Source: Chrysoperla carnea
Taxonomy: Eukaryota > Arthropoda > Insecta > Neuroptera > Chrysopidae
Assembly (NCBI RefSeq): GCF_905475395.1
Contig: NC_058342.1
Location: 26,260,640-26,324,639 of the forward strand
Length of the DNA stretch: 64,000 nucleotides
Direction: 5' to 3'
The notes beneath the pieces were generated by a model. It saw nothing but the letters and a program-made list of their open reading frames with translations, ran no database searches and had not been told where the DNA came from. Position 1 is the first letter of the stretch. Each line of letters begins with the position of its first letter. Shown here piece by piece: positions 1 through 64,000 of this stretch. The position numbers were made by a program, and so were the translations under genes.

Positions 1-559
1 CCACTTGAAAGCTTGTTTATTTTTCTTGAAAAAGAGCTATAAGAAATTCCCGTACGAGCTTTTTGGACCAAGATTTTCAAGCAAAATTGACAATTATGGA
101 TTTCAAATCCTGTATAATCTGAAATAATCATTGCACTGAAATTTTTAAGCCCTTGTAAAAAATTTTACCATCTGCCAATTTTCGTTTTTAAAACATGTCA
201 AAAAATAGATTTTCTCCATATTATATTATAAGCGTTTTTTCACCAGGCCCCGATTTTATAAAAAAAGGCGTTATCTACAGAACCTTTAATGTCGTTATAA
301 GCGGTTTCGACTGTATTTATTTGATTCGCTCTCTAACCTTGTCGCTTCTTTCAATAATATCTGTGAGAATTTATTCATTAATTGTAGGGAACGATGCTTT
401 TGAGACATTTTTATACCCATCAATGTGTGACAGGCTTTTATTTAATTTCAATTTAAAGTTTGTCTGTCTGATGGAGTCAAATCTTGTATTTGCGTATTAA
501 GGTGCTTGCCCATGAGACATAGAAACTTGAAAATCGCAAGGCAAACAATCAATTGATGA

Positions 560-1080
560 ATTTTGACCCCGAATTCGCGATCAACGACTAAAAAAACCCT
601 GGGGGAAATTTTCGTAGCAAAATGTTTTTATTTCAATTTTATCCAAATTGCCGAGTTCTTGGCCAAAAATGGCAAGAATCCCGTACTTACTGGAGTGTTA
701 TATTGTTGAATTAGGACTTAAAATCCGTAATCAGCGACCAAAAAAGCCCCAGTGAAAATTCTCGCAGAAAAATGTTTATATTCAAGTGAGTTTTTTGGCC
801 AAAAATAGCATGAATCCCGTTTTGGAGTGTCAGCCACCAAAAAAACCTGCTAGAGTCAATTCCGGAATCAAAATATTCATTTTTTGAACTGTTTCTTGTT
901 GAGACGATTTGTTGGGTTGAAATTTCGCCAATTTTCAAATCAAGACACAGGTTAGTAGTGATGAATGTTCTTTAAGGTCTAAGGAACGCTTAGAGAAATC
1001 GTTTTTGAAGTCGGTGCTGTCCAACATGTTTTAAACATTTTTCGGCCTTTTAATTCGACTATCAAAAAATAAATAAATTC
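560..1080. repeat. Dispersed repeat family D, copy 1
   Basis: Blocks such as 'aatcagcgaccaaaa', 'aaaatattcatttt', 'ggttagtagtgatgaa' and 'tcggtgctgtcc', ending in 'ttaattcgac', recur in the same order at about 26310-26590, 40680-40875 and 50270-51075. The copies are diverged. No coding content or terminal repeat is evident, so the class of element is unknown. Confidence 0.5.
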
Positions 1081-1659
1081 AAAACTAGAGAAAAGTGTTT
1101 CTCAGTTTTTCATAAATAAATCAACCTAAAAAATTAGTCAGATTAAATTACCTAGGGTCAATAATTGCTCAACTAATTTTGAACAAATAGAATGTGTAAT
1201 CCACACGCGTCAAAAACTATGAATCCGTCATAAACGTCATGATCGCACTGGGGAGAAAGTTTTATAAAAAATAATAATAATTAGTAAATAATTATATTTC
1301 TTATTTTGTTTAAAAAAATTGTATTATAATATCAAAATCAAAGCACCTTTTTCCAAGGTCATTTTTGAAAATTTTAAAATATGATTCATTGCATGATCAT
1401 AGTGTTTTGATGTTACTAACTAGTATTCTGATAAATATTAAGGGGAGATTCCACTCTAAAGCTTTATTAGAAACGCCATGGTGCTCAAAATTAGCATTTA
1501 TATTACCATAAAAATCCAAAAAAATTGATTTTGCACTATTACACGCAAGTTTTATCCAATTTGGAGAATTCAAATTAAAACGAATCTTCAATAAATTTCG
1601 GAAATGCTGTAGCGTGGTTTCCAGATTTGGTATAAGGGCTAATACAAACGAATTACTAC

Positions 1660-1915
1660 CACAAAAAATGAAAAATATGACCTAAAATTGGGTGGTTTTA
1701 AAAAAAATTTCATTCAAATAAGATACAATTTGGTCGAAATATCCAAAAAATTGATTTTTTGAACTTGATGACGTCATAAAAATACAAAAAATTTGATTTT
1801 AATCTACCACTAGCAAATATTATACAATTTAGATCAACCAAGTATGTAATCCAACTAATTTTGGGTCATATTTTTTAAATATTTGGTCAAATTTAACGTA
1901 TCTTCAATAAATTTC
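1660..1915 (+). repeat. Diverged single monomer of the 316-bp satellite
   Basis: This stretch follows the same word order as the tandem array at 28930-30600: 'attgattttttgaact', 'gatgacgtcat', 'ccaagtatgtaatcc', 'actaattttgggtcat', 'tttggtcaaattt'. It is a lone, degraded copy about 27 kb from the array. Confidence 0.6.
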
Positions 1916-2744
1916 GAAAAACATTTCTATTTCGAAAATATTCAGCAATCTCACTAAGAAATCAATCTTCTATCATCCGTTAATTAAAAATATAGAACTC
2001 CAGTCAAAATTTTAAAGGCTAGACCAGAATTCATCCCTTAAAAATACCATAAATATGCCCATCCAGATGCCCATATGCCCATTTGATGCCCATCCAGACA
2101 TAAACAAATACAGGAACTGACGTAAAAACATTCGATTTGTTATGATGTCAAATCATCCGATCGTAATTTTTATGTAACTAAAATGTTGCATTTACAATAT
2201 TCTTAAAAAATAGTTACAGTAAAACTGTGTTAAAATTATGAAGGTAAATTATGTGTGTTGGAATGTAACTGATTTCACACCCAAGCCAAGACTGAAGAGC
2301 ACAGGTGTATTTGTTCGTTATAAATTTGAACCCTTCAATATAAATCAACCCTTTGAATCTTTTAAGACTCAATTGTCACAGGTTATGTAACGAATCTTAT
2401 TCAAATGTAAATTACATAATAAATTGTTATTTAATAAGCATTTTCTGATATGGGGTAGTTTTGATGTAGTATTTCGGGAACCGAAATAAACTGACTTTAA
2501 TTTAAGATATTTAATTTTTTTGATGAGTTCCGAAGCATAAAATAACATTTTTGTGTTTTTTGGGAGAGTTTGGTGGGAACTTCCAAAAAAAAAAAATGAT
2601 TCGTTTTAATGGGGATTTGAACCCGATACCTCTTGCGACTGTTTTACCTGTATTTTTAAAAATATATTCCAAACAATAGTTGTTTATTTTTGTATAAGGA
2701 AAATTTTTTACATTTAAACTTTTGTTCTATCTCTTCACTTTGTG

Positions 2745-2825
2745 AACACCGATACCAAAATTTTGTTCGTAGCATCAATGTTTTTAAGAGTTACAAACTT
2801 GGGACTAAACTTAATATAAACTTAA
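2745..2825. repeat. Fragment of dispersed repeat family F
   Basis: The words 'caaaattttg', 'aagagttacaaact' and 'gggactaaacttaatat' match family F copies at about 15670-15840, 16150-16325 and 18845-19010. This copy lacks the 'cacgataactcaaaaacg' block seen in the longer ones. Confidence 0.4.
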
Positions 2826-2873
2826 GCTATCTAATTAGTCGTATAAAAAATTTGAGGTAAAAAGATTTGTTAT

Positions 2874-3042
2874 GGACGTTCTTATGTATAAAACAAAGAG
2901 GAAATGTGTACTGTGTGTAATTGTGTGTTCTGGTTATGTGTGATTGGCATTGTATTTGCACAACTTCAAGTGATGAATCTGACCGGCTGATTTCATCTGT
3001 ACACGTATACAATCCTTCTTTGTTTTATACATAAGAACGTCC
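2874..3042. mobile_element. Small inverted-repeat (MITE-like) element
   Basis: A 25-base arm at 2874-2898 (beginning GGACGTTCTTATG) is matched perfectly in inverted orientation at 3018-3042 (ending CATAAGAACGTCC), around a loop of about 120 bases. The size and long perfect arms suggest a non-autonomous DNA transposon. I could not define a target duplication. Confidence 0.55.
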
Positions 3043-3668
3043 GTAAGTACTCTTCTAACTTCATATAATATAAATGATTCACTCTGTATATAAAGAATTC
3101 ATATCGCAGAAAAATCGATAAAGAAAATTAATTTACAACTAGAAATTAATTTAAAAGAAAACATGGAAAAATTATTAAAAGGCACAATAACAATTTTTTT
3201 TTAATTTTGAGACTACTTGAAAAACGTTTGTACAAAAAAATCGATAGATTTTCATAAAAATCGTATCAAATACAAAAAATCGATAAAGATACGGTTTTTA
3301 ATAATGTTTTGAAACTTTTTATTTTTATTTTTGAAAAAAAAAAAAGATAAATAAACACAACAAAGGCAGTGGGGATATCGTTTTTTTTTAATATTCTTTT
3401 TCAACTTGTAGTAAATTATTCTTACAAAAAATTAAATTCAACGCAATTAATAAACACGATTACGCCATGTCACAATCACACAAGTCTTCAATGTTAGACG
3501 ATAAAGATATAACTTTAAGGTATTTTTAACTTCCTGATTGAAATTTGTTTTCATCCCGAAAATCGAAATTAGAGAAGACCTTCTAGTTTTTATATGCAAA
3601 ATTTCTGAAACAGTGAGTTCTGATAGTTGGTTTTAAGTAGATCAAAAATCTTTTTGAGCATCAAGTCC

Positions 3669-3949
3669 TAGGTTAGGTTAGGCTATATTGGCTGTCCATG
3701 AAGGACACACTTAGGCTATAAAGCTCATTGTGATACCATATATGAGTTTTACAACCTTTTCCAATGATAATTTCATTTATCAGCTCCTCAATTATTTTCA
3801 GAGGCTGAGTGCACCTCCTTCATGCATATACACCAGCCCATCAGAACTATTAATTAAATTAATTTTTGTTGCGGGAATCAAACCCGCTGCCCTAAGCATA
3901 CCGCGGACGAAATCGGTTATGCCTTAACCAACAGAGCTACTACGGCGAC
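3669..3949 (-). mobile_element. tRNA-derived SINE, copy 1
   Basis: Read on the minus strand it starts with a tRNA-like head: A box 'TAGCTCTGTTGGTTAAGGC' and B box 'GGGTTTGATTCCC'. It then has a unique body and ends in a TAACCTAACC-type tail. Flanks 'CAAGTCCTA' (3662-3670) and 'CAAGTTCTA' (3950-3958) look like a 9-bp target duplication with one mismatch. The final about 70 bases, including 'CCTAAGTGTGTCC', resemble the tail of the LINE copies at 31.5, 58.4, 60.0 and 61.2 kb. The second copy is at 22388-22667. Confidence 0.75.
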
Positions 3950-5773
3950 AAGTTCTAAGAGCAAAGATTTTCGAGATATGGAGAGCCAAATTTTTTTTAT
4001 AGAATCCTGTTCCTGTGAATAATACTGACGGGTGGAACATTTTTGTCCCGTGAGTTGTTTTGGAAAATAAAATTAAAACTTTCCAGTGGCTTTTCTTCTC
4101 AAGTGAATATCACAGCATATATAGCCTCCCGAGGGCTTGCATCATGTTGAACTTTGACCTAATTTATCTCGAAAACCTCTGTTTTTAGGACGTTTTGCTG
4201 ATCCCCATTTTTTGGTGGTCAAGTGCCCACGGCCCAGTCGTTAGCATAATTTTTTTTTGTTTCTAAGCATTAATTTCACGATTCAAAGACAAAATATTTG
4301 CATTGGATAATTATCTAATTAGCACACTAATTAAATCGAAAAACTTATCCAGTGTAAACTAAATGCTAATATTTTAGATTTCGTGACTGAAAAATGAGAT
4401 ATTTTTTCAACACATATCCTAACTATTGTATTATAATTAAATTTTCCCAAGAAGCTATTGGTCTTTACTCTAAAAGTCAACGTCAGCACTGTTCTTTTTT
4501 TGTTTTTGTGGTATTTTTAATTTAGTATTTATCGATACAAATTGACAACCGCAAACTCACAATAATGTGGTGAAAAAAATTTTTGTTTTATCTTAAATTA
4601 TTTTCTAAATCGCAATAAAAATTTTTTATTTTTGCCTCCTTTGTTGCCCCACGATTCCACAAAAACAATAGCTATACATTTTTTTTTTTCATCAATCAGA
4701 TAACTTGTAAAATTATCGATAACTTTATCAAAAAATTAACACGCAAAATATTCTACGTTTTAAATTTTTTGAAGAGTGGTCTCATCGGTAAACATGGGGC
4801 TTACATGGGGTGAAATTAGTCTCCAATTTTTCTACAGAGTGCTTTAAGGTTGACTGAATATAAAATTTCATTTTCGCGTAATTAATCATTGAAAATTGGA
4901 AATTAACATGTTGTGAATAGCAAATGTTGAATGAACGCAAAATATTTCTCCATCTTCTGTAGATTAAAAAGTAGAAAAATCTAGTCTGAAGAAAAGTTTT
5001 GTAAATATCTTAGCTAAACAGATAAAAAATTCACGAAAATTTTGGTCCGCCAAGACGGAGAGAATCAAAAGGCGATTATTAATTATTTTCAGTAATAAAA
5101 TAATTACATAATCAACTTTGAAAGGTCTTAACAGCGCCTTACCATAAAAATTACAGCTCGAAATAAGTAAATACAGGTAAATTTTTCAAAGTTCAATTTT
5201 TTACTGAAACTGATTTCAAATATTTAAATTGCAAATTTCGATTAAAACATAAAGATAGGAAATTTTTACCCAAGATACCTTTTTTTGTAATACAGAATCT
5301 ACTCAATTTAAATTCAATCTAATTTCAATCTTTTATCTCAGTGAGCGTAGAAGTACGGAAGGTTTGAATTCAACCTTAACCTCAAATTCTATGCCAAACT
5401 TAATTTTGATGAGGACCATTTTTGTATTATAAAACAATGTCAATATATCCAATATTAGCAAAATAGCATTTTCCGTGTGAGAGCTAAGTTTCAAAAAACG
5501 AATTCAAAATTTTAACCTTAGCACCTCCTAGCCTCCAACTCTACCCCGAAAACCCTGAACACGGTCTTATTACAAGCTTTTATCTTATAAAGCGTAAGCT
5601 TCAACCAATTGAGCTAAAATTTTGCTAAAATGACAATGCATGGTTAGCTAAATGACGTCATTCTAATTCAATATGGCTGACAAGATGGCGGAGTATCAAT
5701 TTTGTATGCACTCCCATAATATGTGGTATCAAATGAAAGGGTTTGGTGAGAAGAATACTAATAACATATGTAT

Positions 5774-6094
5774 CATGAAGGTTATAAGAAGGAGAACGAT
5801 CGCTATAGAAAATATTGTCTCCGAAATATGGATAAAATAAGTGAGGCGCTGCGACCGCTAAGTAGTATCAATAAAAGCGGGCTGTTGTGCGCTAATTTGA
5901 AATGATATATCAATTTGTACATTATACAACTAACTTCATCTACTTGTACTCATAAACAGCTTCGCAGATACTACTTAATGTTGACAGCGCGGCTGGTGGC
6001 TGAAAAATGAACTATAAATTCTACAAATTTTCAGGGACAGACGCGCTAATGCTTTAGCACGTAGCGATCGTTCTCCTTCTTTATAACCTTCTTG
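5774..6094 (+). mobile_element. TIR element family A, copy 1 (MITE)
   Basis: This 321-bp element starts CATGAAGGTTATAAG and ends with the inverse, CTTTATAACCTTCTTG. The TIRs are about 32 bp and run inward to 'ACGATCGCTA'. It is flanked by a perfect 8-bp direct repeat ATATGTAT (5766-5773 and 6095-6102). It has no ORF of note. An 8-bp duplication fits the hAT or P superfamilies. Confidence 0.85.
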
Positions 6095-6607
6095 ATATGT
6101 ATATCGAATGACAATGCATTTTTAAGGATAAGAATGATCTGATTTTCCATCCTTTCCACCATATTAGTTATACATACCTTTTTTTAGTTTTAAATTCAAA
6201 ATACCTTTTAAAAAACAAGCTTTTATTGTACTAAAAAGTAAGAAATAATTCATATTTTAAATTGAGCCCCTCCAGCTTTTACAAATAGTCATGTATGGAG
6301 TAACTCATAGAAATAATTATTTTCTACTTTTTAGTACAAGTAAAGCTTGTTATAAAAAAGTATATTTTATTCAAATTTTTTACGTAAATAAAAGGTATTT
6401 AAATGTTACAGGTATGATGTATGCAAATTTATGGGTTTTTTGCAATACAATAACAAAAATAAAGTACCGTTATTTGAAACAAATTTTTGTACAAGTTTGT
6501 GCAACTCACTAACAGATTCTCATCTAAGATGAGTAATATTACAGACATTATGGAATTTCAAACACGTCAATAACCTAAATTCCTACACAAAAATTGATGC
6601 TTTTGAA

Positions 6608-6932
6608 CATGAAGGTTATAAAGAAGGAGAACGATCGCTACGTGTTAAAGCATTAGCGCGTCTGTCCCTGAAAATTTGTAGAATTTATAGTTCATTTTTC
6701 AGCCACCAGCCACGTTGTCATCAAGAAGTAGTATCTGCGAAGTTAGCTGTTTATGAGTACAAGTAGATGAAGTTAGTTGCATAATGTACAAATTGTTATA
6801 TAATTTCAAATTAGCGCACAACAGCCCGCTTTTATTGATACTACTTAGCGGTCGCAGCGCCTCGCTTATTTTATCCATATTTCGGGGACAATATTTTCTA
6901 TAGCGATCGTTCTCCTTCTTATAACCTTCATG
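6608..6932 (-). mobile_element. TIR element family A, copy 2 (MITE)
   Basis: This 325-bp element matches copy 1 over its full length in reverse orientation, with the same TIR (CATGAAGGTTATAAAG ... TTATAACCTTCATG). It is flanked by a perfect 8-bp direct repeat CTTTTGAA (6600-6607 and 6933-6940). Two copies with different but equally long target duplications define the element ends well. An 88-codon open frame on its minus strand is not convincing as a gene. Confidence 0.88.
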
Positions 6933-7207
6933 CTTTTGAAATTCATTCCAAGTCCATTGACCCAAATTTTTTGGTACCTACAAAAATATTGTATAATATT
7001 TTGCAATATATCTTTTTAAAAGTCGAATAATCAAAATTCACTTTCATGTAAGTATCTAAATTTTATAAGTAAACAAAAATACTGATTTTTTTTTATCATA
7101 TAAAAACAAGGCCTTGAAAATTTTTTTAAGGTCTTTGACCTCATTACACATTTCATAATGTTATTTTTATGGTTGATTTTTCCGGAAATTTCTTTAATTT
7201 GCTGTTA

Positions 7208-7405
7208 TGAAAAATTTGCCGACTTTATAAGCAATTTTCAAGGTTTTTTAAGGAAAATTAAGCTAACATACCTTATTATAAAATTAGCCGACTTTATTAG
7301 CAACTTTTAAGGTTTTTTAAGGAAAATTAAGCTAGAATACCTCATGAAAAATTAAACGGCTTTATTAGAAATTTTCAAGGTTTTGGAAGGAAAATTAAGT
7401 TATAG
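7208..7405 (+). repeat. Short tandem repeat, three ~70-bp units
   Basis: Three successive units share 'gccgacttta-t-agcaa', 'caaggttttttaagg' and 'aaaattaagct', starting near 7218, 7288 and 7358. The third unit is the most diverged. Confidence 0.7.
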
Positions 7406-9815
7406 AAAGTATTGGGATTCCTTAAACCTTACAAAAACTACGACGAGGGATCAAAGTGGATCAAGTTGGAGGGTTAGGAAAATAAAATGGAATTTTCTAG
7501 CGATTAAGGTTGACCGAATTGGTCACTGTAATTTAACAGTACATTCTTAATTTTTTTTAAACTAAAAAAAAATTATATATTTTTATCTGTAAATTAATTA
7601 ATTAAATTTAGATAGCATTTAGCATCACTTAATCATTTAATTATTAAAAATAATGAATAATCATATTTTAACTCTGTTCGTCTCGGCGGACGAAAACTTT
7701 CTTATATCTTATTAAGATATTTCCAAAACTACTCGTCAGACTAGTTTTTCTTAAATTTCAACGTAATTTACTAGATTTAATTTATAAAAGTAGAAGTTTT
7801 TTACTTTTTAATGTATAGAAAATGGAGCAACATCATCGAAAATGCGTTAGTTCAACATTTTCTATTCAAACCTTGTTAAAATATAAATTTTTAGTGATTA
7901 ATAACATGAAAACTTTCGTTAGATTTAAAAAAAAAATTATTTTATGAGTTAGCAATTAATAACATATCCAAAAATTCAAATTTATATCTATACGTTGCCT
8001 GAATATTCGACTTACCTTAAACAATTCACATACTGGATAAAATTCATTAGTGGAGAATTTGTAAGGAGTATTCAGGAAGGTAAGCATTCTGGGCTTTGAT
8101 CCAAACCCAGAGTGATCCCAATCCTGGGATAGAGATGATTAATCTATCATCGGTTAGATCATAATGCTTGCATACTTTTACCTGAAAGATCGAACCCTAA
8201 ACTTCTGGTTGGTTTGCTCCCCTGGAGAGATGGCCAGTTTTACCCCAGTCAGATTTTGATGAGTGAATAATTTCAGAGGAAAAATTGACTCGTAGATTTC
8301 CACTGCTAGGTCGTGGACTAGCAAAAAAAAAGTCTTGAGAGGGTTTTGAGAATGTTTTCGTCGAAAGTCAATGACTGATGTGTTTTTATGTTTAGCCAAT
8401 CAATTGGTCTTTCTAAAAAGTTAATTATAAAAGGATTCGGTCATTAATATGGGCATTACTTCAAAGGTGGCGGAAGTCCTGAGGTGTTTGTTTGGAATAT
8501 AAATTTAAGTCCGCTTATCGTGTTATTGGGATGATTCATGTTTCCCTTCCTGTGCTTGATAACAAGACAAACAGCGCAAATCTGGACGGCAGGATATTTA
8601 AGGCATTTTCAGAGTACAAATCGATATATCGCCATGAATATGAAATTTTCGTAGTTTTGTGAAGTTTTATTATAGCAATTAGTATGATTCGAGTTTTCTC
8701 TTTCCCCCTCATCAAGTTGGAGTAAGTTCTTGCTAATATCGAATCGCATCATGAGCGCAAACCTTGGGGATGGAGGGACGTCATTTTAATCTTACCCAGG
8801 ATGCAGTGGTGGATTAGCTATGTGGCAAGAGTAGCAAATGCTACAGGCCCCACGTAAGGGCTGTGCCGGTGGGTGCCCCAAATAGATTTACGAAGACTAA
8901 AAAAATAAAAAGCGGACAAATGGAAAGTGGATGAAGGGAGACAAATGGCCCCATTTGGGGGCTCCAGAAATCATACGCCTGTTGAGAGAATTTGCTGCAT
9001 ACTCGCATTGGTTTAGCCTGGCACTTCTTGGATGAAAAATTTTCGAAGGTCTGTGTAATTTTCTTACAGCAATTCGATATCGAAAAAGAGTATTTCTCTT
9101 TGCTTACAAAACAGTTAACTCCAGATGCATTTATATAGTTTCTCGTATATTTTTAAATGCAAGAACATTTTGTATCCCTACCAATCGCCTCTCGATCGCA
9201 TATATAGAAAAAAAAAATATGGTTCTTGCATTTAAACAATAAAAGTGGGGCTACACTTCATGTACATGTTAGCACTGAAATGATGATGGCTTTTAGTTAT
9301 AACATAGAGGTCTATTCAAGAGCATTATCCTATTGAAAAGTAAAGAATTCATAATTATTGTGTACACCATACGGCCACAGCCAAGAATTGAGACAACATA
9401 CGTCAAAATCATATATATAAAAAAAAAGGTTCCGTTTCACTATCGCATTTTGTTGTATCGTGTGAGTAGTGCCTTGTGAGATCATACTCCATAATTTAAA
9501 TTTGAGTACGCATGTGCTGTAGTAGATTCAGAGCGGTTATACAAAACATAGCGTAATACCTATTGTCTATTTAGTAGACTTGAAATATACCATCAAGAAA
9601 CATTGTGAAAAACTCTTTGTCCCTTCTCCTGTTTTAAGTGAAAAATTTTATAAGTTCTGTGAATTCAAAAAAATCGATTTTATAAAATAAGCATGCGAAA
9701 AAGAATTAAAGTGTTTCTATTGTTGTGCGATAATAATAGTTTGAGCTTTTTAGTGTAAAAAAAAGGAGTTTTTATTTGTGTGTAATTTTCCTTAAAATTT
9801 TTGGTGAGATAAACA

Positions 9816-9951
9816 ATGGCAGTTCCATTTAGTATTCCTGACGAACAAAATGATTCGGATATCATTTTAACGCAACGTTTATTGGATTTGTACCAATTGT
9901 TGTATGAAATTTTACTACAAAGACAACCGTTAACGCCTTTAGATGATACAT
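9816..9951 (+). CDS. BH3-candidate gene, exon 1
   Basis: Encodes residues 1-45 plus one base of codon 46. It starts MAVPFSIPDEQ and has a leucine-rich helix-like stretch (residues 18-35). Donor T|GTAAGT. Confidence 0.7.
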
Positions 9952-11954
9952 GTAAGTAAAATGAAAAATTTTCGTTTAAGGGATGAGAATTATTCTAAAA
10001 TGTCGCCATGAAACGCACATGTGTGGTTCAATCGTTCAAGCACAAGTGCATTTTATAACAAAGAAATGCATTCTATGAGTCATTGTTAAAAATATTTGCA
10101 GGTGTTTTGAAGGGGTTTGAAATTGATTTTGGATTTTTTTATTTTTTTTTTTAGTACAATCGGTTGTAAATGAACAAACTGAAAATGAAGTGGTAACGAC
10201 CTTAGAAACGCCTTTTGTGGAATACGATGTACAAACGCAAGTTAAAAAGAAAAAAGTGAATCGTAGACGATTTAAAACGGAGGAAATTGTTGTGCCAGAT
10301 GCTCCTGTAGTGCCAGAACAACGATCCATTTGTCCGGATTGGATTGGGGTTGGACGAAATTTACGAAAAATTGCTGATAATTTTCATGTAAGTTTAATTT
10401 TTCTTCTTTTTTTTTTTTGAGCTAGTTGAAACCTTTGAAAATTTTTGTTTTTATTTGGCCAAAGGATTTCCTAGTATTTTTTTATCATTGTTTAGAACCA
10501 TTTTTTTTAAAGGATTCGAGCGGGATAATTTTTGAGATCCATTGTTGAGAAAAGTGATTATACAGAAAGATCAATGACCTTATTTTCAACCTCTTTAAAT
10601 TTTTTTTGTAAACAAATTTTTATGTATTACAAGAAAAAGTCTAAACACTTTCAATTTTAAACATACTTTGCCGACGGAACTATCAAAAAAATTTAAAAAT
10701 GGTGAATAAGTGAATAGAATTCTTTATTATCGGTAAAAATGTACAAAAAAACGGCTTTGAGCTTGAATAATTTTTTAGTTCAAAAAATTGTTTCAATTTT
10801 CCATAAAATAAAATGCTTTTTTGAAATACCAGAGACAAGAATTTGTTTGTTTAAATTATTTTAATAATAAACACGTTTTACTGTATTGAAATAATTTTCT
10901 TTTAAATTTAAAGTGCATGAATAATATCAGAGCCATCTATTAGCCTGAAATTAAACTACTACTTTTTATTTGTTAAATTTTTACGTACTGCATTTTTCTC
11001 AATAATGACGTTATTATTAACAATAATAAAGACGTTTTACTGTACATAATAAAATATTATTGTTCGTCTAAACCTGAAATACATGTTTATGATATCAGAG
11101 CCATCTAGTAATCTGAAATTAAACTAGATATTTTCCGCCACATTTACCTAATTTTTGTACAAGTTACGTATATTATAACGACGTTTTACTGTATTTTCTG
11201 CTATGGAAATAATAATTCAAATTCTTTTTCTAACAAACTAATGTGTTTGTTTGATAACAGAGCTGTCTATTAACATGCAATCAAACTAGACATTTTCTTA
11301 CAAAGTTTTTGTCTAATTTTGTCAATCATTACGACGTTTTACTGTTATTTTTCCTTCTATAATAATTATTGAAATTGTTGTTCTGCCTAACAAAGGTGCA
11401 TGTTTGATATCAAAATCATCAATTAACCTGAACATATAGAGTACATAAGGTTTTGTCTAGTTTATTCAATTATAACGACGTTTTACTGTATTTTTTGTAT
11501 CCTAAATAGTTAATAAAATTTTTCTCCAAAACTTAAGGGCGTGTTTAAGGTATCTTGTCTGCATTTTTCCATAATTCCAATTCTTCGAAAATTCTACCTA
11601 GCTATTTTTAATTTTGAACGAATTTAGGTCTCATAACCCAACTCCCCCCCTCTTTCCGCCTCAAAATATAGCGGTAAGAACATCGTATTCTATTTAGAAT
11701 CACATTCAATACAAAATTTATTCTATTTGAATTCCAACAATGCGAAATTGGTTCGATTTTTTTTTTTAACTTTTCTCCTTTTCTAATTGTTATAGAATTC
11801 AAAGCCATGCAATGAACCAGAAGTACCAGAATATTTCACCACACAAAATACCGATTTATTAACCACAATTGTTTCGCTATCACCATTTCGAGATTCACTT
11901 TGGTCGGCGGTATTCGTTGTCGGGTATCGAATTCTAAGTAATAATGCTCGATAA
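9816..11954 (+). CDS. Candidate BH3-only apoptosis regulator, 3 exons, 175 aa
   Basis: The exons are 9816-9951, 10155-10387 and 11796-11954. Phases join cleanly (phase 1, then phase 0) and all junctions are GT-AG. The first exon opens with ATG in the context AAACAATGG. Residues 108-123 read WIGVGRNLRKIADNFH, which fits the BH3 consensus: hydrophobic V111, L115, I118 and F122 at h1-h4, with a small residue (A119) followed by the invariant Asp120. It resembles the Bim type most. Residues about 158-171 (SLWSAVFVVGYRIL) form a short hydrophobic stretch near the C-terminus, compatible with tail anchoring in an outer mitochondrial or ER membrane. The middle has a Lys/Arg-rich patch (KKKKVNRRR). BH3-only proteins bind the groove of Bcl-2 relatives. 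I see no BH1, BH2 or BH4 region. The function is inferred from the motif alone, and a chance match within an unknown protein is the alternative. Confidence 0.7.
10155..10387 (+). CDS. BH3-candidate gene, exon 2 (BH3 motif)
   Basis: Encodes residues 46-123. The acceptor is a T-rich tract ending TTAG and the donor is CAT|GTAAGT. It carries the basic patch and all of the BH3 core. The exon ends right after the motif. Confidence 0.75.
10865..11490 (+). repeat. Degenerate ~150-bp tandem repeat in intron 2 of the BH3-candidate gene
   Basis: About five units are each marked by 'acgttttactgta' (near 10870, 11031, 11172, 11331, 11475) and by 'atatcagagccatct' followed by 'ctgaaattaaacta'. Spacing is about 140-165 bp. 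The marker is the inverse of TACAGTAAAAC, which is also the end of the TIR element at 12711-13139, so the array may derive from transposon ends. Confidence 0.65.
11796..11954 (+). CDS. BH3-candidate gene, exon 3 (hydrophobic tail)
   Basis: Encodes residues 124-175 and the TAA stop at 11952-11954. The acceptor is TTGTTATAG. It holds the hydrophobic C-terminal segment, and the last residues are SNNAR. Confidence 0.7.
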   Translation, partial: NSKPCNEPEVPEYFTTQNTDLLTTIVSLSPFRDSLWSAVFVVGYRILSNNAR

Positions 11955-12070
11955 AATCAAATTTAAAAAAAAATATTTTAAAAAAAAAACAAACAAAATT
12001 GATCTATTTTTGTGATTTTATAGAAACCGATTTTTATTATTTGAAAATCGGTTTTTCTTTTTCAAATTTA

Positions 12071-12076
12071 AATAAA
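12071..12076 (+). terminator. Possible poly(A) signal of the BH3-candidate gene
   Basis: AATAAA lies 117 bases after the stop codon. The region is AT-rich, so such hexamers also occur by chance. Confidence 0.35.
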
Positions 12077-12710
12077 AAAATAATAATTGATAAAATATAG
12101 TTTTAATTATGAACAAAAAATATTATATATTAATAAAAGAAAAATATTTTTTAAAACGACGTAAAAAAAATACACGCATGCGCGTTCGTGGCATTTGGAA
12201 GAGATTAATGAAAATGATTTTTTAAGCTTTAGTTAGGCCAAAGTAAGGTTTTCGCCTGCAAATATATATATATACAAATATATATAGTTTTATATTGTGT
12301 TTTATAAAAAAAAAAGAGATGTAATTTTTTTTCACAAAGTGGTCCACAAAACTGGAACTGTGTATATTTTTTGTGAACCACTATGTACGTAAAAAAACGC
12401 CTTGTAATAAGCGTAAACACTGCCATTTTTTCAAAAAAAAAAGACAATCTTTAAAAAAAGAAAAAACAGTATTAAAAAAGAATATATTTTGTCGAAAATT
12501 TATTAGAAAAGAAAAGATGAAAATATGATCTCAAAAAATTTAATTTAATTCGAATCATTCTTCCATTTGTAGAGTAATTTATTACAAAAAAATCATAGTC
12601 AAAAAACAAAAAAAAATAAACTATTTCGATCGCAATAAATTTTTTAGCTTCCTTTTTCTTAAGCAGTAATTCAATAATAATTATATATAAAATATATATA
12701 TTATATAGTA

Positions 12711-13139
12711 CAGTAAAACCTGTTTTAAAATTAATATGACTAAAGGAAAACTCACTGACTAATATGTTCAGATAGAAAAATATATCTGAACGAAAAATAT
12801 ACTCCCTTTAATAGCCATGTAAATAAAAACAGTTTTCGAGGTATTAATCGATCGAATTTTCGTTTCACTGAATCTTTTTTTGTTTATCTTAAAAAAGATC
12901 TAACAAAAAAGGTATAATTTAGAAGACGAATTCTTAGAAAAGTTTAATCCAAGGCCTAAATAAATAATTATATGATGGTAGGGGATCTTTAGAGGGGGGC
13001 AGAGCTCTCTAAAAACAATCTAGTTATAAAATGTGTTAAATTTTCTTAAAAAAAGGAAAATTTGCTTTAACTCTCAGGATTTATTTAAATTTCAGTGACA
13101 AATTTTTCATGATATTTAATTTATAAACAGGTTTTACTA
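12711..13139. mobile_element. pogo/Tigger-like MITE (TA target duplication)
   Basis: This 429-bp element runs from CAGTAAAACCTGTTTT to the inverse AAACAGGTTTTACTA. It has TA dinucleotides immediately outside both ends (12709-12710 and 13140-13141). The imperfect TIRs extend about 28 bp. It has no ORF. CAGT... ends with a TA duplication are typical of the Tc1/mariner-pogo group. Confidence 0.7.
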
Positions 13140-15669
13140 TAAAAAAAAATATAGATCTCAAATTTGAGCTTGTCAAAATAATTATAATTTTATTGTAAAA
13201 AAAAAAGAAGTATATATTATATCGGTGTGCAATTGTTTAAAATAAAAATTACTATGGCAGGCCGAATAAAAAATTTATAGAAAAAGATTCTTTATATAAA
13301 AAAAAATTTTTTTTTTTTAGATTAATAAATGAAAATTTAAAAAAATGATCTCAGAAAACTTATAGTTAATAGCGAATTAAATATAGGAAAAATTTTATAT
13401 GAAAAATCGGTGTAAAATCAGTGGGTTTCATTATAAATTTTCTTTGTAAAAAAGTTTGCAGTGCATACTTAAGAGAAAAATAAATATATTTATGTAAGGT
13501 GTTCCCGGAAAACAGTGGAAAAATTCAAAATCGAAGCATTGCTATGTTTGAATGTTATCACTGTTTTTCTTCACCCCTGTATAAGAAAACGCCACTGATT
13601 CAAAATTTAAACGATTTTAAACAATTTTTAGAATCGTTTAAATTAATCGAAAATTTGTAAAAACAAAAATTTCGAATTTTTTTTTTATTTTTTAATTTAA
13701 GAACAATGTATTGTGATAAATGAAAAATTTTTTATATAGGAAAAATGATGTCAAAGATTTTTTTTTGTGTGTCGCGCAATCAGTGAAAATTATAAATCGC
13801 CCCCAAACCCTCCCCCCTTTAAAAAAAAATACTCAAATTATATTGTTGAGAGAATTTTTAAGAAATAAGAAATAAACAAAACGAAAACAGAACCTTTTAT
13901 GGGTACTGTTTGAGATCAATAACTTCAATGTGTATGGAGATTGCATTCATTACCAGTAATCCCATCTACATTTGAAATATCGAACTAAACAAACCATAAT
14001 GGATATTAGTATTTAGTATGTAGTGCAATATACAGTGCGCTTCAAAAGTTTGTTGAAATTCGAGTAGTTTGAAAAAACATAAGTTTGGTTTTTTTTTAAT
14101 CGTAATTACTAAAAATATGAAAATTAAAAAAAAAATTTGAAAATTATTTTCTTAAATGAAATCTTGCATCTCAAGTTCTTTTTTCGGCTGTGAGTATGTA
14201 TAGTATAGTATAATGGTATAATAGGAGAAATTTCTAAAAGCTGAAAATCATTTAAGGAAGTCTTGTTATGGGGGATAAAATGTTAAATTAAAGAAAATCC
14301 TAAATTTGTTTATATTATGATACAACTAGCTGACCCAGTGAACTAAATACCGCCTAACAGTCAATGAATTTCGTGTTACTGGACAATTGCAATTTTACTC
14401 CAGCCCTCACTTGTCTCCCATTTTGTTAATAATTTCATGGGTTTTAATTTTTTAGAATTTTTAACTTTTGTTATTCATTCAGCAGGCGAAATAATTTTGA
14501 AAATCGATTAAGTAGTGGATTCAAAAATAACTGATTTTCATACAAACACCCATCACATTTCTCACCCCTAGTCGGAGGGGTGAGAAAATAGTTACTTTTT
14601 AATAGTTATTGACCGTGTTTAATTTGAGATAAACTTAATTAAAATTCGGATCTTTAACACTGATCGGTTTTTGAGATTGTTGAGATATAATAACGCAAAT
14701 TTAAACAATTTTATTATTTCAATAGAAACAAGTGTATTTATTAATGTATTGTGGTTGTAATAGAAACAACTATTGTAGAAAATTTATTACACACTGAGTA
14801 TTGTGATTTAGACTAAAATTATGTCCCATTTCACTACAAGATCATATACTCTTACCGCGCATATAATTCAAAACTTTTTGATAATATTGTAACAAGACAA
14901 CGCCCTTGAAAGATTTATTCTGATTAACTTTAGCAAATGATATGTAATCCTAACTCAAATTGTTTAAAATTTCGAAAAAAATTTCAACGAACTTTTGAAA
15001 GTCACTGTAAGTCACTTGTCTACATTTACCTAAATATTAATACCCTGACGCGTACATAGATGTCTCTACAATAAGTTACCGCTATTTTAATATGAACAAA
15101 CGATGGCTTTAAATTAGAAAAAAAAAATGTATATAATGAAGTTTTTTTAGAAAATTCTCTCGCGTAAAAAAAATTTTCTTACATGACATTTTACGTAAAC
15201 TTTTACACTGATTGTGGGAATTATCAAAGAAAAAAAAAAACCGAATTCTGTATGTGAAAACAGAATTTAAATTTTCACGGATCGTGGTGGGTAGTGAAAA
15301 TATGAAAAACTGGGCCAGATCCGTTCCCAGGGATATTATTATAAAAAAAAATACAAAAAATTTATATATCTAAACCATTATTATACTTAGATTAATCTTT
15401 GTATGAAAAATTTTTTTAAATAAAATTTTCCAATCTTTTATATATACAATATATCAATCGATACTTTACGATTTTTATTTTCCTGATTTTCTTTCTTTTA
15501 GGATTCAACAGAAAAAAAACGTTGTATTCAGTTCCTTATCCTGGAAACCGAACGTCTTACATGACTTTTATCCGTCACTGTGTTTGGATTGTAGTAAAAG
15601 TATGAGACTTATTGCATCATATCCTGCCTTTGCGGTCGTTATTTCCATAAGTAGGTAAAATATTGTTAA

Positions 15670-15840
15670 TTTTAGTCACCAAGTTTGTAACGCTTAGAAA
15701 TATTGATGATACATACAAAATTTTGGTAAAGGTGTTCATAAAAATCAACACTTGATTTAGTCCATTTTCGTTTGTCCGCCCGTCCGTCACACGATTATTC
15801 AAAAACGAAAAGAGATATCAAGCTGAAATTTTCCAAGACC
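15670..15840 (+). repeat. Dispersed repeat family F, copy 2
   Basis: Shares 'aagtttgtaacgctt', 'aaatattgatg', 'aaggtgttcataaaa' and 'aaaaacgaaaagagat-atcaagct' with the copies at 16150-16325 and, inverted, 18845-19010. It has no coding content. Confidence 0.6.
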
Positions 15841-16149
15841 TACGTCAATCTATCGAAAGTCTTGATTATTCACTCAATGACCTAATATGAGATGTAACTC
15901 CAGGCTAATTGCATTGAACCTGAGTTCCCCCACTATTAGAAAATTAGAAAGGAGCTGCATTAGAAAAGCGAATTCCCTCAAAAATTCAAAAATATTTTTT
16001 GCGCATACTTTCAACATACTGCGTGCGAGAGCTTGTATAAAAATAACAATAATTTAAATTGCATATATTAATACATCAAATGCCATCTCGTTGTCAAAAA
16101 TATAACTATTTCATCCAAATTTGTTGATTTATTTTATATTAATTTTTGT

Positions 16150-16325
16150 ACCATGTATATATCAAGGTATACTAAGTTTAGTCCCAAGTTTGTAACGCTT
16201 TCAAATATTGATGTTACCAACAAAATTTTGATATAAGTGTTCATAAAATCACCTAATTAGTCTATTTTCGGTTGTCTGTCTGTGGTCACGATAACTCAAA
16301 AACGAAAAGAGATATCAAGCTCCAT
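16150..16325 (+). repeat. Dispersed repeat family F, copy 3
   Basis: Same word order as the copy about 480 bp upstream: 'cccaagtttgtaacgctt', 'aagtgttcataaaatca', 'cacgataactcaaaaacg'. The two lie in the same orientation. Confidence 0.6.
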
Positions 16326-16913
16326 TCAAAATCCCAATTGGTCTTGAAAAAGAATTACCCCTGCGATCCTTATGTGCCCAGAGTCATCAAAAGGTTAAAG
16401 TATAAAGTCTTCAGAACATATTCAGAACGATATGTTCTGAATATGATCCAAGTGATCGAATGTATACATAACAATTAATTTTTCTTTGAAAAATTTAAAA
16501 AAAAAAAAGTGGATTATGCAAATAAATTTACATATACAAATATTACATTTGTTGTTTTAATCTTATTATGGAATTCCACAAAGTAAATCTCAACACATTG
16601 AATACTAAGGAATTTTATATAAACAGTTCAATTGCCACCCTGTGAAAAGTGATTGTTCCTTTTTTTGAACCATATTGTAAAATTCACCCCCTAACAAAAT
16701 ATTAAAAAAAAAAAATATTAATGAACCGTAGAAAACAGGAAAATAGTTAAAATAAAATTTAATAGTTTGCAATTAAAATGACAATATTGTGAAAATAGTA
16801 GGTATTTTCATTGATTTTCCATGACAGCAAGGACAGAACGACAGACTTATTTTCATGTGTTCTGTTGTTGAGTCATTCATATTTGAATGAGTTATTAAAT
16901 CAATTAAAATTGA

Positions 16914-17111
16914 TTGTTGGTAAAACAATTTAAACCGACAACGACGCCACATACGACCGCGACGCTCCAAAATGAAAATACCAAACATAATGAGTTTTCC
17001 ACCCTTAGCGGCGTATCATCGTTGCGCATTGATTCAACTCATACACGCATGGATTTTCATAGATATTTGCGCATTAAACAACACTACCCCGAGCACATAT
17101 AATATGTTTTT
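16914..17111 (+). other. GC-richer open stretch, possible 5' or untranslated exon
   Basis: The composition is much less AT-rich than its surroundings. One frame (codons from 16914) is open to a TAA at 17100-17102 and reads protein-like, with PTTTPHTTATLQNEN in it. A donor-like GTAACA at 17112 would join in phase 0 to the kinase exon at 17300, but the in-frame TAA at 17100 blocks a coding link in this assembly. It may be an untranslated exon, a pseudo-exon or carry a sequencing error. Confidence 0.25.
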
Positions 17112-17299
17112 GTAACAAGAAAATTCAATCAAATCAAAAAGAAAAATTTTTTAGAATTCAAAACAAATGTGTTTCCATTAAAAATTTTCATTTTTCCCGT
17201 CAACATTTATTTACTGAAATTGGTATGAATTTTATTTGACTTTTTTTTTTTTTTTAAATTTTTAATTAAAAAATTTTTTTTGACAACAAATTTTTGTAG

Positions 17300-17556
17300 A
17301 AAGAAAATCTGGCGCCCGTAATTAATGTTCACTTGAACGCAATTCCTAGCATCGATGAGAATACTTCCAGAAAAATAACAACGATTATTGACGAAACAAA
17401 ATCCTGGAATTTATCCAGAAAAAGTATCATAGATAAAAAACCACAACGCAATTCTAGCAAAGACGCATTATGCAATCCGAAAAATTTATCGTTGTCTTCA
17501 TCACCAGTATCCAGACGACGACCAATGTTAGCTTATCGAAATTATCATCCCACATT
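17300..17556 (+). CDS. SRPK exon (first readable)
   Basis: Encodes 85 codons of Ser/Lys-rich sequence without a domain. The acceptor is TTTTTGTAG and the donor TT|GTAAGT. The only in-frame ATG is at 17525-17527, ten codons before the end of the exon. Confidence 0.75.
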
Positions 17557-20500
17557 GTAAGTCGAACTAATTTTTTTTTTGTGTGTCTAGTTTTTTGACG
17601 TAGTACGATAAATCAATTTTTGAGGTCATTTACACTGACTTTCAATATCACAGCTTTATTTATAAGTTCGTAAATTGTCGTTGCAAATTTAATTAGCTTT
17701 TGAATTTATTATTTTAATCCTCTGTCAAAAATACACTCGTCTACAAAAGTTACGAGACACCAATTTAGAAGTTTCTGTAAATTTTGATGCGCTTACTTTG
17801 TAATTTATTTAAGAAAGTATTAGTAGCCTTATTTTTTATAGAATTTTTAATGAATTTAGACGTAAAGTAAGAATAAAGTTTTTCGAAATATGGCTTAATT
17901 TTCGAAATATCGAAGACTGAATACTTAAACCGAAATTTATAATCTATATTTCAAAAATTAAGCCAGATATTGAAAAATTTTATTAGTATACCATGTACAG
18001 GATGGTCCATTTTACACTATGCATCTGAATACCTCGCCAAAAGCGCCATCTCGTATTTCTTCCGAAAGCTTTCGATTTTTCGAAAATGTTTTAAACAAAA
18101 ATTGTTACTTTTTTTGTGAAGATCAAATTTCTAACTTAAAGTGTTATTCTATCTCTTACCGTTTAGAATATAAATTAGTTATTAAAGAAACCCGAAAAAC
18201 TAGGTCCGCCTTAAATAAAATTTGACCCAAAAAAAATACAAAAATCGTATCCATTTAACGATTGAGTCAGTAGTTTTCGAGAAATCGTCAGAGATCGATG
18301 CCAGAAGTCGTTTTTTAAAAAAAATATTCGCCTAATCCACTAATGAACACGATTTTTGAATTTTTTGGGGAAAAATTATCTTACTTACAAAGTTTAATCA
18401 GAATCGAAAATACTAAATTTTTATCGATTTTTTTTCTTTACTTTGGTATCCCTTAGAAAAAATCGAAAAAAAACGTTAAAAAATTTCGTTTCCGAAATTT
18501 ATAACGCAAATTAGACCCAAAAAGTTCAAAAACCGACTTTATTTGAAGGAATGAACGACTATTTTCTGAGAAAAACGATATCTACGATCGATTTCTCGAA
18601 AACTATTAGCCCACTCGTTAGGTTGATGCGATCAACCGTTTGGCAGATAGCGACTTTGCAGCTTCAGGATATTATCTCTATGGAAAGGACCCACTGAAAC
18701 TACCCTTGGTCGCAGACCTATAAAATACTCCCAATTTTGGTATTTTTTGGGTCAAGTTTACCTTATAAACAGAGTTTTTTCAAATTGCGAAACAAAAAAT
18801 TGTTTCATTTACGAGTTTAGCCTCACTTTTTGTGTTCTTTGCACGCCATAAAAATTTCAGCTTGATATTTCTTTTCATTTTTGAGTTATCGTGCCCACAT
18901 ACAGGCGGGACAGACAACCGTAAATAGACTAATTAGATGATTTTATAAACATCAATTTTTTTAGCGTTACAAACTCGGGACTAAACTTAGTATACCTTGA
19001 TATACATATAGTGCCTCTATACAGGGTATAAAAACAATTGAAATCCTGTCATACACTTTTAAATTATTTGCAAAAATTGTTGCAAATTTTTAGGTGGTCT
19101 ATGGGAGCCTTTAAAATAAAAAATATTGAACACAATTACCGTGTAAATAATATTAAAATATTCTCTCGATCTGATTTGGTCAACCTTGTGAATATGACTT
19201 TTGATCGAAACTATTTATAGTTTGAAACGAAAACCTTGCGATTTGAAAAACATCACATCTACAGCGACACAAAAAACAAAATAACGATGCGTCATTAACG
19301 TATAATGCTTAAATCGTTACCAAATGGATATATTTAAAAATTATTTATCCGAAATATTTCATCCACCGATTATTGTGTTCACATTAATTTTCATAATTTT
19401 TTGTAAAATTTTATTAAAATTCAACGATAATAATAAAAAGGATGTTGAAACTGTTGAAACATCGCATGGAATTCATGAAATTGTAAACATTGTGTTCGAT
19501 TGCCAAAATCAATATGTGCCAGAACACTTCAAAGATAATAAAAAAACAATCGAAACAAATCGATCAAAAAAACAATTGAATGATCAAGCGAAACGATGTG
19601 TGTCAATAGCACGAGCCGATGTGAAAATTCGATGTTGGTGGGTCTAAATACCAGAAGAAAATTTCTAAATTTCGGTACATTTTTAAATATTGAGTTTTCT
19701 TCAGTTTAAAAAAAATATCATACATATTTGTAATGTATTTAAAAATTTTTCAAAAAATCGTTTATGACGCTTTTGGAATTCATTTGTGGTATTCAAATTC
19801 AGTTTTTGTTTATTGTGGTTTCCAAAAAAAAAAAAAAATTGTGAATCGAGTTTCCTTCGAGTGAGATTGTGATCAAAGTATTTTATTCGTGTAAGAGGTG
19901 TTTTCGGATCAAACAAGTCGTGATGGCTATGGTCTTTGGGAACCAAACTCCATAGCTTTCTGATTCAATTACGAGGCCCGATCAAGATTGGGAGGATATC
20001 AGTTCAAGAGTTACGTCAGGGGAGGGTAGCAATGAACATGAATTCAAGCTGCCTAATTTTCTTGATATACAGGGAATTTTTTTAAGTTGACATTTGCTTG
20101 AAATACGCAAAATAATTTGTATCGATAAAATTCTTGAAGCGAAAAATGTTGGATGTGTAGGCACACATCTTACGCAGACATTAAACTTGACCTAGGTTTT
20201 CAAGCTCAGTCTACTCCATAACTGGTAATCGATAGATGAACACTTTCAATAAAAATTGTTGTTATTGATTATAAAAGTAACAGTTTATGTTCGAAAATTT
20301 TTTTTTGCAAACCGTACAGTTTAGGCAAAAACGGACTGAAAAGTTTTATCCAAAATTGTTTTTTCGTATCAAAATTGTTATTTCTAAACTATTCGATTTA
20401 CAAAAAAATGTTTGCGTATTTATAAAGAAAAACTTTCTAATTTATAGCGTTCATCTAATGTTTGCCATTTATGAATCAGAGTGAGGTTTTAATTGTATCT

Positions 20501-23500
20501 GAAAACTTAGATCGAATTCGATGCCGGTATAAGATGTGTGCCTTTGAATCTAACATTTTTTTTCGTTTGAAGCATTTCCTCGATTCATCGAATTTCAAAC
20601 ATATGTCAACTTAAAAAAGACGTATATTTTTTTGGCATGAAAATAATTTGCAGTTTAATTTGCGGTAGATATTTAATTTTAAACATTGGGTACTTTTATA
20701 TTTTATGAACGCCATATTCTAATTCCAATGTCGTAAGGCCAGTGTTTCAAAAACTACAGAATGGGTTCTTGATTTGATAATAAAAAACTACGTTCCATCC
20801 AAGAGAGGGCCACATAGAGAGGGGAGAGGGTCCAAAGAGGGTGGAATTGAGCCACGTAGTTTATCGTGGATAGATTTCGACCTGACGCATGAGGAGTGGA
20901 CACCCTAATGATAATATTTTGCCCTCGTTGAAAATACTATTAATATTTCAGACAGTAAACTATAGAAAAAGTGTCGGCGTCGGACACTTTTTTTTACATA
21001 GTTCTTTCTAAATATTCCCAAAAATACTCGTCTAATTTCACGTTTTTAGTGGGTAAAAATTTTCTGATCAAAATCTCACTTGGAGAGGATTCTACTGAAT
21101 GAATGGTTGCTTTAAAAATTCTAATACTGAATGTATATTTTTTAGGTCAGAGCCTCGGCCGCCGGTGTCAATCGAACCGGAGAATACTGATATACGAGTG
21201 GATGCATTTGAGATAGATGCAGCATGGGATGATGATCTAAACGGAGCATCGAAGCGATCAGAAAGACCAAAAGATGTAACGATTGAACCGCCCTCAACGC
21301 ACTTGGGTGGTGGCACTTTAACGCCTTTATCCACATCCACCGAACTATCATTTCCAAGTCCATTTCTGGAGGCAACAAATAGTTTTCTTAAAATCAAGCA
21401 AAAAATTTCATCGCCATTATCACCATTGAAATCAGCGTTGTCTGAATGGTGGCTGTCTTCATCTTCAAGCACTAAATCAAAGACTGATGATCAACAATAC
21501 ACTTTTCATAAAAGACCATTAGATTTTCCACGTATCGATAACGCAGATGATATCACTGCAACGGCTAATTTACGACCAACACGACCAAAATCGATGTTAG
21601 ATCAATATTTACCGATATTACCGGAAACGGAACCACAATCAATGTCATTACAATCGATACAATCAAAACATGAACGTGACCGTTATAAGTCACAGTCGTC
21701 AACATCTGACATCGATCTACACGACCTGGATGACGACGACCCATATTTTATTAAATCAACTGATAGTATTTTAGATACGAATAAAACCAACGATTTTTAT
21801 GTTAGGAGCTTATTTGACGATAATCTATCGAAAATTAATACACCAGGTTAGTACTCGTATTTACAGGATATTTGAAACTTTTGGTCTATAAGAAAGCAAA
21901 TTAGAAATTTTTGGGTTAAAATTTGCAAAATCTCTCTCTTGCTTCACAGGAAACACAATTAGTCCTACAGCTTGAATAAACATTAAGATATTTTTGGGGA
22001 GCGACACTTCATTTATTCCACTTAAGTGAAAATCAATTCACTCAAAATGATGATGTGAGGAAGTTTCACATTCACACAGAATGTATATTCCAGTTTTCTG
22101 CATATGATTATTGAGTTTACATTGGCCTGTGAAAATATACTCTAATGATTTCTCGCCAGTTACAAACGCTATGGAATCTTTTTCCACGAAAAGCCTTTTA
22201 AAATCGTTTTTGCATGGTCCCATGTACATTATTTTATTCTAGCTTTAATACTTCAAGAAATGATTCTGAACCGTTGAGAGGCGTAGATGAACCCATTTTG
22301 AGTAATTTTTCATTTATTAACCACGCAGAAACCTTGCCAACTGTTATATTTTCAATCCCCTCCAAAAATAAATTGCGAAAATGAGATAGGTTAGGTTAGG
22401 TTAGGTTATATTGGCTATCCACGAAGGACACACTTAGGCGATAGAGCCCATTGTGATACCATATATGTGTTTTACCACCTTTCCCCTCCAGCTCCTCAAT
22501 TTCAGAGGCTGAGTGCACCTCCTTCATACATATACCATGCACTACCCCAGCCCATCACAACTATTAATTAAATTAATTTTGTTGCGACGGCGGGAATCGA
22601 ACTCGCTACCCTAAGCATACCGCGGTCGGAATTGGTTACGCCTTAACCAACTGAGCTAATAGGGCGATTAAAATGGGATACCTTGGCCTTTTTATAAAAA
22701 TTAAACTAATAATATTTAAATTTTGTAGGGCCATCGAGTATTCTAGATTCTACATCTACAAAATCTTCGTTGTTATCGAGTGGTACTGGTTATCGACCTA
22801 TAACCCCCGTACCAAGGGGTAAAACTTGTACTCATGAAATTGATACAGAAGTGACAAATGACTGTGATCGTACATATTTCTGGCGTAAAACAGTATTAGC
22901 ACCAACAAAATTAACAATAAACACAGCCGATTACCATTTACCTCAGGAAGCTTCCGAAGAATACTGTTATGGTGGCTACGAAAAAGTTGAAATTGGACAA
23001 ACATATTTAGATCGATATTTAATTATACGTAAAATTGGTTGGGGACATTTTTCTACAGTTTGGTTAAGTGGTGATAAATTGTAAGTTTTTCATTCATTTT
23101 TCTAACAGGTTTTTCAAAATGACTGAGCTATTTCGAAGGTGCAATATCCGTAAGTAAGTCGGACGGAGAAGTAAAACCAAAAGATGTGTCGCTAATAAGA
23201 TTTGTCCTTATATTTTTAGCAACATTTTCCGAAAATGGAATGAATAGTAATTTCGAGTTGTTTTAAAACTGCAAGTAAAAGTTGAAAAGCCAGGAAAATC
23301 AATTTGACTGGCTTTCAGGAGTTCGAACTTACATTTATTCGAACGGTTTTTTTATATAGTGTTCAAGGACACTTTTTGGTAAATTTTCAACGACACATTT
23401 CACGTCTCCATCCCACTTCCTTTGCGATTCACTTTCGAACAAATTTGAGACGCTCTGCAATCATCCAAAGAGGCGATCGAAATTTCCTAACTTCTATTCG

Positions 23501-26500
23501 AAAAATACACAAGGGGGGCTTTGTGCTTATAATTTATTAAATGGAATTTTATGCTGAAATTACTCGGTACTTGTCGGAGCTGAGGACAGGCGAGGGTCAG
23601 TTTTCGATAGTCAATCGAAGCGAATTCTCGCAAAGGTCGAGTGCATACTGCAATAGAACCGCACTTATGCAACGATTTCTCATACATTTATGAAAATTTT
23701 CCGTTTTTTATGTTTTCAACTTATCGCACAAGTCTTTGGAAGTATACTTGATTGACCTCCTGATTTTCTAAACTTAATCAGCACTACATCAATCAATTGG
23801 ACCTCGAAAAGGACCTTGCGATCATTTGAAAACATAAACTTGTGATTTTCCTGCTGTGTCCTCTCTGCCAAAAACCGAGTTATTTGAGTATGCCCTGATC
23901 AAAGTCTCAGTTATCAAGATAGCCTTGTTGTAGCCAACGACCAATACAGTGGAACCCCGGTAATCCCGGACTACCGGGATTCCACTATATTTAAATTCTT
24001 TGACTTTTTTATAATCTCAAAATCCCTGCTATTTTCCTGTCTTCCAGATTGATCGCAATCCGATTACCAGAATTTTTTTTCCCGAAATTTTAATAATTTG
24101 ATATTCTGTTTTGGTTACAGATTAAAACGTTTAGTTGCAATAAAAATAGTTAAAAGTGGTAAAATATTTTCGGAGACCGCACAAGATGAGATCTCATTGT
24201 TACGTGACGTATCGATTGTCGGTACCGATAATAAAAAATTTGATTATTTTGTACGAATTTACGATCAATTTGAGTTTCGTGGCGATAATGGCAAACATAA
24301 AGCAATAGTTTTTGAATTGTTAGGATGTAACTTATATAAGTTGACAACATTGACTCTAGGAATTGGTGTTGATATGACTTACGTGAAAATAATTACACGT
24401 CAAGTGTTGGAAGGCTTAGTGTTTCTACATGAAGAATGTGGCATTATACATACCGATATTAAACCAGAAAATATATTGATTGCTGGCAGTCCTGAATATC
24501 ATCGAAAAGTTGTTTTAAATGTTGCGAAATGGTTACAAGTTGAAATGCCATGGCCTAAACAATTTGGTAGGTAGATTTTTTTAGGCTTATTTAGGCTTAG
24601 GTAACTTATCCAAATTATAGAAGCTAATAGGGAAGTAAATTAACTCGGAGTTCAAAAGCAACTCGTTGAAAATTTGACGATAGACAGTTGAAAGGATGAT
24701 AAAATAACTTATTTAAGTTTCTCGAGCCTTGGTGGGAAGAAAGAATAAGTCTTAGGAACTTTGAATAAATCTGAATTTCTCAACGTTTTTGGACTGTCTA
24801 ATTCAGAGTTACCCAGACTTATTAAGGCTGAATTAAACAGTCCAAAAATGTTGATTCAGAGTTCCTAACATTTTTTCAGAGTTTCTAAGACTTATTAAGA
24901 CTTATTCTTTCTTCAAATATTTTTCCCACGAGAGTGTAAGAATTACCTTTCTCTCTATCAAATTACCTTTCAAACAGAAAAAAAGTCATTTAAATCGTTT
25001 CACGTGTTTAAGAGCTACCATGTCACAGGCAGACATATCTAGCGGTCAAACTTATAACACCTCGTTTTAGCGTCATTTTTCAAAAACGCCATGTTATAGA
25101 AATTTTAAGATGTTCCAAATTTTCAGAGAGTTGTTCGAGGCCAACATTGACATTTTCGAGGCCAAATTTCTAGGTTTTTTCGGTTTTAATCCAAACAAAT
25201 GCATTTTTGATATGTTTTTTTTTTTTAAATTTTAGTAAGCAATTGGAATGAAGATCGAGATTATATTTTAAGTAAAAAAGTTAAGAATGATATTATAGAA
25301 TTCCTAAAATCAATACATATCTCACGATGTAGTTGCAATAACGATCAAGTAAGTGTTTTTCTATCTCTTACACACTCTGTACATTTAATTTAAAAAAACT
25401 CCACATTTACAGTGTGTATAAGGGATAAAAATAATTAATTAATAATATTATTGTTACAGTTTAATCATAATGATTATATTAAAAGACTAAATGAAATATT
25501 TAATTCAAATACTCAGTTTACCAAAGATTTTCCACCGGAAATTAATGTGTTCCATGTACCATCACCGAAAAATTTACGAATTAAAATTGCTGATTTGGGC
25601 AATGCATGTTATGATGTAAATATATTTTTATTTTATTTTTTATTGGCTAACTTTTACGGATTCGAGAAGTGAAAAATATAATAAGAGAAAAATAAGAGTA
25701 AAATAAATAATTTCCGAAAATCTGACATTTTTAGAAATTCAGAAATCCTTACCCTCGCCATTCTGAGATATCATTGCAGGTAACGTTTTTGATATGTAAT
25801 GCTTCTTGGAAATCCGTTAGAGTTAATCCTTAACTTCTGGCTGAATGAATCCAAAAAGTTCTAAAATACTTTTTATTTAATTTGTTTCAAATTAGCATAC
25901 GCATTTCTGTGATCAAATTCAGACGTGTCAGTATCGGGGTCCAGAAACAATTTTAGGTGCTAAATATACATACTCAGCTGATATATGGTCGTTAGCGTGC
26001 GTCGTATTCGAATTAGCAGCTGGTGATTACTTGTTCGATCCGCGTGCAAGCTCAAAAGGTGAATATTCATGTGATGACGATCATTTAGCTCATATGATTG
26101 AATTGTTAGGACCCATGCCTGATCATGTATGGAAAAGTGGAAAATGGTCTGATAAATTTTTTACAAATGATGGTAAGTAAATCCGCTTTTTTATTTTAAC
26201 TCTTTAGTTTTAAGTTTTAATTACTCTCCCCCCCTCCTCCGCTCCAAACCACCCCAGTAAGAAACAATCAAAAAATAAAAATTTGGCCCCGGAAATTGGA
26301 GTGTGGTATGTTGAATTTAGAGTTTTAGACCCCGAGTTCATGATCAGCAACCAAAAAATCTTCCTACAGCTAATTCCGGCGGCAAAATATTCATTTTATA
26401 TACTGTTTCTTTTTGGGGTGGTTTAAGGGGGCTCAAACTCCCTCAATTTTCAAACCAAGAGGTTAGTATTGACGAATTTTCCTAAATGCGTAAGGAAACG

Positions 26501-26864
26501 TAGAAAAATGATTTTTTCAAATTGATGCTATCCGACAGGTTTCCAAGTTTTTTCGGCTTATTAATTCGACTTAAAATTGTTCGAAACGACACATTAAGCC
26601 TAAAATTGTATCCTTTTTCTTAAAAACTGTCAGACAGCAAATTATTTTAACGGTATTTTGTTTGGATTTTTCTTTTTAGGTAAATTGAGAAGGATATCCG
26701 AATTGAATCCATGGTCCATAGCTCAAGTTTTAGAAGAGAAATATGAATTTAGTGATCGTGATGCTGTCGATTTTGCAGCCTTCTTAAAACCAATGTTGGA
26801 TTTTGATGCAAAGACGCGGGTTTCAGCACGTGAATGCTTAAAACATCCATGGCTGAATATATGA
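17300..26864 (+). CDS. SR-protein kinase (SRPK family), 8 exons read, 5' end unresolved
   Basis: The exons are 17300-17556, 21146-21846, 22729-23080, 24121-24566, 25236-25348, 25460-25615, 25896-26172 and 26680-26864. All junctions are GT-AG and all phases agree, giving 828 readable residues and a TGA. SRPKs phosphorylate Ser in Arg-Ser repeats of splicing factors and shuttle between cytoplasm and nucleus. The kinase domain spans about residues 413-826. It has a Gly loop (IGWGHFSTVWL), VAIK with Lys445, the SRPK-type catalytic loop HTDIKPEN with Asp549, a DLG in place of DFG (Asp668) as usual for SRPKs, and a C-terminal HPWLN. The spacer between the catalytic loop and DLG is about 100 residues, shorter than in SRPK1. 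The P+1 segment is QTCQYRGPE, where most SRPKs have TRQYRSLE. Before the kinase there are about 410 Ser/Thr/Pro-rich, acidic residues. The frame is closed upstream by TAG at the acceptor, so either an earlier coding exon exists or translation starts at the internal ATG 17525. Confidence 0.92.
18215..18800. repeat. Composite repeat: 304-bp-satellite-like units plus family G
   Basis: The parts 18215-18610 and 18725-18800 share 'ttttgggtcaa', 'cttataaacagagtttt', 'cagtagttttcgag' and 'ggtatcccttagaaaa' with the tandem array at 35545-37085. Between them, 18618-18720 carries family G words ('gatcaaccgtttggca', 'atattatctctatgga', 'ggtcgcagacct') also seen at 39490-39710 and 48165-48370. Confidence 0.55.
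18845..19010 (-). repeat. Dispersed repeat family F, inverted copy
   Basis: The reverse complement contains 'cacgataactcaaaaatg', 'aaaagaaatatcaagctg', 'gtttataaaatcatctaatt' and 'gtaacgct', as in the copies at 15.7 and 16.2 kb. Confidence 0.6.
19324..19647 (+). CDS. Small intronic ORF, putative single-pass membrane protein, 107 aa
   Basis: A real ATG at 19324 opens 107 codons ending with TAA. Residues about 15-34 (PPIIVFTLIFIIFCKILLKF) form one hydrophobic segment. The remainder is polar and charged and ends ADVKIRCWWV. It lies in the 3.6-kb intron of the kinase gene, on the same strand. An acceptor-like 'tctacag' 55 bases upstream could give a 5' untranslated exon. I do not recognise the family. 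Its composition is more complex than the random open frames nearby, but nothing else proves it is expressed. Confidence 0.35.
   Translation: MDIFKNYLSEIFHPPIIVFTLIFIIFCKILLKFNDNNKKDVETVETSHGIHEIVNIVFDCQNQYVPEHFKDNKKTIETNRSKKQLNDQAKRCVSIARADVKIRCWWV
20078..20618. mobile_element. Foldback-type inverted repeat in the SRPK intron
   Basis: The arms at about 20078-20210 and 20490-20618 are imperfect inverse copies. For example 'tttaagttgacattt' and 'ggcacacatctta' on the left match 'atgtcaacttaaa' and 'taagatgtgtgcc' on the right. The interior is about 280 bp with a 65-codon open frame that looks random. Confidence 0.6.
20958..21003. repeat. Short near-perfect hairpin
   Basis: AAAAAGTGTC and GACACTTTTT flank a 7-base GGCGTCG loop, and outside them 'aactat' pairs with 'atagtt'. 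It lies about 140 bases before a kinase exon. It could be a transposon-end remnant. Confidence 0.5.
21146..21846 (+). CDS. SRPK exon with Ser/Pro-rich N-terminal region
   Basis: Encodes about residues 86-319, a low-complexity region with SEPRPPVSIEP, repeated Ser runs and an acidic patch (HDLDDDD). No known domain. The frame continues exactly from the previous exon (TT|G). A long antisense open frame over this exon is a shadow. Confidence 0.85.
22388..22667 (-). mobile_element. tRNA-derived SINE, copy 2
   Basis: The minus-strand head is TCGCCCTATTAGCTCAGTTG, followed by GTTAAGGCG (A-box region) and GAGTTCGATTCCCGCC (B-box region). A body of about 190 bases then ends in repeated TAACC. Flanks 'aaaatgagata' and 'aaaatgggata' look like an 11-bp target duplication with one mismatch. 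It lies in an SRPK intron, antisense to the gene. It is closely related to the copy at 3669-3949. Confidence 0.82.
22729..23080 (+). CDS. SRPK exon with the Gly-rich loop
   Basis: Encodes residues 320-436. Near its end YLIIRKIGWGHFSTVW is the ATP-binding loop of the SRPK type. Upstream YCYGGYEKVEIGQTY matches the characteristic 'GGYHPV.IGD.' lead-in of the family. Confidence 0.9.
23947..23987. mobile_element. 41-bp end-to-end TIR remnant (pogo/Tigger type)
   Basis: CAGTGGAACCCCGGTA faces its inverse TACCGGGATTCCACTA with only about 9 bases between, flanked by TA on both sides. It looks like an element reduced to its two ends, in an SRPK intron. The larger element at 47849-48128 has similar ends. 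Confidence 0.6.
24121..24566 (+). CDS. SRPK exon with VAIK and catalytic loop
   Basis: Encodes residues 437-585, including VAIKIVKS (Lys445), the helix with DEISLL, and IIHTDIKPENIL (catalytic Asp549). Confidence 0.93.
24729..24930. mobile_element. Foldback (MITE-like) inverted repeat in an SRPK intron
   Basis: The left arm 'gaagaaagaataagtctt' and 'aacgtttttggactgt' is answered by 'acagtccaaaaatgtt' and 'aagacttattctttcttc'. The outer 'ggtggga' pairs with 'tcccacg'. The imperfect arms cover most of the 200 bp. Confidence 0.65.
25236..25348 (+). CDS. SRPK exon, spacer region
   Basis: Encodes about 38 residues of the spacer between the two kinase halves. It is charged, ends RCSCNNDQ and has phase-0 donor CAA|GTAAGT. 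Confidence 0.8.
25460..25615 (+). CDS. SRPK exon ending in DLGNAC
   Basis: Encodes residues 624-675: end of the spacer, then IKIADLGNACYD with the metal-binding Asp668. Confidence 0.92.
25896..26172 (+). CDS. SRPK exon, activation segment and C-lobe
   Basis: Encodes residues 676-767, with QTCQYRGPETILGAKY, ADIWSLACVVFELAAG and DDDHLAHMIELLG, all diagnostic of the SRPK C-lobe. Confidence 0.93.
26310..26590. repeat. Dispersed repeat family D, copy 2
   Basis: In the last SRPK intron. Shares 'atgatcagcaaccaaaaaa', 'ggcaaaatattcatttt', 'ttttcaaaccaagaggtta' and 'ttaattcgact' with the copy at 560-1080. Confidence 0.55.
26680..26864 (+). CDS. SRPK last exon
   Basis: Encodes the final 61 residues: LRRISELNPWS through DAKTRVSARECLKHPWLN, then I and the TGA stop. 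Confidence 0.92.
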
Positions 26865-26951
26865 CGACCTTAAACAATTTTTAAATTAATTCAATTATTT
26901 CAATTAATTCGCGAGTTGACAAATTTTTATTACTTTTGGAGTAGAAATATT

Positions 26952-27441
26952 ATAGTCTGTGAGTTAGAAACACTTGATTATCGTTAGACGCCAAAAAACC
27001 TGGCATCGATAGATAGATAAGACCAGAACCCCACTTTTCCATATGATTTTCAACCCTCCTAGTGATATCGAGGGGTGTTTAACCCCTCATTACAGTTGTG
27101 GGAAAATATACAGAACCTAAACGAGCTGTCAAAAACTCGAGACGTGGCTTTGTAAATTAGCCCTCCGAAATTTTGTCCTCCAAAAGTGATACATGGGGTC
27201 GCTGCCCTCGTTAAATTTACATACTTTTACAGGGAATACCAGTACCATTCGGGGATTGGTTCCAGCAGTTTTAGGTCTTGCATCTTTTCCGAAAACTTTG
27301 AGGGGGGGCTAAAATCTTCAGTATCATTCAGGAGATTGGTAATCATATGAAAAAGTGTGATTCTGATCTGATCTACAATTTATGTCAATGCCAGGTTTTA
27401 GGTAGCTGACGACATTCAGATGTTACTAGCTCACGGACTAT
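26952..27441. mobile_element. Long-arm inverted-repeat element after the SRPK stop
   Basis: The left end 'atagtctgtgagttag' and the inner block 'aaacctggcatcgata' are mirrored on the right by 'ctagctcacggactat' and 'gccaggttttaggtag'. Imperfect arms of about 100 bp extend to 'cttttccatatgatt' and 'aatcatatgaaaaag'. The element is about 490 bp and starts only 88 bases after the stop codon, so it may form part of the 3' UTR. Confidence 0.7.
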
Positions 27442-28022
27442 TAATGTAAAAGATAGATTAAAAATTATTGTGAGATCTACGGCCTTGAATCAATTCAAAT
27501 CCTGGACTTATTCTTCTAAGAACATTGGGCGAAATGATTAGAGATTCTCAGATACTGAAAAACGGTTAATCATATTCGTCCAGGATGTAATATTCAGAAA
27601 TGGGTCCCTAATTCAACATGAATTTTTATTCTAGGAAAATTTTCGAATTTAAAATAAAAAAAGTTTTTAAACAATTAACAATCAACTTTAAAACAATCAT
27701 TTAACAGACGTTTAATATAATAAGCATTGCCTCCTACACAATGGCGTCATAAAACTGTGATTTATAAGGTGATCCAAAAGTACCAAAACTGACACATAGA
27801 TGGCGACTTTAATAGTATTCATTGACGATTAGTAATTCGTATCAATCTACAAAAGATTCGAGTCAAAAGTTGATGGTATTTGGATTAATTAGTTCTAGAG
27901 ATATTGTACGATGGTAGAGATCTAAACAAGTTGTTAGAGAAGGATAGAGAAGTTCACAAGCGCCATTCTGGTCAATTTTAGAACTGTTACTTTCTGTTTT
28001 CAGCTGGACACTCTTTTACTCC

Positions 28023-28320
28023 ATAATCCCTATGTATTATAAATGTGAAAGTAAGGATGTTTGTTTGTTTGTTTATTACGCCTTCACCCAAAAACTACCA
28101 AATGGATTTGAATGAAACTGAACAACAATATAGCTCATACACCAGAACAACACATGAGCTATAATTTATAAAGACATGTTGATCATCATTTTGAATCATA
28201 AATTAAAGATTTCTGTAAAAATAAATTCATAACCACCTTTTCTGATATACTCAATGAAATATGACTATTTTACATTTTAAAAAATTGAAAACTGTGTATA
28301 TATATTTTAGTTGTGTAAAA
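28023..28320 (+). repeat. Dispersed repeat family R, copy 1
   Basis: Begins 'tataaatgtgaaagtaag' and 'gatgtttgtttgtttg', then 'aaaaactaccaaatgga' and 'cacatgagctataattta'. A close copy lies at 44168-44480. Such 'tataaatg-gaaag...gtttgtttg' leaders are common in insect retroelement-derived repeats. I cannot assign a clade. Confidence 0.6.
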
Positions 28321-28929
28321 AAATCCCTTCGAGTGTTATGGAAGGGGGATAAGTGAGATCAAGAGAGGTGGAGGCTATAAAGCGGTGGGTATCAAGCTAG
28401 TACTAGCTAAAAATAATATAAATATGCTATTAAAGTTGCCATCTATGTGTCTATTTTGGAACTTTTCAGGCGACCACTTTCATTTAATATAACGTGACAT
28501 GTAGCTTAAAAAATTGAAGTGTTTGTCAACTCTCGGATTATTTTCAAAAATAAAATATTAAAAAAAAAAAAGTATATTTATATAGATTATTTGATGAAAA
28601 AAAAAAATGATGCCACAAATATCAAGAAAATTATATATTTAGGAACATGTTTTGTGATTTAGCGAAAAAAAAGAGAAATGATATAAAAAAAAGTTCCAAA
28701 AAAATAAAGAATTATAAATAAATTTTTCAATTATGTTTGAATGTAATTTTTAAATTATTCAACAACCAAAACAAACAAAAAAAATTAAAAAGCCAGAAAA
28801 AAAATATTGACAAAATATATATCTAATTTCTTAGACATTATTTAAATGAGTTTTTATTGAGAAATTATTACCCCTACATTTAAAATACCTTGATCCGCAA
28901 TTCCATTTAAGTCAAAATCTGTTGAATTC

Positions 28930-30600
28930 CTGACATCTAGCACAATGGCAAATGGAAGCAAAAGGGTAACATCAAATATGAAGAGTTGGAGCCAAAATTA
29001 GTGGGATTCAAAAAAAATTCCAATAAAATTTGGCTGTAATATCGAAAAAATCGATTTTTTTAACTTTATGACGTCATCAAAATCCAAAAAAATTATATTT
29101 GCTCTATAACATCAAAATTATATGCAATTTTGATGCACCAAGTATGTAATCCTACTAAATTTGGGTCATACTTTTCGAATTTTTGGTCAAATTTGACCTT
29201 CCTCTAATAGATTTCAATTATGTGGGATCGTAGACCCCAAATTTAGCACAAAGGTGAACAGTAGCGTAAAATTTACTTCAAAAATGAAAAGTTTTAACCA
29301 AAATTAGTGGGATTCAAAAAAAATTCCAATCAAATCCGGATATAATTTGGATGTAATATCGAAAAAATCGATTTTTTGAACTTAATGACGTCATCAAAAT
29401 CCAAAAAAATTATATTTGCTCTATCACATCCAAATTATATCCAATTTTGATGAACCAATCATGTAATCCTACTAAATTCGGGCCATACTTTTTGTCTTTT
29501 TTGTCAAATTTTACCTATCTTTAATAGGTTTCAAGAATATGGGGTCCTGGTTCCAACATTTAGTACAAAGGTGAATGGTAGCGTAAAAATAACTACAAAG
29601 ATGAAAAGCTTGACCCAAAATTAGTGGGATTCAAAAAAAATTCCAATCAAATTCGATAAAATTTGGCTGTAATATCGAAAAAATCGGTTTTTTGAACTTT
29701 ATGACGTCATCAAAATCCACAAAAGTTATATTTGCTTTATCACATCCAAATTATATCCAATTTTGATGAATTAAGCATGTAATCCTACTAAATTTGGGCC
29801 ATACTTTTCGAATTTTTGATCAAATTTGACCTACCTTTAATAGGTTTCAAGAGTTTGGGGTCCTGGTCCTGACATTTAGCAAAAAGGTTAATTGTAGCGT
29901 AAAACTAACTACAAAGATAAAAGCTTGACCCAAAATTAGTGGGATTCAAAAAAAATTCCAATCAAATCCGATAAAATTTGGTTGTAATATCGAAAAAACC
30001 GATTTTTTAGACTTAATGACGTCATCAAAATCCAAAAAAATTATATTTGCTCTACCACATCCAAATTATATCCAATTTTGATAAACCAAGCATGTAATCT
30101 TACTAAATTCGGGCCAATTTTTGATCAAATTTTACCTATCTTTATTAGCTTTCAAGAATGTGGGACCTTGGTCCCGGCATTTAGCACAAAGGAGGTTCGT
30201 AGCGTAAAACTAACATCAAAGATGAAAAGTTTGACCGAAAATTAGTGGAATTCAAAAAAAATTCCAACCAAATCCGATAAAATTTGTCTGTAATATCGAA
30301 AAAATGGTTTTTTTGAACTTTATGACGTCATCAAAATCCAAAAAAATTATATTTTCTCTATCGCATCCAAATAATATTCAATTTTGATGAACTAAGCATG
30401 TAATCCTACTAAATTCGGGTCATACTTTTCGAATTTTTGACCTACCTTTAATAAGTTTCAATAATGTGGGATCCTGGTCCCGAAATTTAGCACAAAGGTG
30501 AATGGTAGCGTAAAAATAACTTCAAAGATGAAAATTTTGACCCAAAATTAGTGGGATTCAAAAAAAATTCCAACCAGATCGAATAAATTTTGGTTGTGGT
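28930..30600 (+). repeat. Tandem satellite, ~316-bp period, about 5 units
   Basis: Successive units share 'gacgtcatcaaaatcca', 'aattatatttgctct', 'catgtaatcctactaaat' and 'ccaaaattagtgggattc'. The marker 'gacgtcatc' falls near 29070, 29388, 29703, 30019 and 30323, so the spacing is 304-318. The units are diverged, which suggests an old array. No protein frame is conserved between units. A lone monomer sits at 1660-1915. Confidence 0.9.
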
Positions 30601-30911
30601 TTCTGGCAGAAATCAAATTACGATCGAAATCGATTTTCGATTCTTGCTACACAGAGTTTTTAAACAATTAACTATAATAATTATTAAATCTGTTAAGATT
30701 TTATTATAATGCCAATAAAGTAGGAATCTCTATCATTACTACTTATTTAATTGTTAGGTGGAGTTTAATACCACATAGGCGTGTATTCTATTTTCTTGAG
30801 AGGGAGAGTAAAGAAAAGGGACATGTCCGCATGCAACACATTATTGAAAATACGAATAAAAAAATGAAATGCGTAAAATATTGCATGTTTAGTCATTGCT
30901 AAGATACGTAG

Positions 30912-31148
30912 CCCCAAATAAATGAAAAACAATATTACTCATCAACTAATCCTTACCTCTCTCCCCCAGTCTCCCATGTTTATGACGCCAAAGTTGAAAT
31001 CAATATTGGGAATGCAACGCGTAATCATGATAAACTTGAATGCAGTGGTAACAATGTCAATGGCCGAAGTTTACATACAACGATACAACCATTTGGTCTC
31101 TTCACCCCACTAGAAATAAAAACAACCTACGGTGGGTATGCTTTTTAA
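30912..31148 (+). pseudogene. Orphan open segment, unrecognised C-terminal-like fragment
   Basis: A frame without an ATG is open from after a TAG (30909-30911) to TAA (31146-31148), 78 codons. Its composition is unlike its flanks and it reads protein-like (SHVYDAKVEINIGNATRN, then SLHTTIQPFGLFTPLEI). A strong acceptor-like tract CTCTCTCCCCCAG ends at 30969, and GTATGC at 31136 could be a donor. It may be a stray exon of an unlocated gene or a relic of a mobile element. No family is recognised. Confidence 0.3.
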
Positions 31149-31511
31149 AAACCAGACCAACAATTTATTTATTCAGTAAAATAATTATACTAATACAGCC
31201 GTATGATTTAAAAAATTGGATTTTTGGTTCTTTTTCTATCAATAGGGTTGCCACCTTTCAGAGATCGTGTAATTTTTTCTGGCTTCTGAAGTTCTGATAT
31301 CAACATAAATCCTCCACGAGTTCTGTTAATAAAAAGTTCGAGTATTTCTTTCATATTCTGGTTCTTATTTTAAGAGTATTTCTTTAAATTTTTAATTGTG
31401 GAAAAACTGTGTTTACAAACTTTACTCCTGACTTCCCGAGACTTTGTGGTGGCCAATCTATCCGCCAATATTAAAAATTGCTAGAAAATTAACGGTCCAA
31501 CATAGGAGTCT

Positions 31512-31617
31512 GTCGACGTCAAAGCTCCTTGGGCCGACCCTTTTTCGGTATCACAATGGACCTTATGGTCTAAGTGTGTCCCACCCCAGGACAGCCACTC
31601 TAACCTAACCTAACCTA
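31512..31617 (+). mobile_element. 3' end of a TAACC-tailed LINE (fragment)
   Basis: Contains 'gtcgacgtcaaagctcc', 'tttttcggtatcac', 'ggtctaagtgtgtcccac' and 'ccaggacagcca', and ends in three TAACC units. It matches the 3' ends at 61045-61208 (+), 58378-58600 (-) and 59955-60180 (-). It is a severely 5'-truncated copy. Confidence 0.75.
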
Positions 31618-32603
31618 CAGCTACGTTCCAATTATGTTTAATAGTCATATAGCGAATATCGTTAGGTGAAGTTGTTTTTTGTTAAATTTTTTGCGGATAT
31701 AAATTCGGTAGCCAAATTTTGCAAAACCCATTTAAAAAAGACAAAATTTGGAGATTCGATTAGGAATAATACTGACTCACAAAAAGATGGGAAATTATCA
31801 GTTTATCATTTATGTCTTTGTAGCATTTTCTTCTTCTACTTGACGCTTCTTCGACCTCATTTTCATTTATCATCTTTTGTTTCTCTCGTGCAAACCGTCA
31901 CCAAAGTTTGCAACGAGTAACATAGGCTAATTGTAAGAGTAATCACGATTAGCTAATTCATACTGATGATGACTACTTGGAAGTCGAAATACGTATTTAT
32001 ATAATGCAAAAATTGAATCAGGAATTAGGGGCAAAAACGAAAATCGTAGAGTTTTCATTCATATTATTTTGGATTTTTATTATATTTCCCGCAAACCTTT
32101 TCACAGACCTATAAAGTAACGTTAATTTGTTGGAAAATGATGCGAGGTTCCCCAGACATGTGTAATTTTTATTTCGATTTTCGGTGTGTTAACCATAATT
32201 TTATAGCAGACAAGTTAATAATATAAACTTGGGGGTATTTTCATTTCCTAATGTTGGTATAGTTTGTCACGTTTAGGGTTGTTACATAGACATGTGTCAA
32301 AATGACAGAACTTTTCAAAACTCAAAAAATGTTTTATTTAAGTCAAATTATCATTTTAATTTATAAAATATCATAAAACCAAAAACGTTTCAAATCAAAG
32401 TGTACAGTGTTTTAAAAATTCGAATCCAAAATGTAAACAAACCTATCTAAAAATAAATTTTAACATAAAAATCTAATCTTTTTTTAAGTTTTGTTAAGTG
32501 TTTTAATTTTTCTATGAGTTTTGGGGCGTGAAAAGTTTTTGGGTTGTTCATTTGTTTTCCGTTTTTCGTTTGTTTTGTTTTGTTTTTATGGAAAAATCCG
32601 AAC

Positions 32604-32811
32604 ATGTCAACACCCCCGGCTACGAATAGTATAGAAACACAAATTGATAGTTTTCTAGGACAGTTTAAACGAACTGCATCCAAAGCAAAAGATAAACGTC
32701 CCGCTTCGGATGAATGTTTTGTGGATAGTTTAAGTGGTATATCAACGTTTACAACGGCTGTAAATCGTTCACAAAGTGCGAAATTCGATAATAATGATGC
32801 TACGAGCACCG
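32604..32811 (+). CDS. RhoGEF exon 1 (start)
   Basis: Encodes 69 codons from ATG in the context AACATGTCA, starting MSTPPATNSIETQID. The donor is G|GTAAGA and the phase matches exon 2 at 43229. There is no domain. It contains a basic patch (KRTASKAKDKR). Confidence 0.8.
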
Positions 32812-35800
32812 GTAAGATTATAAATCATTTTGTTTTAAATCTCCTAAAAAGAAAATATTTTTTCGAAAAGGATTCTTTGGTGTGTTTTTTTCTTCGATCA
32901 ATTTTTCATCCTTAATACTCTTTGTATTTTAACACGTAAAATTTATTGTTTTTTTTATTTTTTTTATTATTAACGCATGCGTATTATGTATTTGGTGTAT
33001 CTGTTGCAGGCTAACAAAAATCTGGTAAATCATGATTTTGTCTAAGTGTTTTTAAAAACTCTACAATAACGCTTTTCGCTTATTTGAAACGTCAAAAGGG
33101 TAGTAATGACACTTCAAACAAAATATTAATATTTGACTGCAAGTGAAAGTAACATAATAAAATTTTAATTATTTTGAGCTAAAATTGAGTCGTTTGTTTT
33201 TCCAAAAAGAATATGTTTGTATTCTGCTAGGCCTTCAATTAAAAAAATGTGTCCCACTAATCCATGGCTTAACTCAAAAGTCACTTTTTATGCTTAGAAC
33301 GCGCTGTAGATATTTCATCTTGCTACCTCTTTTCCTTTTTTACTTATCTTAATGGCCAAGCGGACGGACTAAAATCAGCCTTCTCCGAGGATAAATGTAA
33401 GTCCGATCGTTTAAAGAAAGATGGAACATCAAAAGTTCCGGTTCAGCATTTCTGTATTTAAATAAGTGCTTAAAATAGTAAATCTATATTGTCATTATAG
33501 CCGATAAGTCATTTTATCCGATGTTGTTTTAAATTGCATCGTCACATATATATTTCTATTTGAATTCAGTTTGTACTTTGTCAATTCGTCGTTATAAGCG
33601 ATAGATGTTTCGACCAATTCGTGACTCAAAAATACTGAGCTGACCTCTACTGATTTAAATCTGAAATGAAGAGGAAGGTGCAAACATTATCTTAAAATAT
33701 GTAAATATGGAGGGTAGAGGTAAGGCGAATCATCTCTGTATCTAAAAAGAGTCCACGAAAAGCAAAAAATTCGTGGCGCTGCTGTGGAAATAGTTTTAAA
33801 AGAATGTAATAAGAGTAAGATAAAGATTTAAACAAGCGTCATTTTGGTCAATTTTAGAACTTTTGTTTTCTATTGTCAAGTGCACACTTTTTTTACTTTG
33901 ATCTATATTTAAGATTGTGATTCTTACCTCTACCGTTCATACATATAACTAAATGACATAAAAAGGGAATTTGTACTTATAATGTCTTGGAATCGCGAAT
34001 AGCTACGAATCTGTTTTATAAAATGGCTAGACATAACATGATATACCAGATTTCATGGACTTGAATATATCCTTTAAGGCCATCTGTAATTAGATATTGA
34101 GTTATTAAAAACGCCATATTGATAAGTTTTTATTATATGTTAAAATTTCTATTGATTGGTGTTAAAATTTTAATAAAAATAATGAATTTTCATGAAAATT
34201 GTATTTTCATGATATGTTTTAATGATATTTAATATCATTGTAATAATTTTGTGAAAAATTTATTGTCAAAGGTAAGTTTTATACAATTTTATACAATTTG
34301 CATTAAGGTTCATATTTCTTTGGCAAGTACTCATACGATTTGAGCGATTATGAGCTTTTTGTCAATTTTCAATATATCAATGTACAGAATGAATCAGAAT
34401 TGGGGGTTATAATCAGATAAAATTTATTCTCATACAATTATTGAGTCGAAAATATTTTTTTGATTTTACGGTACGAAATATTTTCTGATATGACAAACTT
34501 TCCTATAATTGGTTAGAATTTTGAAAGGATTCTACCTCAAATTTTGTATACCGATAATTTCAAAAAGAAACACGATTTTTTTTTGCAAGAAAATCACTTG
34601 GGTCATATTTTGAAATGCGGTTTTTGTTTTTTCAAGTTTTTGACATCTTTTTCGTTCTGAAATGAAAATGATCTTTACTAATTTTGTCGTACGACACATG
34701 GTTTGAGATAATTGATAAAACGTGCTTTCCAAGGCGGGTGCTGAAGCTAGCGCCCCTTCCCCGTTCCGATAACTTGAGTTTACATTCGTGGAACAACCAT
34801 GGGCATATTTCAACAAGAAAATTCTTTCAGTAATCTCTGATTATTGGGGTACATCCAAAGGGCAATGGGCAAACACATTTTCTGTCTGAATCACTCTGTA
34901 CATACTAATCGTGTGTTCTTTTTTTTTCAAAAAAATGTTATTTATATTTCAGAGCATGCCTTCCTTATATTCTGTTTAAAAAATAAAAAAATTGAAAGCT
35001 GATTTAAAAATTTAGGAATGTTTGAATTAAAAAAAGACGGTTCAACGAGATGGCGTTGACAAATAGTATGGCAAGTGTGGATGCGGCCGAAAAAGAAGCA
35101 AGTGAAGTTTTACATTCATTGTTGTCGGTTGAACGTATCGTTAAGCAGGAAGATAATACAGTGAATCAACAGCAATCGAATAATGCTTCCAATCAAAATG
35201 GTACAAATCCACAAAATGGAACGTTACAATGGCAAGGAAATGTGGCGATTACAACGCATTCATTGTTCGAAGATCATTTTCCACAAACGATAGACGAACA
35301 GCAAGTTCATGATGTAAGCTTTTCCTTTCCCGCCAATTTTTTTTTTTTTTATTTAGAAATGTTCAAATTATTCTCATTGAGTTTGAATATTTTGGGGGAG
35401 CGGAAACGTTAAAAATATTGTTTGGCAAGATTATTTAGATGTTTTTCGAAGCTTGCACTAAATTTATTAGCTTGAAAGAATCATTGTTAAATTAAGATAG
35501 TATAATTTCAGGGAGTTTATGTATAGCTTCCGAAATACAATTTAATAAAATTCGAAATTCGAATCAATTCTAATTGTCAAATGTACCAGATATTTGAATT
35601 TTGGGGTCAAATTTAGCTTATGAACTGAGTTTTGTTAAATTCCGGAACAAAAAATTTGGATTTCATGATGTTTTCGACTTTTTCTAAAGTGCGAAAAATC
35701 GTAGTGATAGTGATTTTTTCGATTTTTTCGAAGGGGTACCCCTTAAGAAAATAACGAAAAATCAGGAAAAATTTCTTGTCTACAATTTCGATAAAACTCA

Positions 35801-38800
35801 GTGTATAAGGTAATTTTGACCCAAAAAATTCAAAAATCGAGTTTATTCAACGACTGGATCAGTAGTTTTCGAAATAATGTCACAAATCGATCCCAAATTT
35901 CGTTTTTCTCAGAAACTACTCGCCCAATCGTTAAATGCAATCGATTTTTGAATTTTTTGGACCAAATTTAGCTTATAAACTGAATTTTGTCGAATTCCGG
36001 AACAAAAATTTTTTTGTGATTTTTTCGATTTTTTCTAAGGGGTACCCCTTAAGAAAATAATGAAAAATCGAAAAAAATTTTTGGGCTCCAATTTTTATAA
36101 AACTCAGTATATAAGGTAATTTTGACCCAAAAAATTCAAAAATCGAGTTTATTCAACGACTGGATCAGTAGTTTTCGAAATAATGTCACAAATCGATCCC
36201 AAATTTCGTTTTTCTCAGAAACTACTCGCCCAATCGTTAAATGCAATCGATTTTTGAATTTTTTGGGTCAAATTTTCCTTATAAACTGAATTTTGTCGAA
36301 TTCCGGAACAAAAATTTTTTTGTGATTTTTTCGATTTTTTCTAAGGGGTACCCCTTAAGAAAATAATGAAAAATCGAAAAAAATTTTTGGGCTCCAATTT
36401 TTATAAAACTCAGTATATAAGGTAATTTTGACCCAAAAAATTCAAAAATCGAGTTTATTCAACGACTGGATCAGTAGTTTTCGAAATAATGTCACAAATC
36501 GATCCCAAATTTCGTTTTTCTCAGAAACTACTCGCCCAATCGTTAAATGCAATCGATTTTTGAATTTTTTGGGTCAAATTTTCCTTATAAACTGAATTTT
36601 GTCGAATTCCGGAACAAAAATTTTTTTGTGATTTTTTCGATTTTTTCTAAGGGGTACCCCTTAAGAAAATAACGAAAAATCGAAAAAAAATTTTGGGCTC
36701 CAATTTCAATAAAACTCAGTATATAAAGTAATTTTGACCCAAAAAATTCAAAAATCGAGTTTATTCAACGACTGGATCAGTAGTTTTCGAAATAATGTCA
36801 CAAATCGATCCCAAATTTCGTATTTCTCAGAAACTACTCGCCCAATCGTTAAATGCAATCGATTTTTGAATTTTTTGGGTCAAATTTTCCTTATAAACAG
36901 AGTTTTATCATTTTTCGAAATCAAAAATTGTTCATGATTTTTTCGATTTTTTCTACACCTAATAAAAATTGCAAAAAATCGGAAAAAAAAACTTTGGTCT
37001 TCAAATTAGTTAAACTCAGTACAAACGGTTATTTTGACCCAAAAAATACAAAAATCAACTTGATTTAACGATTGAACAGAAATTGAACTGAGATTTTACT
37101 CAATGTATTTGACGAAGCACCTTGATTACATATATCTCGGGAAATATGTACCACGCTAGAAAAAAATTAGCTTGGAAAGCAAAGTCATTGAGAAATTGAA
37201 ATGATGTCTTTATAAAATCAATAATTTCATTTAAAATTTGTAGGTAGTTTGGCAAGGCCACACAATTCAAGTTGGCAACGGTGAAATAAAATTCGACGCA
37301 ATCCCACAAATTTTAGATGAAGTCCAAGAAACGCAAGAACCTCAACAAACCACCCAACAACAGCACGAACCCACTATAATTCCTGTGAAAAAATCCAAAA
37401 AAGTGAAAATGAAAAATAATTTAAAAAGCTCATCAAAAACAATTGAAAAAACGAAAAAAAAGAAACCATCGTCGATCGTTAATTGGGATCCTACAAAATT
37501 AGAAGATAATGTTGCTCAAGTTAAGGAACGATTCAAACGTGGCTGTGAATGTCAGGACGAAAGTTGTTTTCGCGGTTTAAGTGCTGAAAGTGTTTACAAG
37601 CATCGTTTAAACATTGCAGAACTTACAAAGGGAGAACATGATATGTATTTAATGGGTGTGACAATGGCATGTTTGGCAAACCCCGATATTACGGTCCGTC
37701 ATAAGGAGCGACAACGATTACGTGCACAATACGTGTACCAAGGTCGACGTGTTTGTCTCGATGCATTTTTATATCTCGAAAACTGTACTCATTATCAATT
37801 AAAACGTATTCGAAAGCATGTAATGACACATGGAGTTGCTCCACGTGTCCATGGTAACCATGGTAAAAAACCTCACAACACATTCTCCTTGGATATCTAT
37901 CAACATGCAACGGAATTCCTAAAACAGTATTTAGAAACGACAACAGGCGAAACGAATATTTCAAATTCGAAAACTCCAATACAATTACCTTGGGATATAA
38001 CTCGAAAAAATTTACATAACGCGTACAAAGAATATGGACAAATAATCGAACCGGGTGTTAAATTAATGGGATACTCAACATTTCGTCATTTTTTAAAGGA
38101 ATTATTCCCGCATGTACGATTCTGTAAAGTTGAGCCAAAAAATAATTCACAAGTTGTAAGTAATGATCTGAATAAAATTCAACAATCATCGACTACGCAT
38201 GATCAACAACAGACAACACTTAAATCGGTGATAACAGGCAACGAAGTGCAACAAGTAATACCGTTGGTTGTGTCGCAAACGACAGCTGATGGAAGTCCCG
38301 GTCAGCAGCATCAACAAGCAACATTCTTAGTTGCCCCCGTTTCACAATTAATACCGAACGGTGGTAACTTAGTTACCATGCAACAAAGTGGTGGGGGTGC
38401 GACACAACATGCTACAAATACTACGACTTTTCCCTACCAAATTACGAATACGGGGTATGTGATCAATGAACAAGGTAATATTGTGACGACGATGGCAAAT
38501 CAACATCAGTCCTACAGCTTTAATCGAATGTGAGCGAATTATAGACAACGATATTTTTTATTGTGCTTTAAGAAAATTTTTTTTTGCGGCTTCAGCATGT
38601 AAAAAAAATACAGAATGGTTCCAAAAAATGATCCAGTTCTGTCGAGAATGATACGAATGCTAACAGGAAGTAGCTACAAATCATGAATTGGTCAGATAGC
38701 ATGTCCATTTTTCGTTATGTGAAAACAAATAAGGTAGAATTTTCCGAAATTTAATTGATTTTATTTTTTTTAATTGGAATTATGTGATTTTATTTTTTAT

Positions 38801-41800
38801 TTAAGAGATTTGAGTTATTTTAATTTAGAAGTTTGTACAAAAGACGAATTATAAAGAAATGAATTTTTAAAAGTGAAACCGTATAAAAATCAGAGTGACG
38901 ATCGACCTTAAAAACCAGGAAATGTCAGGGACCGTCATTTTGTGACGACCCCTCTCATGCCAACGAGTTCGCTGCATTCATAAACTATCCTCGATTGGAA
39001 TCGAAATGCGGTTTCAGTACTCGCATTGTTTCCGATAATTATTGGAAACAATGCTAGTAACGTCCTCATGAACGTTCCAACGTAGTTATAAAAAAGGACA
39101 CAGTACTTATCCATCGAAAGACTTCCTTTTTTAAGGTAACTACCAAATTCTTTTAACAAAAAAAAAATTATTTAAGGATTTTCGAGCACCAAGGTAATTT
39201 TAAATAAAAAGCTTGATTTTTAAAAAAATGAAGTTGGACTAAGTCTAAATCAATTCTTCTAAGCCTGTCCTGGCGTACTACTGGCTACTATAAAATTATT
39301 CGATCGTCACTCTGAAAAAATTACGAAAAATCTAGTCTTAATACATTTTATGTGCAAAAATTATCCCTTTTTAATCAAAAGGTTTTTTTTTTTTTTTATT
39401 ATTTTAATTAAAAATTTATGTGAAACGCTTAACGATTATGGAACTAACTTGACCCTTATAAATCTAGCATTGATTAATTTAATGAATATTGGTATCGTCC
39501 ATAGATTCAGTTCTGTTCATAGAGATAATACCAAAGAGCTGAAAAGTTGCCGCCAAACGATTGATCGCAGTAGAGAGAGAACAGATAAAGTAGGCGCGTA
39601 TAGCTGTAGAAAGATAGAGAAAGACAGATAAAATATTCGCGTATAGCTGTCTTCGTCTCTCTTATACGCTTACAATTTCTGTTTCTTTCTACCTCGATTC
39701 TCTCTACCTTATTGGCGACGAAATAAAGTACATTACCGGAACATTCAAATTGGTATTTGTGTAGAGACACATTTGGTGCTTGTATTAGTGAATTCATCAA
39801 GAAATTAATCGTACCAATACTAGAAAATGGGGTAGAAAAAGGGGTATCAGTTAGGTAATTTAATGGATAATACAGTACAAATAGGTTGTAATGGGAATAT
39901 TGATAAGCGGGTGGAGCGAACAGATCAATCAGTTGGAAGCTGCAGTAGATAGCCTTATTGGGTTTCTTATGTCTATACAGCTCTATGGTATATCTCTATG
40001 ACTGCTAGACGCAGCAATTGACTCGGAGTATAATATAATGGAGACTACACCAGGAGATCGAATTACATGTAAACAAATTACTGTCAAAAATAAAATGTCA
40101 GTAGTGTTCTTTTTGCAACAGGATATTGGAGGAGGAATGTAAGACGAGTTTGAATTTTAAAAATATGGCGCATTTATGTAGTATTTCGTTCGTATGTTCT
40201 CGTATGTGTTCGTATTTATTTCGTATATTTATTCACTTCAAAATAAAATTGATTTCTTGCTTACTTCATTCCTATTTTATTAATCTATATTCACTTTGGT
40301 GCAAAAGGAAAACTAGCGACGCTAGTGGTACAAAATTTTGTCTATTTTCCCGTTTGAGGTCGACCTTCTTGCGTAGTTCGATCCCCATGTATATTATGGT
40401 CATTACTGTTAGTTACATCTTTTGACCATCAGAGGCGCGTGTTGATAATCTAATTTTGTCCGTTGTAATAAATCTAAATCGAATTTGATTTTGTAACGAA
40501 TTTTTGAGCGAGAATTAAACAATAAATTGTTAGCAATATATTTGTTTTCTTGTAAATTATGAATTATGCAATATACAATGGAATTGTTTAGCAGATGAAA
40601 ATGGCCTATAAGGTATTTAGTCGAATTGATAAGCCGAAAAATGTTGAAAACTTGTCGAGCAGTACCGATTTACAAAAATCCTTTTTTCTACAAATTGTTT
40701 CTGGTTGGAGGAGGGGCGAGGGGCTAGTGAAACTTCTCCGATTTTCAAATGAATGTATCTAAAAGTCTAAGGCATTCGTAGAAATTTTGAAATTGAATTT
40801 TTGAAATCGGTGCTGTCGATAGATTTTCAACATTTAATAATTTTTCCAAGCTTATTTATTCGACTATTATCCGCTAAACAGTTTCAAGAAGTTACGTAAC
40901 TATTAGAGTGAGATATATATTATATTTATACATGCAGGGTGTTCCAAAATTATCGCATTAGAAAAATATGGTGTAATACAAAATAAAATACTAAGAACTA
41001 AGTTCCTTTGTCGTTTTTTCCGATTCTATAGTACCATTAACGAGATGGTGCTTCGTTAGTTAATTAATAATCATCGTTTGTAATTTTAAGAATTTCTCGA
41101 TTGCGATAGTTTTGGGAGCACCTTACAATGCGATAGAAGTGAGATGATATTTCGAGATAAGATTTTTTATACTCCTAATAAATTTTTCTATTTCGTTTTT
41201 CTTTTAAAATTTGTATAAAACAAAAAATCATGAAAAATTGTAATTTTCTTTTAATTTTTTTAAATATTTTTTATCTCAATAATTTATGAAAATGAAAATT
41301 GTATTTATATTGAAAAGCAAATTATACATATTTTTACAGAATAAAAATTACAAGTAAAAGTTTTTTTTTACTTATTAAAGAAAATTTTAGTTTCCACTGT
41401 TTTTCCTATTAAAATTCCTGTTTTACTTTTTAAATTCCAGGAAACATTATTCCCTTACTATTTTCTTTTATCTCTAACGGATTAGAAATTAGGGGCAACT
41501 TCAAACTAACAGTCCAGGTTTCGAATTAATAAAATTAAAACTTAGGGACTGGGAAAAGTTTTCTTTTTTTCTACGCCCCTGTAAAAATTTTTGTTTGTGC
41601 AAATGAAATTAGTCCCTGTGCTAACGTTAGCTAACGATTGGTACAAACAAAAATCGTAAAACTTTCAAAGCTGGGAAATTCATGTGAAGATTAGACCCAT
41701 TTTATTCTCCAATTATCTCAATTTTGGTGCGTCAGGGGCCAATTAGATATAGATATTTATTGTTAGAAAATTGTTGATGGGGAAGATCAGGAGCTTTTTT

Positions 41801-44800
41801 TGGCATCGAATCGAAAAAAGCTGAACAAAATGCGTTTTTTTTAACAAAAAGGTGAAAATTGCCATAGCGCGGAAAATGAATCAAAAAGTCGTCGAACAAT
41901 TGAATGAACATTTTCTTCTGTAATTTTTCTGTATACACATGGTATACAGATGCCTGTTTTTAATTGTTTTCTAAGTTACACAGTAATTAAATTTATACAG
42001 AGTGCTCTATTTTTATTCATCCGAAAACTGACACACCTTGTGTAGTTAACAAAATTGAAAATTTAATGTAAAATTTGGAAGCACTGACTAAACTGTCAGA
42101 TATTTTAAATGAAAACTTGTGAATATCTCAGTTTAGGTATGTTATTGATTAGTGTTTAATAATATTGAACATAAACACTCGGTATATTAATGCATATAAC
42201 CTCCATGTATATGATTATACGGAGTATTTCCTATTTACAAATCTGAACAATAATTACTTTTAAATAATCAGATAATATTTCGAAAAATGGGATAATTTTT
42301 GGCAAGCCTTAAAATCCGTGTCACGTTCTTCCAAAGATAATTTCGAATGCCGAAACTTTTTAAGTCTCTGATATGTAAAAAAAATACAAGAGAGTACATA
42401 ATAGAGTCCCATTCAGGTCCTTGTTTCCCATTGGGCCAAATTCTTGTGTAACTGTCAACGGATTTCAAGATTGCGTGTAAAATAAGCATCCGAAGGTGGC
42501 CGGATCTCATTAAAAGATCTCCGCGGATTGAAGAATGACTCGGTCGACTAACGAAATTTTACGTACTCTCGTTTTAAAGTTTAGAGTTAAAATTAAATTT
42601 TAAGCTGACCTAATTTTCAAAAAACACATTTCATCACTTCCATGTTCATTTACCATTACAACATCTCTGTTTATATACATTTTTTTTATGACACACGGAA
42701 GTATAAAAACTCTATACAATACACCCTTTTATATATGCAATTATTCATGCATCATTGTGAAAACTTTTGCCTAAAGGTGTATATATATATCGTTTTTATT
42801 ATAATGATGAGAAGAAAAACCGGAAAACTATTCATGAAAAGCATTTATGTATTGTCATTTATATAAATGGGAAAAATATCAAAGGAAATATTACATAATT
42901 TTTAATTGTTAATTCGCGCATGTCTATTCATAACCTAGTTTTCTCATTTCACAATCAAAACAAAACTTCAATGTTTTACTTGCAATGAGTTTTCACGAAA
43001 TTTATCAAGAAAATTTTCAGAGATAATTTTTTCACAAATTTGTTTTGAAAGTGATTTTTTTTTTCGAAAATTTTCTTTTTCAAAAAAATTTAATTCAACA
43101 ATTATTAAGTTTATTATAAGTAGAAGGGGTGGAGGGTATATACAAATTTGGGTGTGTTTATTGTTTATGATTTTCCGCATAAATTAATTTTCCGGTAGTG
43201 AGAAAATTTTTCTGTTTGCTTGTTATAGATGATGTAGAAAGTATTCGAAGTGATTGTGAATCTCGACGATCGAATAATGGGACGTTAGTGGAAGAAATTG
43301 CTGTTCGGGATGTATTAAATTTATTACAATCCCAATATGCAATTATTACCGGTGGGAAAACGAAGGACATGTGTCCAATTATAACATTTCCCGACAACAA
43401 TAATTTCCAAAACATCACCGATGTCGAATATCAACGACTTATGATGTATTTAACATCTGTGCCATCGTAAGTAAATTTTCAATTTTCTATTAAGTGCACA
43501 TTTATTTTAATTTGAAAGCAGTGTTGGATTTAGGGGAGCCAAATGGGGGGCTATAGCCTACGAAAGCAAAGGATTCCTTACAAACCAAATCAATAGCTAA
43601 TTTTTGGGTATTTTTGGGCACTGTATACGAGGTGTAAAAACAAAAACCTTCTGTTCGCCGGTCTTAATTTTTCCGAATCTACTAGAGGAAAAAAAATTGA
43701 TAGTTATGTGACCTAATTATAGACATATAGCGTTACTATGTCACATGAAACGTAGGGCCTAAACGATAAAAGATTTTCGCAACAGAAAATTTGACTTTTC
43801 ATGAGAATATTTATATTAAATTTTTTTTTTTTTTAAATTTTTTCTTTAAATTTTATGGGAAATTTAAAAACCTTAATTTTCCTGGGATACGATTTTTATC
43901 TAGTTTTTCATGTAAATAACCACCGCTCCACAACGCTCGAAATAGGGATTGTTTTACACACGTAAAAGTAATAAATAATCAATTTCAAATAACCAATGCA
44001 TTGAGTATATCATAAATTGTATCCCGTTTACACTTTTTACAGAAATCTTAAATTTATGCTTTAGAATGACGTTCATAGAGGGCGCGCAGTAAAATGTCAA
44101 AAATAAAAATTTTAATTAGTTTTAATTCAATTTTGATGAAAATATTTATTAAAATATCCTTTTACCTATATATTATAAATGTGAAAGTAAGGATGTTTGT
44201 TTGTTTGTTACGCTTTCACGCAAAAACTACCGAATGTATTTGAATGAAACTACAATATAGCTCATACATCAGAATAACACATGAGCTGTAATTTATAAAG
44301 CTATATTTTAAAAAACAATTAAATTTAATCTGACATTTTACTGCCCCATCTATGATCATCATTTTGAACTATAAATTAAAGATTTCTGTAAAAATTTTAT
44401 AATATTTAATGTAGAAAAATTCATGACCTTCTTTTCTGATATACTCAATGAATAATGACTATTTTACACTTTGAAAAATAAATTTTCAGGCATAACCATT
44501 CCAAAATTTTACAGGAACCATTTCAAAATTTTAGTGGATTCTTGTTTTGTAAGGAATGTTTTGTAAACGATTAAAGTTAAATTTATTTTATTGGATATCG
44601 AATTATCAAATTTAAGAGTTTAAATAGGGTCGCAAAAGTTTGCAGCCCAAGGGGCGGTTAACATAAAAACCTAAATCCGCCCCTGCTCAAAATTTTCTTT
44701 CTTATCACTAATCAAAATTTTTCCACAACAATGTTTTTTTCTTTTGTTTGTTAATATGTCTTGTCTAACACTCACTGCTCACTGCTAACTGCACCCTAGG

Positions 44801-47800
44801 ACACCAGTGTTGTACAAAAGTTTACATTTTAGATTACAAGAAGCTGATTTAGGATTTCATTTGATTATTGATCGTCGCAAAGATCGATGGAATTCTGTTA
44901 AAGCTGTACTTTTAAAAATATCGGTAAGTATTCATGCGATATCTGATACTTCACTTAATTATCCAAAACAATGTCCATATTAGTCATGGGGGCGAATGCA
45001 AGCGCGGATTCAGCCCTCAAAAAAGGTGACGAGCACAGCACCCGAAAATCCAAATGACAATCGAAGTATGAAGGCGCTCATGATCGATATAGTGAATTCC
45101 TAGGAATATATGACGCCCTGGCCAAGATTTAATTCAAGCTTTCGTTTTTTTTCGCGAAAGCGTTGATAATATCATCGATTTCCAGGTCCGTAATATCATC
45201 GTCCAGATAGGTACGCGAGGTCGACTTTTTTTTACGAAGTTTTTACCACCTAATAAAGAGTTGTGGAAAATTTCAAAGATGCATTAATTTTTTTCTTTTA
45301 GATATTTCATTGTACTATATAGGCAAAGTTTTGGATAATTTATTTTGCAATTACAACATACGAAATTTGAATTATGTTTTCTTTTTTCAGGGATATTTTC
45401 CGGGAATTATTCATGTTGCATATGTGATACGGCCTGCTAGTCTATTACAAAAAGCTATTTCAGAAGTTAGCAATAAATTATTTAAGGAAGAATTCAAATT
45501 TCGTGTCATAGTTTGTAGTCGAGTTGAAGAGTTGCACGAATATATTGACCGATCTCAACTCACGCAAGAGTTAGGTGGATTCTTAAAGTATTCCCATCAT
45601 GATTGGATTCAGCAACGAATTGTAAGTACTTGATTTTTCACATTTCTCTTTTTTCATCTTAATTAAAGAAAATTTAAAAAAAAATACCAAAACTTTTTGT
45701 TCAATTCTCTTTAATTAAGATTACTAGACAAGATATTTGTCAATATTTAGTTTACGCTGTATGTATCATATTAAAATCGTCAATTATAATCGAGAGACTT
45801 TGATGTAAATAAATATCGTATACATGATTAAAAAGTAACCACACAAAAAAAAATAACTAAATTTTCGGTTTGGTTTTAGGAATTACAAAAATTTTCTGTA
45901 ATGACAAAAGAAATCTCACAAGCATTAGATATATTTCTATCAAGTATTTTAGAAACAGAATTTCCAAATAATGTGGAAGCAACACAACAATTATTAAATC
46001 AACAAGGTATACTTTATGCTGAATTAAAAGATGAAATTCTATCAGCAACAAAACATGGTGAACATTTACTGTTAAATATTAAAGAAAACCCCGCATCTAA
46101 GTGTACCGAGCCGACTTTAACCGACAATACTGATAAATTAGGGAATGTATTCGCTGTTGAAAGGTAATTTTTATTTTACTCTTTTTTAAAAGGTTGGGCA
46201 AAATTGAACATATTTATGATTTCTGAAGGAAGTGGTTAAGTTTGTAAAATATTCGATCGTTCATATCCACTTTAACTCTAGACTATCTCTACCAAATTTC
46301 ATTAAAATCGGTTCAGTAGTTTAGGTGTAATTGCGTAACATACATACAGACAGACAAACTTTCTTTCGCATTTATAATAAAAGTTAGGATAACTATACAT
46401 AACCTGTCAATTTATTTTGCAATAATGTCGTACAATTGCTGTTTGTATATGATAATTCGCCCTAAAATCCCCCTGCATACTAATTTTCATGAAATTCATT
46501 GGAGCCGTTTCCGAGATTGATGATGATTGACGAAACCCCCTGCATACTAAATTTCATGAAAATCAATGGACTCGTTTCCGAGAGAAAGCGACTTCTTTCT
46601 TCTTAAAATGGAATCTAGCTAGATCGCTTTTTCACCCCTAAAACCCCCTGCATACTAAACGTGTGTTTTTTAACAACGCCATCTACTGAAACCTAGCTTT
46701 AGTGTTTCAGTATCGGTAAAGCAGTAAATTGCTCCCATTTAAAAAAATAATAGTATTACTACTCGCCAATAGATGGCAGTAAGAGTCATATTTTCAGTTT
46801 GTTTCAGCTTTTCCTGAAAACACGGCTAAAACAACATTTTCTAAAAATGTAACTTAGCTAGATCGATTTTTCGCCTCAAAACCCTCTGCATACTAATTTA
46901 TATGAAAATCGTTGAAGCCGTTTCCGAGATTGATGATATATATACAAGAATTGCTCGTTTAAATAAGATAAAATATTTTGGCAATTAGTTTGACAAAATG
47001 GAAATTAGTTGAGTAATAAGGCAAGTCCCTAAGTAGGGCCCTAACAAATTCACGATCCGTCCCTGATAAAAAGAACATACCGTTAAATCGACCGATTATA
47101 ATGACTATCGGATTTAACAACCATAATTGTGGGTCTCTTCGATGTCGTTATAATTGATTTTGATTGTAAAATTCTGCTTCTTTTTTTTTTTAGATTATTG
47201 GTACAATTAGAAGAAACTGAGCGTACATTTGATGAATTTTGGCAACAGCATTTTGCAAAATTACAGCAATGCTTAGAGTTACGTCGTTTTGAACAAAGTT
47301 TTAAAGAGTTACAAAGTAATTTTGATACGCACTTAAAAACAGTTAGCGAAATGACGGAAATTGGTGAAACTGTGAATCGTGTCGATACCCTAATACAAGA
47401 AACTACTGATTTTCAAAAAGTATGCTTGTATGACATTGATCGAGCCGAAGAATTAGTATCAACTGGTCAACAATTATTGCAAATCAAAAATTCATTGTCG
47501 TTGGATTGTATTGAACCGAAATGTTCGGAATTGAATCGTATGTGTGATATTCTGTCGGAACGTTTAACACGACGTTTGGATACGCTAACGAAATGTCGTG
47601 ATTTAATGGAACGCGTTGAAAAGGTTTGTTTTTAATCAATTCATTCTTTGGGCTTTAACATGACAGTAATTCCAGAAACGCAAACTAAATTTCTTTTTTC
47701 GATTCTTTGAATGTTTTCTAACTTTGAAAATGAACATGTAATTACTGTCTTGTTTTACTTTAAAAGTGAATCCTAGACATAAGAAGTTTTAATCTAAGAA

Positions 47801-50800
47801 AGTGGTCAAAGTTTTTTCTTCCAAGTAAAGCTGGCTAAAGTTGTTACACAGTGGAACCTCGATAACTCGAATCTCAAGGGAAATGCAAAAAATTTCGAGT
47901 TCATAAGTTTTCGACTTAACAAGTAGTTCGAGATACATATTGCTAAAATTTCGAAGTAGAAAGGCGCGAGAGATTAGAACCTCGCAGGGAAGTGACATTT
48001 TGTTCGAGTTAAAAAGTCTAAATAATTCAAGAAATCGCGTATTTAGGAGTTCAGCGGAAGGGAATGGAATGTTTTCGACTTATTGAGGATTACGACTTAA
48101 CGAGGTTCAAGTTATCGAGATTCCACTGTAGTTTGCTTTAACATCGCCCGGCGTTATCTCAAACTGTTTTGAGATAACGCCTAAAGAGGCAGAAATTGTA
48201 TGCGTATAAGAGAGATTTATCTCTCTTTCTACAGCTGTATGCGCCTACTTCATCTGTTCCCTCTCTACTTCGATCAACCGCTTTGGCAGCGACTTTGCAA
48301 CTCCATGATATTATCTCTATGGAAAGAACCCACTGAAACTACGCATGGTCGCAGACCTAAATACACCCAATTTTTGTATTTTTTGGGTCAAAATTACTCT
48401 ATATACCGAGTTTTATCCAATTCCGAAACAAAAAACTGATTCTTGATTTTTTTTTGAAAAATCAGGGAAAAGTACGATAAATAATACTGGAAAATTGGGA
48501 ATCCTCAGGGACTTAAAGTTAATTCCACAGGTCACCGTGAATAATATGAAACTTTGACCATTTTTTCAACGCTTAAGGTAAAAAAATTCAAAAGAAGCTT
48601 GGAGCTTAGCATGAATTTCCGAAAAAAAAAATTCATTTCATAATCCTCTGTAACTAAAATGCTTTGTTAAAACTTGGGCAAACTTCTTATGTGTAAAGGA
48701 CTACTAAAACAAAAATCATTCGTTTAAAACCCTGATCCTAATAAAAACATTTTAGGCCAATTCCTGGTGTACCCGTGGCGTAGAATTATTAGCATCACAA
48801 CACATTGAAAAATGTTCAACTTCAACGGAGCTTGCTGAAAAATCATTGCATGAGATACAACAATTCATTGCTTCCGCTGCTGAATTTAAATTAAATAGTC
48901 CAAAAGAATTCCGCTACGTATTCCAAGATTCTATAACGCTTGAAACCAAGGCATTAGTGATGCAAGTATTGCAACGTATCGATGACGTATCATTAATGTG
49001 CGACAAACGTATTGCAAGTTTGAAAAAATTAACGATACGCTCACCGAGACCTGTACAAACTGTTACTCCGGAACGAGCAATGCCATTACAACCCGCTGGC
49101 GGAGCACCACCTTTATGTAAGGGCATACTTCGTACTGGACATCATTCTATTAATAATTTAAATCGAGTATGATTCTTTTTTTTCCATAACCTTTTTTTAG
49201 GTGCATTTGTCTTCCGAGTTTTCTAAATTCATAACTTCTATCATGTAAACCGTTAGAGATAGAACAAAAGTTTAAATGTAAAAAAATTGCTTATAAAAAA
49301 GTAAACAACTTTTGTTTGGAACATTTTTTGATCAACATCACTGTTTTTCCGTGAGAAATTAGCTTAGAAACATTATGTAGTATGTATATATTATGTATGT
49401 GTTTGTTTGTTTATCTTTCTTTACTTACATTACGTAAAAAACAAATGAATGCGTAATCAATACTGTCTATACATGGTATTTCAACAATTAACTCAGTCAA
49501 TTGTTTGTCTCCATTCACATAAGGGAATCTAGAAATTGTGATGAAGTGTGAGGAAAAGGAAGGGAGGGTGCGTGATGAATTAAATTTTTGCCAAGTTTAT
49601 TTTGTTTTCGAGAAATGTTTCGAAATAAAATTAATAAAATTATTTCCATAAAACAAATTTGCTTTAACCTCGAACGTTTTTATATTCGAGATGAGTAAAT
49701 AAGCCCTGTAAAATACGAAAGCTTCAAAGACAAACACCTTACAATAACATCAATGATTTCGAATACGATAAATATGATTGTATTGTTTTAGGTCGAAAGT
49801 AGCGATGGTATTACTTCGAATCATTTAAATCATTTGACAACATGTGAAAATGATACAGATTCAAGAGGTGCTCGACGGGGGCACACTCTAAGCGAATTAT
49901 TAACCACTGAACAAACTTACGTCGAAGAATTGTATTCGATTTTAAAGGTAAATTAAATTTGACATTCTAAGATTCTATAGAAATTTGTTGAAGCCAAAAT
50001 TATCGCTTGATTTTGTTTTTTTTTTTGTAGGGATATAAACATGAATTATTAAACGAAGAAATTAAACCTCTTGTACCTGCAATATTATCCGATAAAATTG
50101 ATGTACTATTTGGAAATTTAGATGAATTATATAATTTTCATGCGAATATTTTTCTACGTGAGCTAGAAAATTGTATAACATCTATGGATTTGGTTGCATC
50201 ATGTTTTGTTCAACAGGTAATATTAGTCGAAACAACAAATTCAAATTGGTGAAATATAGAGGAGAGAAAATGATGAAAATTTCGAAAATTTTAAATTTCA
50301 CCTTGAAAATCGATTCTCGGTGGTTTTTAGGTCTGCTTATTATAAATTCAAGGTCAAAAAGCAGCTAAATGTGGGTGCAACCTTGTTAAAACTATCCCTA
50401 GAAGTGAAAATGTTAAAAAAATGTAGAAAATTTTAAATATCGCCTTGGAAATCGTCTCTTGGGTGTTTTCGGCAAACGTCCAACATGATATGTGTGCGAA
50501 TTTTGGATTCAATGAATTAAAATATTGCTTAAAATGATTTTAATGGGGTTGAAAACATCTTCAGTTTTTTTTTACCACGGATTCGTGATCAACGACCCAA
50601 ATCTTTATCCAAATTTTTATCATTGTCACTTCTAGAGGTGGTTTTAATGGCGTTGCAACCATCGTCAGTTACTTTTTGACCTTGGATTTGTAAGCAGCGA
50701 CCCCAAAAACCCCCGAGAGACTTTTGCTTTTAGTCTGCTTTTTGATCTCAAATTCATTATCAGCGATTCCGAAAACCGCTTTGACAATTTCTGAGGTGAA

Positions 50801-53707
50801 GTTCAGAATTTTCTAATTTGATTTTGTGTCACTGATACTTCTAGGGGTAGCTTTAATGGGGTTGCAACACTTCTTCAGTTGCTTTTTGACTCCGGGTTTC
50901 AGGTCATTCTAGGGGTAGTTCGTTCTAGCCTAGACAACTACTCCAATTAGTGGAGACAATTTCCGAGGTGAAATTTTAATTTTTTTTTCACTTTTACTAT
51001 TTGGAGTGAATGTTTCTGAAGGTCTAAGGAACACTTACAAGAAAAATTTTTAAATCGGAGCTGTTCCATTACTTTTTTCCACATTTGTTTAAGAAAAAGA
51101 AAAGAATTTCTCTTCGCTACAACTACACTATTATTTTTTTTACAGAAAGACAATTTTTTCCGATTATACAGTTCCTATTGTCAAAATTTAACGCGTTCTG
51201 AACAATTACGTGAACAATTAACATCGGATGCGCATGCGTTATTACAATCATTACAACGTAAATTAAATCATCAGTTACCATTGGCTGCATATTTATTAAA
51301 GCCAGTACAACGGATCACAAAGTACCAATTATTATTAAAGGACCTGCATCGATATAGTCAGGATGATCCGCATGCAGTTTGCGACCATCAGCAGCTTCAA
51401 GAAGCTTTAAATTGTATGCTACTAGTATTAAAATGTGTAAATGATAGCATGCTACATGTGGCTATCACAGGCTATCCAAACGATTTATCTCAACAAGGTG
51501 AACTCCTACTTCAAGGCTCCTTCTCTGTATGGACAGAAAGTAAAAAAGATTTACGGTTACGTTTAAAAACAATGCAACGTCACATATTCTTATACCAAAA
51601 AGTGATCTTATTCTGTAAATCGATTGCGAAGTCAACGCACACGAAAGCGATGTATCAATTTAAGCATTCGTTGAATATGAGCGAAATTGGTTTAACGGAA
51701 TCGGTGAAAGGTGATCATAAGAAATTTGAAGTATGGTTACAAGGTCGTCAAGAAGTACATACGATACAAGCGGCTACAATTGAACAGAAACAAGAGTGGG
51801 TTAGTAAAATTAAACGAGTCTTGTTCAATCAGTTGGAAGAGTTGAAGGGCGAAAAAATTAAGCAATATTCATCGTTAATTCACAAGTAAGTTTTTCAGTT
51901 TATTTGCCTTATTTTCCACGATTTAATAATCTATCGGTGTTAGCCTCGTTCTCAAAGCGGGATCAATAGAGTGCAAGAGTTGTAGTGTCTGTCTCAAGTT
52001 TGAACTGATTTCAGAAAGGGTAGAATCGGTTTTAATCAACTTATAATCCAAAAAATATATAGTCGAAATGAGATCGTTTGAAATGGTGATGGGAGGGGGG
52101 GTGGTTAGCTAGTTAGCTTACATTTGGCCGCTGGTCTCGAAATAGCCCTATAGTTTCAATTATCTCATAGTCTATAAATGCTTCGTGGAACGTGGAAGCG
52201 CCTGGTACTGAATAATACAGTCAGGCTGATCTGGGTACCGGCCCACATCTTGCGTTAAAGGAAATGAAGCAACGGATTCGCCCCTTTCATCTAAACCTGC
52301 CATTCCCATAGCAAGATGTTCCGTAATTTACCAAATCAAAAAATAACTACGAGAACCTTGATTGAACTACCGCCTTCATAACATGGGAATCTCTTTGGGC
52401 CTGTAGGGAGGATGATAAAACTTCCATATATGTTTTTTTCACTTGTAAGAAACTTACAGGGGCTCAGGTTTAGAATGTTTGAGTCCGAAACCTTGGATCT
52501 ATCAATCCTGGGAGAAATCCCGGGGGAGAAACTTTGGGCTTCCTACCATAGCTTCAGAATCCTATAGCTTCATCTTCTTAAAATAGCATATTTTACCCGT
52601 AGTCATCTCGTCTTCGGGTGACAGGTTGTTTCCAAAGAGAGCACAAAGAACCCCGGGGTCTAGGTTCTAAGGACCCATTTGCGGTTTGTTTTCAATTGTT
52701 ACGAAGTAATTTTATAAATTATATTTTTTTATAGACCTCTACGACAAACAATTTCTTGGGAACGCCAAGTGTCCACGACGACTAGTTCTAGTGCAGCTTG
52801 TGCTTTACCAGAACGTACAATGAGTTGTGACACAGCGTTAAGATCAACACCTGAAGAAACGCTCGAATCAAATGTATGCTGGTCTTCGGACTATAGCAAT
52901 AGTGAAGATGAAGACCCATTTGTTGAACAATCTTCAAATATTGGTTCAACGACAGGATCTTCAATTACTTTAGTAAGTACAAAAGATTATCTTGGATTCC
53001 TTTTCCACGAAAATAGTTACGAAAGGTTTTTGGTCCAAAAATATGGGATCTCGTAAAATTGGTGATATTTCCTCTTTCTCGTCTCATTCAGTGTTGGATT
53101 TAGGCATAGGCACGTTTTAGAGACACCTCATTTTTAGATCTGTTATTTTGCGAAATTCGAGGCTTTCGTTTATTAACTAAGCAATTTCACGATCCAATAA
53201 CTTTGAGTGTTGAGTTGCGGTGTAAGTTACAGAGCACCTAATTTCACAAATCAAAAAGGGCGGCATATCAAATCGTGTCTAAGGCGGCATCAAGCCTAAA
53301 TTCACCACTGATTTAAAATTTAATGTATTTTTTGGGCCAAAAACCTTTGTAAAAAATTTTGGACATTGTTGTGACTGCTTGAATTATTTTTGTAGAATGA
53401 ACGAATAACAGATATGAATCGTGGAAAATATGTGGCTTTAGCTGATTATAACGCAATTGGGCATAATGAAGTTAGTATTAAGGAGGGTGATATTTTTGAG
53501 CTGTTAAAAGTTGGATGCGCTGGTTGGTGGTTTGTTAGATTTGCAAGTAAGAATCCATATAAACTCAATAAAATTCAATTGTATTGTTTTAAATCGTAAA
53601 CTTTTATTACAGATTCGACCAAAGAAGGTTGGGCACCAGCTGCTTATCTTGAACCGATTAGTGGTAAAAAGAATCGGTATCGAAGTCAGGATGCTCTCAG
53701 TGACTAA
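32604..53707 (+). CDS. Dbs/MCF2L-type Rho guanine nucleotide exchange factor, 13 exons, 1152 aa
   Basis: The exons are 32604-32811, 43229-43466, 44833-44923, 45391-45621, 45880-46163, 47194-47623, 48756-49166, 49792-49947, 50031-50216, 51146-51885, 52735-52972, 53396-53546 and 53613-53707. Every junction is GT-AG and every phase agrees. The total of 3459 coding bases is close to the length of vertebrate MCF2L. Domain order: a Sec14/CRAL-TRIO-like domain (about residues 94-256), a spectrin-like helical region (260-500 and beyond), DH (about 662-845, with the conserved LLKPVQRITKYQLLLKDL), PH (863-970, ending EWVSKIKRVL) and a C-terminal SH3 (1081-1137, with ALADYN, GWW and GWAPAAYLEPI). The DH-PH pair loads GTP on Rho-family GTPases at membranes. 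The Sec14 and spectrin parts are known to bind phosphoinositides and restrain activity in Dbs. Intron 1 (10.4 kb) holds a second gene. The first exon may be one of several alternatives. Confidence 0.95.
35050..35313 (+). CDS. Nested gene, exon 1
   Basis: Encodes 88 codons from ATG (MALTNSMASVDAAEKEASE) to HD|GTAAGC. It has a Gln/Asn-rich part (NQQQSNNASNQNG). The upstream untranslated exon was not located. Confidence 0.82.
35050..38533 (+). CDS. Nested gene: transposon-derived-looking nuclear protein, 2 exons, 517 aa
   Basis: The exons are 35050-35313 and 37244-38533, joined in phase 0. The gene lies wholly inside intron 1 of the RhoGEF, on the same strand. The first 88 residues are acidic and Gln/Asn-rich. 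Residues about 136-165 are a Lys-rich, nuclear-localisation-like tract. About 167-365 form the ordered part: GCECQDESCF (three Cys), then VCLDAFLYLENCTHYQLKR, HVMTHGVAPRVHGN, and GYSTFRHFLKELFPHVRF. From memory, this order resembles the N-terminal half of a family of large uncharacterised, transposase-like proteins abundant in cnidarians and molluscs, which continue into a catalytic-type core. Here that core is absent. A Gln-rich tail (380-517, QQATFLVAP and similar) replaces it, of the kind found in transcription regulators. I infer a domesticated transposon-derived DNA-binding or chromatin protein. I know no gene name for it, and a direct assay or homology search is lacking. Confidence 0.85.
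35545..37085 (+). repeat. Tandem satellite, ~304-bp period, about 5 units, in the nested gene's intron
   Basis: The units repeat 'ggggtaccccttaag', 'caacgactggatcagtag', 'aatcgatcccaaatttcg' and 'ctcgcccaatcgttaaat'. The marker GGGGTACCCCTT recurs near 35735, 36039, 36344 and 36650. The middle units are nearly identical, so amplification is recent, and the outer units are diverged. The satellite fills most of the 1.9-kb intron. Confidence 0.92.
37244..38533 (+). CDS. Nested gene, exon 2
   Basis: Encodes 429 codons from VVWQGHTIQVG to the TGA. It carries the Lys-rich tract, the Cys-containing ordered domain and the Gln-rich tail. The acceptor is AATTTGTAG. Confidence 0.9.
   Translation, partial: VVWQGHTIQVGNGEIKFDAIPQILDEVQETQEPQQTTQQQHEPTIIPVKKSKKVKMKNNLKSSSKTIEKTKKKKPSSIVNWDPTKLEDNVAQVKERFKRGCECQDESCFRGLSAESVYKHRLNIAELTKGEHDMYLMGVTMACLANPDITVRHKERQRLRAQYVYQGRRVCLDAFLYLENCTHYQLKRIRKHVMTHGVAPRVHGNHGKKPHNTFSLDIYQHATEFLKQYLETTTGETNISNSKTPIQLPWDITRKNLHNAYKEYGQIIEPGVKLMGYSTFRHFLKELFPHVRFCKVEPKNNSQVVSNDLNKIQQSSTTHDQQQTTLKSVITGNEVQQVIPLVVSQTTADGSPGQQHQQATFLVAPVSQLIPNGGNLVTMQQSGGGATQHATNTTTFPYQITNTGYVINEQGNIVTTMANQHQSYSFNRM
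38891..39314. mobile_element. TIR element family B (MITE)
   Basis: The ends CAGAGTGACGATCGA and TCGATCGTCACTCTG-type (right end 'tcgatcgtcactctg') are a 14-15-bp inverted repeat bounding 424 bp. Flanking 8-mers (ATAAAAAT and AAAAAATT) are only similar. It sits about 360 bases after the nested gene, in RhoGEF intron 1. The CAG-type ends suggest hAT. Confidence 0.7.
39490..39710 (-). repeat. Dispersed repeat family G, inverted copy
   Basis: The reverse complement reads 'cagaaattgtaagcgtata', 'tacagctatacgcgcc', 'cgatcaatcgtttggcgg' and 'tattatctctatga', matching 48165-48370 and part of 18618-18720. Confidence 0.6.
40680..40875. repeat. Dispersed repeat family D, copy 3
   Basis: In RhoGEF intron 1. 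Shares 'ctccgattttcaaatg', 'aaatcggtgctgtcg' and 'cttatttattcgactat' with the other family D copies. Confidence 0.45.
43229..43466 (+). CDS. RhoGEF exon 2 (start of Sec14 domain)
   Basis: Encodes residues 70-148. RDVLNLLQSQYAIITGG opens the Sec14-like domain as in Dbs and MCF2. Confidence 0.92.
43519..44685. mobile_element. hAT-like TIR element with nested repeat
   Basis: Bounded by 'CAGTGTTGGATTTAGGGG' and 'CCTAAATCCGCCCCTG', an imperfect inverted pair. It spans 1167 bp of RhoGEF intron 2 and contains a family R repeat (44168-44480). The 8-mers outside do not match, so the boundaries are tentative. Confidence 0.5.
44168..44480 (+). repeat. Dispersed repeat family R, copy 2
   Basis: Close match to 28023-28320: 'tataaatgtgaaagtaag', 'caaaaactaccgaatg', 'cacatgagctgtaatt' and 'tctgatatactcaatgaa'. 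It lies inside the hAT-like element. Confidence 0.65.
44833..44923 (+). CDS. RhoGEF exon 3
   Basis: Short Sec14 exon encoding LGFHLIIDRRKDRWNSVK. The acceptor is CATTTTAG and the donor TCG|GTAAGT. Confidence 0.92.
45225..45310 (+). repeat. Dispersed repeat family H, fragment
   Basis: 'gtcgacttttttttacgaag' and 'ttgtggaaaatttcaaag' also occur at 62760-62860 and, inverted, at about 55640-55735. Confidence 0.5.
45391..45621 (+). CDS. RhoGEF exon 4 (end of Sec14 domain)
   Basis: Encodes residues 180-256, including YFPGIIHVAYVIRPASLLQ and LGGFLKYSHHDWIQ, the latter typical of the Dbs Sec14 terminus. Confidence 0.93.
45880..46163 (+). CDS. RhoGEF exon 5 (helical, spectrin-like)
   Basis: Encodes residues 257-350, predicted helical: ISQALDIFLSSILETEFPN and LLNQQGILYAELKDEIL. 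Confidence 0.9.
46255..46390 (-). repeat. Retroelement-derived repeat leader, inverted
   Basis: The reverse complement has 'ttattataaatgcgaaag', 'ttgtctgtctgtatg', 'cctaaactactgaaccg' and 'attttaatgaaatttgg', a motif chain common in insect retroelement repeats. It lies in a RhoGEF intron. Confidence 0.5.
47194..47623 (+). CDS. RhoGEF exon 6 (spectrin-like repeat)
   Basis: Encodes residues 351-494. FDEFWQQHFAKLQQCLELR with following heptad-like leucines is a spectrin-repeat signature of the Dbl/Dbs group. Confidence 0.92.
47849..48128. mobile_element. pogo/Tigger-like MITE in a RhoGEF intron
   Basis: The ends CAGTGGAACCTCGATAACTC and GAGTT/AGTTATCGAGATTCCACTG are inverted repeats around 280 bp. 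The interior repeats the theme ('ttcgagttcat', 'cgacttaacgaggttc'). TA follows the right end. On the left a TA lies two bases out. 'Cagtggaacctcgataa' ends are typical of Tigger-type elements. Confidence 0.75.
48165..48450 (+). repeat. Composite repeat: family G plus a 304-bp-satellite fragment
   Basis: Family G words ('cgatcaaccgctttggca', 'gatattatctctatgga', 'ggtcgcagacctaa') are followed directly by 'ttttttgggtcaaaatta' and 'ccgagttttatcc', the satellite-like part. The same order occurs at 18618-18800. Confidence 0.6.
48756..49166 (+). CDS. RhoGEF exon 7
   Basis: Encodes residues 495-631: the end of the helical region (SWCTRGVELLASQ) followed by a Pro-rich linker (RSPRPVQTVTPERAMPLQP) before the DH domain. 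Confidence 0.9.
49247..49380 (+). repeat. Dispersed repeat family J, copy 1
   Basis: 'accgttagagatagaacaaa', 'cttttgtttgga' and 'catcactgtttttccgtgag' recur at 62530-62660. It has no coding content. Confidence 0.55.
49792..49947 (+). CDS. RhoGEF exon 8 (start of DH domain)
   Basis: Encodes residues 632-683. HTLSELLTTEQTYVEELYSI is the first DH helix. Confidence 0.93.
50031..50216 (+). CDS. RhoGEF exon 9 (DH domain)
   Basis: Encodes residues 684-745, with VDVLFGNLDELYNFH-like helices (IDVLFGNLDELYNFHANIF). Confidence 0.93.
50270..51075. repeat. Dispersed repeat family D, long copy
   Basis: This RhoGEF intron carries several internal near-repeats of 'tttgatc-caaattcat', 'atcagcgaccc-aaaa' and 'tttaatggggttgcaac', then 'ggtctaaggaacactta' as at 560-1080. 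It looks like an internally duplicated family member. Confidence 0.5.
51146..51885 (+). CDS. RhoGEF exon 10 (DH end and PH domain)
   Basis: Encodes residues 746-991, the largest exon. LLKPVQRITKYQLLLKDL is the conserved DH helix that contacts the GTPase. The PH domain follows (GELLLQGSFSVW to EWVSKIKRVL). Confidence 0.95.
52190..52684 (+). pseudogene. Degenerate non-LTR retrotransposon fragment (RNase H to 3' end)
   Basis: It sits in RhoGEF intron 10. A broken frame reads 'LIWVPAHI', the RNase H core motif of LINE polymerases (compare LVWVPGYRDIPG at 60.65 kb), followed by stops and frameshifts. A Cys-containing stretch and a 3' part follow ('ctcgtcttcgggtgacagg', 'aggttctaaggaccc'). That 3' part is repeated, inverted, at 63520-63625. 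It is not functional. Confidence 0.6.
52735..52972 (+). CDS. RhoGEF exon 11 (linker)
   Basis: Encodes residues 992-1071, a Ser/Thr-rich and acidic linker (SDYSNSEDEDPFVEQ) between PH and SH3. Confidence 0.88.
53089..53310. mobile_element. hAT-like MITE in a RhoGEF intron
   Basis: A 222-bp element between 'CAGTGTTGGATTTAGGC' and 'GCCTAAATTCACCACTG', nearly perfect inverse ends shared with the larger element at 43519-44685. No target duplication is visible. Confidence 0.65.
53396..53546 (+). CDS. RhoGEF exon 12 (SH3 domain)
   Basis: Encodes residues 1072-1121: KYVALADYNAIGHNEVSI and GDIFELLKVG with GWW, the first half of an SH3 domain. Confidence 0.92.
53613..53707 (+). CDS. RhoGEF exon 13 (SH3 end and stop)
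   Basis: Encodes the last 31 residues: STKEGWAPAAYLEPI completes the SH3. The protein ends SQDALSD before TAA. Confidence 0.92.
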
Positions 53708-54030
53708 TTCAAAACCGAATTTTAAATATCCCCTTTAGCTTACAAATATATTTAACTATTTATAAAAAAAAATGAATCATGGCAAAAATTTGCCATTAAT
53801 TTCTTGATTTAAAATTAATATATTCATCATATATACAGGGCGATCGTAATTAAATGACCGTACATATTAATTTACACCCCCCCCCCCTTCCTCCTCCTCT
53901 CTTTCCCTGTTGTTATTTTCTCAGAAAAATTACAAGTATAATATGTATTATCAATTATTTACGAACCCATTGTACTTTTTGCATTACCAAAATCAGTTTT
54001 AAAATATTTCTCATCAGTATTTCTCGAAAA

Positions 54031-54036
54031 AATAAA
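54031..54036 (+). terminator. Possible poly(A) signal of the RhoGEF
   Basis: AATAAA lies about 320 bases after the stop, just before a TIR element. It is weak evidence in AT-rich DNA. Confidence 0.3.
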
Positions 54037-54078
54037 ATCTTAAATTTTAACATTATTTCCAAACTGATTATAATCAGG

Positions 54079-54250
54079 CCGCCACCCATTTAACAGTGAT
54101 CGAGTTTTTTATTTTTTTATGGGTCCCCGGTTTTTTTTCCCTAATCATTTTGGTAGGGAAAAGAACTACGTCTGCGCACGGTGTGTAGTTATGCTCAGAG
54201 TCAGGTAACCTATAAAAAAAACTCGATCAAAGTTAAATGAGTGGCGACGG
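54079..54250. mobile_element. 172-bp TIR element 3' of the RhoGEF
   Basis: The arms CCGCCACCCATTTAACAGTG, continuing 'atcgagtttttta', and the inverse 'aaaactcgatcaaagttaa' then 'atgagtggcgacgg' pair over about 35 bp with few mismatches. It is a MITE with a GC-richer centre. Confidence 0.7.
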
Positions 54251-56066
54251 AATTATTTCAGTTTTTAATATTTATCGATTATTTAAGTTTTATGAATTTG
54301 GAAGTAATGTAGAAATTTGAAAGAAGATTTAAACTTCCCGGGTTAAGGTTCAATCAAACATTGTTTTAATTTGTTGTGTATGCGAATTTTCAAAAGAATC
54401 TGATCAGTTAGAATCTGATTTTAAACTTCCCCCCCTCTGAATGTTTTCTATCTTAGGAGTAAAACGAATCCATGTTTGGGATCGAATTGATGGTAGATGT
54501 ATGGCAGCTTTAATCCAGGCAGCTTTAGTAACATGACATAAGAAATCTTTGAAGGTTTTTCCGAGTCCAAGGGCTATGTTTTTCGGCTTTGATATTAGAA
54601 GAAGGCAATGGATTATGAAAATAACTTAAGATATCGGTCAAAAGCGTCTCATTCAAATGATTTTCTTCGAAAATCGTACAATCTAGATGCTAATTCAGGA
54701 AATTGTTTGATGCATTCTCGAAAATTGGATACTCACATGAAATTCATTGGATTTTCATCCTCTTTTTCACAGAATTCTTATCCAAATTGATGCTGTTTTC
54801 ATTAAAACGATTTTCTAAATCGCAGAAAGGATTTAATCAAACAAGGGATCTCATTTCTTCAAGAAACTTCATGGGGGAAATTTAAATAATAACTCTTCTC
54901 GACGAGTTTTTCTATCATTGTCTAAATATTTTGAGCGACCTTTAGTCTGCCAGAGAGTATCAGTTATGTATTAGAATTTTCCACAAAATTCTAGAATTTA
55001 CAGGGATGTTTTTTTTAGAAAATGCTTTGAAATTTTAGATAAAAATCGAGGCTGTTACACGTGTCATATATTCTTGCCAAGGCAACGCTCGGAATTGCAG
55101 AGCTAGTGCCATTTTAAAAATAGTTTCGGATGAATCGCAGGTTACGATTCTGTCACACGTGTTTTTTTATGCTTTCTAAGGTGTTGTCGGTAATAATACA
55201 AGTGAAAAATTCGAAATGATGTATTTTCACAACAAATTCAAACAAAAATTCTCAAAAAATTTAGTACCTTAACATAGTTCGAATTAATTTTTAAGCAAAA
55301 ACAAAATTTTATCATATACGCTTAGTTTTATATCAAAAATTAAAAAAAAAAATCTATATATATATAATTGAGGCACTTTAAGCAAGATGAAAAAATGCTT
55401 CAAAAAAAAAAATTTATTAAAAATTTGTACCTAAATGAAAAATGAAACTTTGGTAACAATCCAATTTTTATAATAAATTACACAAAATTTTCTTTCCTTT
55501 TTTTTTCTTTTTTAAGTTTTTCTCGTACATGTAATTTAAAATCGGACCAAATTTCAAAATGAAACAACAAAGGAACCCTTACAAAATACATTGGAAAATT
55601 AATTTCAGTCTAAGTGGAGAATTTAGTACAATGAAACTAAATATCTAAAAGGAAAAAATTAATGCATCTTTGAAATTTTCCACAGCTGTTTATTAGGTTG
55701 TAAACACTTCATAAACAAAAATTCGACCTCTCAGGGGTTTATCTAACCCCCTTATTTGGAAAGAAGTTGGGGGTAAACTAATAATAATCGTGTTTAATCG
55801 ATCAGTTTCTGAGATATTTTTCATTCGAACACGGGATATTTCCAAACTTTGTAGATTATATTATTCCAGCTGATTAAACTGAAATCCATTTTCAATATGT
55901 TTTGTGAGGGTTTCTTTGTGACTTTTAACGAAATGTTTACTGAAACACATTGTACAATGTGTTTCGATAAATATTTAGTTAAATACTTTTTAAGTAAATA
56001 TCCATTCCAGTAATATGTACCCATTTAAGAAGGAATTCTTTTTGACTTCGAGTTGAAACATATTTC
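54251..56066. other. Intergenic region after the RhoGEF
   Basis: I see no gene. It holds a family H repeat (inverted, about 55640-55735) with 'ttatctaacccccttat', a 24-bp perfect palindrome at 55942-55965, and AT-rich DNA. Short open frames here are not convincing. Confidence 0.5.
55942..55965. repeat. Perfect 24-bp palindrome
   Basis: GAAACACATTGT and ACAATGTGTTTC are exact inverses with no spacer. A weaker match continues about 10 bases outward on each side. Confidence 0.7.
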
Positions 56067-56949
56067 TTGAAAATAAATACCACGAGACTCGAAATAAAAT
56101 TGTATATTAAGAAATTATATTTAAAATATTTAATTAAAAAACATACAACAGAGTTATATTTCGCTAAATATCGATATTTCCATTGCAACGCAATCATCGC
56201 CAGTAGCTAAATTTATTAATATAACACATTACAAACATTCTTTCAATCAATCCAATAGGCGCTACAGTCCGGGGTGGGCTCTGGCCTCTTCAACCATCCA
56301 GATTGCTCCGCACATGACAGCGGATCCACATCCAGTGACTTGCATCACCTTCAGGTCATCGATAACTTGGTCCAACCATCTGAGTCGAGGCCTGCATCTT
56401 CTTCGTGTGGCATGCAATATTTTCTTGGGCAACCTTCCTTCCTCCATTCTTTGCACATGGTCGAACCATCTGAGTCTCTGTGATTTGATGAACTTCACAA
56501 TATCTTCTCCCTTCAGGATCTCCTGTACTTCTCTGTTGGCTCGGAGGTAGGGCCCAACTTTCACTGCCATATGTTATGATGGGTCAAATTAGGGTATAGT
56601 AAATGGTCAGTTTGGTTTTACGTGAAAAATGCAATGGTTCCTTGGGGTCTTATAAAGACGTTACAAAAACTTTCATTAAAATCGGTGCTGTTTCTCAACT
56701 TTTCCGTGTATTCCCGTACTAACAGCTTTGACCGCCCGTAGGTCGAAATCTATCCTCTAAGAAAATTTTGTGGGCGGGAGAGCTTTTGATCAGAACAATC
56801 CAAATAACATTTTGACGATGGTTGCGTTGCAATCAAAATATCGATATTTACCGAAATGTAAGTCTGTTGTATATTTTTTTTATTATATCATTTAAATAAA
56901 ATTTCTTATTATACAATTTTATTTCGAGTATCGTGGTATTTATTTTCAA
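56067..56949. mobile_element. Inverted-repeat element enclosing a LINE fragment
   Basis: Arms of about 140 bp at 56067-56206 and 56816-56949 mirror each other ('ttgaaaataaataccacg' against 'cgtggtatttattttcaa', with about one mismatch in the outer 40 bases, and 'aatatcgatatt' with 'ttgcaacgcaa' further in). About 600 bp lie between, including a LINE-type coding remnant on the minus strand. It looks like a DNA transposon that received, or carries, retroelement sequence. Confidence 0.75.
56262..56570 (-). pseudogene. Fragment of a LINE endonuclease-reverse transcriptase (C-terminal part)
   Basis: 102 codons on the minus strand. SQRLRWFDHVQRMEEGRLPK and then RRRCRPRLRWLDQVIDDLK form the well-known region after the reverse transcriptase in RTE/CR1-like insect LINEs. 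It has no polymerase core and is bounded by the inverted repeats at 56.1 and 56.8 kb. It is a relic. Confidence 0.8.
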
Positions 56950-57787
56950 TAATAATATGTAACTATTTATACAGAGTGTTTCAGATAAATGGTTTACATA
57001 TTCCTAAAATGGATTCAAATTTGGTATCTTTAAGAAGTGATCGGTTTATCCGTATTCACAATAGCTTTTAATAAATAAAAAAAATAATCTCTTTCAAATT
57101 GTATTCAAATTACTGCCCCTATCGTCTCACTAAATAACCATTGAGATCAGTATTAAAAAAAGATGGAAAATTTTACATAAATTTTTTAAAAATATTTCTT
57201 AGCTTCGATAACTCTTAATACCAACTGTTTAAAAATTTAAAAAAAAAAAAAAAAAAAAATAGTATTGTATTAATTAAGTCCCCTCCAAAAAAATTTTGAT
57301 TTCATTTCAAAATAAATATTCAAAACAAGAGAAAGGTTTGGACGATGTTTCTTATTTTGACCGAATCGAATTAAATATTGAATATGGTTGTTCCTTTGTG
57401 ATGAGTCGATTTGACGTCAAGAAAAGAGTCGTCCATTTCTTTAAAAATATTTCAATTTAAATAAAATAAGGTTTTAAAAACATAGTGAAATATTAAAAAT
57501 AGGTTTTTTTCAAAGTACAAACAGACCTAATCAAAATACAATACTTTTACGATAGTCCAAATACATAATCAATTGGATAATTAGGCTCGATCGAATAGAA
57601 AATTTGAAAAAACCTGGATTGTCAGCTAATTTGGAAAATTTTAGTTAATTTTAGCCTTAACCTTCACATCAATTTTATAAAAATTCGCGTTCCAAATCAA
57701 TGATTTTGTCATTGAATCGTGTACTTAATACGTTGAAAGGGAATATGATTGCAAAGAATGATTTCTTGGGCAGGCGATTACCTCATC

Positions 57788-58600
57788 GATCGCGGGCCTC
57801 TGGAAAAATGTCTGATCCTGATTATACGACTCATTTTCATGACATTTCCTATTTTTGCTTTAAAATACATTCAATCGTTACTCAAGGCAGTGGCGGAATA
57901 GGCGCCCCGGTTTCTAGGATCTCCGGGGAAAAGTAAAAAAAGAAGGGGAAAAGACAAGTTTATACGGAAGGATGCCACATAAGGAAGCACCAAAGTGATT
58001 TACAAGATCATTTGGTGTGACCTGTCAGCCCCGGCATGGGTTAATCCACAACTGAATCGAGGTCATTGATTATGAATTGATGTTCAAAATATTTTCTGAA
58101 AGTTCTCGGAACCAAGACTCCAGGTATTCATAGAAAATTAAATTCCATCGAGACCATGTTAAATTAAAAATTGAAGTATGTATTTGGAATTATGAATTAA
58201 TTTTAGAATTTTTAGATTATAACAATAAAGTGTTCCTAATTTGAAGGTTACGTTTTATGGGATTCGGTTTTAAAACATGTAAATATTTGGATCGAATTCC
58301 AAATGAAATCTTAATTTCATTGCAATTTGTAATAAAATGCTCTGCCATTTTTTAAACTCATTTTTAGAAGGTAGGGTAGGTTAAAGTGGTTGTCCTGGGG
58401 TGGGACACACTTAGACCATAGGATCCGTTGTGATACCGAAAAAGGGTTGACCCATCCCCGGCTATTACTGAACCATTTGGGGCTGTTTAAGAACAGCAGG
58501 AGTGCTTTGACGTCGACAAACTTTAGAGAGGTCGTCAAAGAAAGGCTGGCTCAAGTAAGCCCATCTCCCATGGCAAGAGCTGAGCTGTGACAGAGAAGGT
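57788..58600. repeat. Local duplication, copy 1
   Basis: The blocks 'tcgatcgcgggcctctgg', 'gctttaaaatacattcaatc', 'ggcagtggcggaataggcg', 'gaaatcttaatttcatt' and a LINE 3' end recur in the same order at 59633-60180. About 370 bp (57905-58275) is present only in this copy. Confidence 0.7.
58378..58600 (-). mobile_element. TAACC-tailed LINE, 3' fragment, inverted
   Basis: The minus strand reads KFVDVKALLLFLNSPKWF, the last coding residues also seen at 61.05 kb, then the 3' tail with 'ggtctaagtgtgtcccac'. Sequence on to about 58790 ('ctcctactccacactgtg') may continue the element. Confidence 0.75.
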
Positions 58601-59632
58601 GAGAAATCGTCTCCTCCTACTCCACACTGTGACAGCTCCTGCACTATTCGTGGTGCACGGTCAGGCCCAGGCGTTCAGTATGCTTTCCGCCCAGCCAGGG
58701 TATGTAATAGTCGCAACAACTTTGTTAAAAGAGGCCCTTGGAACGCCTACGATTTTACCCAGACCATATGTGTCTTTTTTCTTTTTAGAAGTTAATCCTT
58801 GCTAAAAAAAACATTCAACTCCTTTTTTGAACCCAATGCTCTTATGATGCTTTTTATTCCCATTGAGCCGATCCTTCTCTGTTAAGGGATAAAGGGGTCA
58901 AAGTACGCAAAAGCATCCACTCTAAATAAAAATTTTATACCACTCTTTACTTAATATTTGAACCTACCGCCGAAAAATGCCGATGATTATGAAAATCGTC
59001 GTTTAATTTGGTCCAAAAAATTGATTACAATTCATTTGGTGTTTTAAGATCCGATTAAATATTTACATGTAACACTAAAATAATGGGTTTTAGAAAAAAA
59101 TGGTGGAGGTATGGGATTAATAGAAAAACGAAACCAAAAGAATGATAGTTCTCGAAAATCTCGAAAGTGGGCATTGATTATTATCGATCTCATTCATTAT
59201 TTCTTTTATTCAATTTTTTTTTAATATTTCACTAGAAATTTGACTTCGACAATAATAAAAATATATCTTGTCAATTTTTGAATTAAAAAAAATCACAATA
59301 TAAAAAAAAAAAATTTTAAGCTCTGCTTTCAAGGAAAAAAAAAAAGTATTAATGCTTTAACGACAATACAAAACAAACGATTGGTTAATTTTTTTAGTTA
59401 ACATTTTTTCGAATGAAGAAAAGACAGTTTTGTTTCAAAAAAAGTATTTTTTATATGTTTATATTTGCGCTGACCATATTTTTTCTGTAAAAGGATAATC
59501 CTTATTTGAGGAAGAGTCCTTTAGATTTCATAAGCATTTTTAATTTGAAACAAAGACTACAATTAAATTCATGGATTCGTATTTAACACGTTTTCCACAT
59601 CTTCCACAAATCTCACCCCCTACGAAAGCCTC

Positions 59633-60180
59633 ATCGATCGCGGGGCCCTGGAAAAGTGTCTGGTCCTGACCATACGACTGATTTTATTTTTTTTATATAA
59701 GAATTTTCTAAATCGTTGGTTTGAATATCATATCTCAAAATATTTCTCGTTGGATCTGACAACCAGAAATTACTGCTTGTTTTTCCAACATCTTCATGAA
59801 GTATCTTAAATTTTGCTTTAAAATACATTCAATCGTTACTCGAGGCAGTGGCGGAATAGGCGGTAAATAGTTGGATCGAATTCGAAATGAAATCTTAATT
59901 TCATTTCAATTTGTAATAAAATGGTCTGCCATTTTTTAAACTTAATTTTTGAAGTTACGTCAGGTTAGAGTGGCTGTCCTGGGGTGAGACACACTTAGAC
60001 CATATGGTTCGTTTGATACCGGAAAAAGGTTGGCCTATCCCCGGCCATTACTCTATGAACCATTTGGAGCTGTTTAAGAACAGCAGGAGTGCTTTGACGT
60101 CGACAGACTTTAGGTCGGAGAGATCATCAATGAAAGGCTGGCTCTAGTAAGCCCATCTCCTCATGGCAAGGAGCTTCCAG
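59633..60180. repeat. Local duplication, copy 2
   Basis: Counterpart of 57788-58600, with about 100 bp (59690-59800) not found in copy 1. It ends with another inverted LINE 3' fragment (59955-60180, 'gactttaggtcggagag'). Confidence 0.7.
59955..60180 (-). mobile_element. TAACC-tailed LINE, 3' fragment inside duplication copy 2
   Basis: The inverse of 'gtcgacgtcaaagcactcc', 'cggtatcaaacgaacc' and 'gtctaagtgtgtctcacc'. Same junction to flanking DNA as the fragment at 58378, as expected if the locus duplicated after insertion. Confidence 0.72.
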
Positions 60181-60611
60181 TAAATTTTCCTAGAGTTCAT
60201 TCATCAATCCGAACTTGTCGCCTGGACTATAGAGTTTAAAACTACAAATTTACCAAAAATGCAATCCTAAAATGGCCAGAGATATTTTAATAGAGAATCG
60301 TATACTGGTTTGCTTTTTTTACAATTAAAAATATGGTCAGTGTATTTATATACGAAAAAAAAAATCAACTAGACGGGCTAAATAAAAGTATTTTGCTTGA
60401 ACGTTTTTTTTTTTGGTTTAAAATTTTTGAGTTTTGAAATCGTAATGTGCATAATTAATCAGACTGAGAATAATTATTTTTGTTGTAAGTCAATTTGATT
60501 TGTTATAATTACTGTTAAATATCTGTTATATTTATTATAAAAAAAAAAAAAAAAAACTACTGTTGATCAAATAAAAATTAGTAAATTAATAAAATTATGT
60601 TTTTTCTCATA

Positions 60612-61208
60612 GTGTAGCTGCTACGTCCTTAAATGAGCGGACGGAATATATGAAGGTAAACCTGGTATGGGTACCGGGATACAGAGACATTCCAGGAAAA
60701 TGTGAAGCCAACGAGCTTGCTAGAAATGGCACATTACTGTCGGACACAATCATCAATAAGCATCTGGTAGTTCCGTTCGCGAACTGTAAGCTGCCCCTTA
60801 AAGAGAATATCTTAAATAGAGGAGAGGGGCGTACTTGTGGTACTACAAGACAACCGTAGGCATTCCGAAGATCTTATATCCCTATTACAGGACACTGAAC
60901 GCCTGAACCTGACGTGTATCACGGCTACTGCGGGAGCTGTCAAAGTGGTGAGGAGGGGGAGACAATGTATCATATTCTCTGTTACTGCCCAGCTCGTGCT
61001 ATGAAGAGATGGACTTACTTGAGCCAGCCTCTCTTTGACGACTTCTCCGTCCTCAAGTCCGTCGACGTCAAAGCACTCCTGCTGTTCTTAAACAGCTCTA
61101 AATGGTTCATGGAGTAGTGGCCGGGAATGGGTCAACCCTTTTTCGGTATCAAAACGGATCCTATGATCTAAGTGTGTCCCACCCCAGGACAGCCAATCTA
61201 ACCTAACC
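60612..61208 (+). pseudogene. LINE fragment: RNase H and C-terminal region with TAACC tail
   Basis: VNLVWVPGYRDIPGKCEANE (from 60650) is the RNase H core typical of I, LOA, jockey or R1-type LINE polymerases. After a frame break, CGSCQSGEEGETMYHILCYC is the C-terminal Cys-His motif. VDVKALLLFLNSSKWF follows, then the 3' UTR ending 'ccaatctaacctaacc'. It is 5'-truncated and frameshifted, so inactive. Confidence 0.82.
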
Positions 61209-63217
61209 GTAGTATAGGCGTTGAGTGAATTTCGTATGCATTTACAGGTCCCACAGAACAAGGAGTGTATTTCGACGTATTTTGACCCGCTGAATCCGAA
61301 TTTTCAACTTGCTCATCGCTCAGAGTGCGGGGAAATTTTTTATAAACAAATTAATTGTTTTTACGGTCATAGCTCCTAAACTATTGAAAATTTTAGGAAA
61401 TAATTAGTACCATTTTATTCTACATAAAAAAAGAAATATTTATTTTTCGTTATTCGTTTTGATACGACCAATGGAACCGGAGATATGGTTAAAATTGTAA
61501 ACAAAAATGATATGGCATAAGGTCGACGTGAAGCGCTTGGTTTGAAACGTCCGTAGATTGGCCAATAAATAATATTTTTGTACTTTAAGGTGTTATGCGT
61601 AGAAAAATACGTTTTATGCAATAGCATCGAAGCTAGCACGATTGTAAGTATTAAGTTTTATCATTTTTCCGGCCTGGTATTATTTTATAAGTTGAAAGCA
61701 AGCCCTTACCGAAAGAAAATCCCACATAATTATATGAGAGAAAATTGCAAAACTTGAGTTATTGCAAGTTTGGTGCATCATTCGTCTTTTGAATTATTTG
61801 CAAGGCATTTTCTACGAAAAAGGATGTTAGGAAAATTTGTAGATAAATACTTAAATAAAACAAACAATTTTTAATTAACATTTGTACAATTTTCTTTATT
61901 TTTTTAAATGATTTTTATAAAAAAAAAGATTTGTTTTTTATATATTACAATTTTTTTAATCTGTTAGAGAGCACAATTTTTTTTTACCTAACTCATACTT
62001 CCATAATAATATTACATCCAAAAAGAAATGTTTAATTTTAAAGAAAATCAAAATTTCTAATATATTAAATCAAATAGAAACTTATGTTTTTTTTCGCAAG
62101 ATAAGGAGTTAAATGCAACATTCCTTAATAGCACAACAACACACCACAGTTGTTTATTGGGCGTACCTAACCCCCTTTTTGAGGGGTAGTTGGGGGTTGT
62201 AATCTGTTTTTTTTACAAATTACAAAAGAACAATGCATTAAATTAATAAAAAATTCAATTAATTAGATTGTAAAAACTTCGTGAAAAAAGTCGACTTCTC
62301 AGAGGCGTTCTTAACCCCGTTTTGGGGGGGGGGGGTAGTTGAAGATTTTAATCAGTATTTTACATATTACCAAAAAACTATGCATCAAATAAAAAAAAAT
62401 TTCAATTAAAAGTTCTAGCTGAAGTATTTGTGCACATTTTCGACTTTCTAGCTTCAAAGTTGATCGAGATATGCCAATTTTAAAATGGAATTTTTTTGAT
62501 CATTCAATCAAATGAAAAAGTATCCATCTGTTAAACCGTTAGAGATAGAACAAAAGCTTAAATATAAAAGTTATTCCTTATAAAGAATTTAACAAGTTTT
62601 ATTTGAATCATTCTTTTGTAAGCATCACTGTTTGCCCGTGAGAGCGCAACTTAGGAAAAAACTTTGGTATCTATTTTCTCCAAAACTATAAAAAAAGTGT
62701 GATGATTGTTTTCAGGTTAAATTCAACTAGTGTTTTTGTGAAATATAGGTTAGGAACGCCTCTGCGAAGTCGACTTTTTTTTACGAAGTTTTTACAAAAT
62801 AATAAACAATTGTGGAAAATTTCAAAGATACATTAATTTTTCCTTTTAGATATTTAGTTTAATTGTTCTATAAGTTAGCAATCCAACCAATCTCCAATCT
62901 TACGAAAATGATGCAGGCTTTTTGACAAGGCAGCCCTTAACACATTTCAGTTTGGGAATTGACCCAAATCGTGTATTATTTCGGCTTAAAACGTTCTAAC
63001 TAATTTTAATAGCACTAAACTCTAAACCATAAATGCAGGGGATTGTTTAAAAAATAATTTTGGGAATTTTTCCCGTTATAACTTAAGTAATACTTCAAAA
63101 AAAAAAAAAAAAAAAAAATTAATATTGCACTGCGAAACAAATTCTTAACAGAGAGAAGGCTCAAAATTTATTGAATCTCGTGTTTGAATACTTTTATGTA
63201 GAACACTTCTTAATACT
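61209..63217. other. Intergenic region and 3' flank of the FGF receptor
   Basis: No gene is seen. Repeats: family H with 'aacgcctctgcgaagtcgac' and 'ttaaccccgttttgggg' at 62090-62340 and 62740-62860, family J at 62530-62660, and long A/T runs. The receptor's 3' UTR should lie in the right-hand part on the minus strand. Confidence 0.5.
62530..62660 (+). repeat. Dispersed repeat family J, copy 2
   Basis: Matches 49247-49380: 'accgttagagatagaacaaa', 'catcactgtttgcccgtgag'. Confidence 0.55.
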
Positions 63218-63422
63218 TTATAAGGCGTATGGGAATGGGATATCTTGTTGGGAACATCCCGATTCCTGACTGGACGGTGGCGTATCTAATTGTGGTAGAC
63301 CCAAATCTAAATACTCTTCGTTTGCGGTTATTGTTAATATACGATCTAAATCTTCAACAAGACCTGAGAAATTTGGACGTTCTGTTGCTTGATAGCTCCA
63401 ACATTCTCGCATTAACATATAT
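63218..63422 (-). CDS. FGF receptor, last coding exon (C-terminus only)
   Basis: On the minus strand an acceptor TTTTTTCAG (63423-63431) is followed by 67 codons and [21 protein letters not shown] is the last kinase helix of a receptor tyrosine kinase. [10 protein letters not shown] and [10 protein letters not shown] are specific to FGF receptors, where NEEYLDL contains the PLC-gamma docking tyrosine. The tail ends [13 protein letters not shown] receptors (heartless and breathless in flies) signal from the plasma membrane to Ras-MAPK. The remainder of the gene lies beyond 64000. Confidence 0.93.
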
Positions 63423-64000
63423 CTGAAAAAATACATTTTTTTAAAATAAAACAATGAAAGGATCTTAACGCAAATTTGTTTGGGAAACACTTTCGATGGA
63501 TTCGTAATGATAATAAAACAAAAGAGGGGTACCGCAAGTGGATCCCTAGAACCTAAACCGAGAGTCCTCTGTGCCCTCCTTGAGAACGACCTGTCATACG
63601 AAGACGAGACGTTTTCGGGTAAAAATTAACTAAGTTACTTTTCTGGTCCAAAATATTTTTTTAAATTTGTGATTAAAAACCTGTTGGCGTGTACTCAATT
63701 TCTGCCAGATATTTTCCAGTGACAATATCGAATTTTCCCGAATATTTACGATATCATTCTAACCGTATTATCATCAAAATGTTATTTATATAAAAAATTG
63801 TGTTCGGAATAATATCGTGAGTATTCGAGAAATTTTGATGTTGCCACTCGTTAGAATTTATCAGAGATCGAATTTAAAACAGGCCTCATGAACAATCGAT
63901 TTATTGGGGATGTATTCGAATCCAGTGAAAATGTTTTTCCATAAGATTTGAGTATCAAAGAAAAAGTTTAAAGAAAATAGTGAAAAATTACATTTCTATT
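63423..64000 (-). other. Intron of the FGF receptor gene
   Basis: No further exon is seen. It contains an inverted LINE 3' fragment (63520-63625) like that at 52595-52684. Confidence 0.6.
63520..63625 (-). mobile_element. LINE 3' fragment, second family
   Basis: The reverse complement reads 'ctcgtcttcgtatgacagg', 'gagggcacagagga' and 'aggttctagggatcc', matching the 3' part of 52190-52684 on the other strand. Confidence 0.6.

Follow-up and report, generated by a model that had tools for sequence, protein, structure and literature searches.

A candidate hid-like RHG gene of Chrysoperla carnea encodes an IAP-binding motif and a BH3-like motif

The window, by which we mean the whole 64,000-nucleotide stretch of Chrysoperla carnea DNA that was analysed, contains a candidate gene of three coding exons on its forward strand. 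Coding exon 1 (9816..9951, + strand) carries the start ATG, an IAP-binding motif (IBM), and a GH3-like helix, and is defined by an open frame and a GTAAGT donor. Coding exon 2 (10155..10387, + strand), defined by its frame and splice sites, encodes the middle region of the protein, which is predicted coil, together with a BH3-like motif, while coding exon 3 (11796..11954, + strand), defined by its frame and acceptor, encodes a C-terminal tail ending in arginine and includes the stop codon. The exons measure 136, 233, and 159 bases, the outer two being the smaller, and splicing 9816-9951 / 10155-10387 / 11796-11954 yields exactly 175 amino acids plus a stop. Both introns are of the GT-AG class (phases 1 and 0), each opening with a GTAAGT donor and closing with an AG acceptor; the three-exon model and 175-residue protein put forward in the initial annotation hold, all joins checking out in frame at canonical splice sites. 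The start codon stands in the context ACAATGG, with an A at -3, and an AATAAA lies 3′ of the stop (12071..12076, + strand), with a second copy at 12132.

Codon usage supports the reading of this locus as a coding gene. Its training set comprised 1,482 codons drawn from six further frames, of which five lie in the window and one in the Bcl-2 locus L002 described below; three of the six, those at 21099, 37244, and 47105, are without a Pfam match. The whole coding sequence scores 66.1 bits, against a null maximum of 7.2 among 3,000 random 525-base intergenic stretches. Exon 1 reaches 20.9 bits (other forward frames, -7.3 and -6.0; best reverse frame, 8.7) and exon 2 reaches 35.4 bits (best reverse frame, 18.2), while exon 3 taken alone is weak at 9.3 bits, with one reverse frame scoring higher at 16.8. 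When the 559-Mb genome was searched with the protein, the matches were the candidate's own three exons only (three matches from five first-look candidates, where match counts in the genome searches are lower bounds), and the DNA of exon 2 matches only itself in the whole genome. The gene is apparently single copy, though a diverged paralogue may exist. Compared with the PDB, the whole 175-residue protein gives no match, and a Pfam search at E values up to 10 gives YceD (0.096, below its cut-off) as the sole match, with no Bim, Bmf, or Bcl-2/Bcl-x interaction model. No relatives were confirmed among six pattern stretches in viral_contigs or 40 in genome_contigs, which is unsurprising for a gene from an insect.

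The protein begins MAVPF, and this start fits, directly after Met1, the published IBM consensus A-[KTVI]-[PAE]-[FEISY] (PMC8620624). The tetrapeptide AVPF (residues 2-5; 9819..9830, + strand) would be exposed upon removal of Met1, a step that we infer, and MAVPF is, judged by its residues, an IAP-binding motif like those of Hid, Reaper, and Grim, a feature absent from the initial annotation. Further along exon 1 lies a GH3-like segment, LTQRLLDLYQLLYEI (residues 18-32; 9867..9911, + strand), a predicted helix that gives an ungapped match to the GH3 of Sf-IBM1. This match is modest, where 13 of 2,000 shuffles equal its score against the GH3 sequence printed for Spodoptera IBM1 (PMC7215429). In the AlphaFold2 model of exon 1, a helix spans residues 12-35, with a mean pLDDT of 92 for residues 21-30. 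A Reaper sequence aligns over candidate residues 1-37, with 59 of 2,000 shuffles doing as well. The Trp-block of Hid and the Drosophila Hid tail do not align to the candidate above shuffles (1,087 and 1,119 of 2,000, respectively), and the hid-like label used here thus rests on layout and motifs and not on alignment. A short, run-off form of exon 1 is also possible (9816..9959, + strand), seen as an open frame only, where a 47-residue product ending PLDDTCK would retain the IBM and the GH3-like helix. Intron 1 contains neither AATAAA nor ATTAAA, and the lepidopteran short (S) isoform provides a precedent for such a form (PMC8620624).

At the other end of the protein, the tail includes a mildly hydrophobic stretch, LWSAVFVVGYRIL (residues 158-170; 11898..11936, + strand), which is a candidate counterpart of the mitochondrial targeting tail of Hid. 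The idea that this region could serve as a C-terminal membrane anchor is weak: within the last 20 residues the best 19-residue Kyte-Doolittle mean is 0.58 (11-residue mean, 1.68), compared with 19-residue means of 1.8-2.3 in three comparison tails. The best 19-residue mean anywhere in the protein is 1.17, at residue 148. According to a 2021 survey, hid-like RHG genes are found throughout the winged insects, mostly as single copies and usually with three coding exons of which the outer ones are smaller; a C-terminal arginine is present in most, though not all, of the proteins, and Gly-Trp (Gly-Cys in Diptera) lies 5-7 residues from the end of a tail that is hydrophobic, though this pair is not universal, being absent in Tribolium (PMC8620624). 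The candidate ends NNAR and so has the terminal arginine of most hid-like homologs. Its tail has Gly-Tyr (G166-Y167, with 9 and 8 residues after them) in place of the GW or GC of the published proteins, and because this is GY, and farther from the end than the published GW, the Gly-Trp hallmark is not exactly reproduced. We conclude that the candidate is most likely this insect's hid-like RHG IAP antagonist, as opposed to a simple BH3-only protein, because of its MAVPF start, GH3-like helix, three coding exons, and terminal arginine.

The BH3-like motif, WIGVGRNLRKIADNFH, occupies residues 108-123 (10340..10387, + strand) and ends exactly at the exon 2 donor. Its core, L115 to D120 (LRKIAD; 10361..10378, + strand), follows the minimal BH3 pattern as printed in PMC10107002, namely L-x3-[GAS]-D with flanking hydrophobics, and V111, L115, I118, A119, D120, and F122 are all in BH3 register. 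The motif as first described, with its hydrophobic positions and the A119-D120 pair in register, is seen in the spliced protein, and because it falls wholly within exon 2, any transcript that contains exon 2 in this frame encodes it. We scored the segment with a 15-position BH3 matrix built from 12 BH3 segments (11 human and EGL-1). The candidate reaches 16.9 bits, while the leave-one-out scores of the 12 true BH3s run from 10.5 (BOK) to 28.9 (PUMA), four of them below that of the candidate. When the candidate protein was shuffled 20,000 times, this score was never attained (best shuffle, 16.3), a statistically good result, and the next-best score in the window is 12.6 among 49,386 stop-free 15-mers. 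BH3 motifs have little information content, and this motif taken alone is good, not decisive.

In a single-sequence AlphaFold2 model of exon 2 (residues 47-123), exactly one helix is formed, at residues 108-121, coinciding with the motif, and when hydrophobic moments are taken over 16 residues, the protein's top six all overlap it. The model has a mean pLDDT of 71, with block means of 73-74 for the helix and 62-76 for the coil; since the helix is not more confident than the coil around it, the model shows helix propensity, nothing more. In BH3-only genes other than Bid, the BH3 lies in the second-to-last coding exon (PMC7022251). The candidate's BH3 likewise sits in exon 2 of three coding exons, reaching that exon's last base, although non-coding exons may follow the third. 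As a separate observation, DVQT (residues 70-73, 10226-10237), ahead of a basic run, is a weak possible site for LC8 (dynein light chain), its register being atypical, by eye, for an LC8-binding motif. Such motifs occur in Bim and Bmf.

The same genome encodes both IAP and Bcl-2 family proteins. BIR domains occur at 19 places, 18 of them over the cut-off, and one 430-residue frame contains two BIRs and a RING end (the RING recognised by eye), as in a DIAP1-like IAP. Its second BIR matches PDB chain 1jd4 at 5.7e-34 (grouped with 1jd5, 1jd6, and 1q4q as 'APOPTOSIS 1 INHIBITOR'), while its top PDB match, ahead of 1jd4, is the multi-BIR protein BIRC1 (9e-47). We take the 1jd4 group to be BIR2 of fly DIAP1, with IAP-antagonist or caspase peptides in some entries. 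Clustering of 14 of the 19 BIR places at G000:C5:70.7-73.8 Mb suggests a local expansion of IAP-like genes or pseudogenes. For the Bcl-2 family, two places, at C4:60830637 and C1:75159044, exceed the Pfam cut-off and one falls below it. The protein at L002 is BOK-like (5wdd, 7.9e-26), with TWGK in BH1. Besides this gene there is a Bax/Bcl-xL-like gene at L003 (G000:C4:60829137-60832310, - strand), whose protein, from two exons joined by hand, matches 4zie (1.5e-10) and has TWERVV in BH1, keeping the arginine that aligns to Bax NWGRVV. A later frame at L003, taken as the last exon, encodes a strongly hydrophobic tail (a tail anchor), and RNase H-like retrotransposon sequence, recognised by eye, lies ahead of that exon. 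A Bcl-2 protein of non-BOK type in an insect is worth separate study. The third Bcl-2-like place, at C2:42868028, is the one below the Pfam cut-off; it has an internal stop and was set aside.

We propose, as a reading that we hold to be evenly poised, that the candidate is a dual antagonist, where the IBM acts on IAP and the BH3 helix on Bcl-2. Removal of Met1 would expose AVPF at the N-terminus, which would then dock into a BIR groove on the DIAP1-like IAP, thereby releasing caspases. The GH3-like helix of exon 1 and the C-terminal tail would carry the protein to mitochondria, where the WIGVGRNLRKIADNFH helix could enter the groove of a Bcl-2 family protein. The likeliest groove would be that of the Bax/Bcl-xL-like protein, with the BH1 arginine pairing with the BH3 aspartate. 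The IAP half of this reading is well supported, and by analogy with the RHG family the IAP step is very probable; action at mitochondria we infer from knowledge of the same family. The Bcl-2 step, for which we put the chances at roughly equal either way, is suggested by the quality of the motif, its position in the gene, the existence of a groove that has the appropriate arginine, and the coincidence of the motif with an apparent death gene. The last of these carries weight since the protein was picked for its BH3, with the IBM unmentioned, yet looks like a death gene on other grounds, which in our judgement makes a chance match unlikely.

An explanation that we consider a serious possibility, if somewhat short of an even chance, is that the candidate is an ordinary hid-like RHG IAP antagonist whose residues 108-123 form an amphipathic helix that serves some other purpose (contact with a membrane, or binding of other RHG proteins or of a regulator) and resemble a BH3 by chance. 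Random 15-mers reach 16.9 bits in 17 of 19,999,720 cases, which corresponds to about six chance matches in an insect-sized proteome (assumed to hold 15,000 proteins of 450 residues), as this explanation would have it, but to only ~1.4e-4 per 175-residue protein, which speaks against it, although an amphipathic helix raises that figure. All of the RHG evidence fits this explanation. The motif segment, searched against the PDB, finds eight sequences, none of them a BH3 peptide, but instead the unrelated Ac-ASP-7 (two matches, best E 0.47) and bacterial EsxB (six matches, E 0.52-1.7); against this stand a score equal to those of true BH3s and a penultimate coding exon that fits BH3-only genes. 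By the matrix, the fly proteins Reaper and Grim and the tested part of Hid contain no BH3 (best score, -0.2), which also favours this explanation. The motif is thus not general to RHG proteins, and would either have been acquired in this lineage or have disappeared from flies.

The label of the initial annotation, a BH3-only protein, was the wrong first choice, given the IBM and GH3-like helix, even though the motif on which it was based is real and lies in the penultimate coding exon. The BH3 is not the only recognised functional motif of the candidate, with the IBM and GH3-like helix also present. We regard it as very unlikely that this is a true BH3-only protein of the Bim/Bmf kind in an insect, with MAVPF incidental: the quality of the BH3, its second-to-last coding exon, the predicted coil around it, and identity at 7 of 15 positions with Bmf (by eye) would suit such a protein, but AVPF falls exactly at position 2, the GH3-like helix, terminal arginine, and three coding exons belong to the RHG layout, no Pfam Bim or Bmf match is found, and the tail is weak. 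Least probable of all is that the gene is inactive or its model wrong, such that exon 3 or the start differs and the protein is not made as written, since the weak codon score of exon 3, exceeded by a reverse frame, is outweighed by 66.1 bits for the coding sequence against a null maximum of 7.2, canonical splice sites, a good start context, and AATAAA signals.

Vertebrate Bim and Bmf resemble the candidate in their BH3 core, mostly disordered chain, and BH3 in the penultimate exon, but give no sequence-profile match to it, and are not known to have an IBM. Mammalian ARTS (Sept4_i2) is described as a dual antagonist of XIAP and Bcl-2 (PMC7140716), as we propose for the candidate, but it is a septin splice form and is not homologous. 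It is not known to have an N-terminal AVPF tetrapeptide. The hid-like RHG homologs share with the candidate the N-terminal IBM, in most cases a single copy, three coding exons, terminal arginine, and a glycine near the tail end (Friedrich 2021, PMC8620624). They differ in having GW or GC near the end, where the candidate has GY farther from the end, and the candidate adds the BH3 motif; the term BH3 has no occurrence in that survey (PMC8620624). The lepidopteran IBM1/Reaper protein has an IBM and a GH3 helix at its N-terminus, as the candidate does, and the 47-residue form expected from a run-off of the candidate's exon 1 would resemble it (PMC7215429). The two differ in that residues 69-91 of IBM1 are strongly hydrophobic (PMC7215429), and in that the candidate has, in addition, exons 2 and 3 and with them the BH3-like motif.

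A further point of comparison is Drosophila Sayonara, an insect death protein with a BH3, as in the candidate, but one that belongs to an unrelated coiled-coil family and for which no IBM is described in the sections cited here (PMC10107002). Its BH3 motif is needed for killing, and the protein acts with Buffy and Debcl, while the motif itself is new to Diptera and can be dispensed with for gross Buffy/Debcl binding (PMC10107002). In the view of the authors of that work, BH3 motifs are short linear motifs of a kind that evolves readily (PMC10107002), which calls for caution over a single motif and equally shows that a lineage can acquire one and put it to use. A group including melanogaster is listed among those without identified BH3-only proteins (PMC8998228), and in the titles, abstract openings, and passages retrieved from the open-licence PMC literature we found no description of a BH3 motif in an RHG protein. 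If the dual-antagonist reading is true and the BH3 works, this hid-like protein would unite in one molecule two death pathways that are otherwise ascribed to different proteins, and mammalian ARTS would be its natural counterpart. The upstream activator that insect Bcl-2 proteins seem to lack would then come from the IAP-antagonist family itself, making the old question of insect Bcl-2 inputs directly testable.

Elsewhere in the window, 10 frames were scanned with Pfam and three matched, corresponding to neighbouring exons for a protein kinase (24053-24571), CRAL-TRIO (45211-45630), and RhoGEF/PH (51020-51886), the latter two perhaps from one Dbl-type exchange factor. A likely C-terminal exon of an FGF receptor, recognised by eye and without a Pfam match, lies at 63221-63625 on the minus strand. 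Two tandem arrays, at 28928-30597 and 35710-36955, both have a 306-base period with different units. Contig C6 ends (L012) in a 6-kb array whose repeat is yet another unit of 306 bases, with a 99% match, and contig C1 opens at its start (L005), by eye, with this C6-end unit reversed. TTAGG repeats are absent from the six readable contig ends (of eight, the other two reading N). The fetched ends of C2 (L008) and C4 (L010) are repetitive, while the C1 end (L006) and the C6 start (L011) are not, and satellites may cap some chromosomes in this genome.
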